Below are positions 1 to 45,543 of a stretch of 45,543 bases of DNA, one piece after another (position 1 is the first letter of the stretch; the number at the start of each line of letters is the position of its first letter). Source of the DNA: a virus. The translations under genes were made by a program, and so were the position numbers. The stretch is from the IMG/VR virus record IMGVR_UViG_3300028607_003795, positions 1-45,543 of that record. One strand, given 5' to 3'. The notes below the pieces were generated by a model. It did no database searches, was not told the origin of the DNA, and was given only the letters and a program-made list of their open reading frames with translations.

Positions 1-1
1 C

Positions 2-109
2 ATTAAAGCCGCGGCACAGAAGAAGATCAAGAACATTGACCCAGGGCCGATGATCGGCGCTGGTTATGACGGTATACCCCGGCTTAAATACCTAGCTGGA
101 ATAAAGTAA
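2..109 (+). CDS. 3' end of an unknown gene (partial)
   Basis: An open frame runs in from the left edge and stops with TAA at 107-109, leaving 35 residues rich in Ala and Lys, followed by a Gly/Pro segment. The pattern Ala-rich helix, then Asp-Pro, then Met-x-Gly, then Pro and Lys resembles the tail of the next gene (residues near 335-370), so the two may be paralogous or carry the same terminal peptide. It is also GC-richer than the average of the window. The function cannot be read from this fragment. Confidence 0.6.
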   Translation: MKAAAQKKIKNIDPGPMIGAGYDGIPRLKYLAGIK

Positions 110-119
110 GGAATTAAAA

Positions 120-1340
120 ATGAGTTATAACATTAAAGAAACTGTAGCAAAACTAAAACAGATTAGCGAAGGCCATCTAGGCACTATGGCGGACAGAGTT
201 GAACTTGATCACGAAGTTCAATTAGCACGCGGACAACTTTACAAGATTGCAAAGTATGCTATTAAGCTACATGAAGCATTCAAAGATGTCAATGAAGTTC
301 AAGGACTAGATGGTTGGGTAAGTGCTAAGATTACCGAAGCTGCTCTGGCCATGGATGATGTAGCTCACTTTATGGAATATGAGCTTTCACCTGCAAATGT
401 TGCTAATGAGGGAATTGAACACAAGCGTTTACAAGAAGAAGAAGGCACTGCTGCTGATCTTTTACACGAATATAACGTGCTTAAAGAGGTAGAACAAGTT
501 GACTTTAATCTAGCAAACCTTGCACCAGAGTTACGCCCAGTAATTAGAAAAGCAATGATTAAATTTCCGGATGCTGTCGATCCACTTTCAGCAGTAGTTA
601 GAATGCTGCAGCAAGAAGTAGAAAGACAAAAAGGCACTAACAAAGAGATGGGTCGTCTAGATAATGTTAACGATGTACAGGATGTAGACATTGATTCTAC
701 TGACATATATCTAAGTAATTTAGTTGCTAGAGTTGGGGATTTAGAACAATCACACGAAGTTGACGAAGACTCTGAACACAATGATTCGGATGAAGAAATC
801 GAGCCTGGATATACCAAATCCGAAAGAGATTCAATGACGGATTTAATTAAACGTTTAAACTTAGACGATAAAATGAATAAAGATCCTTTCGGAAGTGATT
901 TTACTAGAGGAGATCCAGAGTCAGAGTTTAGTAAACGTGTTGCTGATCAAAACAGAAAGGCTATGGGCACTGATAATGAGACCACAACTGAAACTAAACA
1001 TGATGATGTCGAGCTTAGCCGCCAGCTCGCGCAAGTACAGGATAAGCATGGCCTAGATTCAGATTGGAGAGAACCCCATACCGGCGAAAATGTATTAGCA
1101 CCGGACATTGCCGCGGCGAGGAAGCAGGCAGCAATATCCGCGGCTCAGAAGATCACGGACGTTGACCCGGATTTCTCCATGATGGGAGGCACGGGCTTGG
1201 AAAACCTTCCTAAGTCTCCCAAGCTCCCAATTGGGTCAACCGGCACTATACCTGGCGGGCAAGGCGTCGGGCGGGGCGGCGGTAGGACGGGACCGTCCCG
1301 TCCTATATCTAATAGTAAATATAGCGATTGGGGTAAATAA
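120..1340 (+). CDS. hypothetical protein with acidic middle and GC-rich Gly-rich tail
   Basis: I do not recognise this 406-residue protein. The first 100 residues look helical. Residues about 210-235 are strongly acidic (Asp/Glu/Ser-rich linker). The last 30 residues are rich in Gly, Arg and Pro and end in a Ser-Lys-Tyr-Ser-Asp-Trp segment. The body is AT-rich like its neighbours, but from about 1015 to 1310 the DNA turns GC-rich and holds a 23-bp palindrome. It lies 10 bases after the previous stop and 2 bases before the next start, so it belongs to an operon with the two genes that follow. A structural or scaffold-like role is possible, but that is only a guess from the low-complexity architecture. 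Confidence 0.75.
   Translation: MSYNIKETVAKLKQISEGHLGTMADRVELDHEVQLARGQLYKIAKYAIKLHEAFKDVNEVQGLDGWVSAKITEAALAMDDVAHFMEYELSPANVANEGIEHKRLQEEEGTAADLLHEYNVLKEVEQVDFNLANLAPELRPVIRKAMIKFPDAVDPLSAVVRMLQQEVERQKGTNKEMGRLDNVNDVQDVDIDSTDIYLSNLVARVGDLEQSHEVDEDSEHNDSDEEIEPGYTKSERDSMTDLIKRLNLDDKMNKDPFGSDFTRGDPESEFSKRVADQNRKAMGTDNETTTETKHDDVELSRQLAQVQDKHGLDSDWREPHTGENVLAPDIAAARKQAAISAAQKITDVDPDFSMMGGTGLENLPKSPKLPIGSTGTIPGGQGVGRGGGRTGPSRPISNSKYSDWGK
1283..1305. repeat. 23-bp GC-rich palindrome inside a coding region
   Basis: Two 11-base arms that are perfect reverse complements flank one central C (arm 1283-1293, arm 1295-1305). The site lies in the Gly/Arg/Pro-rich tail codons of the 406-residue protein. 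A one-base loop makes a classical terminator unlikely; a dimeric protein-binding site, a recombination-prone cruciform or chance in GC-rich repeats are the options. Confidence 0.6.
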
Positions 1341-1342
1341 AA

Positions 1343-1882
1343 ATGGATAATTTTAGAGCATTAGTTCAAAAAATAAACGAAATTAATAACACAGAGAGAG
1401 AAGAAAGCGTTGATGTGTACAAACCTGTTGAAGAAATTACAGCAGGTACTGCAGAAACAAAAAAGCTTCTCACAATTATTAATGAGATTGAGAAAATTGG
1501 AAAAGGCAAGCCACGGCCTAGGGCAACTCCAATAACAGAAAAAAAGCAAAAAACTGAAGAGGACATGGTTGGTAACCTTCGAACAAGATTTAGTGATTTT
1601 TTAAAAGCAGAAGTTGCACAAGGCAGCGACTTAGCAACTATTAGTAGCACTGTAAGGGAAACTACTACTAAAGCTCAAGCAATTGACAAGGGTTTTAATG
1701 CTATTTTTCGTGTAATGGAAAGTTTGCTCGACCTAACTAGTGAAGGCAACGCTCTTAGTGGCGCAGTGCTTTCTGAAGGCGGTAACAGCCAATACATTGC
1801 TGACGCAAATGAAAAGCTTAATCTAGCAATGGAAGCATTACAAACAGCACATATGTATAGTGCGCCTCGCGAAGAGAACTAA
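1343..1882 (+). CDS. hypothetical protein, helical
   Basis: This 179-residue protein has no family I recognise. It is rich in Glu, Lys, Ala and Thr and is predicted by eye to be mostly helical, with a basic, Pro-containing stretch around residues 54-72. It starts two bases after the stop of the preceding gene and ends one base before the ATG of the next, so the three are very likely co-translated. No signal peptide or membrane segment is visible. Confidence 0.7.
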   Translation: MDNFRALVQKINEINNTEREESVDVYKPVEEITAGTAETKKLLTIINEIEKIGKGKPRPRATPITEKKQKTEEDMVGNLRTRFSDFLKAEVAQGSDLATISSTVRETTTKAQAIDKGFNAIFRVMESLLDLTSEGNALSGAVLSEGGNSQYIADANEKLNLAMEALQTAHMYSAPREEN

Positions 1883-1883
1883 A

Positions 1884-2207
1884 ATGTTAGTACAAGAAAT
1901 TCGCAAGTCTATTAATAAACTTGAAGAAGTAACAATGGAATATGTTAAGAATCGTGATTTCGACCACATAATGGACTATAAAGGTTATACTCTTGGTGCT
2001 TTAACACATGATGAACCTGACGTTCGTAAAACAGGGTATGATATATTTAAAAAAATGCGTGATGGGGGGTTCGAATTCAAAGGTAAATTTCATTCACAAG
2101 AGTTTTATCGTAGAATAGAAAGTCTGAATGTAAGCCCTTACGCAAATACTAACGAAGCTGAAGATATTTTTAAAAAAGCTATAGATGACATGCAATCGAG
2201 AGGCTAA
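1884..2207 (+). CDS. hypothetical protein
   Basis: The start is placed at ATG 1884, one base after the preceding TAA, giving 107 residues. An upstream in-frame ATG at 1860 would overlap the previous gene by 23 bases and is less likely. The protein is charged and soluble, with a central Tyr-Lys-Gly-Tyr-Thr-Leu-Gly stretch. No family is recognised. It is the last gene of the first operon; a 69-base gap with an AT-rich stretch follows. Confidence 0.65.
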   Translation: MLVQEIRKSINKLEEVTMEYVKNRDFDHIMDYKGYTLGALTHDEPDVRKTGYDIFKKMRDGGFEFKGKFHSQEFYRRIESLNVSPYANTNEAEDIFKKAIDDMQSRG

Positions 2208-2276
2208 ATTATTAAAATTATTATAGATTAAACTCAATAAATAGTATAGCACAGTTAAGATATATAGGAGTTTAAC

Positions 2277-2744
2277 ATGCCTAAGCATACTTTATTAAAA
2301 TGGTGGGTTCAATTTACCGCAATTATATTTGCCTCAATTATTGCCTGGGAATTGGGGTGGTGGCATGCATTATATGACGCTGATTTAACTAAGCTTAGTT
2401 TAGTTATTCTAACTTTATTTCTATTTACAACTTTAACAACAGGATATATGAGTTCAAAACCTAGTGACCTTAACACAAGGCACTTAGGAAACTATGTGTG
2501 GTTTGGCAGTGAAGCTATGATTACATTAGGTATGATTGGTACAGTTGCGGGATTTCTATTAATGCTTGGCACCGCATTTGCTGATCTTGACGTTCAAAAT
2601 ATTGCCAATGTTCAATCAGCTATAGCTCATATGGCTGTTGGTATGAGTACTGCACTAAGTACCACACTTATGGGATTAATTTGCAGTGTACTCACTAAAG
2701 CACAAATGGTTATATTAGAAAATAGCTGGGAACACTATGATTAG
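2277..2744 (+). CDS. MotA/TolQ/ExbB-like proton channel membrane protein
   Basis: This 155-residue protein has membrane segments at about residues 8-28, 40-57, 82-104 and 115-140. The third and fourth carry the small-residue pattern of the MotA/TolQ/ExbB channel family: Gly-Met-Ile-Gly-Thr-Val-Ala-Gly in one helix and Gly-Met-Ser-Thr-Ala-Leu-Ser-Thr-Thr-Leu-Met-Gly in the next. Established knowledge: ExbB/TolQ pentamers pass protons and energise a partner ExbD/TolR dimer. The next gene overlaps by 8 bases and has a single N-terminal helix with an Asp, as expected of that partner. A Shine-Dalgarno sequence (aggag) precedes the ATG. It is shorter than bacterial ExbB, and no energised outer-membrane transporter is seen, so its job in a phage is unknown. 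Confidence 0.7.
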   Translation: MPKHTLLKWWVQFTAIIFASIIAWELGWWHALYDADLTKLSLVILTLFLFTTLTTGYMSSKPSDLNTRHLGNYVWFGSEAMITLGMIGTVAGFLLMLGTAFADLDVQNIANVQSAIAHMAVGMSTALSTTLMGLICSVLTKAQMVILENSWEHYD

Positions 2745-3414
2745 CAGACAAAGATACAAGACTAGCTTTGGATTTATTGATTTATTAATGAACCTACTAG
2801 TGGGTTTTGCATTTATGTTTATATTAGCGTTTATGTTAATTAACCCTGTAGCAAAAAAACACGAGTTTGATCCAAAAGCAGAATACTTAATTATAATGAC
2901 ATGGAATCCTAAAAGCAATAGTGATATTGATATTTGGATTAAGGATAATTTAGGGCATACTATAAGTTTTAGGCGAAAAGACCTGGCAATGATTAATCTT
3001 GATAGAGACGACCTTGGACTAGTAAATGATAGTTATAAAAACGCTCAAGGGGAACTAATAGAACGGAATTATAATAGAGAAGTAATAAGTATACGCACAA
3101 AAGAGCCTAGACGTTACCTTGTAACTGTACATTATTATAGTTCTCGCGGCAAAGAAAACGATAAGGCTATAGAAGAAATAAAAATTGAATTACTACAACT
3201 TAATCCATGGAATCTTCTACAAACAAAAATTGTTGTTCTAGAAGCACAAGGACAAGAGATACATATATTTGAATTTAACGTTGATGATAACGAAAATGTT
3301 ACTGTAGAAGTAACAGACCGTATGATAATTAATGCGCCTGCAAATATGAAAAACCAGATTGTTCCGGACGTTCCGGATGGCGATGGGCCGGGCGGAATGA
3401 GCAGAGGGCCATGA
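2737..3414 (+). CDS. ExbD/TolR-like membrane-anchored protein with DUF2135-like domain
   Basis: This 225-residue protein has one membrane helix at about residues 12-36. Just before it is a Phe-Ile-Asp-Leu-Leu-Met-Asn segment, like the ExbD/TolR/MotB helix whose Asp carries protons. The rest should be periplasmic. Around residues 45-150 a Thr-Trp-Asn ... Ser-Asp-Ile-Asp-Ile-Trp-Ile-Lys-Asp pattern recalls DUF2135/YfaP-type beta domains (weak, by eye). The tail is Pro/Gly-rich and its DNA (3360-3410) is GC-rich. It overlaps the ExbB-like gene by 8 bases and the next gene by 4 (ATGA), which supports a three-protein membrane complex. Confidence 0.6.
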   Translation: MISRQRYKTSFGFIDLLMNLLVGFAFMFILAFMLINPVAKKHEFDPKAEYLIIMTWNPKSNSDIDIWIKDNLGHTISFRRKDLAMINLDRDDLGLVNDSYKNAQGELIERNYNREVISIRTKEPRRYLVTVHYYSSRGKENDKAIEEIKIELLQLNPWNLLQTKIVVLEAQGQEIHIFEFNVDDNENVTVEVTDRMIINAPANMKNQIVPDVPDGDGPGGMSRGP

Positions 3415-3902
3415 TGTTTGAATTTTTAAATTTTAATTACAGCACAACTCAACTAATGATGATTTGGATTTTTGCTGGTTTTGTATGTTTTATTCCACTT
3501 TTTTGGAGAAAAACTTGGCACAAATACTTAATAGTTTTTATAGTGTTTGCAGCAATATATATTAGTTTTAATACTAATAAAGATTTTATTGGCAAACCAT
3601 ACTATGGCGAACCAGAAGGAAAATGGGTATATCTAACACACAGAATCGATACTCTTATCAAACAAAAATACATTACTCTTTGGGTTTTAATAAAAGGCGA
3701 CGATAAGCTGTACAGATTTGAATATACTAAAGAAAGAAATAGAAAATTACGAGAGGCAAGAGAAAAAACTAAAAGAGGTATGCGTCAAATGGGTGAATTC
3801 CGCAAAAAAGAGCGGGAAGGTAACAAAAATAGATTTGAATCTGGGGTAGAACTCGACTTGAAAATGTATGACTTTCCTTATCAAGAAGCGATGCCTAAAT
3901 AA
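3411..3902 (+). CDS. membrane protein with basic cytoplasmic tail
   Basis: The start overlaps the stop of the preceding gene (ATGA). This 163-residue protein has two hydrophobic helices at about residues 13-30 and 38-56, a middle domain with many aromatic residues, and a long Arg/Lys/Glu-rich helical segment (residues 105-145). I recognise no family. The tight coupling with the ExbB/ExbD-like pair suggests it is a third subunit of that membrane assembly. It is the last gene of the operon; a sigma-70-like promoter follows. Confidence 0.65.
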   Translation: MMFEFLNFNYSTTQLMMIWIFAGFVCFIPLFWRKTWHKYLIVFIVFAAIYISFNTNKDFIGKPYYGEPEGKWVYLTHRIDTLIKQKYITLWVLIKGDDKLYRFEYTKERNRKLREAREKTKRGMRQMGEFRKKEREGNKNRFESGVELDLKMYDFPYQEAMPK

Positions 3903-3927
3903 CACCAACAATTCTTAAAAATTTAAA

Positions 3928-3956
3928 TTGATTTAATACTAATTAACATGTATAAT
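3928..3956 (+). promoter_or_regulatory. sigma-70-like promoter upstream of the dsbA-like gene
   Basis: A -35 box TTGATT (3928-3933) and a consensus -10 box TATAAT (3951-3956) are separated by 17 bases. The ATG at 3981 follows with an aggag Shine-Dalgarno sequence in between. The match is close to the bacterial consensus, so host RNA polymerase could start here early in infection. Confidence 0.7.
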
Positions 3957-3980
3957 AATAGCATATTATAGGAGATTTCA

Positions 3981-4247
3981 ATGAGCGCAGGCGATAGAAT
4001 TTTCAATCCAGAAGAGAAAACCAAACTAACAACCCTCATTAATGAAGGCCTTACTGTAATGCAGGAAGTTGACGATTTAAACGAAGGTCTTAATGACACA
4101 GTAAAAGCAATTGCTGAAGAAATGCAAATTAAATCTTCAGTTCTTAAGAAAGCTGTACGTACAGCGTACAAAGCAGATTTTGCTCGTCATAGCGAAGACT
4201 TAGCAGAACTTGAGAATATTCTTGCTACTGTTGGAAAATTACATTAA
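3981..4247 (+). CDS. dsbA: T4 DsbA-like double-stranded DNA-binding protein
   Basis: This 88-residue, highly helical, charged protein ends in a segment (Met-Gln-Ile-Lys-Ser-Ser-Val-Leu-Lys-Lys ... Ala-Tyr-Lys-Ala-Asp-Phe) resembling the C-terminal half of T4 DsbA, a small dsDNA-binding protein of similar length thought to bind near late promoters. The match is by memory of the family pattern, not a search. The gene has its own strong promoter and ribosome binding site (aggag) and is followed 9 bases later by the DNA polymerase. Confidence 0.6.
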   Translation: MSAGDRIFNPEEKTKLTTLINEGLTVMQEVDDLNEGLNDTVKAIAEEMQIKSSVLKKAVRTAYKADFARHSEDLAELENILATVGKLH

Positions 4248-4256
4248 AAAACATAC

Positions 4257-6885
4257 ATGTCTTACGTAGACGCCCACATTGACAGAGACAACAACAAGAT
4301 TTATGTAGTTGAGCGTGTAAATGGCAAGAGAGAGTATAAAGACTTTCCGGTCAATTATGTGTTTTATTATAATGATCCGCGCGGTAAATTTCAAACAATT
4401 TATGGTAATCCTGTAAGTCGATTTACTACACATAGTAGTAAAGAGTTTAAAAAGGAACTAAAATTTCATAGCAAAAAAGGGTTATGGGAAAGTGATCTTA
4501 ACCCAGTTTTTCGTTGTCTTGCTAATAATTATCTTGGTGTTGACGCCCCAAACTTACAAGTATGCTTCTTTGACATTGAAGTAGATTTTGATCCGGAACG
4601 TGGGTACTCAACACCAGAAGATCCCTTTAATTCTATCACAGCAATATCACTTTATTTAGACTGGCTGGATCAACTTATTACGCTTGCAATTCCCCCCAAA
4701 AGTCTTAGCACAGAAAGTGCAAAGGATATTATTAACCCATTTGATAACACATTTTTGTTTGATAATGAAGCAGATCTTTTAAAAACATTCTTAGAACTAA
4801 TTGAAGATACTGATATTTTAAGTGGCTGGAATTCAGAAGGCTACGACATCCCATACACAATACAACGTGTTACGCGGGTGTTAAGCAAGGACGACACACG
4901 CAAATTCTGCTTATGGGGCCAATACCCCAGAAAAAGAACATTTGAACGTTTTGGTGCAGAAATTATGACGTTTGACCTAATAGGTAGGCAACATCTAGAC
5001 TATATGCAGTTGTATCGCAAATTTACATACCACGAAATGCATAGTTACAGTTTAGATGCAATTTGTGAATATGAACTTAACGAACGCAAGCTTGCATACG
5101 AAGGCACACTAGATCAACTATATAATAAAGATTTTCACACATTTATAGACTACAACAGACAAGATTGTATGCTGTTACACAAGCTAGATAAGAAATTAAA
5201 ACTTATTGATTTAGCTAATGAACTAGCACATACCAACACAGTTTTGCTACAAGCTACAACGGGCACTGTTGCTATTGTGGAGCAAGCAATAATTAACGAA
5301 GCTCACAAACAAGGGTTAATTGTTCCTAAACGTCGCAATAGAGACGGCGAACCAACTACAGCGGCAGGCGCTTATGTTGCTTACCCGAAAAAGGGCATGC
5401 ATGAATGGGTTGGGTCAATTGATATAAACAGCCTGTATCCCGGTGTTATTCGTGCATTAAACATGGCACCAGAAACAGTAGTTGGGCAATTGCGTCCCAC
5501 ATTAACAGATCATGCTATTAAGACTAAGATAGGTGAGAAAAAAAGTTTTGCCGAAGCATGGGAGGGCGAATTTGGTAGCAAAGAATATCAAGCTGTTATG
5601 GCAGGAGAAAAAGGCACATAGTGACACACTAAGTGCTTATGATGTTTGGAGACTTGTTTTTGATAGTAATAATCCATGGGTACTTAGTGCTAACGGCACA
5701 ATTTTTACCCATAAAAAGAAAGGTATTATACCTGGACTATTAGAACAATGGTACGAAAAACGCAAGGTTATGCAGAAAAAAATGCGTGATGCAACGACAG
5801 CTGAAGAAAAGGCATTTTGGGATAAGCGGCAATTAGTCATGAAGATTAATTTGAACAGTTTATATGGCGCTATTCTTAATCCGGGCTGCCGATTTTTTGA
5901 CCACAGAATAGGGCAGTCCACTACGCTAACAGGTCGTTGTATAGCTAAACATATGAGCGCAAAAGTTAATGATTTACTAACAGGAAAATACGATCACACA
6001 GGCGACGTTATTATATATGGAGATACTGATTCTGTTCACTATAGTGTTTGGCCTATAATAAAAGACGAAGTAGAGCAAGGTAGAACTAAGTGGGGTAAAG
6101 AAACATGTATACAATTGTATGATACTATAGTTGATGCTTTAAACGAAACATTTCCTTTATTCATGGAAACAGCATTTCATTGTCCAAGAGATAACGGCGA
6201 GATTATTAAGGCAAGTCTAGAGATAGTTGCTACTCGAGGGTTATATATTACCAAAAAACGTTATGCTATGTTAATGTATAACCAGGATGGCTATAGACAA
6301 GATAAAGATGGCGGCGTCGGTAAAGTTAAAGCAATGGGGCTTGATCTAAAACGCAGCGACACTCCAAAAGTTATGCAAGATTTTTTAAGTAATATATTGC
6401 TTGATGTTCTAACAGGTAAACAGGCATCTGACCTGGTAGAAAAAATTAAACAATTTAAACACGAATTTCATAAGCGGGCGGGCTGGGAAAAGGGATCACC
6501 AAAGCGTGTTAATAATCTTACAATGTATACAGCAAAAGAGAAGCGCGAAGGAAGAGCAAATATGCCAGGGCATGTTCGTGCTGCTATGAACTGGAATTAT
6601 CTTAGAAAGTTAAACAGCGACAACTACAGCATGCAAATTGTTGATGGAATGAAAACAATTGTGTGTAAACTAAAGCCCAATCCCTTAGGGTATACAAGCG
6701 TAAGTTACCCAACGGACGGAACAACGCTTCCAGCGTGGTTTAAAGAATTGCCATTTAATGATTTGGATATGGAAACAGCAATTGTTGACCAAAAGATTGA
6801 TAATTTACTAGGAGTATTGGGTTGGAATTTAAGGGAGCAAACACAAACAGTAAACACATTTGATAACTTATTTTCTTTTGAATAA
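4257..6885 (+). CDS. 43: T4-type family B DNA polymerase, interrupted by a frameshift near 5612
   Basis: This is the replicative DNA polymerase with 3'-5' exonuclease. Exo I (Asp106-Ile-Glu108), Exo II (Gly-Trp-Asn-Ser-Glu-Gly-Tyr-Asp, near residue 200) and Exo III (Tyr-Asn-Arg-Gln-Asp) lie in the first part. Pol motif A (Asp-Ile-Asn-Ser-Leu-Tyr-Pro) lies before the break; motif B (Lys-Ile-Asn-Leu-Asn-Ser-Leu-Tyr-Gly) and motif C (Tyr-Gly-Asp-Thr-Asp-Ser) lie after it. The first frame stops with TAG at 5619-5621. The protein continues in the +1 frame from about 5614 to the TAA at 6883-6885. Joined at the A5 run 5608-5612, it is about 875 residues, close to T4 gp43 (898), so no segment is missing. 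An extra A from sequencing, a real frameshift or programmed +1 frameshifting can all explain it. No start codon with a ribosome binding site is seen for a separate second half. Confidence 0.93.
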
Positions 6886-6893
6886 TATGCTCA

Positions 6894-6901
6894 TATAAAT
6901 A
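6894..6901 (+). promoter_or_regulatory. T4-late-type promoter box TATAAATA
   Basis: An exact TATAAATA, the T4 late promoter core, lies in the short gap after the polymerase and 19 bases before the next ATG, followed by a Shine-Dalgarno (ctataggagc). It is AT-rich sequence, so chance is possible, but the position between genes fits a late or middle start site. Confidence 0.45.
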
Positions 6902-6919
6902 TCTATAGGAGCTAATTTA

Positions 6920-8035
6920 ATGGAAGATAGCCTGTTTGAAAAGTACAGTTTTCTTGATCACTTTCATAGAGAAGCAGAAACTATCTGTATTAATATAGAC
7001 GATAATATTGCCCATAATAAGCAAGTTATAGAAAACCAAATTCAACGTTGGAAAAACAAAACAGTACACAATCAACTATTAGATAGTCTTACGAATCTTA
7101 ATATAGCTAAACAAGAATTCGAAACAGCAAAAAAGAATTTAATAAACACTATACACCAAGAGCTACGAAAGAGAGAGATTCAAATATTACAGCATAATTA
7201 TGAGACATACGAAAGTAAATCTGGTCTATTATGGACTGTTGAAGAAGCAATAAATTTAAATAATTTTATTAGTAAAATATTTAATGAAAAAGTTAAATCA
7301 TTTATTCAATACTATAATGCGTGGGAGTATCCTTCCTTAGACATTAATCCATCTGATGGAAGATATACACATGCCATGGTTGCTAGTGATCCTTTGTATG
7401 TGTATTGTGAAAAAGAGAGTATAGTAAATCTTGTACGCAATAAGTTTAATAAATTTTACGCTAAAAGAAGATTACGCATATATAATCACTTAGATAAGTT
7501 CCCACAGAATCAAATAGGACTTACTGTGTGCATTAACCTTTTTGAATACTTACCATTAGATCCTATTAAAGATATAACAAAAAAAATATTCAACATTCTT
7601 AGACCGGGAGGAAGATTTCTACTTAGCTATAACAACTGTGAAGAGCGTCGTAGTTTAGAATTGCTATCTAATAATTTTCGTTGTTATGGTACAAAAGAAC
7701 TTATGAGTAACATGCTTTATAGTCAAGGATATAATATAACTGATAATGGGTCTACCGACGACGGGGTATGGAGTTGGATAATAGTGCAAAAACCCGGCAA
7801 TTTAAAAACCCAAAAACTTTCTTACCCGGATGTAAAAATTATTCTAAAAAAACCTAAACTAGAAGATGTACCAGCAGATATTATGGCTTGGGTTAACAGT
7901 CACAGAGTTAAAGTCTCGTCAGAGGAATGGATAAGAAACTTACAACAGGATTGGAATAATTGTCCGGGAAAAATAGACGCATGGGAAAAATATTCTGGTA
8001 CAATTATTTGGCTAATTCAGGCTAAAGGAATTTGA
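6920..8035 (+). CDS. SAM-dependent methyltransferase-like protein
   Basis: This is a 371-residue protein. Its N-terminal 150 residues look coiled-coil-like (many Lys/Glu/Asn/Gln). Residues about 185-290 resemble the second half of a class I SAM methyltransferase: a Val-Cys-Ile-Asn-Leu-Phe-Glu-Tyr segment, then Asn-Ile-Leu-Arg-Pro-Gly-Gly-Arg-Phe-Leu-Leu-Ser-Tyr, the usual post-motif loop. The glycine-rich SAM motif I is not clear to me, so it may be degenerate. T4-like marine phages often carry such a gene near the polymerase. Codons for residues near 260-271 contain a 38-base stretch duplicated exactly at 19217-19254. The substrate is unknown. Confidence 0.55.
   Translation: MEDSLFEKYSFLDHFHREAETICINIDDNIAHNKQVIENQIQRWKNKTVHNQLLDSLTNLNIAKQEFETAKKNLINTIHQELRKREIQILQHNYETYESKSGLLWTVEEAINLNNFISKIFNEKVKSFIQYYNAWEYPSLDINPSDGRYTHAMVASDPLYVYCEKESIVNLVRNKFNKFYAKRRLRIYNHLDKFPQNQIGLTVCINLFEYLPLDPIKDITKKIFNILRPGGRFLLSYNNCEERRSLELLSNNFRCYGTKELMSNMLYSQGYNITDNGSTDDGVWSWIIVQKPGNLKTQKLSYPDVKIILKKPKLEDVPADIMAWVNSHRVKVSSEEWIRNLQQDWNNCPGKIDAWEKYSGTIIWLIQAKGI
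7696..7733 (+). repeat. 38-bp exact direct repeat, copy 1 (in methyltransferase-like gene)
   Basis: These 38 bases are identical to 19217-19254 and differ at both flanking bases. Here they lie in frame inside the methyltransferase-like gene and encode a Met-Ser-Asn-Met-Leu-Tyr-Ser-Gln-Gly-Tyr peptide in its body. Confidence 0.9.
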
Positions 8036-8060
8036 CTTATTTCCTGAATACATGTATACT
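8032..8060 (+). promoter_or_regulatory. sigma-70-like promoter of the sliding clamp gene
   Basis: TTGACT (8032-8037), a 17-base spacer, and TATACT (8055-8060) form a near-consensus promoter. Its -35 box overlaps the stop codon of the preceding gene. The clamp ATG follows at 8093, behind an aaggaa ribosome binding site. Confidence 0.75.
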
Positions 8061-8092
8061 ATATAAACAGCTTTTAACTTAAGGAATAATTA

Positions 8093-8722
8093 ATGAAAGA
8101 CTACTTACTTGATATTGTTCAGCATACGCATAAACTTGGATTTATTAATCTAGTAAAAATTAGCGGAACAGATAGTGAAACTAAACTAGATGGATTAGCC
8201 GAAGACCGTAGCGTTATTTTACAAGCACAATTTCATAATCCTGTACCAGAGTTTTTAGGTACATTTGGAATGCCCAACCTTGAAACTCTTAGTGTTATTC
8301 TTAGTATTCCAGAATATGAAGAGAATGCAAAAATGAGCATTAACACAAAAGAACATAACGGAACAAGTGTTCCGGTGGGTATTCACTTTGAAAATGCCAC
8401 AGGTGATTTTCGAAATGATTATCGCTTTATGAGCAGTGAAATTGTTAATGATAAGCTTAAGAGTGTCACAATGAAAAGCGTTAACTGGGGTATTGATTTT
8501 AACCCCACAATAGCTAGTGTACAACGACTTAAGATGATGATTAACGCCAATAGCGAAGAAACAACATTTGTTGCTAAAACAGAAGGCAAAGATTTAAAAT
8601 TTTATTTTGGGGATGTAAGTACACATGCTGGAGATTTTGTATTTCAACACGATGTCGGTGGCAAACTTGACCGTGGATGGGCTTGGCCGATTGAACAAGT
8701 TAGTAAAATTTTAAGCTTGTAG
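8093..8722 (+). CDS. 45: gp45-like DNA polymerase sliding clamp
   Basis: This 209-residue protein has a length near that of T4 gp45 (228). A Phe-Gly-Met-Pro-Asn-Leu-Glu segment near residue 60 and an Ile-Pro-Glu-Tyr-Glu-Glu-Asn-Ala-Lys segment match what I recall of marine T4-like clamps. The protein forms a ring that tethers the polymerase to DNA and, in T4, also activates late transcription. The gene follows the polymerase region and has its own strong promoter. The assignment rests on remembered family patterns and context. Confidence 0.75.
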   Translation: MKDYLLDIVQHTHKLGFINLVKISGTDSETKLDGLAEDRSVILQAQFHNPVPEFLGTFGMPNLETLSVILSIPEYEENAKMSINTKEHNGTSVPVGIHFENATGDFRNDYRFMSSEIVNDKLKSVTMKSVNWGIDFNPTIASVQRLKMMINANSEETTFVAKTEGKDLKFYFGDVSTHAGDFVFQHDVGGKLDRGWAWPIEQVSKILSL

Positions 8723-8749
8723 GTATCTACTTCCTGCACAACAAAAATA

Positions 8750-9427
8750 ATGGTGAAAAACCAGTACGAGTTCTTTCCTGGGGTATACTTTTATCGTGAT
8801 ACTCTCTATGCTGTAAAAATTGATCCAACACTGAAATATGCTTGGATTAACATTCCTAAAAATGCCAGTAGTTTTATACAAAAAGTATTAGACGATAATT
8901 ATTGGATTACACCAGAGAACGACATGGTAGATAATATTCTCGCAACGGATAGCATTAAAAAGATGTGTGTGTTGCGAGACCCTGTTGATCGTTGGATCAG
9001 TGGATTTGCTCAATGTTTTATAGATGTTCAAAACATACCCGAACTGCTAAACTTGGACAGTTTTTGGAGTACCCTTTTAAAAAATCCTGTATACGACGAC
9101 CACACAGAATATCAACACAGATTCGTGAGTGTTGCTACTAACGTAAAATATATCTACATGAACAGTGATCTCGGTACTGACCCTAATAGGTTCTACAGAG
9201 ATCTTACGGGGTGGATAAGAATGACAGGCGGCGAAAGTAATTTTCAACATTGGAAGGAACGTACTAATCCCAGTACAAATGATGCAAACAAACTCTCTAT
9301 TAACAATAAAATAAGAGAGATACTTAAACAACACCCACAACGAAAAAAAGATATTGCAGCCCTACATCAACAAGATTATCAACTATTAGACAGATTAAAA
9401 AGATATAAATCACCTTCATATGACTGA
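8750..9427 (+). CDS. sulfotransferase family protein
   Basis: This 225-residue protein has the two PAPS-binding elements of carbohydrate sulfotransferases: an N-terminal Asn-Ile-Pro-Lys-Asn-Ala-Ser-Ser-Phe loop (5'-phosphosulfate binding, near residue 35) and Val-Leu-Arg-Asp-Pro-Val-Asp-Arg-Trp-Ile-Ser-Gly-Phe (3'-phosphate binding, near residue 75). Such enzymes move sulfate from PAPS to a sugar or small molecule. No signal peptide or membrane anchor is present, so it would act in the cytoplasm. It overlaps the start of the dpdA gene by 8 bases. The acceptor is unknown; sugar genes elsewhere in the window suggest a glycan. Confidence 0.75.
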   Translation: MVKNQYEFFPGVYFYRDTLYAVKIDPTLKYAWINIPKNASSFIQKVLDDNYWITPENDMVDNILATDSIKKMCVLRDPVDRWISGFAQCFIDVQNIPELLNLDSFWSTLLKNPVYDDHTEYQHRFVSVATNVKYIYMNSDLGTDPNRFYRDLTGWIRMTGGESNFQHWKERTNPSTNDANKLSINNKIREILKQHPQRKKDIAALHQQDYQLLDRLKRYKSPSYD

Positions 9428-10951
9428 ACTATTAACCAATCTAACAGCACAACAAAAAGACTATGCAATATTTTTACCTGCAATAAGCAGTTTTTATGTT
9501 ATGCATGTAAGTAAGCAACGATTCGATAATTTTATTGATCCTGCTCGTATTCCTAGTCATTTTGTTAATGGCCTTGAAAGTGGTTAGCACCAGAAGGGCT
9601 ATACAATTATAAATTTAGCTTATATAGTGCTGGGCATGCTAACATAGACATGAGTAAAGAGGTTCCAAGCGAAGACATGATCCGCAACCGCAACCGCAAT
9701 ACAAGTTTCGTTATGGGTGACAGCGGTGGCTTTCAAATTGCTAAGGGTATATGGAAAGCTGATTGGAAAGACCCTAATTGTCCTAAAGCTAGTGCTAAAC
9801 GTAAAGAGGTATTAACTTGGTTAGATGCAAACTTTGATTACGGTATAATACTTGATATACCTGCATGGGTTAGGCACAATAAAAAAATACACAAGGACAT
9901 AGGCGTTAGCACATACGAAGAAGCAGTAATAGCTACAGAAATTAACAATGAGTATTTTATTCGTAATCGTAACGGCGATTGCAAGTATTTAAATGTTATG
10001 CACGGTGAAACACACAGTGACGCGGATGATTGGTATAAGCGTATGAAAAAATATTGCGATCCTAAACAATACTCAACACACTTTGATGGCTGGGCCATGG
10101 GCGGGCAAAATATGTGTGATATACATATTATTCTGAAACGTTTAGTTACTATGATGCGTGATGGATTACTCGAAAAAGGTGTGCAAGATTGGATGCATTT
10201 CTTAGGTACAAGCAAGATAGAGTGGGCAGTATTACTCACTGATATACAACGAGCAGTGCGAAAACACTATAACGAAAACTTTACTATTAGCTACGATGCT
10301 GCTAGTCCTTTTCTTAGTACAATAAATGCTAACGTGTATTACGAGCTAGATATGCAAAATCGTAAAAAATGGCTATATAGGAGTGGTACCGGTATTGATG
10401 ATACATCACTTTGCAATGATACTACACCATACGGACAGGCTTTTATCAAACATTGGAATGAAAAGAAATTTAAAGGAGTAAGAGTGCTAGATAAGTTTCT
10501 AGAAAGTCCTATAACTCAAGGACTTACTGTTAAAGATATTTGTGTAGATTCTAAAGGCCGCCGTAATAAGGTGGAAAAACTGGCTCATGAGGAACAGCTC
10601 GAAGAATATTTCTCCGAATCTAGGGTTATTGATAAAAGGTCTTGGGATACTTTTAGTTACTTTTTACTCATGGCGCATAACGTATGGGCACATATTCATG
10701 CCACACAAGAAGCAAATCGCTTATATGATGAAGGAATAACTCCTGGTATGCTTATCTATGAAAAGCACGAGCGTATAGCATTTAAAGATATAATTAACGA
10801 AATTATTAGTTGTGCAGACTCAGACAAAGCATTTAAATTAATAGACGAACACAGTCGTTTTTGGACTAGCATAATCGGTTCGAGGGGCATGACAGGAAAA
10901 CGGGCTGTGAATAGTTTAACACAATTTGACAATCTATTTAAGGAGATTTAA
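9420..10951 (+). CDS. dpdA: DpdA-type DNA transglycosylase (7-deazaguanine insertion), frameshifted near 9576
   Basis: The protein is related to tRNA-guanine transglycosylase: the hallmark Gly-Asp-Ser-Gly-Gly-Phe-Gln-Ile-Ala-Lys-Gly, with the catalytic-type Asp, is encoded around 9717-9747. Phage DpdA enzymes exchange guanine in DNA for a 7-deazaguanine base. folE, queD and queE in the same window support this. The N-terminus begins at ATG 9420 (overlapping the sulfotransferase stop) and reads to TAG 9585-9587. The rest, including a Leu-Tyr-Ser-Ala-Gly-His-Ala stretch typical of the family, is in another frame that is open from 9578. One added base around the AAA run 9577-9579 would restore a single protein of about 510 residues. 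If the frameshift is real, translation could only restart at ATG 9650, losing a conserved region. Confidence 0.85.
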
Positions 10952-10956
10952 CAAAA

Positions 10957-11169
10957 ATGGATTTAGATTATTTAGATTATAACATTAATCGACTAAGCAA
11001 CGAACACTTAAAACTTAACTGTACTACAAAGAAACTACAAAACGAACTTAAACAATTTCCAACTAATACATATATTCAAATTAATCTTACAAAATTTAAA
11101 AAACGAAAACTTTTTGTTAAAGATCAATTAAATATGTTTATAAAGCGAAAACAATACAAACTTTTATAA
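10957..11169 (+). CDS. small basic hypothetical protein
   Basis: This 70-residue protein is very rich in Lys, Asn and Leu and likely a coiled coil or helix pair. It starts five bases after the dpdA stop. No family is recognised. Its basic character would fit nucleic acid binding, but that is only a guess. Confidence 0.5.
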   Translation: MDLDYLDYNINRLSNEHLKLNCTTKKLQNELKQFPTNTYIQINLTKFKKRKLFVKDQLNMFIKRKQYKLL

Positions 11170-11218
11170 CTGAAATAGAGTAATAACATGAAAAAAGATC
11201 TCCAGGAGAAAAATATGC

Positions 11219-11587
11219 ATGAAGAATATTTTTCGTTGTCCGATGAATAAACTCCTTAAAAAAATGCACGAAGAAGCTCTTAAGGATAAATTACGTAAAG
11301 CAACTCGCATGGTTTGGGTAACATTTAAGCACAATATTTTTAAATTTCGAATTTCGATTGAACTTTTGGGTGTAGATGAGCATACACAATTTAGAGATAA
11401 CATAACGCAATGGTTGCGGAAGTTCGCTCATAACAAAGAGCTTGATTTTAACGATAAAACTTATGAAGCAATTTCAGACGAATTATATGTAAAAATTAAC
11501 GAAAAGTATCCAGAACGCACTGTCTGGATTGATGTCTCCGAGTACGGAGAAAACGGTGCATTAGCTTACTACGATAAGAGTGTGTAA
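11219..11587 (+). CDS. hypothetical protein
   Basis: This 122-residue protein has a charged N-terminal helix and an alpha/beta C-terminal part ending with a Val-Trp-Ile-Asp-Val-Ser-Glu-Tyr-Gly-Glu-Asn-Gly-Ala stretch that looks like a conserved edge. An aggag ribosome binding site at about 11203 precedes it. An out-of-frame ATG at 11215 is nearer the Shine-Dalgarno but gives no long protein. It overlaps the next gene by one base. No family is recognised. Confidence 0.6.
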   Translation: MKNIFRCPMNKLLKKMHEEALKDKLRKATRMVWVTFKHNIFKFRISIELLGVDEHTQFRDNITQWLRKFAHNKELDFNDKTYEAISDELYVKINEKYPERTVWIDVSEYGENGALAYYDKSV

Positions 11588-11808
11588 TGAAACACGAAGT
11601 ACAAAAAATATTTAATGATCTAGATGACTACAAGCGTTTTTGTATAGTATTTGGGCATACTTACGACGAGGCTTGTCTATACGACAACAAAAATGTTGTA
11701 TATGCAGAATATACCGCATTCAAGCACAGGAAGCGTATTGCAAACAATTGGATACGTGATGCTAAAATTTTCAAAAGAAATATTTTTGTTGAAAGTAAAC
11801 ATGTTTGA
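11587..11808 (+). CDS. small hypothetical protein
   Basis: This 73-residue protein shares its first base with the previous stop (TAATG). It has a Phe-Gly-His-x-Tyr-Asp-Glu segment and an Arg-Ile-Ala-Asn-Asn-Trp-Ile-Arg-Asp-Ala segment, which I recall from small conserved proteins of T4-like marine phages, without a known function. Translational coupling with its neighbours is likely. Confidence 0.6.
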   Translation: MKHEVQKIFNDLDDYKRFCIVFGHTYDEACLYDNKNVVYAEYTAFKHRKRIANNWIRDAKIFKRNIFVESKHV

Positions 11809-11965
11809 GCATAAAGTAGATGTAAGCAGTAAAACCCTTACAAATAGGGCTAATCATTCGCACCGCCGTCGCGACGACTTCAACAGTCTCTACAATCTAA
11901 ATTTAGAATTCAAAAATCCTAAACATATTTGTTTGTTAAAACTAATAGAATCGGGTAAAAAGTAA
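11801..11965 (+). CDS. small basic hypothetical protein
   Basis: An ATG at 11801 overlaps the preceding stop by 8 bases and gives 54 residues rich in His, Arg, Lys and Asn. A longer in-frame reading from 11651 would overlap the 73-residue gene deeply and is rejected. The gene ends one base before the dehydrogenase ATG, which fits the tight packing of the operon. No family is recognised. Confidence 0.45.
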   Translation: MFEHKVDVSSKTLTNRANHSHRRRDDFNSLYNLNLEFKNPKHICLLKLIESGKK

Positions 11966-11966
11966 A

Positions 11967-13145
11967 ATGAATATAGGATTCGTGGGATTAGGAAAACTTG
12001 GTATGCCGTGTGCTGAGGCAATGGCTACGGTGTATAAGGTTACTGGATATGACGTATTAAGTAAAACAAGCGATAAAATTAATATTGTACCAAGCATCGA
12101 AGAAGCAGTTCGCGGCCAGGACATTATTTTTATAGCAGTACCAACGCCCCACGATCCGAGATATGATGGTAGTAAACCAACCTGTCATTTACCACCTAAA
12201 GATTTTGATTATACGCAGGTAAAGCAAGTACTAGAGGAAATTAATTCCTACGCCACTGGCCAGTTGATTGCATTAATTAGCACTGTTCTTCCAGGCACTA
12301 CTAGAAGAGAATTTGCACCATTAATTACTAACGCTGAACTTGTATACAATCCTTATCTTATAGCTATGGGCACAGTAGCTTGGGATATGATAAATCCTGA
12401 AATGATAATTATTGGCACAGAATTCGGAACTACTAATAAAGCACAACTCTTAGTAGACTTTTATCGTCCTCTTATGGAGAACGACCCACGTTATGAAATT
12501 GGAACTTGGGAAGAAGCAGAAGCTATTAAAATTTTCTACAATACATTTATTAGTGCTAAGCTTAGTTTAGTAAACATGATGCAAGATGTGGCAATGAAGC
12601 TGGGTCATATAAATGTTGACGTTGTTACAAATGCCTTAGCCTTAAGCACACAACGTATTATGAGCACACGATATATGGTTGCTGGTATGGGGGATGGTGG
12701 ACCGTGTCATCCCAGGGACAATATTGCACTTCGCTATATGACCAAAGAACTTAATCTAAATTATGACCTGTTTGATTCTATCATGTACAGTAGAGAACAA
12801 CAGGCACGCAATCTGGCTAAGTTTTTAGTAGACTTAAGCGTTGACCATGGGTTGCCTATTCTCATTCATGGTTATACTTACAAACCTGATGTACCATACA
12901 CTGATGGTAGTTATAGTGCGCTAGTTGGGTATTATTGTGAACAACTAAATTATCATCCAATCTATGTTGATCCAAATACTCACCCTATAACATGGGCCTC
13001 GGGTGCTATTGTGCTGCTCGCTCACAATACAAAAGAATTTTACTGTGAATTATCTAAAGATTGTATTATTGTTGATCCATGGCGAGCATTTCCAAAAGAC
13101 GGGGTGTATAAAGTTATACATTATGGAGACACCAAATGGATATAA
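11967..13145 (+). CDS. UDP-glucose/GDP-mannose dehydrogenase family protein
   Basis: This 392-residue protein has an N-terminal Rossmann motif Gly-Leu-Gly-Lys-Leu-Gly-Met-Pro (residues 7-14), an Ala-Val-Pro-Thr-Pro segment (57-61), and the catalytic-site pattern Gly-Gly-Pro-Cys-His-Pro-Arg-Asp with Cys247. The family oxidises a nucleotide sugar's C6 alcohol to a carboxylate with two NAD. It overlaps the next gene by 10 bases. The third domain is present but short. The sugar is unknown. The epimerase and DegT aminotransferase at 33.8-35.7 kb and the sulfotransferase at 8.7 kb suggest sugar decoration. Confidence 0.85.
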   Translation: MNIGFVGLGKLGMPCAEAMATVYKVTGYDVLSKTSDKINIVPSIEEAVRGQDIIFIAVPTPHDPRYDGSKPTCHLPPKDFDYTQVKQVLEEINSYATGQLIALISTVLPGTTRREFAPLITNAELVYNPYLIAMGTVAWDMINPEMIIIGTEFGTTNKAQLLVDFYRPLMENDPRYEIGTWEEAEAIKIFYNTFISAKLSLVNMMQDVAMKLGHINVDVVTNALALSTQRIMSTRYMVAGMGDGGPCHPRDNIALRYMTKELNLNYDLFDSIMYSREQQARNLAKFLVDLSVDHGLPILIHGYTYKPDVPYTDGSYSALVGYYCEQLNYHPIYVDPNTHPITWASGAIVLLAHNTKEFYCELSKDCIIVDPWRAFPKDGVYKVIHYGDTKWI

Positions 13146-13657
13146 ATTGGAGATCCGGAGGCATTACACCTTTTTGGGATAATGAGTATAAAAATCTAAA
13201 TTATACGCATAACCTTTTTAATAACAACAACGATCTAGTTAAGTGGCGTAAACAAGGTTATAATCACGCACATGAATACTTTACGGGCTTTATGTGTAAT
13301 ATGCGACAGAAGCAACCAACGTGGAACAAAAAATTTATAGAATGGTTTTCAGAAGAATTTAAACTTAAAGACGTATGCTCAAGTTATTATAAAATGGGAA
13401 CAGGTGTAATACTACCTACACATAAAGATACTTACATACTATATAAAAAATTATTTAACTGTTCATTAGATGATATAGAACGGGTAATAATATTTTTAGA
13501 AGATTGGCAAAGTGGGCATTACTTTGAAATAGAAAAAACTCTCATAATTGAGTGGATTAAAGGGGACTATGTTTGGTGGAAAAGTGATGCAAAACATATG
13601 GCGGCAAATATCGGTGTAACAAAACGCTATACTTTACAGTTAACAGGACATCATTAA
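13136..13657 (+). CDS. 2OG-Fe(II) oxygenase-like protein (first copy)
   Basis: This 173-residue protein shows a His-Lys-Asp metal pair (Pro-Thr-His-Lys-Asp-Thr, near residue 97), then Val-Ile-Ile-Phe-Leu-Glu-Asp-Trp, then a distal His in Asp-Ala-Lys-His-Met-Ala and an Arg in Lys-Arg-Tyr-Thr-Leu. That is the His-x-Asp...His...Arg set of 2-oxoglutarate and iron dioxygenases on a jelly-roll. The substrate is unknown. The start lies within the end of the dehydrogenase gene. The next gene, HPPD, is also an iron enzyme that oxidises a 2-oxo acid, though of an unrelated fold. Confidence 0.65.
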   Translation: MDINWRSGGITPFWDNEYKNLNYTHNLFNNNNDLVKWRKQGYNHAHEYFTGFMCNMRQKQPTWNKKFIEWFSEEFKLKDVCSSYYKMGTGVILPTHKDTYILYKKLFNCSLDDIERVIIFLEDWQSGHYFEIEKTLIIEWIKGDYVWWKSDAKHMAANIGVTKRYTLQLTGHH

Positions 13658-13664
13658 ATATAGC

Positions 13665-14660
13665 ATGATAGATGTAAAAGGTATTTCTTATATAGAATTT
13701 GCTGCTCCATATGATAATTTTTATAAAAAATTATTTCAAACTCTTGGTTTCGAAAAAATAGCCTTAGCTGCTCGCCCGTGTATAGAGTATGCCGATCTCA
13801 TTCTACATAATTATAGTGGTGAAATATACAAACAAAACGATATAACATTTATTGTTTATGCAAAAGAATTTTCATTTTCTAGAGAATTTTATGAAAAGCA
13901 CGGTCCTTCTGTTTCGTCTTTTAGTTTTGCTGTAGATAATCCGGTTACAGCACTTAAAGAAGCAATAAAATTGGGATGCAAAAATGTTTCACCTAGGTCA
14001 TATTTACACGCTATAGAAGGCGTAGGAGAAAGTAAAATATTCTTAACAAAAAGCACTCCGCAAGCAAGTAATAAGGGCGTTGGATTAAAATATATAGATC
14101 ATTTGACTAATAATGTTTACCCTGGTAATATGGGTAAGTGGTCTAAATTTTATGAGACTGTGTTTGGGTTTCGTTTGTTAAAGTATTTTGATATAGACGG
14201 TCAACAAACAGGGCTTGTTAGCAGAGCCATGGGCAACGATATTATTGCTATTCCAATTAATGAAGACAAAAGCGATAAAGGACAAATAGCAGAATATTTG
14301 CGTGAATATAATGGTGAAGGGGTTCAACACATTGCTTTGTTAACCGACGATATCTATGATTCTGTTGAGAAACTTCGTAAAAATGGTATTGAATTTTTAG
14401 ACATTCCGGATACTTATTATGAAATGATCGATGAACGAATTCCAAACCATGGCGAGGATCTTGAACGCATGAAAAAGAATAAGATCTTAATAGACGGCGA
14501 GGAAGGTTCTATACTACTTCAAATTTTTACAAAGACAGTAATAGGACCAGTATTCTTTGAAATTATTCAGCGTAAAAACAATAAATTATTTGGTGATGGT
14601 AATTTTGCGGCATTATTCCGTGCCATTGAAGAAGATCAAGTGCAGAGAGGTGTTTTATAA
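13665..14660 (+). CDS. hppD: 4-hydroxyphenylpyruvate dioxygenase
   Basis: This 331-residue two-module VOC-fold protein has all three iron ligands: His146 (Tyr-Ile-Asp-His-Leu), His222 (Gly-Val-Gln-His-Ile-Ala) and Glu299 (Phe-Phe-Glu-Ile-Ile-Gln-Arg). The C-terminal Phe-Gly-Asp-Gly-Asn-Phe-x-Ala-Leu-Phe-x-x-Ile-Glu signature is the HPPD hallmark. HPPD converts 4-hydroxyphenylpyruvate, from tyrosine, into homogentisate with CO2 release. The length is a little below bacterial enzymes (about 350). It ends one base before the FAH-family gene start, so the two are coupled. 4-hydroxymandelate synthase is a close relative with the same ligands and cannot be fully excluded. Confidence 0.9.
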   Translation: MIDVKGISYIEFAAPYDNFYKKLFQTLGFEKIALAARPCIEYADLILHNYSGEIYKQNDITFIVYAKEFSFSREFYEKHGPSVSSFSFAVDNPVTALKEAIKLGCKNVSPRSYLHAIEGVGESKIFLTKSTPQASNKGVGLKYIDHLTNNVYPGNMGKWSKFYETVFGFRLLKYFDIDGQQTGLVSRAMGNDIIAIPINEDKSDKGQIAEYLREYNGEGVQHIALLTDDIYDSVEKLRKNGIEFLDIPDTYYEMIDERIPNHGEDLERMKKNKILIDGEEGSILLQIFTKTVIGPVFFEIIQRKNNKLFGDGNFAALFRAIEEDQVQRGVL

Positions 14661-14661
14661 T

Positions 14662-15495
14662 ATGCCTGTAAGCACAGAACCTTTTAGGAATGCACCACAG
14701 TTTTTAGATGGTTCCTCGTATGTAAATCACGTGGAACTTCTTCGTAAATCTCGTGGCGTTGAAATGCCTGAAAAGTTTTGGACAGATCCTTTAATGTATC
14801 AAGGCTGTTCACAATTTTTAGGACCAGACGATGATATTAAGGTTACGCCATGGGATAAAAATTATGGTATTGATATCGAAGCCGAGGTTGCTGTAATTGT
14901 TAGTGATGTCCCATTGGGAACAACTCCAAAGGAAGCACCAGAGTACATTCAATATGTAACAATTATAAATGATGTTAGTCTTAGAAATTTAATACCAGAT
15001 GAACTTGCTAAAGGATTCGGTTTTGTTCATGGAAAACCACAAAGTTCGATGGCTCCATTAGCGCAAACTCCAGAAGAACTAGGAGAAATTTGGTACGACA
15101 ACAAATTAGATGCCGAAATGCATTGTTACATTAATGATAATCCGGCTCCTATAAACATGCAAAAAACAAGGGCTCCCCTACTGATAGGAACACCCGATTG
15201 TAACGTGGACATGGTTTTTGATTTTGCTCAGCTTATTAGCCATGCTGCTAAAACAAGAAATCTTATAAGTGGCACAGTAATTGGATCAGGAACAGTATCA
15301 AATAAAGGAGCTCCAAAAGGAGTTTCCTGCATAGCAGAACTAAGAATGTTAGAAACACTCAGACTTAAGGCAGCAACAACTCCTTATCTTAAATCTTACG
15401 AGACAATTCGCATTGAAGCGATTCATAAAGATAAAAATTTGTTTGGAAGTATTAAACAACAGGTAATACCATGGGTTCCAACGTATCGTTATTAA
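14662..15495 (+). CDS. fumarylacetoacetate hydrolase family protein
   Basis: The start is placed at ATG 14662, one base after the HPPD stop (277 residues); a longer in-frame reading would overlap HPPD. Metal-site residues are visible: Glu73 and Glu75 in Asp-Ile-Glu-Ala-Glu-Val-Ala-Val, and Asp104 in Ile-Asn-Asp-Val-Ser-Leu-Arg-Asn. A Lys-Gly-Phe-Gly-Phe-x-x-Gly-Lys-Pro stretch follows. Family members cleave or decarboxylate C-C bonds in aromatic breakdown. True fumarylacetoacetase ends the homogentisate pathway, giving fumarate and acetoacetate. Next to HPPD that role is attractive, but the family also holds meta-cleavage enzymes, so the substrate is inferred. Confidence 0.85.
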   Translation: MPVSTEPFRNAPQFLDGSSYVNHVELLRKSRGVEMPEKFWTDPLMYQGCSQFLGPDDDIKVTPWDKNYGIDIEAEVAVIVSDVPLGTTPKEAPEYIQYVTIINDVSLRNLIPDELAKGFGFVHGKPQSSMAPLAQTPEELGEIWYDNKLDAEMHCYINDNPAPINMQKTRAPLLIGTPDCNVDMVFDFAQLISHAAKTRNLISGTVIGSGTVSNKGAPKGVSCIAELRMLETLRLKAATTPYLKSYETIRIEAIHKDKNLFGSIKQQVIPWVPTYRY

Positions 15496-15905
15496 ACTTA
15501 CAAAGATTACACCACTTTGCTTGGAAGTGTTGCGATATTGAAGAAACAAAAGCATTTTACACAGGAATTTTAGGCCTTCCATTAACTCATGTTATTGAAA
15601 GTGATTATGTTCCAAGCACTGGTGAATATGCTCCTTACACACATATATTTTTTACAATGCTAGATGGGTCTAGCATTGCATTCTTTGACCTCGGCGATGG
15701 TAAAGCAGCGAAAACTACAGAGGACCCATGGGTTATTCATTTTGCCTTTAAAGTAGAAAATGAAGAAGAATTATTGTTTGCAATGGCAAAGCTAGAGGAG
15801 AATAATATCGAAGTTCTCGGTCCTATTGACCATGGATTTATCCGGTCAATTTACTTTTTTGATCCTAATAATTTACGCTTAGAAATAACCTATGATGTAA
15901 ATTAA
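15471..15905 (+). CDS. VOC-family metalloenzyme (dioxygenase or glyoxalase-like)
   Basis: This 144-residue single-unit vicinal oxygen chelate protein shows His15 (Leu-His-His-Phe-Ala), His90 (Trp-Val-Ile-His-Phe-Ala-Phe) and Glu138 (Leu-Arg-Leu-Glu-Ile-Thr): the full 2-His-1-Glu metal triad of extradiol dioxygenases and related lyases and isomerases. A Phe-Tyr-x-x-Ile-Leu-Gly-Leu-Pro segment marks the fold. Its start overlaps the FAH-family gene by 25 bases, so it is translated with it. No homogentisate dioxygenase of the usual type is present; this protein might open the ring or act later (inference). A detoxifying glyoxalase-type role is the alternative. Confidence 0.75.
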   Translation: MGSNVSLLNLQRLHHFAWKCCDIEETKAFYTGILGLPLTHVIESDYVPSTGEYAPYTHIFFTMLDGSSIAFFDLGDGKAAKTTEDPWVIHFAFKVENEEELLFAMAKLEENNIEVLGPIDHGFIRSIYFFDPNNLRLEITYDVN

Positions 15906-15907
15906 TA

Positions 15908-15936
15908 TTGACTTTTAACTCAAACTAAATTATAAT
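15908..15936 (+). promoter_or_regulatory. sigma-70-like promoter of folE
   Basis: TTGACT (15908-15913), a 17-base spacer and a perfect TATAAT (15931-15936) lie just behind the VOC gene. The folE Shine-Dalgarno (tggagag) and the ATG at 15966 follow within 30 bases. This starts a new transcription unit for the deazaguanine precursor genes. Confidence 0.8.
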
Positions 15937-15965
15937 TAATTAACACTTTCGTAATGGAGAGATGC

Positions 15966-16679
15966 ATGAAAGCGTCAGATAGAATTAAAAAGCGAATTAC
16001 CGACTACAACTACAACCTATCAAAGGTTGCGGGCGCACTTGATATAAAGGGTGTTAGTTTTCGTTGCAACGATAACATATCACAATTTATTAGAGAAGGC
16101 GAATTACAAGAATTACAAGATGAAGTAGAGAAAAACTTTCAGGCTGTCTTAGAAAGTTTAGTTATCGATACTGAGAACGATCACAATACTCGAGAAACTG
16201 CTCGCAGGGTTGCAAAAATGTTTATAAACGAGATTTTTAGCGGAAGATATAACCCGATGCCCAATGTAACTGCATTTCCTAATATGGGTTATAAATCGTT
16301 ATACACTAGTGGCCCTATTAGTGTACGTAGTACTTGTGCTCACCATTTTCAAAATATTGTAGGCAGTTGTTGGGTTGGAATTGTTCCAAGTAACGAAGTT
16401 ATAGGCTTAAGTAAATTTAATCGTATTGTACATCATGTTGCAAGCCGACCGCAGATTCAAGAAGAAATGACTACGAAAATTTCAGAGTTGTTGCAAGAAT
16501 ATGCAAAAACAGAGCATGTTGCAGTTGTAGTTAAAGCGGAACATATGTGTATTACGCAAAGAGGTGTTAAAGAACACGAAAGTGATATGACTACTGCAAT
16601 TATGTTAGGTGCATTTAGTCAAAACCCAACACTTAGAAAAGAGTTTTATGATATTTGTTTCAGTATGAAAAGAAATTAA
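15966..16679 (+). CDS. folE: GTP cyclohydrolase I
   Basis: FolE turns GTP into dihydroneopterin triphosphate, the first step toward folate and toward queuosine-type 7-deazaguanines. Zinc ligands are visible: Cys124 and His127 in Thr-Cys-Ala-His-His-Phe, and Cys195 in Glu-His-Met-Cys-Ile-Thr-Gln-Arg-Gly-Val. The start at 15966 (237 residues) is preferred over ATG 15954 because ggag at 15956-15959 is then correctly spaced. The N-terminal 40 residues are longer than minimal bacterial FolE. With queD and queE downstream and dpdA upstream it most likely feeds DNA modification. Confidence 0.92.
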   Translation: MKASDRIKKRITDYNYNLSKVAGALDIKGVSFRCNDNISQFIREGELQELQDEVEKNFQAVLESLVIDTENDHNTRETARRVAKMFINEIFSGRYNPMPNVTAFPNMGYKSLYTSGPISVRSTCAHHFQNIVGSCWVGIVPSNEVIGLSKFNRIVHHVASRPQIQEEMTTKISELLQEYAKTEHVAVVVKAEHMCITQRGVKEHESDMTTAIMLGAFSQNPTLRKEFYDICFSMKRN

Positions 16680-17059
16680 CAAGTAAAGTTTTTGCAACAT
16701 ATATCGCGCAAAATGCTTTCTCTTCTATAGGAGTAAAAAATATAGTTAACAAGAAAAAAATTGTTGAAACACCCCCGGTATGGTTCGAAAGTCCATATGG
16801 TGTAATAACAATTAATAGTAAAAACATAGGGGATACTAATACCACCAATACTATAACCATAACTAATAATTCTTCTACAGAAACTGGTGTATGGAGTAAC
16901 TGGGGAGAAAATTGTATGTGGGGCGATGTTAATACCCCTGTTAATAATGCTAAAGTAGAATTTAATTTACATGAACAATATTCAAAACTTAAGAAAAAAT
17001 GGAAAGAATATCAGGACCTGGAGATGCATTATAAAGCATGGGAGTTACTAAAAAAATAA
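16655..17059 (+). CDS. hypothetical protein, Asn/Thr-rich
   Basis: This gives 134 residues if the ATG inside the folE end is used. A repetitive Asn/Thr segment (Asn-Thr-Thr-Asn-Thr-Ile-Thr-Ile-Thr-Asn-Asn) lies at residues 61-71, a Trp-rich part follows, and the last 35 residues are helical. A good Shine-Dalgarno (ataggag) at about 16726-16732 is followed by no ATG, GTG or TTG in this frame, only an ATA, so the true start is uncertain. I do not recognise the family. Confidence 0.45.
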   Translation: MFQYEKKLTSKVFATYIAQNAFSSIGVKNIVNKKKIVETPPVWFESPYGVITINSKNIGDTNTTNTITITNNSSTETGVWSNWGENCMWGDVNTPVNNAKVEFNLHEQYSKLKKKWKEYQDLEMHYKAWELLKK

Positions 17060-17074
17060 TATTACTATAACAAC

Positions 17075-17512
17075 ATGAACAAAATTCTTACACTACTAAA
17101 CAAATTAGGCCGAAAGCGAGTTATACTAGATCGTGTAGGGAACAAGCCTTACCTAGAAAGATATTACTTGTTTTTAAAAAATCGCAAAAAATTTCCGTTC
17201 AATATATTTTTACATAAGTTTTTGCAAAGTGATCCCGATGAATTACATGACCATCCATGGCCTTATTTTTCGCTAATTCTTAAAGGTGGTTACTGGGAAA
17301 TAAATCCAAAAGGTCGTTTTTGGCGTAGCCCAGGGCATTTTAGAGTGTATAACCCAAACAGTTTACACAGAATTGAATTAAAACCAAATATTCCTGCATG
17401 GACATTGTTTATTCCTGGCCCTAAGCGCCGAGAGTGGGGATTTATTGTTAATGAAAAATGGATGCACCATTTAAAATATTTTAAGTGGCGTATGAAGGAA
17501 GCAACGAAATGA
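17075..17512 (+). CDS. cupin-like protein
   Basis: This 145-residue protein has an Asp-Glu-Leu-His-Asp-His-Pro-Trp-Pro segment near residue 57 and a second His (Ser-Leu-His-Arg-Ile-Glu) near residue 98, followed by Trp-Thr-Leu-Phe-Ile-Pro-Gly-Pro. This fits a small cupin barrel with metal-binding His residues, as found in many conserved phage proteins. It overlaps the phosphoribosyltransferase gene by ATGA. It is far too short for homogentisate dioxygenase, a cupin-type enzyme of over 400 residues. The substrate is unknown. Confidence 0.55.
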   Translation: MNKILTLLNKLGRKRVILDRVGNKPYLERYYLFLKNRKKFPFNIFLHKFLQSDPDELHDHPWPYFSLILKGGYWEINPKGRFWRSPGHFRVYNPNSLHRIELKPNIPAWTLFIPGPKRREWGFIVNEKWMHHLKYFKWRMKEATK

Positions 17513-18024
17513 CCAAAAGATATCTACCTAAAAACTCGATCGAGACAGGAGTAATAAATATTGTTCGACAAATGTACAAAGATAAGTGGCATCCTGACTA
17601 CATTGTAGGCATCGTTCGCGGCGGACTTATTCCAACAGTAATGATAAGTCACTTTCTTGATGTAACTATGTATACACTAGATGTTCGTTTAAGAGACAGT
17701 GCTAAAGGCAACGAGTCAAATTGTTGGATGGCGGAAGATGCTTTTGGAGTTTTTCAACAAGGACACAGCTACGAAGGAAAAAATATACTCATATTAGATG
17801 ACATAAACGATACTGGAGCTACACTTAACTGGATTAAGAAAGATTGGCAGTCTGGGTGTTTTCCGAACGATAAACGCTGGAACGAAGTATGGCACAACAA
17901 CGTGCGTTTTGCTGTTATTGTTAACAATATTTCTAGCGAATTTGAAGTGGATTATTATAATATTGAAATAAACAAAATGGAAGACCCGGCATGGATTGTA
18001 TTTCCGCATGAAGAATGGTGGTAA
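17509..18024 (+). CDS. phosphoribosyltransferase family protein
   Basis: The start at ATG 17509 overlaps the cupin stop (ATGA) and gives 171 residues. Ile-Val-Arg-Gly-Gly-Leu-Ile-Pro (near residue 35) and the PRPP-binding loop Ile-Leu-Ile-Leu-Asp-Asp-Ile-Asn-Asp-Thr-Gly-Ala-Thr (near residue 90) are the type I phosphoribosyltransferase hallmarks. The size fits hypoxanthine/xanthine-guanine salvage enzymes. In this neighbourhood it may rebuild GMP or IMP, or attach ribose phosphate to a deazapurine; the base cannot be told from sequence. It ends in a one-base overlap with the next gene. Confidence 0.8.
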   Translation: MTKRYLPKNSIETGVINIVRQMYKDKWHPDYIVGIVRGGLIPTVMISHFLDVTMYTLDVRLRDSAKGNESNCWMAEDAFGVFQQGHSYEGKNILILDDINDTGATLNWIKKDWQSGCFPNDKRWNEVWHNNVRFAVIVNNISSEFEVDYYNIEINKMEDPAWIVFPHEEWW

Positions 18025-18638
18025 TGTTTAACGAGTATAAAGATTGGATTTCTGAAAGCGAGCACAATGAGCTACGATATGAAGTAGTTTATGCTTCAAA
18101 GTGGAAATTTGGTCAGGTTAGCGATAGTAATATTGAACCACATTATCCTATGTGGTTTCAAAGTTTTTATGAGTTACATAATTTTAATTATAAACAAGAT
18201 TGCCCTCCTATTGTAAAAAATCTAAGCGAGCGTTTTATGAACCTTGCACCGGATAATTTTATTATGGTGCGTTGCATGGCCAGTAGTAACACATTTGGGC
18301 TTGACGGTGATATTCACACAGATTGGCCTAATCTTAACGAAAGTATTACTGGTATACTGTATACAGACAAAGAATGGGAACAAAATTGGGGCGGTGAAAC
18401 TATATTGTATGATACTCAAACAGTAGCAAGTCAATATGAACCTAGAAAGCTAATTGTTTTTGATAGTAGTATTCCACATATTGGAAAGGGGCCGCAGCGT
18501 CGGTGTAAAGAAATGCGAAGTATTATGGCTTTTCAAGCAATTCATGTTGATGCTGCAAAGAAAAAATGGCCTAATTTAACTTCGCAAGGAAAAAAACAAG
18601 CAGCAAAATTAATTACAGAATGCAAACTTAAAGATTGA
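18024..18638 (+). CDS. 2OG-Fe(II) oxygenase (prolyl-hydroxylase-like)
   Basis: The start at ATG 18024 overlaps the previous TAA by one base (204 residues); an ATG at 18015 is less likely. Metal ligands His-Thr-Asp occur in Gly-Asp-Ile-His-Thr-Asp-Trp (near residue 96), a distal His in Ser-Ile-Pro-His-Ile-Gly, and a 2-oxoglutarate-binding Arg downstream. The segment Trp-Gly-Gly-Glu-Thr-Ile-Leu-Tyr is typical of the prolyl 4-hydroxylase-like superfamily. Targets of such phage enzymes are mostly unknown. Confidence 0.8.
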   Translation: MFNEYKDWISESEHNELRYEVVYASKWKFGQVSDSNIEPHYPMWFQSFYELHNFNYKQDCPPIVKNLSERFMNLAPDNFIMVRCMASSNTFGLDGDIHTDWPNLNESITGILYTDKEWEQNWGGETILYDTQTVASQYEPRKLIVFDSSIPHIGKGPQRRCKEMRSIMAFQAIHVDAAKKKWPNLTSQGKKQAAKLITECKLKD

Positions 18639-18663
18639 CTTATGTCAATAAGTATAGTATATT
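18635..18663 (+). promoter_or_regulatory. sigma-70-like promoter of queD
   Basis: TTGACT (18635-18640), a 17-base spacer and TATATT (18658-18663) lie at the end of the preceding gene. The queD ATG is at 18746, so transcripts would have a leader of about 75 bases, with an aaggag ribosome binding site at its end. I see no convincing riboswitch fold in it. Confidence 0.7.
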
Positions 18664-18745
18664 ATTACTATTATGAGGACTTAGTGTTCGACCCTCTAGA
18701 AATACTCCGCACACATGACAACACAATTGACAAGGAGTATAAATT

Positions 18746-19231
18746 ATGTCAAAATATATTTCAACAAAAACATATGATCACATCGGACCTGTTGCATACA
18801 GGCAGTGGAAAGCAGAGTCACACTGTAATTTAATTCATGGGTATGCACTGTCATTTCACTTTGAATTTGAATGCGATACATTGGATGCAAGAAACTGGTG
18901 TATGGACTACGGTGGATTACGCCCACTAAAAGATAAGCTGGAAGAATGGTTTGATCATACATTACTTGTTTCAGAAGACGACCCAAACTTTGATGATTTT
19001 ATGGCTCTGCAAGATAAAGGACTAGCTAAAGTTACAGTTGTTGCTCGCACAGGATGTGAAGGGGTAGCTAACTGGTTATATGAGTATATTAACACAATTT
19101 TTATGCCTAGTTACGGCAAGGATATAGCTAATCGTGTTTGGTGTTGTACAGTGCAGGTTCGTGAAACACCTAGCAATATGGCGCTAAGACAAGGGCATCG
19201 AGAAGATAAAGAATTTAGAACTTATGAGTAA
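18746..19231 (+). CDS. queD: 6-carboxytetrahydropterin synthase (QueD)
   Basis: QueD converts dihydroneopterin triphosphate from FolE into 6-carboxytetrahydropterin, the precursor of 7-deazaguanines. This 161-residue protein has the zinc and catalytic pattern His26-Cys27 ... His31-Gly-Tyr and a later Phe-Asp-His71-Thr-Leu-Leu, as in the 6-pyruvoyltetrahydropterin synthase/QueD family. An aaggag ribosome binding site precedes the ATG. Its stop codon lies inside the 38-bp repeat that leads into queE. Confidence 0.88.
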   Translation: MSKYISTKTYDHIGPVAYRQWKAESHCNLIHGYALSFHFEFECDTLDARNWCMDYGGLRPLKDKLEEWFDHTLLVSEDDPNFDDFMALQDKGLAKVTVVARTGCEGVANWLYEYINTIFMPSYGKDIANRVWCCTVQVRETPSNMALRQGHREDKEFRTYE

Positions 19232-19254
19232 CATGCTTTATAGTCAAGGATATA
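19217..19254 (+). repeat. 38-bp exact direct repeat, copy 2 (queD-queE junction)
   Basis: This copy is identical to 7696-7733. Here it covers the last codons and stop of queD and the space before queE. Read in the queE frame from ATG 19224 it would add a Met-Ser-Asn-Met-Leu-Tyr-Ser-Gln-Gly-Tyr leader to QueE, the same peptide as in the body of the methyltransferase-like protein. Confidence 0.9.
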
Positions 19255-19262
19255 GAGACTTC

Positions 19263-20138
19263 ATGAAAGTTAGATATACTGAAGCTTTTTACAGCATACA
19301 GGGAGAAGGAAGATTTACTGGGGTACCATCAGTATTTCTACGCATGTATGGCTGTAACTTTACATGTAGCCGCTTTGGAATTCCAAAAGATAGTAACGAA
19401 ACAGCGGAAGATGCTATTAACGAAATTGTTAAAAAAGTAGAAAATAATCCACACAAGTACAAAACTATCGATGATTTGCCGTTAGTTAAAGTTGGTTGCG
19501 ATAGCTATGCAGCGTGGCATCCGAAATTTAAGCGTTTTCAAACTGATGCTGATATAGACAAACTAGCAACAAATCTTCTTGCGCTTACACCAACAGGGTG
19601 TTGGACATTAAATAATGGACAAGATATACATCTTGTTATTACTGGGGGTGAGCCGTTGTTAGGATGGCAGCGTGCTTATATAGAACTATTTAACAACCCG
19701 CGGATGAAGGACCTTAAAAATGTTACTTTTGAAACAAATACAACACAACTGCTTGCGATTAATTTCAAACGTTTCCTTGAATTACGGAAACAATTACACA
19801 TTACATTCTCTTGTTCCCCAAAATTATCAATTAGTGGACATTCTTGGGATGATGCTATCATCCCTGAAGTTGCTCTTGATTACTTTACTGTTACTAATAG
19901 TCAGCTTTATTTTAAGTTTGTGGTTTGTAATGCTATGGACATGGTCGAAGTTGATAGAGCCGTTGAAGAGTATAGACGCGCAGGAATTAATGCGCCCGTT
20001 TATGTTATGGCTGTGGGAGGTACGTCACACAGTTATTTTAAAAATGCCAAGCAAGTTGCAAAACTTGCTATGGAAAAAGGATATAGATACAGCCCCCGAC
20101 TTCACGTGGACATATTTGGAAATGCCTGGGGAACTTAA
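19263..20138 (+). CDS. queE: 7-carboxy-7-deazaguanine synthase (QueE), radical SAM
   Basis: QueE is the radical-SAM enzyme that contracts 6-carboxytetrahydropterin to 7-carboxy-7-deazaguanine. The start is set at ATG 19263, where the family's Glu-Ala-Phe-Tyr-Ser-Ile-Gln-Gly-Glu-Gly N-terminus begins; an in-frame ATG at 19224 lies in a repeat. Length is 291 residues. Cys31 and Cys35 form a CxxxC, but the expected third Cys two residues later is missing (Arg-Phe instead). A Cys79 in Val-Gly-Cys-Asp-Ser-Tyr follows an insertion of about 40 residues and probably supplies the third iron ligand. The Thr-Gly-Gly-Glu-Pro SAM-binding motif is intact. Confidence 0.88.
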   Translation: MKVRYTEAFYSIQGEGRFTGVPSVFLRMYGCNFTCSRFGIPKDSNETAEDAINEIVKKVENNPHKYKTIDDLPLVKVGCDSYAAWHPKFKRFQTDADIDKLATNLLALTPTGCWTLNNGQDIHLVITGGEPLLGWQRAYIELFNNPRMKDLKNVTFETNTTQLLAINFKRFLELRKQLHITFSCSPKLSISGHSWDDAIIPEVALDYFTVTNSQLYFKFVVCNAMDMVEVDRAVEEYRRAGINAPVYVMAVGGTSHSYFKNAKQVAKLAMEKGYRYSPRLHVDIFGNAWGT

Positions 20139-20186
20139 TCTTGTACAAGAAAAACTTGATTTTGATCAAAAAGCAAGAAATGCAGG

Positions 20187-20212
20187 AATATGAAAACTGT
20201 TTGGATTAGACA
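20187..20212 (+). repeat. 26-bp direct repeat, copy 1 (before purC)
   Basis: It matches 21011-21036 with one mismatch (A instead of G). It copies the beginning of the histidine phosphatase gene and lies immediately upstream of purC, so purC is bracketed by the two copies. Confidence 0.85.
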
Positions 20213-20231
20213 GAGATTAACAGGTAATTAA
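20190..20231 (+). pseudogene. start fragment of the histidine phosphatase gene
   Basis: This 13-codon frame begins Met-Lys-Thr-Val-Trp-Ile-Arg, nearly the same as the phosphatase start at 21014 (Met-Lys-Thr-Val-Trp-Val-Arg-His-Gly), then diverges and stops at 20229-20231, one base before the purC ATG. It looks like a duplicated remnant left when purC was inserted; translation into purC remains possible. Confidence 0.6.
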
Positions 20232-20232
20232 A

Positions 20233-20982
20233 ATGGATATAGATTATAGTAAAAGAACACAACTTTACGAAGGCAAAGCAAAAATAGTTTCTGTATTAGA
20301 TGAGAATCCCGAATATGTTGTTATGTATTTTAAGGATGATGCTACAGCATTTAATGCAGAGAAGAAAAGTCAATTCGATGGTAAGGGCGAACTTAATTGT
20401 TGGATTAGTGATTATCTTTTGCAGGCAATGGATAACTTAGGTATACGAACTCATTTTATTAAGAAAATAAACGAACGAGAGATTGTAGCACGTAAATTAA
20501 AAATTATACCTATTGAAGTAATTGTGCGTAATGTTGCCGCAGGAACATTCTGTAAGCGTTACGGGTTACCGCAAGGAACTCCGCTTCCAAAACATATCGT
20601 AGAGTTTTGTGTAAAAGATGATGAGTTAGGTGATCCACCAATTGATCCTGAAGCAATTGATGCATTGGGATTATGTCATCCAACAGACTTAATGCGAATA
20701 AAAGCAATTACAAATGATGTTAACAAATATCTTAAAGCAATCTTTTATCAGATTGGATTAAAACTTGTTGACTTTAAGTTAGAATTTGGTTTTGATATTA
20801 ATCCGCAAGGCTTGGTTGGTAATACAATTTATCTTGCTGACGAGATTTGTCCTGACACTATGCGTTTATGGGATTTTGAAACCAATGAATCATTTGATAA
20901 AGACTTATTTAGATTTGATAAGGGAGATCTGCTTGCTGGCTATAAAGAAGTCAAGCGTAGACTTCAAGCATGGCAGAGTTAG
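20233..20982 (+). CDS. purC: SAICAR synthase
   Basis: PurC joins aspartate to CAIR in de novo purine synthesis. This 249-residue protein is near the bacterial length (about 240). Visible family motifs: Leu-Tyr-Glu-Gly-Lys-Ala-Lys (residues 10-16), Phe-Lys-Asp-Asp-Ala-Thr-Ala-Phe-Asn (34-42), Val-Ile-Val-Arg-Asn-Val-Ala-Ala-Gly-Thr/Ser (about 96-105) and Asp-Glu-Ile-x-Pro-Asp-x-x-Arg near residue 205. Marine phages are known to carry purine genes. It is flanked by 26-bp repeats, which suggests recent insertion. The extra purine flow would serve replication and the GTP-consuming deazaguanine branch. Confidence 0.93.
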   Translation: MDIDYSKRTQLYEGKAKIVSVLDENPEYVVMYFKDDATAFNAEKKSQFDGKGELNCWISDYLLQAMDNLGIRTHFIKKINEREIVARKLKIIPIEVIVRNVAAGTFCKRYGLPQGTPLPKHIVEFCVKDDELGDPPIDPEAIDALGLCHPTDLMRIKAITNDVNKYLKAIFYQIGLKLVDFKLEFGFDINPQGLVGNTIYLADEICPDTMRLWDFETNESFDKDLFRFDKGDLLAGYKEVKRRLQAWQS

Positions 20983-21010
20983 AATTTACATCAACAGGTG
21001 AAAATACCGA

Positions 21011-21036
21011 AATATGAAAACTGTTTGGGTTAGACA
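21011..21036 (+). repeat. 26-bp direct repeat, copy 2 (start of histidine phosphatase gene)
   Basis: This copy carries the real start codon (21014) and first codons of the histidine phosphatase gene. The partner is at 20187-20212, on the other side of purC. Confidence 0.85.
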
Positions 21037-21571
21037 TGGGCAAAGTGAATACAATGTACAGGATATAGCTACAGGGTGGCACGACCCCGAGTTAACCGAA
21101 CTAGGTTGTCAACAAGCACTTGAAATAGCAGAAAAGTTGTCTAAAAAATATTTAGAAATAGCAGAAATTTATTCCAGTGACTTAAGAAGAAGCTACAACA
21201 CAGCTAAAATTATTGTGGATAATACGTCATGGGGTTGCGATATCAAAATTACGCCTGAAATAAGAGAAAGAGATTATGGAGACTGGAGTGGAAAAAGCAA
21301 AGATCAACTTCGCAAAGAACTTGGCGAGGAGTTGTTTTTAGCAATTCGCAGAGGTTGGTATATAGGCCCAAATAACGGGGAAAGCTTAAAAGACACAGCA
21401 GGTAGAGTTGCTGGGTTTTTAAAGGAACTAAAGGAAAGTACACTGCCACATATTATTGTTTGTCATGGTAACACTATAAGAGCAGTAAGTGTAGTACTTG
21501 GTTATAGTACGCCCGATAGTATTTTAAACTGGCAAATCAACACAGGAGATATTGTAGAATGGGACTACTAG
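21014..21571 (+). CDS. histidine phosphatase (phosphoglycerate mutase-like)
   Basis: This 185-residue protein begins with the catalytic Val-Arg-His-Gly-Gln-Ser-x-x-Asn motif (residues 6-14) and has Cys-His-Gly-Asn-Thr near residue 150 as the second catalytic His. A Glu in Arg-Glu-Arg-Asp-Tyr-Gly is the usual acid. Cofactor-dependent phosphoglycerate mutases are longer (about 230-250); this length fits phosphatases of the same superfamily (for example alpha-ribazole phosphatase-like). The substrate is unknown. It overlaps the next gene by 13 bases. Confidence 0.8.
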   Translation: MKTVWVRHGQSEYNVQDIATGWHDPELTELGCQQALEIAEKLSKKYLEIAEIYSSDLRRSYNTAKIIVDNTSWGCDIKITPEIRERDYGDWSGKSKDQLRKELGEELFLAIRRGWYIGPNNGESLKDTAGRVAGFLKELKESTLPHIIVCHGNTIRAVSVVLGYSTPDSILNWQINTGDIVEWDY

Positions 21572-21930
21572 ACGATGCTAAAAAAGCAATAGGGTTAGGT
21601 AAAGCTAAAAAGGTTGAAACCCCTAAATCAAAAAAATCTAAAAAATCTGCAAAAGAAATTGCAACAGAAAAGGGTAAACCATATGTTGAGGTTGTAAAGC
21701 TTGAACTGGATCCTAATAACCCAGGCAGTGGCGCTTTTGAATTAGATTGGAATGAGGAGTTTATTAAACATTTATGGAAAGCAGGTTACAAAGACGACAA
21801 CGAGCATGATACGGTCGATCGCTGGTTTACTAATTTATGTCGTAATATAGCCTTAGAAACATGGGAAAAAGAACAAGCAATGGTTACCCAAAAAAACGAC
21901 CTAGGAGATGGTAGAACGGAGTATAAATGA
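21559..21930 (+). CDS. hypothetical phage protein, Lys-rich N-terminus
   Basis: This 123-residue protein begins with Met-Gly-Leu-Leu-Asp-Asp-Ala-Lys-Lys-Ala, followed by about 25 residues rich in Lys and Ser. A folded part with Phe-Glu-Leu-Asp-Trp-Asn-Glu-Glu-Phe follows. I recall similar small proteins in T4-like marine phages but no function. It overlaps both neighbours (13 bases with the phosphatase, 4 bases with the next gene), so it is clearly inside the operon. Confidence 0.65.
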   Translation: MGLLDDAKKAIGLGKAKKVETPKSKKSKKSAKEIATEKGKPYVEVVKLELDPNNPGSGAFELDWNEEFIKHLWKAGYKDDNEHDTVDRWFTNLCRNIALETWEKEQAMVTQKNDLGDGRTEYK

Positions 21931-22130
21931 GAGCTGTTCCATACAAATTAGTTAGCTCATACCTAAATTGGGTTTGCACTATTAATTTAGTAGTTTTTTT
22001 TCTTTTTATGTTTATTGGAATACAGCTTACAATGTTCCAAGTTTTTCTTAATACAGTAGTTGCTGATATTTGGTGGTGGAAAAAATATGACAACAGTAAT
22101 AGCCCGCCTAGCAGACCGGGATTTGCATAA
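21927..22130 (+). CDS. small membrane protein
   Basis: This 67-residue protein has one hydrophobic helix at about residues 13-34 (Ile-Asn-Leu-Val-Val-Phe-Phe-Leu-Phe) and a Trp-rich segment ahead of a Pro-containing tail. The ATGA overlap with the previous gene and one-base overlap with the next support translation. No family is recognised. Confidence 0.55.
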   Translation: MRAVPYKLVSSYLNWVCTINLVVFFLFMFIGIQLTMFQVFLNTVVADIWWWKKYDNSNSPPSRPGFA

Positions 22131-22897
22131 TGATAATTTATATAAATGGTGACAGCCATACTGCAGGTGCCGAAATTATCAAGACCTATTGTTTCGCAGA
22201 AGACGATCCTAAGTATACGGTTTTTGGCCGAAGACCTCATCCTGATGCTATTCCTCGTACATACGGATATAAATTAGCACAAACATTAAACTGTGGTTTT
22301 TATCTTGATGCAGAAAGCGGTAGTAGCAATGATCGTATACTGAGAACCACACGGCAATTCCTCAAAGAAAAGCATAAACAAGATATTTTTATAATCATTG
22401 GATGGAGTACGTGGGAGCGCGAAGAGTGGTCTTACTGTAATGGTTATGTTCAAGTTACCGCCGGCAGCTTAGATAGTATTCCAGAAAAATTACAAGAAAA
22501 ATACAAAACCTGGGTTTCTAAGCAAACTCAGAGAACATTAAATAAAAAGGCTAGCGAATGGCATGAGTGCATTTGGGATTTACACTGTGAACTGAAATCA
22601 AAATCAATTAAACACTTATTTTTCAATTCGTTTATGCACTTTAATAATGTTGTGGTCTCTTCTAAAAACAAAAAAGACTGGAATGGTTGTTATATAGAAC
22701 CATATGATCGAAACAGCACCTATTATCACTGGTTAAAGTTACAAGGCTACAAAACTGTACGTCCCGGAAGTTATCATTACGGAGAAAAAGCACATACAGC
22801 ATGGTTTAAATATTTGCTTCCTATATTGACAAAAAAACATAAAACTGTTAAAATAGATACAATAAAAGTAAAATCGGTAATACAGTACACCCAATGA
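22130..22897 (+). CDS. SGNH hydrolase-like protein
   Basis: This 255-residue protein has the N-terminal block I motif Asn-Gly-Asp-Ser-His-Thr-Ala-Gly (residues 6-13, nucleophile Ser9), a Glu-Ser-Gly-Ser-Ser-Asn-Asp-Arg block near residue 65, and a C-terminal His in His-Tyr-Gly-Glu-Lys-Ala-His. This is the SGNH/GDSL esterase pattern. Such proteins hydrolyse or transfer acyl groups, for example on polysaccharides. No signal peptide is seen. The end overlaps the exonuclease start by 4 bases. Confidence 0.7.
   Translation: MIIYINGDSHTAGAEIIKTYCFAEDDPKYTVFGRRPHPDAIPRTYGYKLAQTLNCGFYLDAESGSSNDRILRTTRQFLKEKHKQDIFIIIGWSTWEREEWSYCNGYVQVTAGSLDSIPEKLQEKYKTWVSKQTQRTLNKKASEWHECIWDLHCELKSKSIKHLFFNSFMHFNNVVVSSKNKKDWNGCYIEPYDRNSTYYHWLKLQGYKTVRPGSYHYGEKAHTAWFKYLLPILTKKHKTVKIDTIKVKSVIQYTQ
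22826..22854 (+). promoter_or_regulatory. sigma-70-like promoter of the exonuclease gene
   Basis: A consensus TTGACA (22826-22831), a 17-base spacer and TAAAAT (22849-22854) lie in the 3' end of the SGNH gene, about 40 bases before the exonuclease ATG. Confidence 0.65.
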
Positions 22898-23898
22898 CTA
22901 CATATTTACTTGTTGACACAGCCAATACATTTTTTCGTGCTCGTCATATAGCACATAAAAGCATGGACAAATGGACAAAGTTAGGTTTTAGCATTCATCT
23001 CACGTTAAGTTCAGTTAACAAGTCATGGAAACTAGCACAAGCTGACCATGTTGTGTTTGCACTAGAAGGACGTAGCTGGCGTAAAGATTTTTATGAGCCA
23101 TATAAAAAGAATAGGCAAATAGCAAGGCAGGCATTAACAGAAGCAGAACAAAAAGAGGACAAACTATTTTGGGAGGCGTATAATAATCTTACTGACTTTT
23201 TAAATGAAAGCACCAATTGCAGCGTTTTGCAATGTGAAATTGCGGAAGCGGATGATATTATAGCTCGTTGGATAAGTATGCACCCAAATGACAACCATAT
23301 AATCGTTAGCAGTGATACAGACTTTGTTCAGTTAGTAGCACCTAATGTTAAACAATATAACGGCATTGCTAACAATATGATTACGCTAGAAGGAATATTT
23401 AATGATAATGGCCAACCTATAAACGATAAAAAAACAGGAGCACCTAAAGAAGCGCCTAACCCAGCATGGTTACTATTTGAGAAGTGTATGCGCGGTGATC
23501 CTACAGATAATATTTTTAGTGCTTATCCTGGTGTACGTAAAAAAGGGTCTAAAAATAAGGTTGGTTTGCTAGAGGCATTCGGAGATCGTAATGCTAAGGG
23601 ATACTATTGGAATAATATAATGCTCCAGCGTTGGGTAGATCATTATGGTACAGAACATCGTGTATTAGATGATTATAAACGCAATTGCACACTTATTGAT
23701 CTTACGGCACAACCCGCGGAAATAAAGCAGTATATAGACGATACTGTAAAATCACAAATAACTACAAAAAATAATAGCATTGTAGGAGCAAAATTTTTAA
23801 AGTTTTGTGGAAAGTATGAACTTACTCGAATTGCAGATGACGTAACAAAATACGCAGAGTGGTTACAAAAAGGATATAATAATGCGATTGCAAGCTAA
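22894..23898 (+). CDS. rnh: 5'-3' exonuclease / RNase H (T4 rnh, FEN-1 family)
   Basis: This 334-residue flap-endonuclease-family protein, like T4 RNase H (305 residues), would remove RNA primers from Okazaki fragments. Metal-site acids are visible: Leu-Val-Asp-Thr-Ala-Asn near the N-terminus, Ala-Glu-Ala-Asp-Asp-Ile (near residue 118), Ser-Ser-Asp-Thr-Asp-Phe (near residue 142) and Arg-Gly-Asp-Pro-Thr-Asp-Asn before the helix-hairpin-helix-like segment. It has its own promoter inside the preceding gene and overlaps the next gene by 17 bases. Confidence 0.9.
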   Translation: MTTYLLVDTANTFFRARHIAHKSMDKWTKLGFSIHLTLSSVNKSWKLAQADHVVFALEGRSWRKDFYEPYKKNRQIARQALTEAEQKEDKLFWEAYNNLTDFLNESTNCSVLQCEIAEADDIIARWISMHPNDNHIIVSSDTDFVQLVAPNVKQYNGIANNMITLEGIFNDNGQPINDKKTGAPKEAPNPAWLLFEKCMRGDPTDNIFSAYPGVRKKGSKNKVGLLEAFGDRNAKGYYWNNIMLQRWVDHYGTEHRVLDDYKRNCTLIDLTAQPAEIKQYIDDTVKSQITTKNNSIVGAKFLKFCGKYELTRIADDVTKYAEWLQKGYNNAIAS

Positions 23899-24355
23899 AC
23901 CTGTTGTACAAGATAAGTTTTGGATTGTTGAACAAAATGGCCAAAAAATTGGCACATTACGCTGTAATGACTATTATGTATTAACCGTAAACCATAAAAA
24001 TTATCGTTTTTCTGATCGAGAAAGCTTATGTTCTAATGTACAAATTTCATTTAATGCTGGTGTTATTGAAACGAAAAATAGCACTAAAAAATACAACGTA
24101 TACAATTTTCCTTGTAAATTAGAACCATTTAATGGAATATACGATTTAAAGCGTAAACTTCCGTTATACACAAAAACAGTAACAAGCCAATGTTTTTATT
24201 GTGCTGGTTATTACCTTATTAAATTTAAGCACGGATGGGTTAATGCTTATTGCCCAAAACTACTAACGCTAAGTCGTAATAAATATAGCGGCCCATTTAA
24301 AACAAAAATTGAAGTGCACGTGCAATTAAAGAAAGTAAAAAGTGGCGAAGCCTAA
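23882..24355 (+). CDS. hypothetical protein
   Basis: This 157-residue protein is rich in Lys, Asn and Tyr, with beta-strand-like alternation and a Cys-Phe-Tyr-Cys pair near residue 103 and a further Cys near residue 123. It may bind a metal, but the evidence is thin. It overlaps the exonuclease gene and the next gene, so it is part of that operon. It resembles conserved proteins next to rnh in marine T4-like phages, from memory only. Confidence 0.6.
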   Translation: MRLQAKPVVQDKFWIVEQNGQKIGTLRCNDYYVLTVNHKNYRFSDRESLCSNVQISFNAGVIETKNSTKKYNVYNFPCKLEPFNGIYDLKRKLPLYTKTVTSQCFYCAGYYLIKFKHGWVNAYCPKLLTLSRNKYSGPFKTKIEVHVQLKKVKSGEA

Positions 24356-24560
24356 TTTTGGCAACTTGAATCGTTTTGCAACCAGATGTATAACATCTGC
24401 AAGGGATAACATTATTATTAAAAAGCAAGAGGCGCAGGGTATTGCACATGAATATCAACGTATGCTAGTTTATATAGTTGAATTGCAAGACCGTATAATT
24501 GAGTTACAAAACGAAGTTAATACACCCTATGAAGTAGAGATAAAAGCTCCTGAATTTTAG
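24342..24560 (+). CDS. small helical hypothetical protein
   Basis: A GTG start at 24342 overlaps the preceding stop and gives 72 residues. The second half (Tyr-Ile-Val-Glu-Leu-Gln-Asp-Arg-Ile-Ile-Glu-Leu-Gln-Asn-Glu) is a clear short coiled coil. No family is recognised. It is the last gene of the exonuclease operon. Confidence 0.5.
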   Translation: MAKPNFGNLNRFATRCITSARDNIIIKKQEAQGIAHEYQRMLVYIVELQDRIIELQNEVNTPYEVEIKAPEF

Positions 24561-24569
24561 TAAATCTTA

Positions 24570-24577
24570 GATAAATA
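24570..24577 (+). promoter_or_regulatory. possible late promoter GATAAATA
   Basis: GATAAATA, one base off the T4 late consensus and matching the looser pattern used by marine T4-like phages, lies in the gap between two genes, with a ribosome binding site (aagaggg) and GTG start at 24609 downstream. Chance occurrence is possible in AT-rich DNA. Confidence 0.35.
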
Positions 24578-24608
24578 TATACGCAGTTATTTAAGAGGGA
24601 GTAATTAC

Positions 24609-24896
24609 GTGTCACGACCTAAACCAATAATTTTACTAGAAAAAATTGACAATGCTACATATAAAGCAGAGCAAATTCTTGCCAGCGACGGAATTTGGAG
24701 CGTTTTTTATAAAAATCAACCCATTAACTTAAAAACATGTAATATTCTTATAAACTATCCTGGACCTAAATATAAAAAAGTGTCGTTTTCTAACAAGGGA
24801 CACGCTATCAATCTTGCTAAAAAGTTAAACAAAAAATTTAATTGTAATGATTTTACAGTTATATTGTTAAGTGGCGGAAAACAAATTTATCCATAA
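24609..24896 (+). CDS. hypothetical protein
   Basis: A GTG start at 24609, nine bases after an aagaggg ribosome binding site, gives 95 residues. The protein is basic (Lys-rich) with a mixed alpha/beta look; a Lys-Val-Ser-Phe-Ser-Asn-Lys-Gly-His segment lies in its middle. No function is recognised. Confidence 0.55.
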   Translation: MSRPKPIILLEKIDNATYKAEQILASDGIWSVFYKNQPINLKTCNILINYPGPKYKKVSFSNKGHAINLAKKLNKKFNCNDFTVILLSGGKQIYP

Positions 24897-24910
24897 TTTT
24901 TACATTTATC

Positions 24911-25279
24911 ATGATGCTACCTAGAACAAAACAGCAGTACACTGATGCGTTCGTAAAATGGGGGCAATTAGACATCCCAGAAAGCGAACGCTTAATATAC
25001 TTTTGGTTTAACATTAGAAAATCCGGCGGCTTACGACTAACCCAAAAAGGGCATGATTACCTAGTAAACAGGTTAGAACTGGAACATTGGCCAATTGATC
25101 TGCACGGACAATCATTTACACAAAAATTCCTCTTAAAGCTTGACAAATTTGTAAATTGCCCTTATACTATAATAAGGGGAAGGTGGCCTAAAATTATAAT
25201 ATTTGGTGAACAAACTTACTTTTGGTTAGTTTTACATAACAAAGACTTTGAAAGATTTCTTAATGCCTATAAAATATGA
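24911..25279 (+). CDS. hypothetical phage protein
   Basis: This 122-residue protein starts with Met-Met (ATG 24911 or 24914). It has a Tyr-Phe-Trp-Phe-Asn-Ile-Arg-Lys-Ser-Gly-Gly-Leu-Arg-Leu-Thr segment, a stretch I remember from conserved T4-like marine phage proteins without known function, and a basic, aromatic C-terminal half. It overlaps the next gene by 17 bases if that one starts at 25263. Confidence 0.6.
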   Translation: MMLPRTKQQYTDAFVKWGQLDIPESERLIYFWFNIRKSGGLRLTQKGHDYLVNRLELEHWPIDLHGQSFTQKFLLKLDKFVNCPYTIIRGRWPKIIIFGEQTYFWLVLHNKDFERFLNAYKI

Positions 25280-25616
25280 ATACAATTATAGTAAGTCTAT
25301 AAAAAACAGCCGGTGGAAACACATGGTTGCGATTAGCTTTGTATCGCCAACCAAACGCAGACACAGGACATTCTGGCGGCGGCCGGGCATCGGAACCAAG
25401 AAACAGTATCTCTCGGAGCAACAAGAGTTCCTAAAATTTATGGCCAAGCATTACGGCTCCCAAGAAGATCGTTGGAGCATAAGGTGGAGTGATTATGGTG
25501 TTGATATTCGTTTTCAAAACGAAGAAGATGCAGGATCTTTTATTTTATTTTTTACAGAGAACTACCAACCTACTGTACAGAAAAGTTTCGTTGGTAGCGC
25601 AGATGCTTGGAAATAG
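25263..25616 (+). CDS. hypothetical protein with basic GC-rich segment
   Basis: The start at ATG 25263 (117 residues) reduces overlap with the previous gene; ATG 25248 is also possible. Residues about 30-50 are Arg/Lys-rich (Pro-Thr-Lys-Arg-Arg-His-Arg-Thr) and their DNA at 25355-25420 is conspicuously GC-rich. The rest has Trp and acidic residues. No family is recognised. It is the last gene before the MoxR promoter. Confidence 0.55.
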   Translation: MPIKYEYNYSKSIKNSRWKHMVAISFVSPTKRRHRTFWRRPGIGTKKQYLSEQQEFLKFMAKHYGSQEDRWSIRWSDYGVDIRFQNEEDAGSFILFFTENYQPTVQKSFVGSADAWK

Positions 25617-25642
25617 TCATTCCACTTTTTTGACAAAAACAG

Positions 25643-25670
25643 TTGACAAATAGCATATATATGCTAAAGT
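25643..25670 (+). promoter_or_regulatory. promoter of the MoxR ATPase gene
   Basis: TTGACA (25643-25648), a 16-base spacer and TAAAGT (25665-25670) preceded by TGC form an extended -10 promoter. The sequence from about 25628 on resembles the promoter of the VWA gene at 30022-30049, including a second TGACA/TGTCA-like element just upstream, which suggests shared control. Confidence 0.65.
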
Positions 25671-25703
25671 AGTGTTGTAGGTTCATAACAGGAGCAGAAA
25701 AAC

Positions 25704-26819
25704 ATGGCCACTACAGACGTCAATATTAGAACAGTAACACTTATGGAAGCCGAAAGCCGCCTTGTTAGAGCTTTTCGGCTAAAACGACCAGTGTTTCTTT
25801 GGGGAGCACCAGGGGTCGGCAAGAGCGAGCTCGCCAAGCAGATTGCAGACAAAAAGTACTTGGGCAATACGCTGTTAATTGATTTGCGTGTTGCGCTCTT
25901 TGAGCCTACAGACATTCGGGGGATGCCATTCTTCAACAGCGACTCCGGGTTAATGGAGTGGGCACCCCCTATTGATTTGCCTACAAAGGATCTTGCTGCT
26001 AAGTATGATGCAGTAATTTTGTTTCTAGACGAAATGAACGCTGCGGCACCAGCTGTACAGGCTGCTTGTTACCAGCTAATTCTTAATCGGCGTGTTGGTA
26101 CTTATAAGTTGCCCGATAATGTAGTAATTATGGCAGCGGGTAACCGCGAAACCGATAAGGGCGTTACTTACAGGATGCCTAGCCCGCTTGCTAACCGGTT
26201 TATTCACCTCGAAGTTCGTGTGGATTTCGATAGCTGGTTCAATTGGGCAGTTGATAACAAAATTCATGAAGATGTGATTGGTTACATTTCGTTTGCTAAG
26301 CAGGATTTATTTAACTTTGATCCGCGGTCAAGCGGTCGTAGTTTTGCCACTCCGCGGTCTTGGACTACAGTAAGCGAGTTTTGCTACGACGAAGATATTA
26401 CCGATGGCGAATTGACTGACTTGACGTCGGGCACTATTGGCGAAGGAACCGCAATCAAGTTTATAGCGCACCGGAAGGTTTCCGCGGACATGCCTAAGCC
26501 TAGCGATATTCTTGCTGGCAAGGTAAAAGAGCTTAAGATTAAGGAAATCTCGGCACAGTATGCATTGACAATTGGTATGTGCTACGAGCTAAAGGAGGCT
26601 TACGACAAGTTCGGTAAGAAAGACACCAAAAAGTGGCACAAACTAGCCGATAACTTCTTCCGGTTTATGATGGACTTCTTCCCCACGGAAATGACTGTTA
26701 TGGGTGCGCGTACAGCAATTACCAACTACAACTTGCCGTTCGATCCTAACAAGTTGGAAAATTTCAAGGAGTTTTTCGACAGGTTTGGCAAGTATGTTGT
26801 CAAGGCAATGGAAGCCTAA
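25704..26819 (+). CDS. MoxR-type AAA+ ATPase
   Basis: This 371-residue protein has the Walker A motif Gly-Ala-Pro-Gly-Val-Gly-Lys-Ser (residues 34-41), Walker B Ile-Leu-Phe-Leu-Asp-Glu-Met-Asn (near residue 105) and a sensor 1 region Val-Ile-Met-Ala-Ala-Gly-Asn-Arg-Glu (near 147). MoxR ATPases typically work with a VWA-domain partner to insert metals or assemble complexes. The likely partner is the VWA gene at 30076, under a near-identical promoter. The gene is visibly GC-richer than most of the window. Confidence 0.85.
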   Translation: MATTDVNIRTVTLMEAESRLVRAFRLKRPVFLWGAPGVGKSELAKQIADKKYLGNTLLIDLRVALFEPTDIRGMPFFNSDSGLMEWAPPIDLPTKDLAAKYDAVILFLDEMNAAAPAVQAACYQLILNRRVGTYKLPDNVVIMAAGNRETDKGVTYRMPSPLANRFIHLEVRVDFDSWFNWAVDNKIHEDVIGYISFAKQDLFNFDPRSSGRSFATPRSWTTVSEFCYDEDITDGELTDLTSGTIGEGTAIKFIAHRKVSADMPKPSDILAGKVKELKIKEISAQYALTIGMCYELKEAYDKFGKKDTKKWHKLADNFFRFMMDFFPTEMTVMGARTAITNYNLPFDPNKLENFKEFFDRFGKYVVKAMEA

Positions 26820-26845
26820 AATAAGCATCAACTAGAGTAGATGAC

Positions 26846-27085
26846 ATGAAAAAATTCAATCTATTAACGACTCACCGAGATGATTACTACATCGACTACG
26901 AATTAGCCGACAACAGCCTGAAGGGAGCACGGCGCGTTTGGGTAATCACGCACAGCATGGAGGACAACAAATGGTGGGGTATGTTGCGGCGAGCCGAAAC
27001 ACCGACAAGTAACTTTGATGATGGCGTCTACCTTCCGCACAAAATGGTGAACGCCATACGGCTCGCCAATAGGCTTCTAGAGTGA
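26846..27085 (+). CDS. small hypothetical protein
   Basis: This 79-residue protein has Arg-Arg-Val-Trp-Val-Ile-Thr-His and Trp-Trp-Gly-Met-Leu-Arg-Arg segments and no recognised family. It lies 26 bases after the MoxR gene on the same strand, in the moderately GC-rich block. An agagtag-type ribosome binding site may precede the ATG. Confidence 0.5.
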   Translation: MKKFNLLTTHRDDYYIDYELADNSLKGARRVWVITHSMEDNKWWGMLRRAETPTSNFDDGVYLPHKMVNAIRLANRLLE

Positions 27086-27097
27086 TGGAGGACTAAA

Positions 27098-27274
27098 ATG
27101 ACATTTAAACATGTTGAAATATTTCTTTTGAAAGAGGGCGAATTATCTATTGATGGCCAAACTAAACCGGCTGGAAATCTTTCAATTCGTGAATTTGAAG
27201 ATGATGAATGGGTAGGTGGCTCTTATGCTACCTATGACAATCTTGCAGAAAAGGTCAAAGAGGCTTTAGAGTGA
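27098..27274 (+). CDS. small acidic hypothetical protein
   Basis: This 58-residue frame from ATG 27098 to TGA 27272-27274 has a tggagga ribosome binding site at the right distance. The product is acidic and begins Met-Thr-Phe-Lys-His-Val-Glu-Ile-Phe. Its stop overlaps the GTG start of gpsA (GTGA), so gpsA translation may depend on it. It is AT-richer than gpsA. No family is recognised. Confidence 0.6.
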   Translation: MTFKHVEIFLLKEGELSIDGQTKPAGNLSIREFEDDEWVGGSYATYDNLAEKVKEALE

Positions 27275-28281
27275 CAGTCGACATCGTTCGTAAGCACGTC
27301 GGCATCATTGGCGGTGGTGCTTGGGGCACAGCACTTGCGGCAACATTGTACCGCGCTGGCCGCGAAGTTACCGTGTGGGCTCGCGAACCGGAGGTTATTG
27401 AGGCAATCAATCGGCATCACGTGAACAGTGTTTTCCTTCCTGGAATTCCGCTTAACCCTAAAATTCGGGCTACAGCAGATCTCGCGCGAACAGCCGATGC
27501 CGACATAGTTTTGTTGGTTGTGCCGGCGCAGCACACGCGCAGCGTTTGCCGCAATCTACGCCCGCATTTTCAACCGGGTGGTCGCGTTATTATCTGCACT
27601 AAGGGAATAGAAACAGGCAGTTTAGCGTTGATGAGCGAAGTAGTAGCCGATACACTCGGCGATGCACGCATTGCCGTTCTGTCTGGGCCAACGTTTGCGG
27701 CTGAGGTCGCGCGTGGCATGCCGAGCGCGGCAACTGTAGCTGCAGCAAACATGCCGGTCGCTGGGCAACTTGCGAAGGAAATCGGCAGCGTTAACTTCCG
27801 GCTCTATCATACTAGTGATGTAATTGGCGTTCAGATTGGAGGCGCAGTCAAGAACGTAATCGCGATCGCATGCGGCATCGCTAATGGCCGAGGATACGGC
27901 AAAAATACGAGCGCCGCGCTAATCACTCGTGGGCTTGCTGAGATGGCGCGGCTGGGCGCGGCGCTTGGCGCCAGCCGCGAGACGCTAATGGGGCTCTCGG
28001 GCGTCGGCGACCTGTTGCTAACGTGCGGCTACGAGCAGTCGCGCAACTTGACGCTCGGCATCGCGCTTGGCCGCGGCGCAGCGCTTGCCGACTACCTCTC
28101 CCGCCAGGTTAGCGTTGCCGAAGGCGTTGCAAGCGCAGCCGCCGTCGCTGCGCTCGCTGTGCGCCACGAAATCGATATGCCGATTGTTTCGGCTGTAGAC
28201 GCAGTGCTCAATCACGACGTTGATATTGACCATACAATCGCCGCCCTGCTCGCACACCAATTCATTCCCGAGGCCATGTAA
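27271..28281 (+). CDS. gpsA: NAD(P)-dependent glycerol-3-phosphate dehydrogenase, GC-rich, apparently foreign
   Basis: GpsA reduces dihydroxyacetone phosphate to glycerol-3-phosphate for phospholipid synthesis. This 336-residue protein has full bacterial length and signatures: Ile-Gly-Gly-Gly-Ala-Trp-Gly-Thr-Ala-Leu (Rossmann, residues 13-22), Ser-Gly-Pro-Thr-Phe-Ala (near 139), Gly-Ala-Val-Lys-Asn-Val (catalytic Lys, near 192) and Gly-Leu-Ser-Gly-Val-Gly-Asp-Leu (near 243). The GTG start overlaps the previous stop. Its DNA stands out: 42 of the 60 bases at 27961-28020 are G or C, in an AT-rich genome. It reads like an intact gene from a GC-rich, perhaps alphaproteobacterial, donor (inference). 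Confidence 0.93.
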   Translation: MTVDIVRKHVGIIGGGAWGTALAATLYRAGREVTVWAREPEVIEAINRHHVNSVFLPGIPLNPKIRATADLARTADADIVLLVVPAQHTRSVCRNLRPHFQPGGRVIICTKGIETGSLALMSEVVADTLGDARIAVLSGPTFAAEVARGMPSAATVAAANMPVAGQLAKEIGSVNFRLYHTSDVIGVQIGGAVKNVIAIACGIANGRGYGKNTSAALITRGLAEMARLGAALGASRETLMGLSGVGDLLLTCGYEQSRNLTLGIALGRGAALADYLSRQVSVAEGVASAAAVAALAVRHEIDMPIVSAVDAVLNHDVDIDHTIAALLAHQFIPEAM

Positions 28282-28335
28282 GCCGATTTTGCGGTGATAG
28301 GCACAATTACAAACACTCACATTAGAGGTTACAAA

Positions 28336-28605
28336 ATGAGAGAAAAACTAACACTAGGCGAAGATTTCTTCTACTGGTGGAAACTACTAAAGTACAAGGA
28401 CCACAAGATTCCAGCAAAGAAATTTAAGAAGGTTTTAGTTACCAACCGACACGGTAGCAATATCGACTGGCCCGGTGAGGAGAAAGACGTACAATACTGG
28501 GTAGAGTTAAAAAATGGCTTTGCTGTTGGTTTTAGACACCCGCGAAGCAAAACCGGTAAACGCTGGGCAAAATATGCCGAGTTTCCGGTTGTTAAAATGT
28601 TATAA
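28336..28605 (+). CDS. small basic hypothetical protein
   Basis: ATG 28336, behind an agaggt ribosome binding site, gives 89 residues; the in-frame ATG 28294 is less likely. The protein is Lys/Arg/Trp-rich (Tyr-Trp-Trp-Lys-Leu-Leu-Lys; Arg-His-Pro-Arg-Ser-Lys) and may bind nucleic acid. No family is recognised. It follows gpsA by 54 bases and is followed by the HNH promoter. Confidence 0.5.
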   Translation: MREKLTLGEDFFYWWKLLKYKDHKIPAKKFKKVLVTNRHGSNIDWPGEEKDVQYWVELKNGFAVGFRHPRSKTGKRWAKYAEFPVVKML

Positions 28606-28611
28606 GTTAGG

Positions 28612-28639
28612 TTGACACTTCCAGAAGAAGTGCTATTAT
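28612..28639 (+). promoter_or_regulatory. promoter of the HNH endonuclease gene
   Basis: TTGACA (28612-28617), a 16-base spacer and TATTAT (28634-28639) with a TGC just before it match the same TGCTA-type layout as the promoters at 25643 and 30022. The spacer includes a short inverted repeat (CACTTC...GAAGTG) that could be an operator. Confidence 0.65.
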
Positions 28640-28673
28640 ATAGTTGTAAATTAAGCAATCGGAGCAAATTGTA

Positions 28674-29264
28674 ATGAAATTTCTTACTACTAGATACGAA
28701 TTAGGTTACGCAGGTATGAAAAAAACCACGACCCCAAAACGTTGTTGTACTCTAGTTTGGTGTAATAATCCTCGAACAATGTATAAAGGTACAGGTGAAG
28801 CTCTTTGTGAAGAACACCAAAGAAAAATGCGTATATATGGCGGTAAAGGACGTGTCGATCGTCCATGGACATTTAATGCAAAAGACACCTGCGCTGAATG
28901 TGGATATGATCCAAACACACATCCTATGGTAATAAAGGCTAGAGAAAAAAATAAGCTTGTAGCAGATTGTCTTGCAAGTGGAAAGTTAATAATAGATCAT
29001 ATCATCCCACAACGTGATGCTTGGATATTGCCGAAAGATCATGAATTTTACGGTAACATGATACATGCGCCAGGAAACTGTAAGACATTATGCTTAGATT
29101 GTAACGACAATAAAACAATGTTATCTGGAGATTCAGTTCCCCGGGGTTCGTATAGTACCGAAAAAGACTATGCAGAGTTTATGGCTATATTAAAACCTGT
29201 TTATGAATACGTTTATGGTTACCCACCTAATTTAGTTGGCTTAAATACAGAAAATGAAAATTAA
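28674..29264 (+). CDS. HNH endonuclease
   Basis: This 196-residue protein has Zn-binding Cys pairs (Cys-Ala-Glu-Cys-Gly near residue 80 and Leu-Cys-Leu-Asp-Cys-Asn near residue 142) around the catalytic Leu-Ile-Ile-Asp-His-Ile-Ile-Pro and an Asn-Cys segment, the standard HNH nuclease arrangement. A further N-terminal Cys/His group (Cys-Cys, Cys-Asn-Asn, Cys-Glu-Glu-His) may bind a second metal. It may be a homing endonuclease or a host-DNA nuclease; it sits in the block that separates the MoxR and VWA genes. It overlaps the phosphoesterase gene by 11 bases. Confidence 0.8.
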   Translation: MKFLTTRYELGYAGMKKTTTPKRCCTLVWCNNPRTMYKGTGEALCEEHQRKMRIYGGKGRVDRPWTFNAKDTCAECGYDPNTHPMVIKAREKNKLVADCLASGKLIIDHIIPQRDAWILPKDHEFYGNMIHAPGNCKTLCLDCNDNKTMLSGDSVPRGSYSTEKDYAEFMAILKPVYEYVYGYPPNLVGLNTENEN

Positions 29265-29982
29265 TTTCGTAAATGATATCCACCTAGAATTTGGCGCATT
29301 GTCAGAGAATCCCTCTGGCAGTGACGTTCTCGTTCTGGCTGGTGATGTTACAACTAAAAATCGCGTTGGCTGGATTAACGAGATTGCTAACAACTTCAAG
29401 CACGTTGTTTATGTACTCGGTAATCATGAGTTTTATCATCAGAATCTTGATAACACATATCGCAAAACTAAAGAACAACTTGCTGATAATGTATATCTCC
29501 TGCAAAACGAAAGTGTGACACTAGATGGAATTACTTTTCATGGCACCACACTTTGGTCAGATTTTGAAAACGGTAATCCGATGTCCTATTTTGCTTGTAA
29601 TGAGAACATGAACGATTTTTATTCTATTCGTACAAATGGTGGTCTCATCCGCTTCACCCCACAACTGGCCCACGCAGAACATAACATTGCAAAAATATTT
29701 CTTCTAGATAATGTAAAGAAGGGTGATGTTGTTGTTACACACCATGGGCCCACTTTTGAAAGTATTTCTGAGGAATACCGAGGAGATACCCTTAATGGTG
29801 GTTTTGCATCGGATTTATCTCATTTAATAATGGCAGTTAAGCCGGTTCTATGGTTTCATGGTCACCTTCATAATAATAGTGATTATGTTGTTGGAGAAAC
29901 TCGTGTTTTGTGTAATCCGAGAGGATATGTAGGGCACAAATCAAATCCTAACTTTGATGTTCACAAATTTGTGAAAATTTAG
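29254..29982 (+). CDS. calcineurin-like metallophosphoesterase
   Basis: This 242-residue protein has the full phosphoesterase signature: Asn-Asp-Ile-His (D-x-H, residues 7-10), Ala-Gly-Asp-Val (near residue 31), Gly-Asn-His-Glu (near 56), Thr-His-His-Gly-Pro (near 162) and Phe-His-Gly-His-Leu-His (near 200). Members cleave phosphoesters in nucleotides or nucleic acids, and similar genes are common in phages. The substrate is unknown. The start lies in the end of the HNH gene. Confidence 0.88.
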   Translation: MKINFVNDIHLEFGALSENPSGSDVLVLAGDVTTKNRVGWINEIANNFKHVVYVLGNHEFYHQNLDNTYRKTKEQLADNVYLLQNESVTLDGITFHGTTLWSDFENGNPMSYFACNENMNDFYSIRTNGGLIRFTPQLAHAEHNIAKIFLLDNVKKGDVVVTHHGPTFESISEEYRGDTLNGGFASDLSHLIMAVKPVLWFHGHLHNNSDYVVGETRVLCNPRGYVGHKSNPNFDVHKFVKI

Positions 29983-30021
29983 AACATACTACATATAGTG
30001 TGCTTTTTCTGTCAAAAATAG

Positions 30022-30049
30022 TTGACATATACGCTATTTGTGCTACTAT
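30022..30049 (+). promoter_or_regulatory. promoter of the VWA/metallopeptidase-like gene
   Basis: TTGACA (30022-30027), a 16-base spacer and TACTAT (30044-30049) preceded by TGC. Upstream 30005-30022 resembles the region upstream of the MoxR promoter. The first ATG (30061) would lie about at the transcript start, which argues that translation begins at the GTG 30076. Confidence 0.65.
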
Positions 30050-30075
30050 ATAAGTAGGACATGGGAGCAAAGATT

Positions 30076-31380
30076 GTGACAACTACCACTACTGCTAACA
30101 AAAAAAACATTCAGATTCCTGTAGGATTTGAGACAAATCCTATTGATGATGCTGATGCTCGCGAAGCGTTAACCACCGCGCGGGTTGGGCTTTTGCTCAA
30201 AGCGGTTTGGTTTGGTAACATGGCTACGCGACTTCCACTTGTTAACGCTGATGCGTGGTTGCCTACGGCAGCTACCGATGGTCGCTACTTTTATTACAAT
30301 AGCAAGTTTGTTAATATGCTTCGCGGCAAAGAGCTTGAATTTCTATTTGGCCACGAAGTGCTTCATAATGTTTACGAGCACCTTGGTCGTAGCAAAGACA
30401 ATAACCATAATCCGCAGCTTAGTAACATTGCAGCCGACTTTGCTGTAAATCGCGACTTAATTGAAGCTCGTATTGGAGAGAAGATTACCACTGTTCCTTG
30501 CTTGTATGATCGCAAATACAATGGTAAGAGCTACGAAGAAATTTACGATGATCTTTATGAAAATATTAAAAAGATTGACATTGATTCTCTTATTGACATG
30601 ATGTTGGACGAGCACCTAGATGGTGAGAATAACGAAGGCAGTGGAGCAGTCGGCGAAGGCAAGCCCGAGGAAGACGAAAACGGTAACCTTGTTAGCAAGA
30701 GCAAGCCTACGTATAGCGAAGCAGAGAAGAAGAAGATTCGCGATGAAATTAAAGGATCGCTTATTAACAGTGTTCAGCAGGGTGACGCTGCTGGCAACAT
30801 TCCAGCTGGTGTAGAAAGGATGATTAAGGACCTAACAGAGCCTAAAATGGACTGGAGGGAACTAATTGACCAGTCAATTGAAAGCACTGTCAAGAGCGAT
30901 TTTAGTTGGATGCGAATGAGTCGCAAGGGATGGCACACAAACGCTATTTTGCCCGGGATGGTTCCTGAGACAACCATTGATATTTCCATTGCTATTGACA
31001 TGAGTGGTAGTATTAGCAACGAGCAGGCGCGGGACTTTTTCTCAGAAGTTAAGGGCATTATGGAAATGTTCACAGACTTCAAGATTCGGTTGTGGTGTTT
31101 TGACACTGATGTGTACGGTTACGCCGAATTTGATTCAACTAATTTAGACGACATAATGAAGTATGAACCAATGGGCGGCGGTGGTACTGATTTTATGTGC
31201 AACTGGGAGTTCATGAAAGAAAACGACATTCTTCCAGAGCGGTTCATTATGTTTACAGACGGTTTTCCGTGCAGTAAGTGGGGCGATGAAAACTACTGCG
31301 ATACAGTATTCATCATTCACGGCCCGGAATCAATCATACCGCCCTTTGGTAATTACGCTTACTACGATCATAAGCATTAA
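30076..31380 (+). CDS. DUF2201-like metallopeptidase plus VWA-domain protein, partner of MoxR
   Basis: The N-terminal part has a zinc-type Gly-His-Glu-Val-Leu-His motif (near residue 95). The C-terminal part has a VWA-type metal site, Ile-Asp-Met-Ser-Gly-Ser-Ile-Ser, and a later Gly-Gly-Gly-Thr-Asp. An acidic linker lies between. This combination occurs in DUF2201-type proteins next to MoxR ATPases. GTG 30076 is chosen as start (434 residues) because gggag at 30063-30067 is correctly spaced and ATG 30061 sits at the presumed transcript start. The leader parallels that of the MoxR gene. The stop overlaps the minus-strand gene by 4 bases. Confidence 0.8.
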   Translation: MTTTTTANKKNIQIPVGFETNPIDDADAREALTTARVGLLLKAVWFGNMATRLPLVNADAWLPTAATDGRYFYYNSKFVNMLRGKELEFLFGHEVLHNVYEHLGRSKDNNHNPQLSNIAADFAVNRDLIEARIGEKITTVPCLYDRKYNGKSYEEIYDDLYENIKKIDIDSLIDMMLDEHLDGENNEGSGAVGEGKPEEDENGNLVSKSKPTYSEAEKKKIRDEIKGSLINSVQQGDAAGNIPAGVERMIKDLTEPKMDWRELIDQSIESTVKSDFSWMRMSRKGWHTNAILPGMVPETTIDISIAIDMSGSISNEQARDFFSEVKGIMEMFTDFKIRLWCFDTDVYGYAEFDSTNLDDIMKYEPMGGGGTDFMCNWEFMKENDILPERFIMFTDGFPCSKWGDENYCDTVFIIHGPESIIPPFGNYAYYDHKH

Positions 31381-31862
31381 TTATTCTCTTTAGCGTCTAA
31401 TACAGATGCCAGTTCATCAATTTTGCTCTCGCATAGGTTGATAGTTTTTAGGGTCTCGAAAACAAGCTTCTTTGCGGTAGTATTCTGTATTATTTTCGAT
31501 AATATGTCCCTTTGATGCATTTGATATACATCTCTTTCGAACTTATCTGCAAAAAATCCGTTGCTCACTAACCAAGACTTTAAATTTATTGCTATAGCCT
31601 CGAATTTAAACCAATTTTTCAAAAGTTTCTCTTTCATTATAAATGCTTGTTCACTTGGGCTGTTTTTTTCTAGGTCGGTTCTATAAACCTGATAAATATC
31701 TGTATAATATACTGCTATTTTAATTGCTGCCTGGCATTTTAAAATTAAATTAAATGCTTCAAGTACCTGAGGAAATACTTGTTTTTCAGTTTCGTGCTGC
31801 CGTGCATATGCTGTAAATGACATAAAAAGTAGAATAATTGCTAAAAATAATTTTGCTTTCAT
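31377..31862 (-). CDS. secreted or periplasmic hypothetical protein
   Basis: This 161-residue protein has a clear signal peptide: Met-Lys-Ala-Lys, then a hydrophobic stretch of about 12 residues (4-16) and a likely cut after Ala-Tyr-Ala. The mature part is helical, with two lone Cys residues (near 43 and 148) that could form a disulfide in the periplasm. It lies alone against the surrounding plus-strand genes, converging on the VWA gene with a 4-base overlap, like a phage moron. Superinfection exclusion or host-envelope effects are guesses. No family is recognised. Confidence 0.7.
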   Translation of the reverse strand: MKAKLFLAIILLFMSFTAYARQHETEKQVFPQVLEAFNLILKCQAAIKIAVYYTDIYQVYRTDLEKNSPSEQAFIMKEKLLKNWFKFEAIAINLKSWLVSNGFFADKFERDVYQMHQRDILSKIIQNTTAKKLVFETLKTINLCESKIDELASVLDAKENN

Positions 31863-31922
31863 GAGTAAAACACCTTATAATTATACTTATAATTATAACA
31901 TAATTTCTAGGAGATAACATAC

Positions 31923-32219
31923 ATGACCGACGAAAACGTTGCAGACAATGAAGAAACACCCAACGAAACACCCGAAGATACAGATCCTAATAAGTTAGGA
32001 TTAGAAGACCTAAATTTAATGGTTAACATACTTGATGCAGTTGCACAACGTGGCGGCATTAGAGCAAATGAAATGAAAATTGTTGGTAATTTATATACTA
32101 AATTAATGAACTTTCTTGTAGAAAGCGGAGTTCGGCAAACGCCTAATGTTGAAATGAGTGAACAAGTGCCGACAATGGCAGAAGAAACAGTTACAAGCGA
32201 AGGAGATACAAATGATTAA
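31923..32219 (+). CDS. acidic hypothetical phage protein
   Basis: This 98-residue protein has a long acidic, Thr/Pro-rich N-terminus, then a helical core (Leu-Met-Val-Asn-Ile-Leu-Asp-Ala-Val-Ala-Gln-Arg-Gly-Gly). I recognise the core as common in T4-like marine phages, without a known function. A ctaggag ribosome binding site precedes the ATG, and the 60-base gap to the minus-strand gene has two direct copies of a ttataattata motif that could hold divergent promoters. It overlaps the next gene by 8 bases. Confidence 0.65.
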   Translation: MTDENVADNEETPNETPEDTDPNKLGLEDLNLMVNILDAVAQRGGIRANEMKIVGNLYTKLMNFLVESGVRQTPNVEMSEQVPTMAEETVTSEGDTND

Positions 32220-32853
32220 TCACGTGGGTAGACATAATACACAAAAGGTAGTAATAGTGTTTCGTGAAGTTCCTGGAGAGGATCACATGGCACTAGTGCT
32301 TTACCCTGACGTATTGCCAACTATAGTACATGATGATATTATGAAATGTTTAGAAGCTCCCATGGGGCAGAATGCTAAACATCTTGGCGATGCATTACAT
32401 CGTGTAGTAGGTAGTAATGGAGAAAACCTGCTTCAATTTATTCACAACGAAAGATGGATGAAAAAAGTACGCACCCAAGATGTTATTTTAATTCCTATAC
32501 CGGGTAAAGAAGGCGCTCGTCTAGACGAAATTAATAAAATAATTAAGGACCAGGAAGCAGGCAACAAAGCTGCTATTCGCCTGGCCGAAATTGATGCTAC
32601 TGCTGGACTTGCTGATCCAGCAAAAACTGCTGCCGCTAAAAAAGCTGTAGCAGCCCTTACAAACGCTGACAACAATACTTTAAGTGGTGTTGAGTTAGCT
32701 TCCAGTTTAATGGACCAAGCTGCAAAGATGCAAGCAGAAGCTGAAACATTAACATCTGAAATTACTAGGCTAAAGGAAGAAGCTGCCTCGCTCAATCCAA
32801 GTTTAAAGCCTAAGAAACGTGGACGGCCAAAAAAATCAAAAGTCGCTGCATAA
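32212..32853 (+). CDS. hypothetical protein with AT-hook-like tail
   Basis: ATG 32212, behind an aaggagat ribosome binding site, gives 213 residues. The N-terminal part has a Val-Val-Ile-Val-Phe-Arg-Glu-Val-Pro segment. The middle is an Ala-rich coiled coil (residues 120-195). The end is Lys-Lys-Arg-Gly-Arg-Pro-Lys-Lys, an AT-hook-like DNA-minor-groove motif. It is likely a DNA-associated or structural protein. It overlaps the preceding gene by 8 bases and is followed 12 bases later by thyX. Confidence 0.65.
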   Translation: MINHVGRHNTQKVVIVFREVPGEDHMALVLYPDVLPTIVHDDIMKCLEAPMGQNAKHLGDALHRVVGSNGENLLQFIHNERWMKKVRTQDVILIPIPGKEGARLDEINKIIKDQEAGNKAAIRLAEIDATAGLADPAKTAAAKKAVAALTNADNNTLSGVELASSLMDQAAKMQAEAETLTSEITRLKEEAASLNPSLKPKKRGRPKKSKVAA

Positions 32854-32865
32854 ACAGCTACAACA

Positions 32866-33537
32866 ATGAAAATTAGGTTGCTTAGTTATAGTGTTCCTAC
32901 AGAAGAATTTCGCGCGAAAGGCTTAGAAAATGTGCAAGATCTAATCGCTTATTGTGCTAGGGTATCTAATCCAGGTAACCAACTAAACACAGAAACTAGC
33001 GAAAAGTTAATCAAATATCTTATTAAATACAAGCATTGGTCACCTCTAGAGATGGTTAATGTGTGTATGGAGATTGAAACTACGCGAGATATTGCACATC
33101 AAATCGTTAGACATCGTTCATTTGCTTTTCAAGAATTTAGTCAAAGATATGCTAATCCAGAAAAACAAGGTGATATGTTTGAATATAGTAAAGCACGTTT
33201 GCAAGATAAAAAAAATAGACAAAACTCAATTGACGTTGACGATAAAAAATTACAAAGAGAATGGAACTGGGCTCAAAGACGAATTGCTGTATTAGCAAAG
33301 AAGGAATACGACTGGGCTATCAAAAAAGGAATTGCTAAAGAGCAAGCTCGTAAAGTATTGCCAGAAGGTATTACTAAAACAACATTATATATGAATGGAA
33401 CTTTGCGTTCATGGGTGCATTATATATCTCTTCGAAGTGCTCATGGTACACAAAAGGAGCATATGTTAATTGCAAAAAAGTGTGCTAAAGTGATTGCAGA
33501 GATTTTTCCACTTATAAATGAACTTGACAGTAATTAG
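32866..33537 (+). CDS. thyX: flavin-dependent thymidylate synthase
   Basis: ThyX makes dTMP from dUMP with methylenetetrahydrofolate and FAD. The ThyX signature is intact: Arg82-His-Arg84-Ser-Phe-Ala-Phe-Gln-Glu-Phe-Ser-Gln-Arg-Tyr95. Length is 223 residues, the usual size. It works with the dCMP deaminase at 37.0-37.5 kb, which supplies dUMP. Phages of marine bacteria often carry ThyX in place of ThyA. Confidence 0.93.
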   Translation: MKIRLLSYSVPTEEFRAKGLENVQDLIAYCARVSNPGNQLNTETSEKLIKYLIKYKHWSPLEMVNVCMEIETTRDIAHQIVRHRSFAFQEFSQRYANPEKQGDMFEYSKARLQDKKNRQNSIDVDDKKLQREWNWAQRRIAVLAKKEYDWAIKKGIAKEQARKVLPEGITKTTLYMNGTLRSWVHYISLRSAHGTQKEHMLIAKKCAKVIAEIFPLINELDSN

Positions 33538-33585
33538 ATAAATTATTGTGTTTGTAGACTTAAAAAAATAACTGGAGACAAATAA

Positions 33586-33810
33586 ATGCCTGCATCTTAT
33601 ATTATCGATATTATGGAAAAAATAAATTGTGATGATAGATATAATTTAACAATTGTTGCATTTCACATAGCGAGAACTTATAAGGTTTCCCCTGCAAAAG
33701 CCCTAGAACTTCTAAATAGTAATCAAGTAAACTTTAAAGATGCGGAAGAATTGTTTATTAAAAGCTTACAAAAAATTCAACCTAAGGAAGCGAAGAACAC
33801 AAATGAGTAA
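33586..33810 (+). CDS. small hypothetical protein
   Basis: This 74-residue, helical, charged protein ends in the epimerase start region (8-base overlap). An actggaga ribosome binding site precedes the ATG. A Ala-Arg-Thr-Tyr-Lys-Val-Ser-Pro-Ala-Lys-Ala segment looks like a helix-turn-helix-like turn, but not convincingly. No family is recognised. Confidence 0.5.
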   Translation: MPASYIIDIMEKINCDDRYNLTIVAFHIARTYKVSPAKALELLNSNQVNFKDAEELFIKSLQKIQPKEAKNTNE

Positions 33811-34762
33811 TGTGCTCGTTGTTGGTGGCATGGGCTTTATAGGACACAATTTAGTAAGAATATTAGAACAAAACAATCACCAAGTTAACATCATTGATAA
33901 TTTAACAACCTATGATATTATCGATCGCAATAAACTAGAGCCAATAATTTATGAACGTGCAAAACTAATTAAATCCGAAGGTACTCTTGCTGACATAGAT
34001 GATCGGGATACTATTTTTAATTTATTTGAAGAGTATAAGCCAGACATCGTTGTGCATCTAGCTAGTTTCCCAAGCCAAAAAATAGTGCAACATAACCCCA
34101 ACCTTGCTGCAAGAACTATGATTGAAGGGTTAATAAATGTTCTAGAAGCAAGTGTAGCTAATAACGTTAGGCGTTTTGTATACATTAGTAGTAGTATGGT
34201 ATACGGGGACTTTAAGGGAGTTGTGACTGAAACAACAGAATGTAAACCAAAAGGGCAGTATGGAATTCTAAAATTAAGTGGCGAAATGCTTGTGAAAGAT
34301 TACGGCTATCGAACAGGCATGGAATATGTTATTGCACGGCCAAGTGCTGTATACGGTCCCCGAGATTTAGGCGAAGAACGTGTTGTTAATAAATTTATAA
34401 AAGCCGCTTCCCAGGGTAAAACTTTATACGCCAACGGCGGCGAAGAAAAACTAGACTTTACATATGTAGACGACATAGCTCAAGGCATATATTGTTGCGT
34501 TACATCTGATAAAGCAAAAAACAATATATTTAATATAGCTAGAGGCAAAGGTGTTAAAATATGCGAAGCAGCACTATTAATAACAGAATTGATAGGAAAA
34601 GGAATTGTTGTAATTAAAGAAAAAGACAAAAATCAACCCAGCAGAGGCGAGTTAAGTATAGGCAATGCAATATATAATATTGGATATTACCCTCAATTTG
34701 ATTTAAATAAAGGATTAAAAGAAACAATTGCTTGGTACAATATATTTACATTATCTAAATAG
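33803..34762 (+). CDS. NAD-dependent sugar epimerase/dehydratase (SDR family)
   Basis: ATG 33803 gives 319 residues. The Rossmann motif Gly-Gly-Met-Gly-Phe-Ile-Gly-His (residues 7-14), a Ser-Ser-Ser-Met-Val-Tyr-Gly segment and the catalytic Tyr-Gly-Ile-Leu-Lys (Tyr-x-x-x-Lys) are visible, as is the Arg-Pro-Ser-Ala-Val-Tyr-Gly-Pro stretch common in nucleotide-sugar enzymes. It is probably a UDP-sugar epimerase or dehydratase. It precedes a DegT aminotransferase by 13 bases, so the two likely make an amino sugar. Confidence 0.85.
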   Translation: MSNVLVVGGMGFIGHNLVRILEQNNHQVNIIDNLTTYDIIDRNKLEPIIYERAKLIKSEGTLADIDDRDTIFNLFEEYKPDIVVHLASFPSQKIVQHNPNLAARTMIEGLINVLEASVANNVRRFVYISSSMVYGDFKGVVTETTECKPKGQYGILKLSGEMLVKDYGYRTGMEYVIARPSAVYGPRDLGEERVVNKFIKAASQGKTLYANGGEEKLDFTYVDDIAQGIYCCVTSDKAKNNIFNIARGKGVKICEAALLITELIGKGIVVIKEKDKNQPSRGELSIGNAIYNIGYYPQFDLNKGLKETIAWYNIFTLSK

Positions 34763-34775
34763 ATTATATAACCAT

Positions 34776-35723
34776 ATGGGCGCTGATTTACAGTCTATGA
34801 ACGACACAGTTCTAAAAAGTGGGCACCTGGTGCTTGGTAAATTTACAGAAAAATTAGAAGAAAATATAGCACAGGTTTGTAATGCAAAATATGCTGTTAC
34901 AGTAGGCAGCGGCAGTGATGCACTATATTATGGGTTGGTTGCTCTTAACATAAAGGGCAAAGTTGCTATTCCGGCACAAACATATATTGCTACAGCAACT
35001 AGTGTTAGTCGTGCAGGATGCACACCTGTTTGTGTAGATGTTAAGTCAAATGGTTTACTAAATTGGAACAAAGTACCCAAATCTATAAACACTATAGTTT
35101 GGGTAGGACTATTTGGTAATATTGAAGAATTACCCAAGAATAAATTTATAATTGAAGACGGAGCACAGCATTTTGGTGTGCCTTTACACAGTAAACTTGC
35201 TAGTTACAGTTTTGACCCAACAAAAAATCTTCCGAACTTTGGTACTGGAGGTGCTGTTGCTACTAATGACAATGCGATTGCAGAAAATATAAAAGCACTA
35301 CGCAGGCATGCTACTGTCAATAACCATGTTGGCGGTAACAGTTGCATGAGTGAACGAGAATGTGCTGAAATGCTAGTTAAGTTAAGTTATTTTTCTGGCT
35401 GGCAAAAACGTAGGCAAGAAATTGCACAAAAATATATAGAAGGATTTGGAGACCTAGTAGAAATAATTACGTCTCTCGAAGGCCAATGTACAAAATTTGT
35501 AATAAGTAGCTCTAGTAGAAACGAACTAGAAAGTTGGCTACAAGAAAAACAGATAGAAACTAAAAGAGTATATAATCAGGCACTTAGTAAATTATTTTGG
35601 TGCACAGATTTTTGTTTGCAAGCTAACGCAAATTGTGAAAACTTTTTAAGTCTTCCAATTGATCCTTACTTAACAGATAAAGAAATATCAAAAGTAATAC
35701 GAAGTGTTAAGGAATTCTTCTAA
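34776..35723 (+). CDS. DegT/DnrJ/EryC1-type sugar aminotransferase
   Basis: ATG 34776 is 13 bases after the epimerase stop (315 residues). PLP-site landmarks: Gly-Ser-Gly-Ser-Asp-Ala-Leu near residue 46, Glu-Asp-Gly-Ala-Gln-His-Phe-Gly near residue 124 (Asp binds the pyridine N), and Tyr-Ser-Phe-Asp-Pro-Thr-Lys-Asn-Leu near 141, where Lys forms the Schiff base. The family transfers an amino group to keto sugars. It is shorter than typical members (about 370). It stops exactly against the end of the minus-strand gene, with no terminator between. Confidence 0.85.
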   Translation: MGADLQSMNDTVLKSGHLVLGKFTEKLEENIAQVCNAKYAVTVGSGSDALYYGLVALNIKGKVAIPAQTYIATATSVSRAGCTPVCVDVKSNGLLNWNKVPKSINTIVWVGLFGNIEELPKNKFIIEDGAQHFGVPLHSKLASYSFDPTKNLPNFGTGGAVATNDNAIAENIKALRRHATVNNHVGGNSCMSERECAEMLVKLSYFSGWQKRRQEIAQKYIEGFGDLVEIITSLEGQCTKFVISSSSRNELESWLQEKQIETKRVYNQALSKLFWCTDFCLQANANCENFLSLPIDPYLTDKEISKVIRSVKEFF

Positions 35724-36995
35724 CTACCCCCATTTATTATCAAAGAAGTTTTTAAGCCAAGACCACTCAAAACTAAGTTGTAAGTCTTCTCCACTTTCCA
35801 CAAATTTAACAGCATCATTTGCGCCCCGTAAACTCCACTTGGCATGATTTCCTTGAGCTACTGTGCGCCATGTTTTAAGTCGATATCGGCTTTCTACATC
35901 ATCTTGTTGCGTAAGTTTAACGCATTCTCTAAACGCTGTACGCCATGTGCTAAAAGGATCAGTGTTAAATTCTGCTATACTGCCTACAATAGGAATTACA
36001 CCGTGCTTTGCGCTAAGTGTAAAATCTAACCCCCACGTCTCAGCATTTAACACTAGTTGCTTATGGTATATAATAATACCCATGTGTCCATACTCTAATC
36101 CATTAACAGGATTATGGCTATAAAATATCCAATGCTTCGGGCCCTGTAACCAATCCGGCTGTAAGTTAAAATTAAAATTCTCTTTAACAACACATTTAGC
36201 AAACACATTAAAGAACCATTCTGTATCACTAACTTCTGCACAAGCTTTATATGCTTGCGCTCTACCTGTTATATTGTCAATTCGTTTCGCTCTTGGGCAT
36301 AAATTTTTGAGTAGGTCCCAGTTTCTTTCGGCGTTTTTTTCGCCATTCGAAAGATATACTACATCTAGTGGTTTTTCTTCTATATTATAGTCGGTATGAC
36401 GCAATATGTATGGGTAATCATAAAACTGTCCCTTAAAATGCGTTTTACAGTCTCTGGGCACCAACACTACACTACCGCTATGTGTAAAGACGTGTAAATC
36501 GCGTTTTTTCCATAAACACGGCTCATAGTCTATATTTGCAGGTGTTTTCTTTATCCAGGCATATAGTGTGGTTAGCTCATCTAAATTATCAATTGTAGGC
36601 CACTCAAAACGAGGTATATAGGGCTTACTATGCCAATTTATATGCTCGTACCACTCTAGTAACCTTAACCTCGCTTGTTGACGCTTAAAAGCTGCTACAG
36701 GCACTAAAAACGTGTCACCAAATTGTTGGTTGCCACTAGCCCAACAATGTATTTGATCTGCTTCCCAGGGCACGGGCTGCCAGGTAAAATTAAAGTTACT
36801 ATAATCACATAAATCACTAACTACCCACACATATTCTGTTCGAGTGCGATTTACACATCTGCGTATAGTATCCAAATGTGTATCATTCCAACGAGTATAT
36901 TGTGTGTGTGCAGGCAATTTTAGGAAATTGCCGTCGACACACGTGTGACGCAGACCGCGAAGACCGCCCATTGCCATGCAAAATATGTCAAACAT
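35724..36995 (-). CDS. large hypothetical protein, glycosyltransferase-like at best
   Basis: This 423-residue protein is rich in Trp, Tyr and His (Phe-Tyr-Ser-His-Asn-Pro-Val-Asn-Gly; Trp-Ile-Phe-Tyr-Ser). A Val-Val-Tyr-Leu-Ser-Asn-Gly-Glu-Lys segment and spaced Asp residues recall glycosyltransferases of the kind found beside carbamoyltransferase clusters in marine phages, but I see no decisive motif. It is the last gene of the minus-strand operon, 19 bases after dCMP deaminase. Function is unknown; a role in the same pathway as its upstream neighbours is inferred. Confidence 0.6.
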   Translation of the reverse strand: MFDIFCMAMGGLRGLRHTCVDGNFLKLPAHTQYTRWNDTHLDTIRRCVNRTRTEYVWVVSDLCDYSNFNFTWQPVPWEADQIHCWASGNQQFGDTFLVPVAAFKRQQARLRLLEWYEHINWHSKPYIPRFEWPTIDNLDELTTLYAWIKKTPANIDYEPCLWKKRDLHVFTHSGSVVLVPRDCKTHFKGQFYDYPYILRHTDYNIEEKPLDVVYLSNGEKNAERNWDLLKNLCPRAKRIDNITGRAQAYKACAEVSDTEWFFNVFAKCVVKENFNFNLQPDWLQGPKHWIFYSHNPVNGLEYGHMGIIIYHKQLVLNAETWGLDFTLSAKHGVIPIVGSIAEFNTDPFSTWRTAFRECVKLTQQDDVESRYRLKTWRTVAQGNHAKWSLRGANDAVKFVESGEDLQLSFEWSWLKNFFDNKWG

Positions 36996-37014
36996 TAAGA
37001 TGGGCCATAATAAA

Positions 37015-37524
37015 TTATTCTTCTAGAAGATCTGAAATCTGCTCAATATTAATATTACATTTACAAAGGAATTCTATACCATCTTTGGTCCTATAACTGT
37101 GTGTATAGTAAACTTCTTTTATACCAGATTGATATATTCCTTTAGCACATTCTAAACAGGGTTGATGTGTAGTAAATAAGGTAGCCTCGTCTCCACTTTC
37201 AGTACATCTAGCTAACTTCATTAAAGCATTCATTTCAGCGTGGAGTACTTCTGGCTTAGTAACAAGTTTATATTTTCCTTCATAATCTTCTAGCGGCCAT
37301 TGCTTTTGAATTTCATCAGGATCAAGCCGTACACCAGAAGTTTCCGGCATATACTTTTTATATTCACATTCATTAGTCCACCCCGCGGGTGTTCCGTTCC
37401 AGGAAAATGATATAATATTATTATTTTTTACAATTACACATCCTACCTGTAGGCGCTTGGCCCTGGATAATTCCGAACATAAAAATGCTACTTTCATGTA
37501 AAAATTTATCATTCGTTTATTCAT
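37015..37524 (-). CDS. dCMP deaminase
   Basis: This 169-residue protein has the zinc/catalytic His-Ala-Glu-Met-Asn near residue 95 and the Pro-Cys-Leu-Glu-Cys pair near 121, the classic cytidine/deoxycytidylate deaminase site. A Val-Gly-Cys-Val-Ile-Val segment and a Cys/His cluster near the middle also occur in T4 dCMP deaminase (gene cd), which binds a second zinc. It produces dUMP for ThyX. It lies in the minus-strand operon with a 56-base gap to the upstream gene. Confidence 0.85.
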   Translation of the reverse strand: MNKRMINFYMKVAFLCSELSRAKRLQVGCVIVKNNNIISFSWNGTPAGWTNECEYKKYMPETSGVRLDPDEIQKQWPLEDYEGKYKLVTKPEVLHAEMNALMKLARCTESGDEATLFTTHQPCLECAKGIYQSGIKEVYYTHSYRTKDGIEFLCKCNINIEQISDLLEE

Positions 37525-37580
37525 AACGTGTTATTAATTCCTCTGATATGTTACATAACAAATTGAGATTTTTTCTTTTA

Positions 37581-37883
37581 CTAAAACCAACCCATCATCA
37601 TTTTTGTTTCTTCCGACACATTGTCTATACTAAACTGTGGTTCAAATACCAATTCACGTTCTACCGTTTTTACACCGTCTACATGAAGTACGGCATCATA
37701 TATGTCCTGACAAATCTGATCTGCAAAAGGGCACATCATGCTTGTTAATGTGTGTTTAACATGACAATGAGCTTCATCTATATTAATATCATAAATTAAT
37801 CCAAGATCATAAACGTTTATGCTAATCTCGGGGTCGTAAACTTGTCTTAAGCTTTCAATAACTTTTTCTTTATCTATGAACAT
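37581..37883 (-). CDS. MIP18/SufT (DUF59) iron-sulfur assembly protein
   Basis: This 100-residue protein has the DUF59 signature Val-Tyr-Asp-Pro-Glu-Ile-Ser-Ile-Asn-Val-Tyr-Asp-Leu-Gly-Leu-Ile-Tyr near residues 15-31 and a Met-Met-Cys-Pro-Phe-Ala segment (residues 49-54) with the conserved Cys. Established knowledge: SufT/MIP18/PaaD-type proteins help mature iron-sulfur proteins. At least five radical-SAM enzymes encoded on the same operon need [4Fe-4S] clusters, so a maturation role for them is attractive (inference). It overlaps the carbamoyltransferase gene by 10 bases. Confidence 0.8.
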   Translation of the reverse strand: MFIDKEKVIESLRQVYDPEISINVYDLGLIYDINIDEAHCHVKHTLTSMMCPFADQICQDIYDAVLHVDGVKTVERELVFEPQFSIDNVSEETKMMMGWF

Positions 37884-39364
37884 ACTTTTACTCCATATTT
37901 TTTCTCAAACCTGTCAGCATCCGCTCTATCATTAACCATGGGTTCACCACGAATGTTTAGGCTTGTGTTTAATAACATTGGGCAATCTGTTAAAGTGTAC
38001 CACATTTCAAGCAATCTCCTTGCTCCAGTTTTATCATCTTTACTTACAGTCTGAACGCGACTTGATCCATCAACATGAACTATTGCTGGGAACAAATGTG
38101 GATTTTTGCACTGGAAAATATATTGCATAAATGGGCTTTCGGCCAATTTGTTTTTTATCATTTTTCCTGGCAGCTTGATTATAGGTGCTGGTTGCTTAAT
38201 TTCGGGCCCTTGTATAGCTACAAATGGCCACGAAAAATTTTCGTTTAAAAATTCTTTAAGTATCATAGGAGCAAATGGTCTAAATTTTTGCCTACGCTTA
38301 ATCTCGTTAACTCTGTCCTTTATTTCAGGTTCGCGCGGATCTGCAAGTAAGCTACGATTACCTAATGCTCTAGGCCCAAACTCTGCTCTACCACTTGCTA
38401 CCCCTACTATTTTATTATTAATAAGTTCGCTTATTATTTCTTCACAAGGATATTTGCCTGGGATATTAGTACCAAGATATGGCCCTTGCCAATTTAACCG
38501 TTTACCGTAAGCTAATGCTGCGGCACCTAAACTGCTACCACAATCTCCAGGGTTAGGCATTATCCATACATTATTCCACAATTGTCTTAAATGACTGTTA
38601 GCTACACAATTAAGTGCAACACCACCCATAAACACGCAATTTCTAATATTAGGATAAGCTTTATATAATTGCATCATTATAATTGTTACACAATGTTCTG
38701 TTATTGCTTGTGCGGCAGTTGCTATGTCTTCGTTTTTTGCGCCCTTAAGCCAATTTTTGTCTACACCAATGTGTAAGTTTTTCTTCCAAGTTTGTTTGGT
38801 GTCTTTATCTACAAACTCGCTATACATTTTTTTATACCATATGTTCTTACCGTACGCTGCCATTCCCATTAAAATATATTCTTCTTCCAATGGCTTTAAA
38901 CCAGCGCGTTGAGTCATTGCACTATAAAATAATCCTAAACTATGAGGGTAATGCTGTTGCATAACACGCTTATATTGTGCGTAGCCGTACTTGTCATAGT
39001 AAGCAAGCCATGCTGTATAAGTGGCGTGGCTAAGGTGGTGCTTATGACATTTTATTGGCACGGTAAAATTATAACCTAAGGAAGCTAGTTGCTGTTTGGG
39101 TAAATCTCTTAAACTAAAAGCTCTAGAATATTCACCACTATATAATTGTCTAGTTTTCTTTAGCCATGGCTTTTCGTACCACGCAACTTGTTTAGGGTAA
39201 CCGTAGCTTAACGCTTCGTCAAGAATAGCGGTGTTAAGCGTTGGGTCGTTTTTCTTTTTACTATAGCGTTCAGCATGAGCAGCAAACAAAATGTCTCCAT
39301 TAGTGTTAACTACGCTTACACCAGCATCATGAAATCCAGCACTTATACCTAAATAATTACTCAT
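37874..39364 (-). CDS. NodU/CmcH-type carbamoyltransferase
   Basis: This 496-residue protein begins with the ASKHA-type Gly-Ile-Ser-Ala-Gly-Phe-His-Asp-Ala-Gly (residues 6-15) and has His-His-Leu-Ser-His-Ala near residue 105 (iron or metal ligands in the YrdC-like lobe family) and Ala-Glu-Phe-Gly-Pro-Arg-Ala-Leu-Gly-Asn-Arg-Ser near 320, the carbamoyltransferase C-terminal signature. Family members carbamoylate sugar or antibiotic hydroxyls using carbamoyl phosphate. The start overlaps the tiny upstream gene by ATGA. The acceptor is unknown; a phage glycan is the usual guess. Confidence 0.9.
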   Translation of the reverse strand: MSNYLGISAGFHDAGVSVVNTNGDILFAAHAERYSKKKNDPTLNTAILDEALSYGYPKQVAWYEKPWLKKTRQLYSGEYSRAFSLRDLPKQQLASLGYNFTVPIKCHKHHLSHATYTAWLAYYDKYGYAQYKRVMQQHYPHSLGLFYSAMTQRAGLKPLEEEYILMGMAAYGKNIWYKKMYSEFVDKDTKQTWKKNLHIGVDKNWLKGAKNEDIATAAQAITEHCVTIIMMQLYKAYPNIRNCVFMGGVALNCVANSHLRQLWNNVWIMPNPGDCGSSLGAAALAYGKRLNWQGPYLGTNIPGKYPCEEIISELINNKIVGVASGRAEFGPRALGNRSLLADPREPEIKDRVNEIKRRQKFRPFAPMILKEFLNENFSWPFVAIQGPEIKQPAPIIKLPGKMIKNKLAESPFMQYIFQCKNPHLFPAIVHVDGSSRVQTVSKDDKTGARRLLEMWYTLTDCPMLLNTSLNIRGEPMVNDRADADRFEKKYGVKVCS

Positions 39365-39471
39365 TTGTAAATAAACGGATCCCTTTTTCTAAGCTCTTTA
39401 AGTCTTTTTCTATACTGTATTTCTAATTTAATTCGATTATATAACATTTTAAACCAATTTATTATTATCAT
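39361..39471 (-). CDS. 36-residue basic microprotein between carbamoyltransferase and upstream gene
   Basis: This frame is short but coupled on both sides: its ATG overlaps the TGA of the upstream gene (39468-39470) and its own TGA overlaps the ATG of the carbamoyltransferase (both ATGA). The product begins Met-Ile-Ile-Ile-Asn-Trp-Phe-Lys, is strongly basic, helical, and ends Arg-Asp-Pro-Phe-Ile-Tyr-Lys. I recall tails of this type (Lys-Arg-Asp-Pro-Phe-Ile-Tyr) beside such carbamoyltransferase genes in marine phages, but not a function. Such double coupling is hard to obtain by chance. Confidence 0.7.
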   Translation of the reverse strand: MIIINWFKMLYNRIKLEIQYRKRLKELRKRDPFIYK

Positions 39472-40610
39472 CTTAGTTCCTCTATCTGTTTTTCGATATA
39501 TTTCGGACTACTCCAATGGTAATCGTACGTACAACTATATTTTCCGCACTCAATCTTATATATGTCTAAGTAATTCCCTAATATTTTCCAAATTTCTTGT
39601 GCATTAGTTGTTCCAAAACTCTTTTTTAAATTAATTTGGCCAATTTTTAAATAACCCAGGCTAAGTTTTGGGTTATGAGGATTTAAATTATTTTGTTTTA
39701 ACCATTTAGTAAACTGGTCCATATCTTCCGCGTGAAAAATTTTAGTGTCTTTTGTAACCGTATTTCCCCATTCTATATCAAACTCTCCGCTATAATATTG
39801 TAAGTGCGTAATAGCTTTACATGTGCTATCTGTTAACACTGGCGCATCTTCGTCTCTCCACACCTCAAATAGTGTTTTTCCAAGTTGACACCAATGCATG
39901 TACACACCACCGAATTCTCTATTATAACTATTTTCTAAAAATCCTTTTCTATGCTTATCATTGAGATTAAATCTAGTAGCTTTAAAAAATGTAGTAATCT
40001 GGCTTGGACGAACCCAAAATGGTTCAATTTCTAGCTTTCTTTCGCTAAGACAAAGAGTTTCAATTTCATGACATAAATTATTTAACTGCCTAATAGCGTG
40101 TTTTATTGCGTGCGTTGCTGTTGCAAAGTATTTACTCGGTTTTTCAACTGTACCTTGTAAACATTCAAAATGATTGTGAAGCCTGTTCATTATGCCATGT
40201 TTTACTCTTAAACCAAGTGACTTAGATAAATCAGGAAAGTTTTCTGCTGTATTAACTGTACCAATTGGATAATTATGAGGGAATCTTACTGCCTCAGGGT
40301 AGAAATGTTCTTCTATAATGTATGGTTTTAATCCAGCGCCTTGCCATATGTCAGTTCTGTTAAAACGATTGATGTTATGTATATGAATATTTAATTCGCC
40401 ACAAAGATAATATAAATTACGTTTACTATGCGGGAAGCCGTGAAAACAATAATTTTTTTCTAAGTGCTTAGAATTTTGTAGTATGTCGGTTTGTAAAGCA
40501 TGCACCCAGTCACGCCCAAGTTCGTTATCTACTGTGCGAATATCATAGTCGATAAGGTTGTTACTACCTATAACACTATAGTCTCGTAATATAACTTTAA
40601 CTGATTTCAT
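39468..40610 (-). CDS. hypothetical 380-residue protein in the radical-SAM operon
   Basis: No family is recognised. The protein has many His (Phe-His-Gly-Phe-Pro-His near residue 57; His-Ile-His near 75; His-Asn-His near 145), many aromatic residues, and two Cys near its end. The His content could mean metal binding. It overlaps the radical-SAM gene upstream by 14 bases and the microprotein downstream by 4, so it is an integral member of the operon and may be the substrate carrier, an oxygenase or an accessory protein of the radical-SAM set. Confidence 0.65.
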   Translation of the reverse strand: MKSVKVILRDYSVIGSNNLIDYDIRTVDNELGRDWVHALQTDILQNSKHLEKNYCFHGFPHSKRNLYYLCGELNIHIHNINRFNRTDIWQGAGLKPYIIEEHFYPEAVRFPHNYPIGTVNTAENFPDLSKSLGLRVKHGIMNRLHNHFECLQGTVEKPSKYFATATHAIKHAIRQLNNLCHEIETLCLSERKLEIEPFWVRPSQITTFFKATRFNLNDKHRKGFLENSYNREFGGVYMHWCQLGKTLFEVWRDEDAPVLTDSTCKAITHLQYYSGEFDIEWGNTVTKDTKIFHAEDMDQFTKWLKQNNLNPHNPKLSLGYLKIGQINLKKSFGTTNAQEIWKILGNYLDIYKIECGKYSCTYDYHWSSPKYIEKQIEELR

Positions 40611-41946
40611 TCCACCACTTTAATAGTTTTGGATATGCTTCTAAACAATGCTGCATACTGTAGTTACTGGGTCTACGATTCTCTAGTGTTCTTATACGTT
40701 CTTTGCCGCGAATCATGCCATTATTATACACTTCTTTTTCGTACGTATCTATAAATGTATCCGACCTTTTAAGGTTCTCAAGTACATTAATTAGGGGCTG
40801 CTGTTTAGGTGTATAGTCTTTACAATATTCTAAACAATCATCGACGATTTCATCTAATATATCTCTTGGTACAGCTCTAGGACACATTATAATTTCAGGG
40901 GTAAAAGCAAAGCAAACTTTAGTAAGTAATTGTACATCCAACTCCTTACTAAGATCATACATATTCTTAATTTCTGTAAGGCCTGGTGTAGTAAGGGTGA
41001 AGTCCAAACGCATTTGTCTAGGGTTTGTTGAATAAGTAATTCCTTCGCGAAAATTATTTAGCCACTTATTATAGTTTAACCCTGTTCTAATATATTCTCC
41101 AGTTTTTCCGGTGCCGTCAAGGCTGGCGCCTATTTGCCAATCTCTAACATGAGATAAAATATCACGCCAAAGATGGGAGGTTCCATCACTAATACGAGAA
41201 AGATTTGTATTATACCTAGCGTATAAATTCGGTCCATCTCCTAACTCCACTATTCGTTTCATATAACGCCAATGTTGTTCGTACATTAAAGGCTCCCCGC
41301 CTACCCAATATATCTCCTCTATCAAGTGTTCCTCTACTGCACGACTAAATTCTTCCTCAACAACTGTCTTTTGAAATTTATTAATAGCTTCTCTATGTTT
41401 CATCCATGGTTGATGGTCTGTTACACTCTCACCACCGAATTTACGTTCCTCTGATTCCCAGCTACTACTAAGCATTGGACCACACATTCGGCATTTAAAG
41501 TTACATAGGTTGCTAAAGCGGTAATCCCAGCTAACAGGCTTCATGGTTGTATAACCTGTTTTATCTGTGCTTTCTATAACTTTATTGTAGTGATGTTTAA
41601 ATAAATGCCAAAAATAATCTCTATATACATCGGTATTAAGTTCACCAGTATTACATACTTGACATTCGGGTAGTTCCTCTCCAGCAAGCATACGTCTACG
41701 AACACTACGCATATGTTCGCTATTCCAGTGTTCATCTAAACTAGGTAGATATATTTCTTGCTTGCTCTTAAGATAGTCCATAACTTCTTCTTTGCTTTTA
41801 TTTTTAAGTTCGCGCGGGCTATCAATATATTGTTTAAAGTTAATACTTGGTTCGCGACTTGTACAGCAAAGTCTACGTTCGCATTGCGGAGACATATAAG
41901 TGTGCGTCCATGGAGCCATGCACAATGATTCTGGTTTATTTTTCAC
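40597..41946 (-). CDS. radical SAM protein with twitch/SPASM-like N-terminus (RS1)
   Basis: The GTG start at 41946-41944 follows an aagga ribosome binding site that lies inside the 48-bp repeat; length is 449 residues. The radical-SAM cluster site is Asn-Leu-Cys-Asn-Phe-Lys-Cys-Arg-Met-Cys (CxxxCxxC, near residue 150). At the N-terminus Cys9-x-Ala-Pro-Trp, a Cys-Cys pair and, further on, a CxxC give an auxiliary cluster, shared with the paralogues upstream. Trp-Val-Gly-Gly-Glu-Pro-Leu is the SAM-binding GGE motif. The substrate is unknown. Confidence 0.88.
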   Translation of the reverse strand: MKNKPESLCMAPWTHTYMSPQCERRLCCTSREPSINFKQYIDSPRELKNKSKEEVMDYLKSKQEIYLPSLDEHWNSEHMRSVRRRMLAGEELPECQVCNTGELNTDVYRDYFWHLFKHHYNKVIESTDKTGYTTMKPVSWDYRFSNLCNFKCRMCGPMLSSSWESEERKFGGESVTDHQPWMKHREAINKFQKTVVEEEFSRAVEEHLIEEIYWVGGEPLMYEQHWRYMKRIVELGDGPNLYARYNTNLSRISDGTSHLWRDILSHVRDWQIGASLDGTGKTGEYIRTGLNYNKWLNNFREGITYSTNPRQMRLDFTLTTPGLTEIKNMYDLSKELDVQLLTKVCFAFTPEIIMCPRAVPRDILDEIVDDCLEYCKDYTPKQQPLINVLENLKRSDTFIDTYEKEVYNNGMIRGKERIRTLENRRPSNYSMQHCLEAYPKLLKWWNEIS

Positions 41947-42042
41947 ATAAGTATCCTTGTTTCTATAAATCTCTACTTACTGCAAGCTACTCTGATAAGT
42001 ATCCTTGTTTCTGTAAATCTCTACTTACTGCAAGCCACTCTG
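41947..42042 (-). repeat. 48-bp tandem duplication at the junction of two radical-SAM genes
   Basis: Two head-to-tail 48-base units (41947-41994 and 41995-42042) differ at only two positions. The downstream unit has a TAG where the upstream unit has the codon TGG, so RS2 ends within the duplicated DNA. The duplicated part also carries the aagga ribosome binding site ahead of RS1. The unit is 16 codons long. Confidence 0.92.
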
Positions 42043-42976
42043 AGTGCAAATCATTTTGTTGATCCGTTAAATCGTGTTCATAAAAATTATGCCAGGTACC
42101 CCAATCTTCTAACAATGTAAAACAAGGTTTTGCATTATAATGTTTGCATAATTCAATAAATGGATATACATCCTTCAAATTATTTTTTTGTATTACAAAA
42201 TAGAACTCCAATGGCATATCGAAGTTAGTACTTAAGAAATCTAGATTTTTTATAAGACTATTAAAATCCCCGGGGGGTCTAACTATACTATATACATCAC
42301 TAGTAGCTGCATCCATACTAATTTGTAAAGTTTTTATTTGATTAAATGCTGGATATGTCATTAACCTTTTTTCAATAAGCAATCCATTTGTTTTAATTAT
42401 TAATTCTCTAGTTTTACTTTCATTTAATTTATACATAAAGTCTTTATATAGAATACTTGCAAATGGGTCACCATCAGCACCCAATATAATTTCCAATGGA
42501 TCAGTATAATTGTTAATTAGATTAACTAAATGATTAAACTGTGTTTTCTTTTTTTCATATGCCGATCCTGTTTTATAAAATATAAAACATTCTCTGCAAC
42601 TAGGACACCGTAAATTACAACTGTTATCAATACCAATATGCAAACACTTTTTATTGTTATGTGAGTATTTACTGTTTTGTAAAATTCCACAATTTGCAAC
42701 TGAACAAAATTTGAAACTACCACCTAATGATGTACTGTCCTGAAGTTTTCGTGCAATAGGATTAGTGTAAACATCATCCAGTGTTGCAAAATCTGTAATT
42801 ACTCCACTAGGAAAAGGCATCCAGCCATCACAAATACAATGAAAACATTTACCATCATTGTCTATGTTAACATTATTATTGGGTACAGTACAAAATCTAT
42901 TCTCAAGATTAATTTTACGCGGATACTTCCTGTGCTTCCAGGTATATTTTAAATTTTCACTTAACTTATAACTCAT
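41987..42976 (-). CDS. radical SAM protein (RS2)
   Basis: The start is likely ATG 42976, whose ATGAGTTATAA overlap with the upstream stop mirrors other junctions here (329 residues); ATG 43015 would overlap by 50 bases. The radical-SAM site is Asp-Asn-Ser-Cys-Asn-Leu-Arg-Cys-Pro-Ser-Cys (CxxxCxxC). Upstream a Cys-Phe-His-Cys pair and further Cys residues could hold an auxiliary cluster. The C-terminus ends within the 48-bp tandem repeat, where a TGG has become TAG. It is more divergent than RS3-RS4. The substrate is unknown. Confidence 0.82.
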   Translation of the reverse strand: MSYKLSENLKYTWKHRKYPRKINLENRFCTVPNNNVNIDNDGKCFHCICDGWMPFPSGVITDFATLDDVYTNPIARKLQDSTSLGGSFKFCSVANCGILQNSKYSHNNKKCLHIGIDNSCNLRCPSCRECFIFYKTGSAYEKKKTQFNHLVNLINNYTDPLEIILGADGDPFASILYKDFMYKLNESKTRELIIKTNGLLIEKRLMTYPAFNQIKTLQISMDAATSDVYSIVRPPGDFNSLIKNLDFLSTNFDMPLEFYFVIQKNNLKDVYPFIELCKHYNAKPCFTLLEDWGTWHNFYEHDLTDQQNDLHSEWLAVSRDLQKQGYLSE

Positions 42977-44126
42977 ATTGAATAACTTGTGCCATTTTAG
43001 TATGTGTCTCTGCAAAATTTTGATTTCTATATAGATCAGTTACTCTTATTTTCTTAATTAAATCAGCACTGTCTTCTTGCATACTAGAAACTACAATTTT
43101 TTTAAGACTGTGTATATCTGCTGCATAATTGTTCCATATAACTTGTTGTTTTTGCAAGTACGACATTACTGGAGCTTTTGCACTGCGTGGCGTCTTTGTT
43201 AGGCTGTACTCCCATGGGTCGTGCATAAGGTTAAAATGTATGTCATTAAAATTCTTTGTTTCCGCCCAAGTTAGTACGTCATTTAAATAGTAAATATTTT
43301 GAATATTCCAAGTGCAGCACAATTGAGTTGTTATTGGGTACTGTTCCCTAAGGTTATTAATCTTATCAATGTTTGTATTTACTGTGTGCCACTTAGCACC
43401 GTCTCGTTCATATTCAAATCGTTTACCGGTGTTATCTATACTAAAAGCAATCTGAACATGTTTAAAATGCTGCCACAGTTTATGTTGCTTGGGAAATCGT
43501 GTAGCATTAGTATTATAGTGAATATCTATATCTTTAGCTAACCCTTTGTCAACTGCACGTTGTAATAAGTCAAAATGTTGTTTTATTAAAAAGGGTTCGC
43601 CGCCTGTAAACTCAAAGTACTTAATGTCAGGAAGTATAGTATCAATGTGCTCCCAAAATTTACGACTTTTACGTGGCCATTGTCCTTGCTTAAACCACTG
43701 ACTTGCTATATGTTTTTTACCATGCTGTGCAACTTCTTCTTGTGCCCATTTACTACTTGACCAACTACCGCATATGCGACACTTAAGATTACAGATATTA
43801 CCAAGTTTAAGATCTAAGAATTGCAACTTACTGCCTAGATTAGTAGTATAATCTTCTTTAACGTGCTTGAATTTTTCCAACATATATTGTCTTTTGCTTT
43901 TTTTGCCTGCATTTTCTTCTAACCAACAACGTTCACACCCCTCAGGTTTTTCACCTCTGCGAAAGCTTCTTCTTAAGTCACGCATACCTTTACTGTTGAA
44001 AGCGTCTTCCAATGTGTTCGTTGTAAGATCAACACCGGCTATTTCTTCTGTGTGCAAACAACATGGCCTGACACCACCAATTGGTGTTGTTTCCAAACTA
44101 ATCCATGGAAGTATGCATTTATGCAT
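42966..44126 (-). CDS. radical SAM protein with twitch/SPASM-like N-terminus (RS3)
   Basis: This 386-residue protein starts Met-His-Lys-Cys-Ile-Leu-Pro-Trp-Ile, with Pro-Cys-Cys-Leu at about residue 21 and a CxxC at about residue 60: an N-terminal auxiliary cluster. The radical-SAM site is Asn-Ile-Cys-Asn-Leu-Lys-Cys-Arg-Ile-Cys; the Thr-Gly-Gly-Glu-Pro-Phe motif follows. It is clearly paralogous to RS1 and RS4. It overlaps RS4 by 8 bases. The C-terminus has an Arg-Asn-Gln-Asn-Phe segment like the tail of the partial upstream copy. Confidence 0.88.
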   Translation of the reverse strand: MHKCILPWISLETTPIGGVRPCCLHTEEIAGVDLTTNTLEDAFNSKGMRDLRRSFRRGEKPEGCERCWLEENAGKKSKRQYMLEKFKHVKEDYTTNLGSKLQFLDLKLGNICNLKCRICGSWSSSKWAQEEVAQHGKKHIASQWFKQGQWPRKSRKFWEHIDTILPDIKYFEFTGGEPFLIKQHFDLLQRAVDKGLAKDIDIHYNTNATRFPKQHKLWQHFKHVQIAFSIDNTGKRFEYERDGAKWHTVNTNIDKINNLREQYPITTQLCCTWNIQNIYYLNDVLTWAETKNFNDIHFNLMHDPWEYSLTKTPRSAKAPVMSYLQKQQVIWNNYAADIHSLKKIVVSSMQEDSADLIKKIRVTDLYRNQNFAETHTKMAQVIQYEL

Positions 44127-45432
44127 AATTTTTTAATTCCGATAATTCTGGAAATACTGTAAAGAAGTTTTCCTCTCGATGCTTGTCCAGCTGGTCGAAC
44201 TTTTTTAAAAGCTCGGGTATTAATTTGCTATTATCTGTTGCTTGCATATAGTTTATTGCACTCTTAAAACCTTGTGTAGCTCGGCTTAAACTATCCTGGG
44301 GTTCTAGCCATACAATATGCTTTTCATAAAGTTTAACAATTTCGTTTTTCATTTCTTTTGGTAATACGTCTAGTCTATAATATTCTGGATCTAGTAGAAT
44401 GTTAATATTAAAATCCTGCGCTTTAATAAGTCCCCGATCTGTCCACTCTTTGTGAAAGTCTACTATATTATAACTGTTCATTATACTTAATGTAGTGCTA
44501 ATAAAGAAATCAACTGTAGGACATTTTTCTAACATACGCTCTCTATTAGTAATGATTTCTTTCCAATCAAGGCCATAACGCATAAGTTCTCCGCGTTTCC
44601 AATTAGCATCTAAACTTGCTCCTACACTAACACAATCAAATTGATTCCATAAATCTAATATGTCTGTATGCTTAAACACAAGTTTTGTAAAGTTTGTATT
44701 ATAATTAAGACGTACATCTGTACGACCTCTACGTAGTAATTCTTGTAGTAAATTATAGTGTTCTACCATTATTAGCGGCTCACCACCTGCAAAATAAATA
44801 TTTTCGATATAATCCATGTGAGGTTGTAACTGCTCCCACATATCCATTTCATAGCGTCCGGCATAATTTACATTAGGATGACCTTGTTTTAGCCAACCCA
44901 TTTTCTTTGCTTCTTTTACCCAGTTACTTGAAAAAATATCTCCGCAGGTTCTGCAACTTAAATTACATAAATTACTAAAACGGATATCATAGTACTTGAG
45001 TTCAAATCGTTCCAGTGTACCATCTTCTTTAGTTTCATCTATTATACCGATGTGATGTCCCATGTTTTTATTTTGTGCGTTTCGCATACTAAAAAATCCA
45101 TTACGCTCTAGCTCGTAACATCTAGTGCATTCTCCACATGTTTTATCCTCGAGCATATTTTTACGCATTTGTTTTAATGGGTCACCGTTCCAAACTTCTT
45201 TCATTGTTTGTTTGTTAAAATTACCAATTGGCTTGTTCATAATACTTAAACAACATGGGTATGCTCGGCCATCAGGAAATGCATGTAGATGTATCCATGG
45301 AAGAATACAGAACGTGTCACTAGCTAATAATCTGTGAACTTGTTTTTCTGACAAATCCTTTACATCGACATAAACAGGCTTACGTGTCTGATAGTCATAA
45401 TTTTTATAATAATTTTCTAGTTTATCTGTCAT
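44119..45432 (-). CDS. radical SAM protein with twitch/SPASM-like N-terminus (RS4)
   Basis: This 437-residue protein begins with about 35 extra residues, then Phe-Cys-Ile-Leu-Pro-Trp-Ile-His ... Pro-Cys-Cys-Leu-Ser and a CxxC near residue 100, the auxiliary cluster also seen in RS1 and RS3. The radical-SAM site is Asn-Leu-Cys-Asn-Leu-Ser-Cys-Arg-Thr-Cys; Phe-Ala-Gly-Gly-Glu-Pro-Leu follows. The tail Phe-Pro-Glu-Leu matches the end of the partial gene upstream, whose stop it overlaps (ATGA). The substrate is unknown. Confidence 0.88.
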   Translation of the reverse strand: MTDKLENYYKNYDYQTRKPVYVDVKDLSEKQVHRLLASDTFCILPWIHLHAFPDGRAYPCCLSIMNKPIGNFNKQTMKEVWNGDPLKQMRKNMLEDKTCGECTRCYELERNGFFSMRNAQNKNMGHHIGIIDETKEDGTLERFELKYYDIRFSNLCNLSCRTCGDIFSSNWVKEAKKMGWLKQGHPNVNYAGRYEMDMWEQLQPHMDYIENIYFAGGEPLIMVEHYNLLQELLRRGRTDVRLNYNTNFTKLVFKHTDILDLWNQFDCVSVGASLDANWKRGELMRYGLDWKEIITNRERMLEKCPTVDFFISTTLSIMNSYNIVDFHKEWTDRGLIKAQDFNINILLDPEYYRLDVLPKEMKNEIVKLYEKHIVWLEPQDSLSRATQGFKSAINYMQATDNSKLIPELLKKFDQLDKHREENFFTVFPELSELKNYA

Positions 45433-45543
45433 AGTGTATCATACCATTCTGCTAACTCTGGAAAAGTTTTTGAAAAGTTTTTGTTTCTACGAATATCATA
45501 TTGTGTGTAAAATTGTTTAAAATCGTTGTGCAATTTAGGCATT
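45429..45543 (-). CDS. C-terminal end of a fifth radical-SAM-type protein (partial)
   Basis: An open minus-strand frame enters from the right edge and stops with TGA at 45431-45429, overlapping the RS4 start. Its last residues, Arg-Arg-Asn-Lys-Asn-Phe ... Thr-Phe-Pro-Glu-Leu-Ala-Glu-Trp-Tyr, resemble the ends of RS3 and RS4, so it is probably another paralogue whose bulk lies outside. An ATG at 45542 is internal if that reading is right. Confidence 0.65.
   Translation of the reverse strand, partial: MPKLHNDFKQFYTQYDIRRNKNFSKTFPELAEWYDTL

Follow-up and report, generated by a model that had tools for sequence, protein, structure and literature searches.

A conserved viral row of radical-SAM genes with a carbamoyltransferase as a candidate glycan assembly and decoration module

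A viral DNA stretch of 45,543 nucleotides (IMG/VR record IMGVR_UViG_3300028607_003795, analysed in full and termed the window) encodes on its minus strand, from 45543 down to 37581, the tail of one radical-SAM protein, four complete ones (RS1 to RS4), a 380-aa protein (H380), a microprotein, a carbamoyltransferase (CT) and a MIP18/SufT-like protein. These ORF calls agree in position with an earlier sequence-only reading of the same DNA. The carriers of such loci are large, uncultivated T4-like bacterial viruses, and there is about an even chance that the genes form a phage-encoded module for glycan assembly and decoration, which would employ radical C-H chemistry and end in O-carbamoylation. 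The phage modification pathway suggested earlier remains the best reading. Radical-SAM enzymes are typically few per pathway, so that five diverged members in a conserved viral row suggest an uncommon type of C-H chemistry, the target of which matters for infection, be it in receptor masking, superinfection exclusion or the virion coat.

The radical-SAM core and H380

RS1 (44119..45432, minus strand, 437 aa), RS2 (42966..44126, minus, 386 aa), RS3 (41987..43015, minus) and RS4 (40597..41946, minus, 449 aa, GTG start) each match Radical_SAM in profile searches and contain a CX3CX2C motif (CNLSCRTC, CNLKCRIC, CNLRCPSC and CNFKCRMC, respectively). The N-terminal cysteine set CxxPW...CC...CxxC, ascribed previously to three of the four complete proteins, is indeed found in RS1, RS2 and RS4. 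These three are N-terminal-twitch enzymes that score 398.7, 329.2 and 286.4 bits against the NCBIfam model NF033640, for which the curated cut-off is 170 bits. The RSA and RSB orthologues of one related locus (L021) also belong to this family with 274 and 294 bits; the model is of the subfamily type and is named by domain and not by reaction. The fifth gene of the window is represented by a C-terminal tail cut by the contig edge (45430..45543, minus), which is an RSB orthologue at approximately 54 bits to the RSB profile. In the relatives the gene preceding RS1 is likewise RSB. The description of five adjacent, overlapping radical-SAM genes therefore holds for four complete genes plus the edge tail, but not for the junction of RS3 and RS4, which are separated by a 40-base gap.

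In a tree of the radical-SAM proteins RSA, RSB, RS1, RS2 and RS4 form five monophyletic orthologue clades with support of 100/96 to 100/100. The paralogues are not closer to each other than to their orthologues, so the recent tandem duplication implied by the term expanded array is rejected, and the fact that each enzyme has its own clade argues for distinct and retained roles. RS1, RS2 and RS4 are one family in separate clades, whereas RS3 lies on a long branch and is an unrelated insert in a variable slot between RS2 and RS4. RS3 lacks CxxPW, falls outside NF033640 (32 bits) and has its best NCBIfam score, also under the cut-off, with TIGR04317 (54.7 bits); a scan of IMG/VR found no relatives of it. 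Its start is probably an internal ATG near 42976. The solved structures nearest to the radical-SAM proteins are distant (E 0.002).

The order RSA-RSB-RS1-RS2-RS4-H380 is kept in all 79 IMG/VR loci that hold RS4 and H380, a set that includes some near-duplicates, and the arrangement is consequently not due to chance. This answers in the affirmative whether other viral genomes conserve the order. Spacing is within 20 nt in 95% of the loci for RS4-H380, in 91% for RS1-RS2 and in 86% for RSB-RS1, and in four loci (L020, L024, L074, L101) RS1 and RS2 are a single ORF. Further variable slots are located at the H380|CT junction. Counts of slot genes refer to the 62 complete loci, namely those reaching orf423, the conserved last gene of the module (35724..36995, minus in the window).

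H380 (39468..40610, minus) was described as His-rich, which is borne out by its 20 histidines (5.3%). Family profile searches return no match, and comparison with the PDB by fold and by sequence is equally negative, the AF2 model having a pLDDT of 80.8. Among its conserved residues are H145, E149, N177, H181 and E184, a candidate set for metal binding. The protein is virus-specific, with relatives in at least 520 stretches of IMG/VR and in four MAG contigs in GTDB. In about ten divergent loci H380 lies outside any twitch radical-SAM array, in several of them directly after a PTPS gene, and because of this pairing a role as strict radical-SAM partner is rejected. In the window itself the 304-aa gene that follows PTPS is QueE-like and not an H380.

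The occurrence of H380 next to PTPS and away from the array would fit two independent adjoining modules, a radical-SAM/H380 unit beside an ordinary island for glycan decoration. So would the variable slots that split RS2|RS4 and H380|CT, and the approximately nine loci that possess the core and orf423 but neither microprotein nor CT (for example L009, L010, L058, L061, L065, L070, L096 and L099). On the other hand, in 62 loci every core gene lies on the same strand as orf423 and the order is fixed, and genes of glycosyltransferase type flank the radical-SAM core on both sides in the related loci; two independent modules are judged unlikely.

The microprotein and the carbamoyltransferase

The microprotein (39361..39471, minus) is a 36-aa product with a C-terminal RDPFIYK sequence, and the double coupling noted for it is confirmed by the ATGA overlap that it shares with each neighbour. 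It is conserved in the relatives. CT lies downstream in 55 of the 60 informative loci retrieved by pattern, and microprotein loci devoid of CT are mostly situated beside SGNH or sugar-type genes. A divergent copy (SDPYIYEE) precedes the CT of Marine virus AG-345-D19. A tblastn search of INPHARED with the microprotein found no match, although the low-complexity filter may mask matches. From this sequence context the microprotein is a carbamoyltransferase companion.

Twitch and SPASM domains are frequent in peptide maturases. This frequency, together with a 36-aa gene within the operon, is in favour of a modification of peptides or proteins, in which the radical enzymes would act on the microprotein as a ribosomal peptide, or on a virion protein, in the manner of SPASM maturases. 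One radical-SAM protein in the array of Agrobacterium phage Atu_ph07 is also nearest to the peptide maturases DynA, PapB and DarE. However, the microprotein tracks CT and not the array, H380 being nearby in only 18 of 80 microprotein loci, and its C-terminus is invariant with no variable core, an invariance that is set partly by the search pattern in one set of relatives and much less in the other. Hence it is not the variable-core precursor tied to radical-SAM genes that is expected of a RiPP, and its role as precursor of the array is rejected as the main reading; the survey of other small ORFs was partial. As the neighbours are moreover sugar genes, modification of a peptide or protein is judged improbable.

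CT (37874..39364, minus, 496 aa) is a NodU-type carbamoyltransferase as proposed, with 160.7 bits to PF16861 and 86.3 bits to PF02543. It combines the N- and C-terminal Carbam_trans domains with the motifs HHLSHA (HHxxHA) and EFGPRALGNRS (GPRALGNRS) that it has in common with NodU, TobZ and GdmN, and its relatives in the PDB include TobZ. It differs from these enzymes in the coupled and conserved microprotein beside it, of which no counterpart was seen described in the literature. CT is present in 51 of the 62 loci, which upholds the idea of a multi-enzyme biosynthetic operon that includes it.

A phage NodU-family enzyme from a metagenome makes 5-carbamoyloxymethylcytosine, and carbamoyltransferases of this 5hmC type co-occur with dCMP deaminase (PMC8670742). 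CT resembles that enzyme in family and in proximity to such a deaminase, which occupies an optional slot in the window (37015..37524, minus; PF00383, phrog_174) and is found in 27 of the 62 loci. The window also contains QueD-type and QueE-type genes. It could accordingly be envisaged that CT carbamoylates a hydroxymethylated base and that the radical enzymes modify bases further. Against this, all 55 CT orthologues have the canonical G and R at two of the three marker positions of the 5hmC class (TobZ 421 and 423, placed via EFGPRALGNRS), whereas the tested 5hmC enzyme has C and T; position 408 is V or I and uninformative. The thymidylate synthases of related records carry PFN, the dUMP type, in ten of 11 cases and PFD in none, and the window fragment holds no thymidylate synthase of that family. 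Neither the non-canonical residues nor the dCMP-type synthase that would mark 5hmC DNA carbamoylation occur in these orthologues and records, and the carbamoyltransferases of unmodified contigs are reported to have glycosyltransferase neighbours (PMC8670742). Hypermodification of DNA or nucleotides is therefore disfavoured and regarded as quite improbable.

Slot genes and the glycan reading

The predicted MIP18/SufT/PaaD-like Fe-S assembly protein (37581..37883, minus, 100 aa) is present, with 63 bits to PF01883 (cut-off 23.5) and 105.9 bits to TIGR02945 (SUF_assoc), for which the equivalog cut-off is 143.4. The notion that the operon carries its own maturation factor must nevertheless be weakened to an optional one, since SufT is encoded in six of the 62 loci. 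A ferredoxin-NADP-reductase-like slot gene occurs in three. T4-like genomes that carry paaD and as many as 12 radical-SAM genes have been interpreted in terms of Fe-S metabolism (PMC5332604), and by extension the radical enzymes and SufT could serve general Fe-S needs of host or virus. Against it stand the limited distribution of SufT and the fixed operon in which sugar genes accompany radical-SAM proteins of a single subfamily, which are not scattered host-like metabolic enzymes; this is the least probable of the explanations considered.

A DegT/DnrJ/EryC1-type aminotransferase (34728..35723, plus; PF01041, 164.7 bits) and an NAD-dependent epimerase/dehydratase (33740..34762, plus; PF01370, 163.5 bits) face the module in the window as they do in 55 and 44 of the 62 loci, respectively, and epimerases also feature among the neighbour and slot genes of related loci. 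Upstream of the core in relatives, the families c16 and c25 match glycogenin-1, a GT8 enzyme, at E 1.8e-4 and are assigned to GT8, while single members give nothing significant in a Pfam scan. The remaining slot genes include SGNH-like genes with a GDS motif (c51 and c135) and an APS-kinase-like and cytidylyltransferase-like pair that is one ORF in some loci. A further slot family, c39, matches no known family; by eye only, it resembles the GT10 'TEK' motif. Orf423 has an apparent internal repeat by eye, and its low-confidence model (pLDDT 62) gives weak matches to sugar-nucleotide transferase folds, on which it is tentatively considered GT-A-like. Because GT8-like, SGNH, aminotransferase, epimerase and nucleotidyltransferase genes adjoin, the choice of glycan, nucleotide or peptide narrows to a glycan as the candidate substrate.

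In the proposed glycan module, the epimerase and aminotransferase would process nucleotide sugars of host or phage origin, from which c16/c25, and possibly orf423, would build a glycan on the virion or the host surface. Each of the five radical-SAM enzymes may then perform a different C-H step on the sugar or glycan, such as dehydrogenation or epimerisation, via its auxiliary clusters, with H380 acting together with RS4. The SGNH proteins and CT would complete the glycan by acylation or O-carbamoylation, the microprotein may help or anchor CT, and SufT, or elsewhere the ferredoxin-NADP-reductase-like protein, could provide Fe-S loading and electron supply. Several observations count against this reading: dCMP deaminase has no sugar role, the structural relatives of the radical-SAM proteins are distant, H380 matches no known fold and in the divergent loci occurs outside the arrays, and the glycosyltransferase assignment of orf423 is weak. 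A bolder version is possible but rather doubtful, in which widespread uncultivated T4-like phages, jumbo phages included, encode a dedicated five-step radical-SAM pathway to a sugar or glycan unknown from cells. In that version H380 would be a novel enzyme or scaffold confined to viruses, and the 33-36-aa RDPFIYK microprotein a small subunit of the phage O-carbamoyltransferases. Both H380 and the pairing of RDPFIYK microprotein and carbamoyltransferase represent new families that are open to testing and count hundreds of members among viruses, and anyone wishing to express the module heterologously has a well-defined set of genes. In the window the module is located near nucleotide and replication genes, with no identified tail module beside it, which also counts against the glycan reading.

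Related phage systems

It had been suggested that the pathway may be new, and in part it has precedents. In the available text of a study on T4-like marine pelagimyophages, a hypervariable 'host recognition cluster' contains radical-SAM cassettes among GT8-type genes, as here, for which a role in surface glycans is proposed; that text describes no fixed five-enzyme core, H380, microprotein-CT pair or orf423 (PMC7029224). The T4-like environmental viral genome TARA_ERS488813_N000010 encodes 12 radical-SAM proteins and paaD, and is like the present loci in uniting many radical-SAM genes with a MIP18/PaaD-type gene, but the Fe-S interpretation of such genomes does not extend to gene order or a biosynthetic operon (PMC5332604). 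No description of the conserved core, of H380 or of the microprotein-CT pair was found in the literature.

Among jumbo isolates, Vibrio phage K566/K567 and Agrobacterium phage Atu_ph07 have three to four adjacent radical-SAM genes with genes of about 300 aa and no known function between them. Neither has an H380 relative by sequence profile, and profile comparison of H380 with the neighbour genes of Atu_ph07 and K566 is not significant. Foldseek, however, shows that the predicted H380 fold resembles one Atu_ph07 protein, which may be AUZ94948, a 300-aa gene beside a radical-SAM gene, on the basis of equal length only. The radical-SAM proteins of K566 share 24-25% identity with RS1 and RS2, and the one scanned from Atu_ph07 has a C-terminal SPASM domain, unlike the N-terminal twitch of RS1, RS2 and RS4.

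Organisation and conservation of the module

The module occupies the minus strand of the 45,543-base record. Reading inward from the right edge of the window, the tail of a radical-SAM (rSAM) gene (45543-45430), orthologous to RSB, is followed by the complete rSAM genes RS1, RS2, RS3 and RS4, by H380 (a 380-aa protein without known family), a 36-aa microprotein, a NodU/TobZ-type carbamoyltransferase (CT), a MIP18/SufT-like gene, a dCMP deaminase and orf423, the conserved end gene; a DegT aminotransferase and an epimerase on the plus strand face it. The sequence-only reading had described adjacent, overlapping rSAM genes followed by H380, the microprotein, CT and SufT, which holds apart from a gap of 40 bases between RS3 and RS4. 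The microprotein shares an ATGA with each of its neighbours, H380 and CT. RS1, RS2 and RS4 score 398.7, 329.2 and 286.4 bits against NF033640, membership being a score above the 170-bit cut-off, and carry a CxxPW...CC...CxxC motif upstream of CX3CX2C. RS3 is a radical SAM of another kind that is not a member; inspection of RS1-RS4 found no such upstream motif in it, and its true start is probably internal to the called ORF.

Relatives of H380 were found at 21 loci by a single-sequence search and at no fewer than 520 stretches by an alignment-based search of IMG/VR, the best 80 of which were used; only four contigs had one in a MAG collection of 84,980 species, and none was found among 50,697 phage records. 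Of the loci compared, 79 contain both RS4 and H380, and none of these departs from the order RSA-RSB-RS1-RS2-RS4-H380 in the genes that it has; RSA and RSB are further core rSAM enzymes. Spacing is at most 20 nt between RS4 and H380 in 95% of loci, RS1 and RS2 in 91% and RSB and RS1 in 86%. In L020 and L024, RS1 and RS2 make up one reading frame of 851 aa, and in L074 and L101 they are likewise joined. Among the 62 loci reaching orf423, the microprotein and CT are each present in 51, a facing DegT in 55, a facing epimerase in 44, dCMP deaminase in 27, SufT in 6 and a ferredoxin-NADP-reductase-like gene in 3. Because the loci were chosen via H380, and some are near-duplicates, these fractions apply to close relatives of the query that bear H380. 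Gene order and CT recur with such arrays elsewhere, and SufT is an optional member.

Divergence of the radical enzymes; H380 and the microprotein

In a maximum-likelihood tree of 76 rSAM proteins, drawn from 14 loci with some outsiders added, RSA, RSB, RS1, RS2 and RS4 form five clades (support 100/96 to 100/100 each), with RSA and RSB as sisters (99/99); the branch of RS3 is very long and its position unreliable. Recent duplication, as had been suspected, is contradicted by these separate clades. Orthologues are 45-75% identical and paralogues about 22-25%. By tree and identities the array is thus an old one in which every enzyme has been retained in its own right, an argument for distinct steps for the five enzymes. 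RSA (274 bits) and RSB (294 bits) are also NF033640 members. The family is rare in cells: of 299 genomes from a single phylum, 3 have a protein above the cut-off, and of 14 controls none.

The AF2 model of H380 (pLDDT 80.8, 15 sequences) gave no Foldseek match in the PDB; among viral models it matched eight uncharacterised phage proteins, one from Agrobacterium phage Atu_ph07, a phage in which four rSAM genes neighbour one another. The conserved residues include H145, E149, N177, H181 and E184, which might form a metal site. About ten divergent loci lack an adjacent twitch rSAM at H380, and in seven (L085, L090, L091, L100, L103, L104, L107) H380 follows a PTPS gene with an overlapping start, which makes its role broader than the array. 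In some of the phage contigs with this PTPS-H380 pair, genes for SufE, A-type carrier, Nfu, SufT, TctA or UV-endonuclease are found as well.

The microprotein pattern K-(R/S)-DPFIYK, expected by chance about once in the collection by our own estimate, occurs at no fewer than 120 stretches and is directly followed by a stop codon in 76 of 80 loci. It was considered as a peptide substrate of the array; CT lies within 2.2 kb downstream in 55 of the 60 loci with enough downstream DNA, against H380 nearby in only 18 of 80, and the microprotein is thus a companion of the carbamoyltransferase or glycan island instead. In several loci without CT the next gene, by eye, is SGNH-like, pyrophosphorylase-like or a twitch rSAM. 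A looser motif search of H380 loci found the DPFIYK ending in 65 of 66 copies, with one ending in Y.

Predicted glycan chemistry

Exchangeable genes sit between the core genes. Upstream of the core, families c16 and c25 match glycogenin-1 (GT8; profile E 1.8e-4). Families c51, c135, c140, c118, c43 and c75 form one SGNH-like superfamily according to profile comparisons, DUF6071/GDSL matches and a GDS motif, c17 resembles APS kinase and c36 a cytidylyltransferase, the two at times sharing a reading frame, and c40 is an epimerase. From these matches, most assignable slot genes thus serve sugar activation, transfer or decoration. Further inserts are a serine hydroxymethyltransferase (L008), a B12-binding radical SAM between RSA and RSB (L009:2501-3985) and a superfamily joined by profile comparison (c39, c98, c95, c117, c124) without a match to a named family. 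The orf423 model is poor (pLDDT 62), with weak matches to sugar-nucleotide transferase folds.

CT is similar to TobZ, GdmN and the novobiocin carbamoyltransferase. NodU/TobZ enzymes transfer the carbamoyl group to hydroxyls, whether of sugars or of other small molecules, and rSAM enzymes with auxiliary clusters catalyse dehydrogenation, epimerisation and cross-linking. One NodU-family enzyme of phage origin transfers carbamoyl to 5hmC in DNA (PMC8670742); its class is marked at the positions that are W408, G421 and R423 in TobZ. When these positions are placed via the EFGPRALGNRS motif, each of the 55 module CTs shows G and R at 421/423, against C and T in the 5hmC enzyme; position 408, V or I here, is uninformative. 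With G and R at 421/423, and with PFN, whose asparagine marks the dUMP type, in 10 of 11 thymidylate synthases of related records, carbamoylation of DNA 5hmC by CT is unlikely. What is shown is gene content, order, orthology and family membership. The glycan scheme is inferred: glycosyltransferases would assemble a glycan, the five radical enzymes would modify it, and acylation and carbamoylation would finish it; we put this at an even chance.

Published work describes T4-like genomes that combine paaD with as many as 12 rSAM genes (PMC5332604), and a further article places cassettes of rSAM genes in a hypervariable region of pelagimyophages that bears GT8 genes, interpreted as host-surface modification (PMC7029224). 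A search of open-licence papers found no account of the five-enzyme core in its fixed order, of H380 or of the pairing of microprotein and CT.

Carrier viruses and other genes of the window

The records behind the loci contain 5 to 16 rSAM genes each. Of 18 such virus records searched, 12 have a T4-type capsid gene, as do both named phages included in the search, and several records measure 289 to 340 kb, so that jumbo T4-like phages are included. Vibrio phage K566, a possible laboratory model, has three rSAM genes close together at 161.5-168.3 kb and a fourth on the opposite strand; one of them exceeds the NF033640 cut-off and another falls just short of it. A 46.9-kb MAG contig (G021 C6; L231, L232), which may be viral or cellular, bears a long row of twitch-type rSAM genes adjoining c16/c25-type glycosyltransferase genes.

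Elsewhere in the window, a QueD/PTPS-like gene overlapping a QueE-like gene (18746-20138, plus; motif YSIQGEG) and a FolE-like reading frame (16218-16679, by eye) are assigned by sequence to the 7-deazaguanine pathway. A PurC (SAICAR synthase) homologue follows on the plus strand (20233-20982; PDB 3kre, E 3.7e-62). DNA polymerase spans two overlapping plus-strand frames (4257-5621 and 5533-6885); as PHROGs too has separate N- and C-part families, the gene may be truly split, or a frameshift may divide it. Two plus-strand sugar genes lie outside the module, a UDP-glucose/GDP-mannose dehydrogenase (11967-13145) and a sulfotransferase-like protein (8750-9427). Also on the plus strand are a 4-hydroxyphenylpyruvate dioxygenase-like protein, odd for a phage (13665-14660; PF14696 and PF00903), a full NAD-dependent glycerol-3-phosphate dehydrogenase, GpsA (27271-28281), and a MoxR-type AAA ATPase (25704-26819) and DUF2201 VWA/metallopeptidase protein (30061-31380) that likely form a pair.
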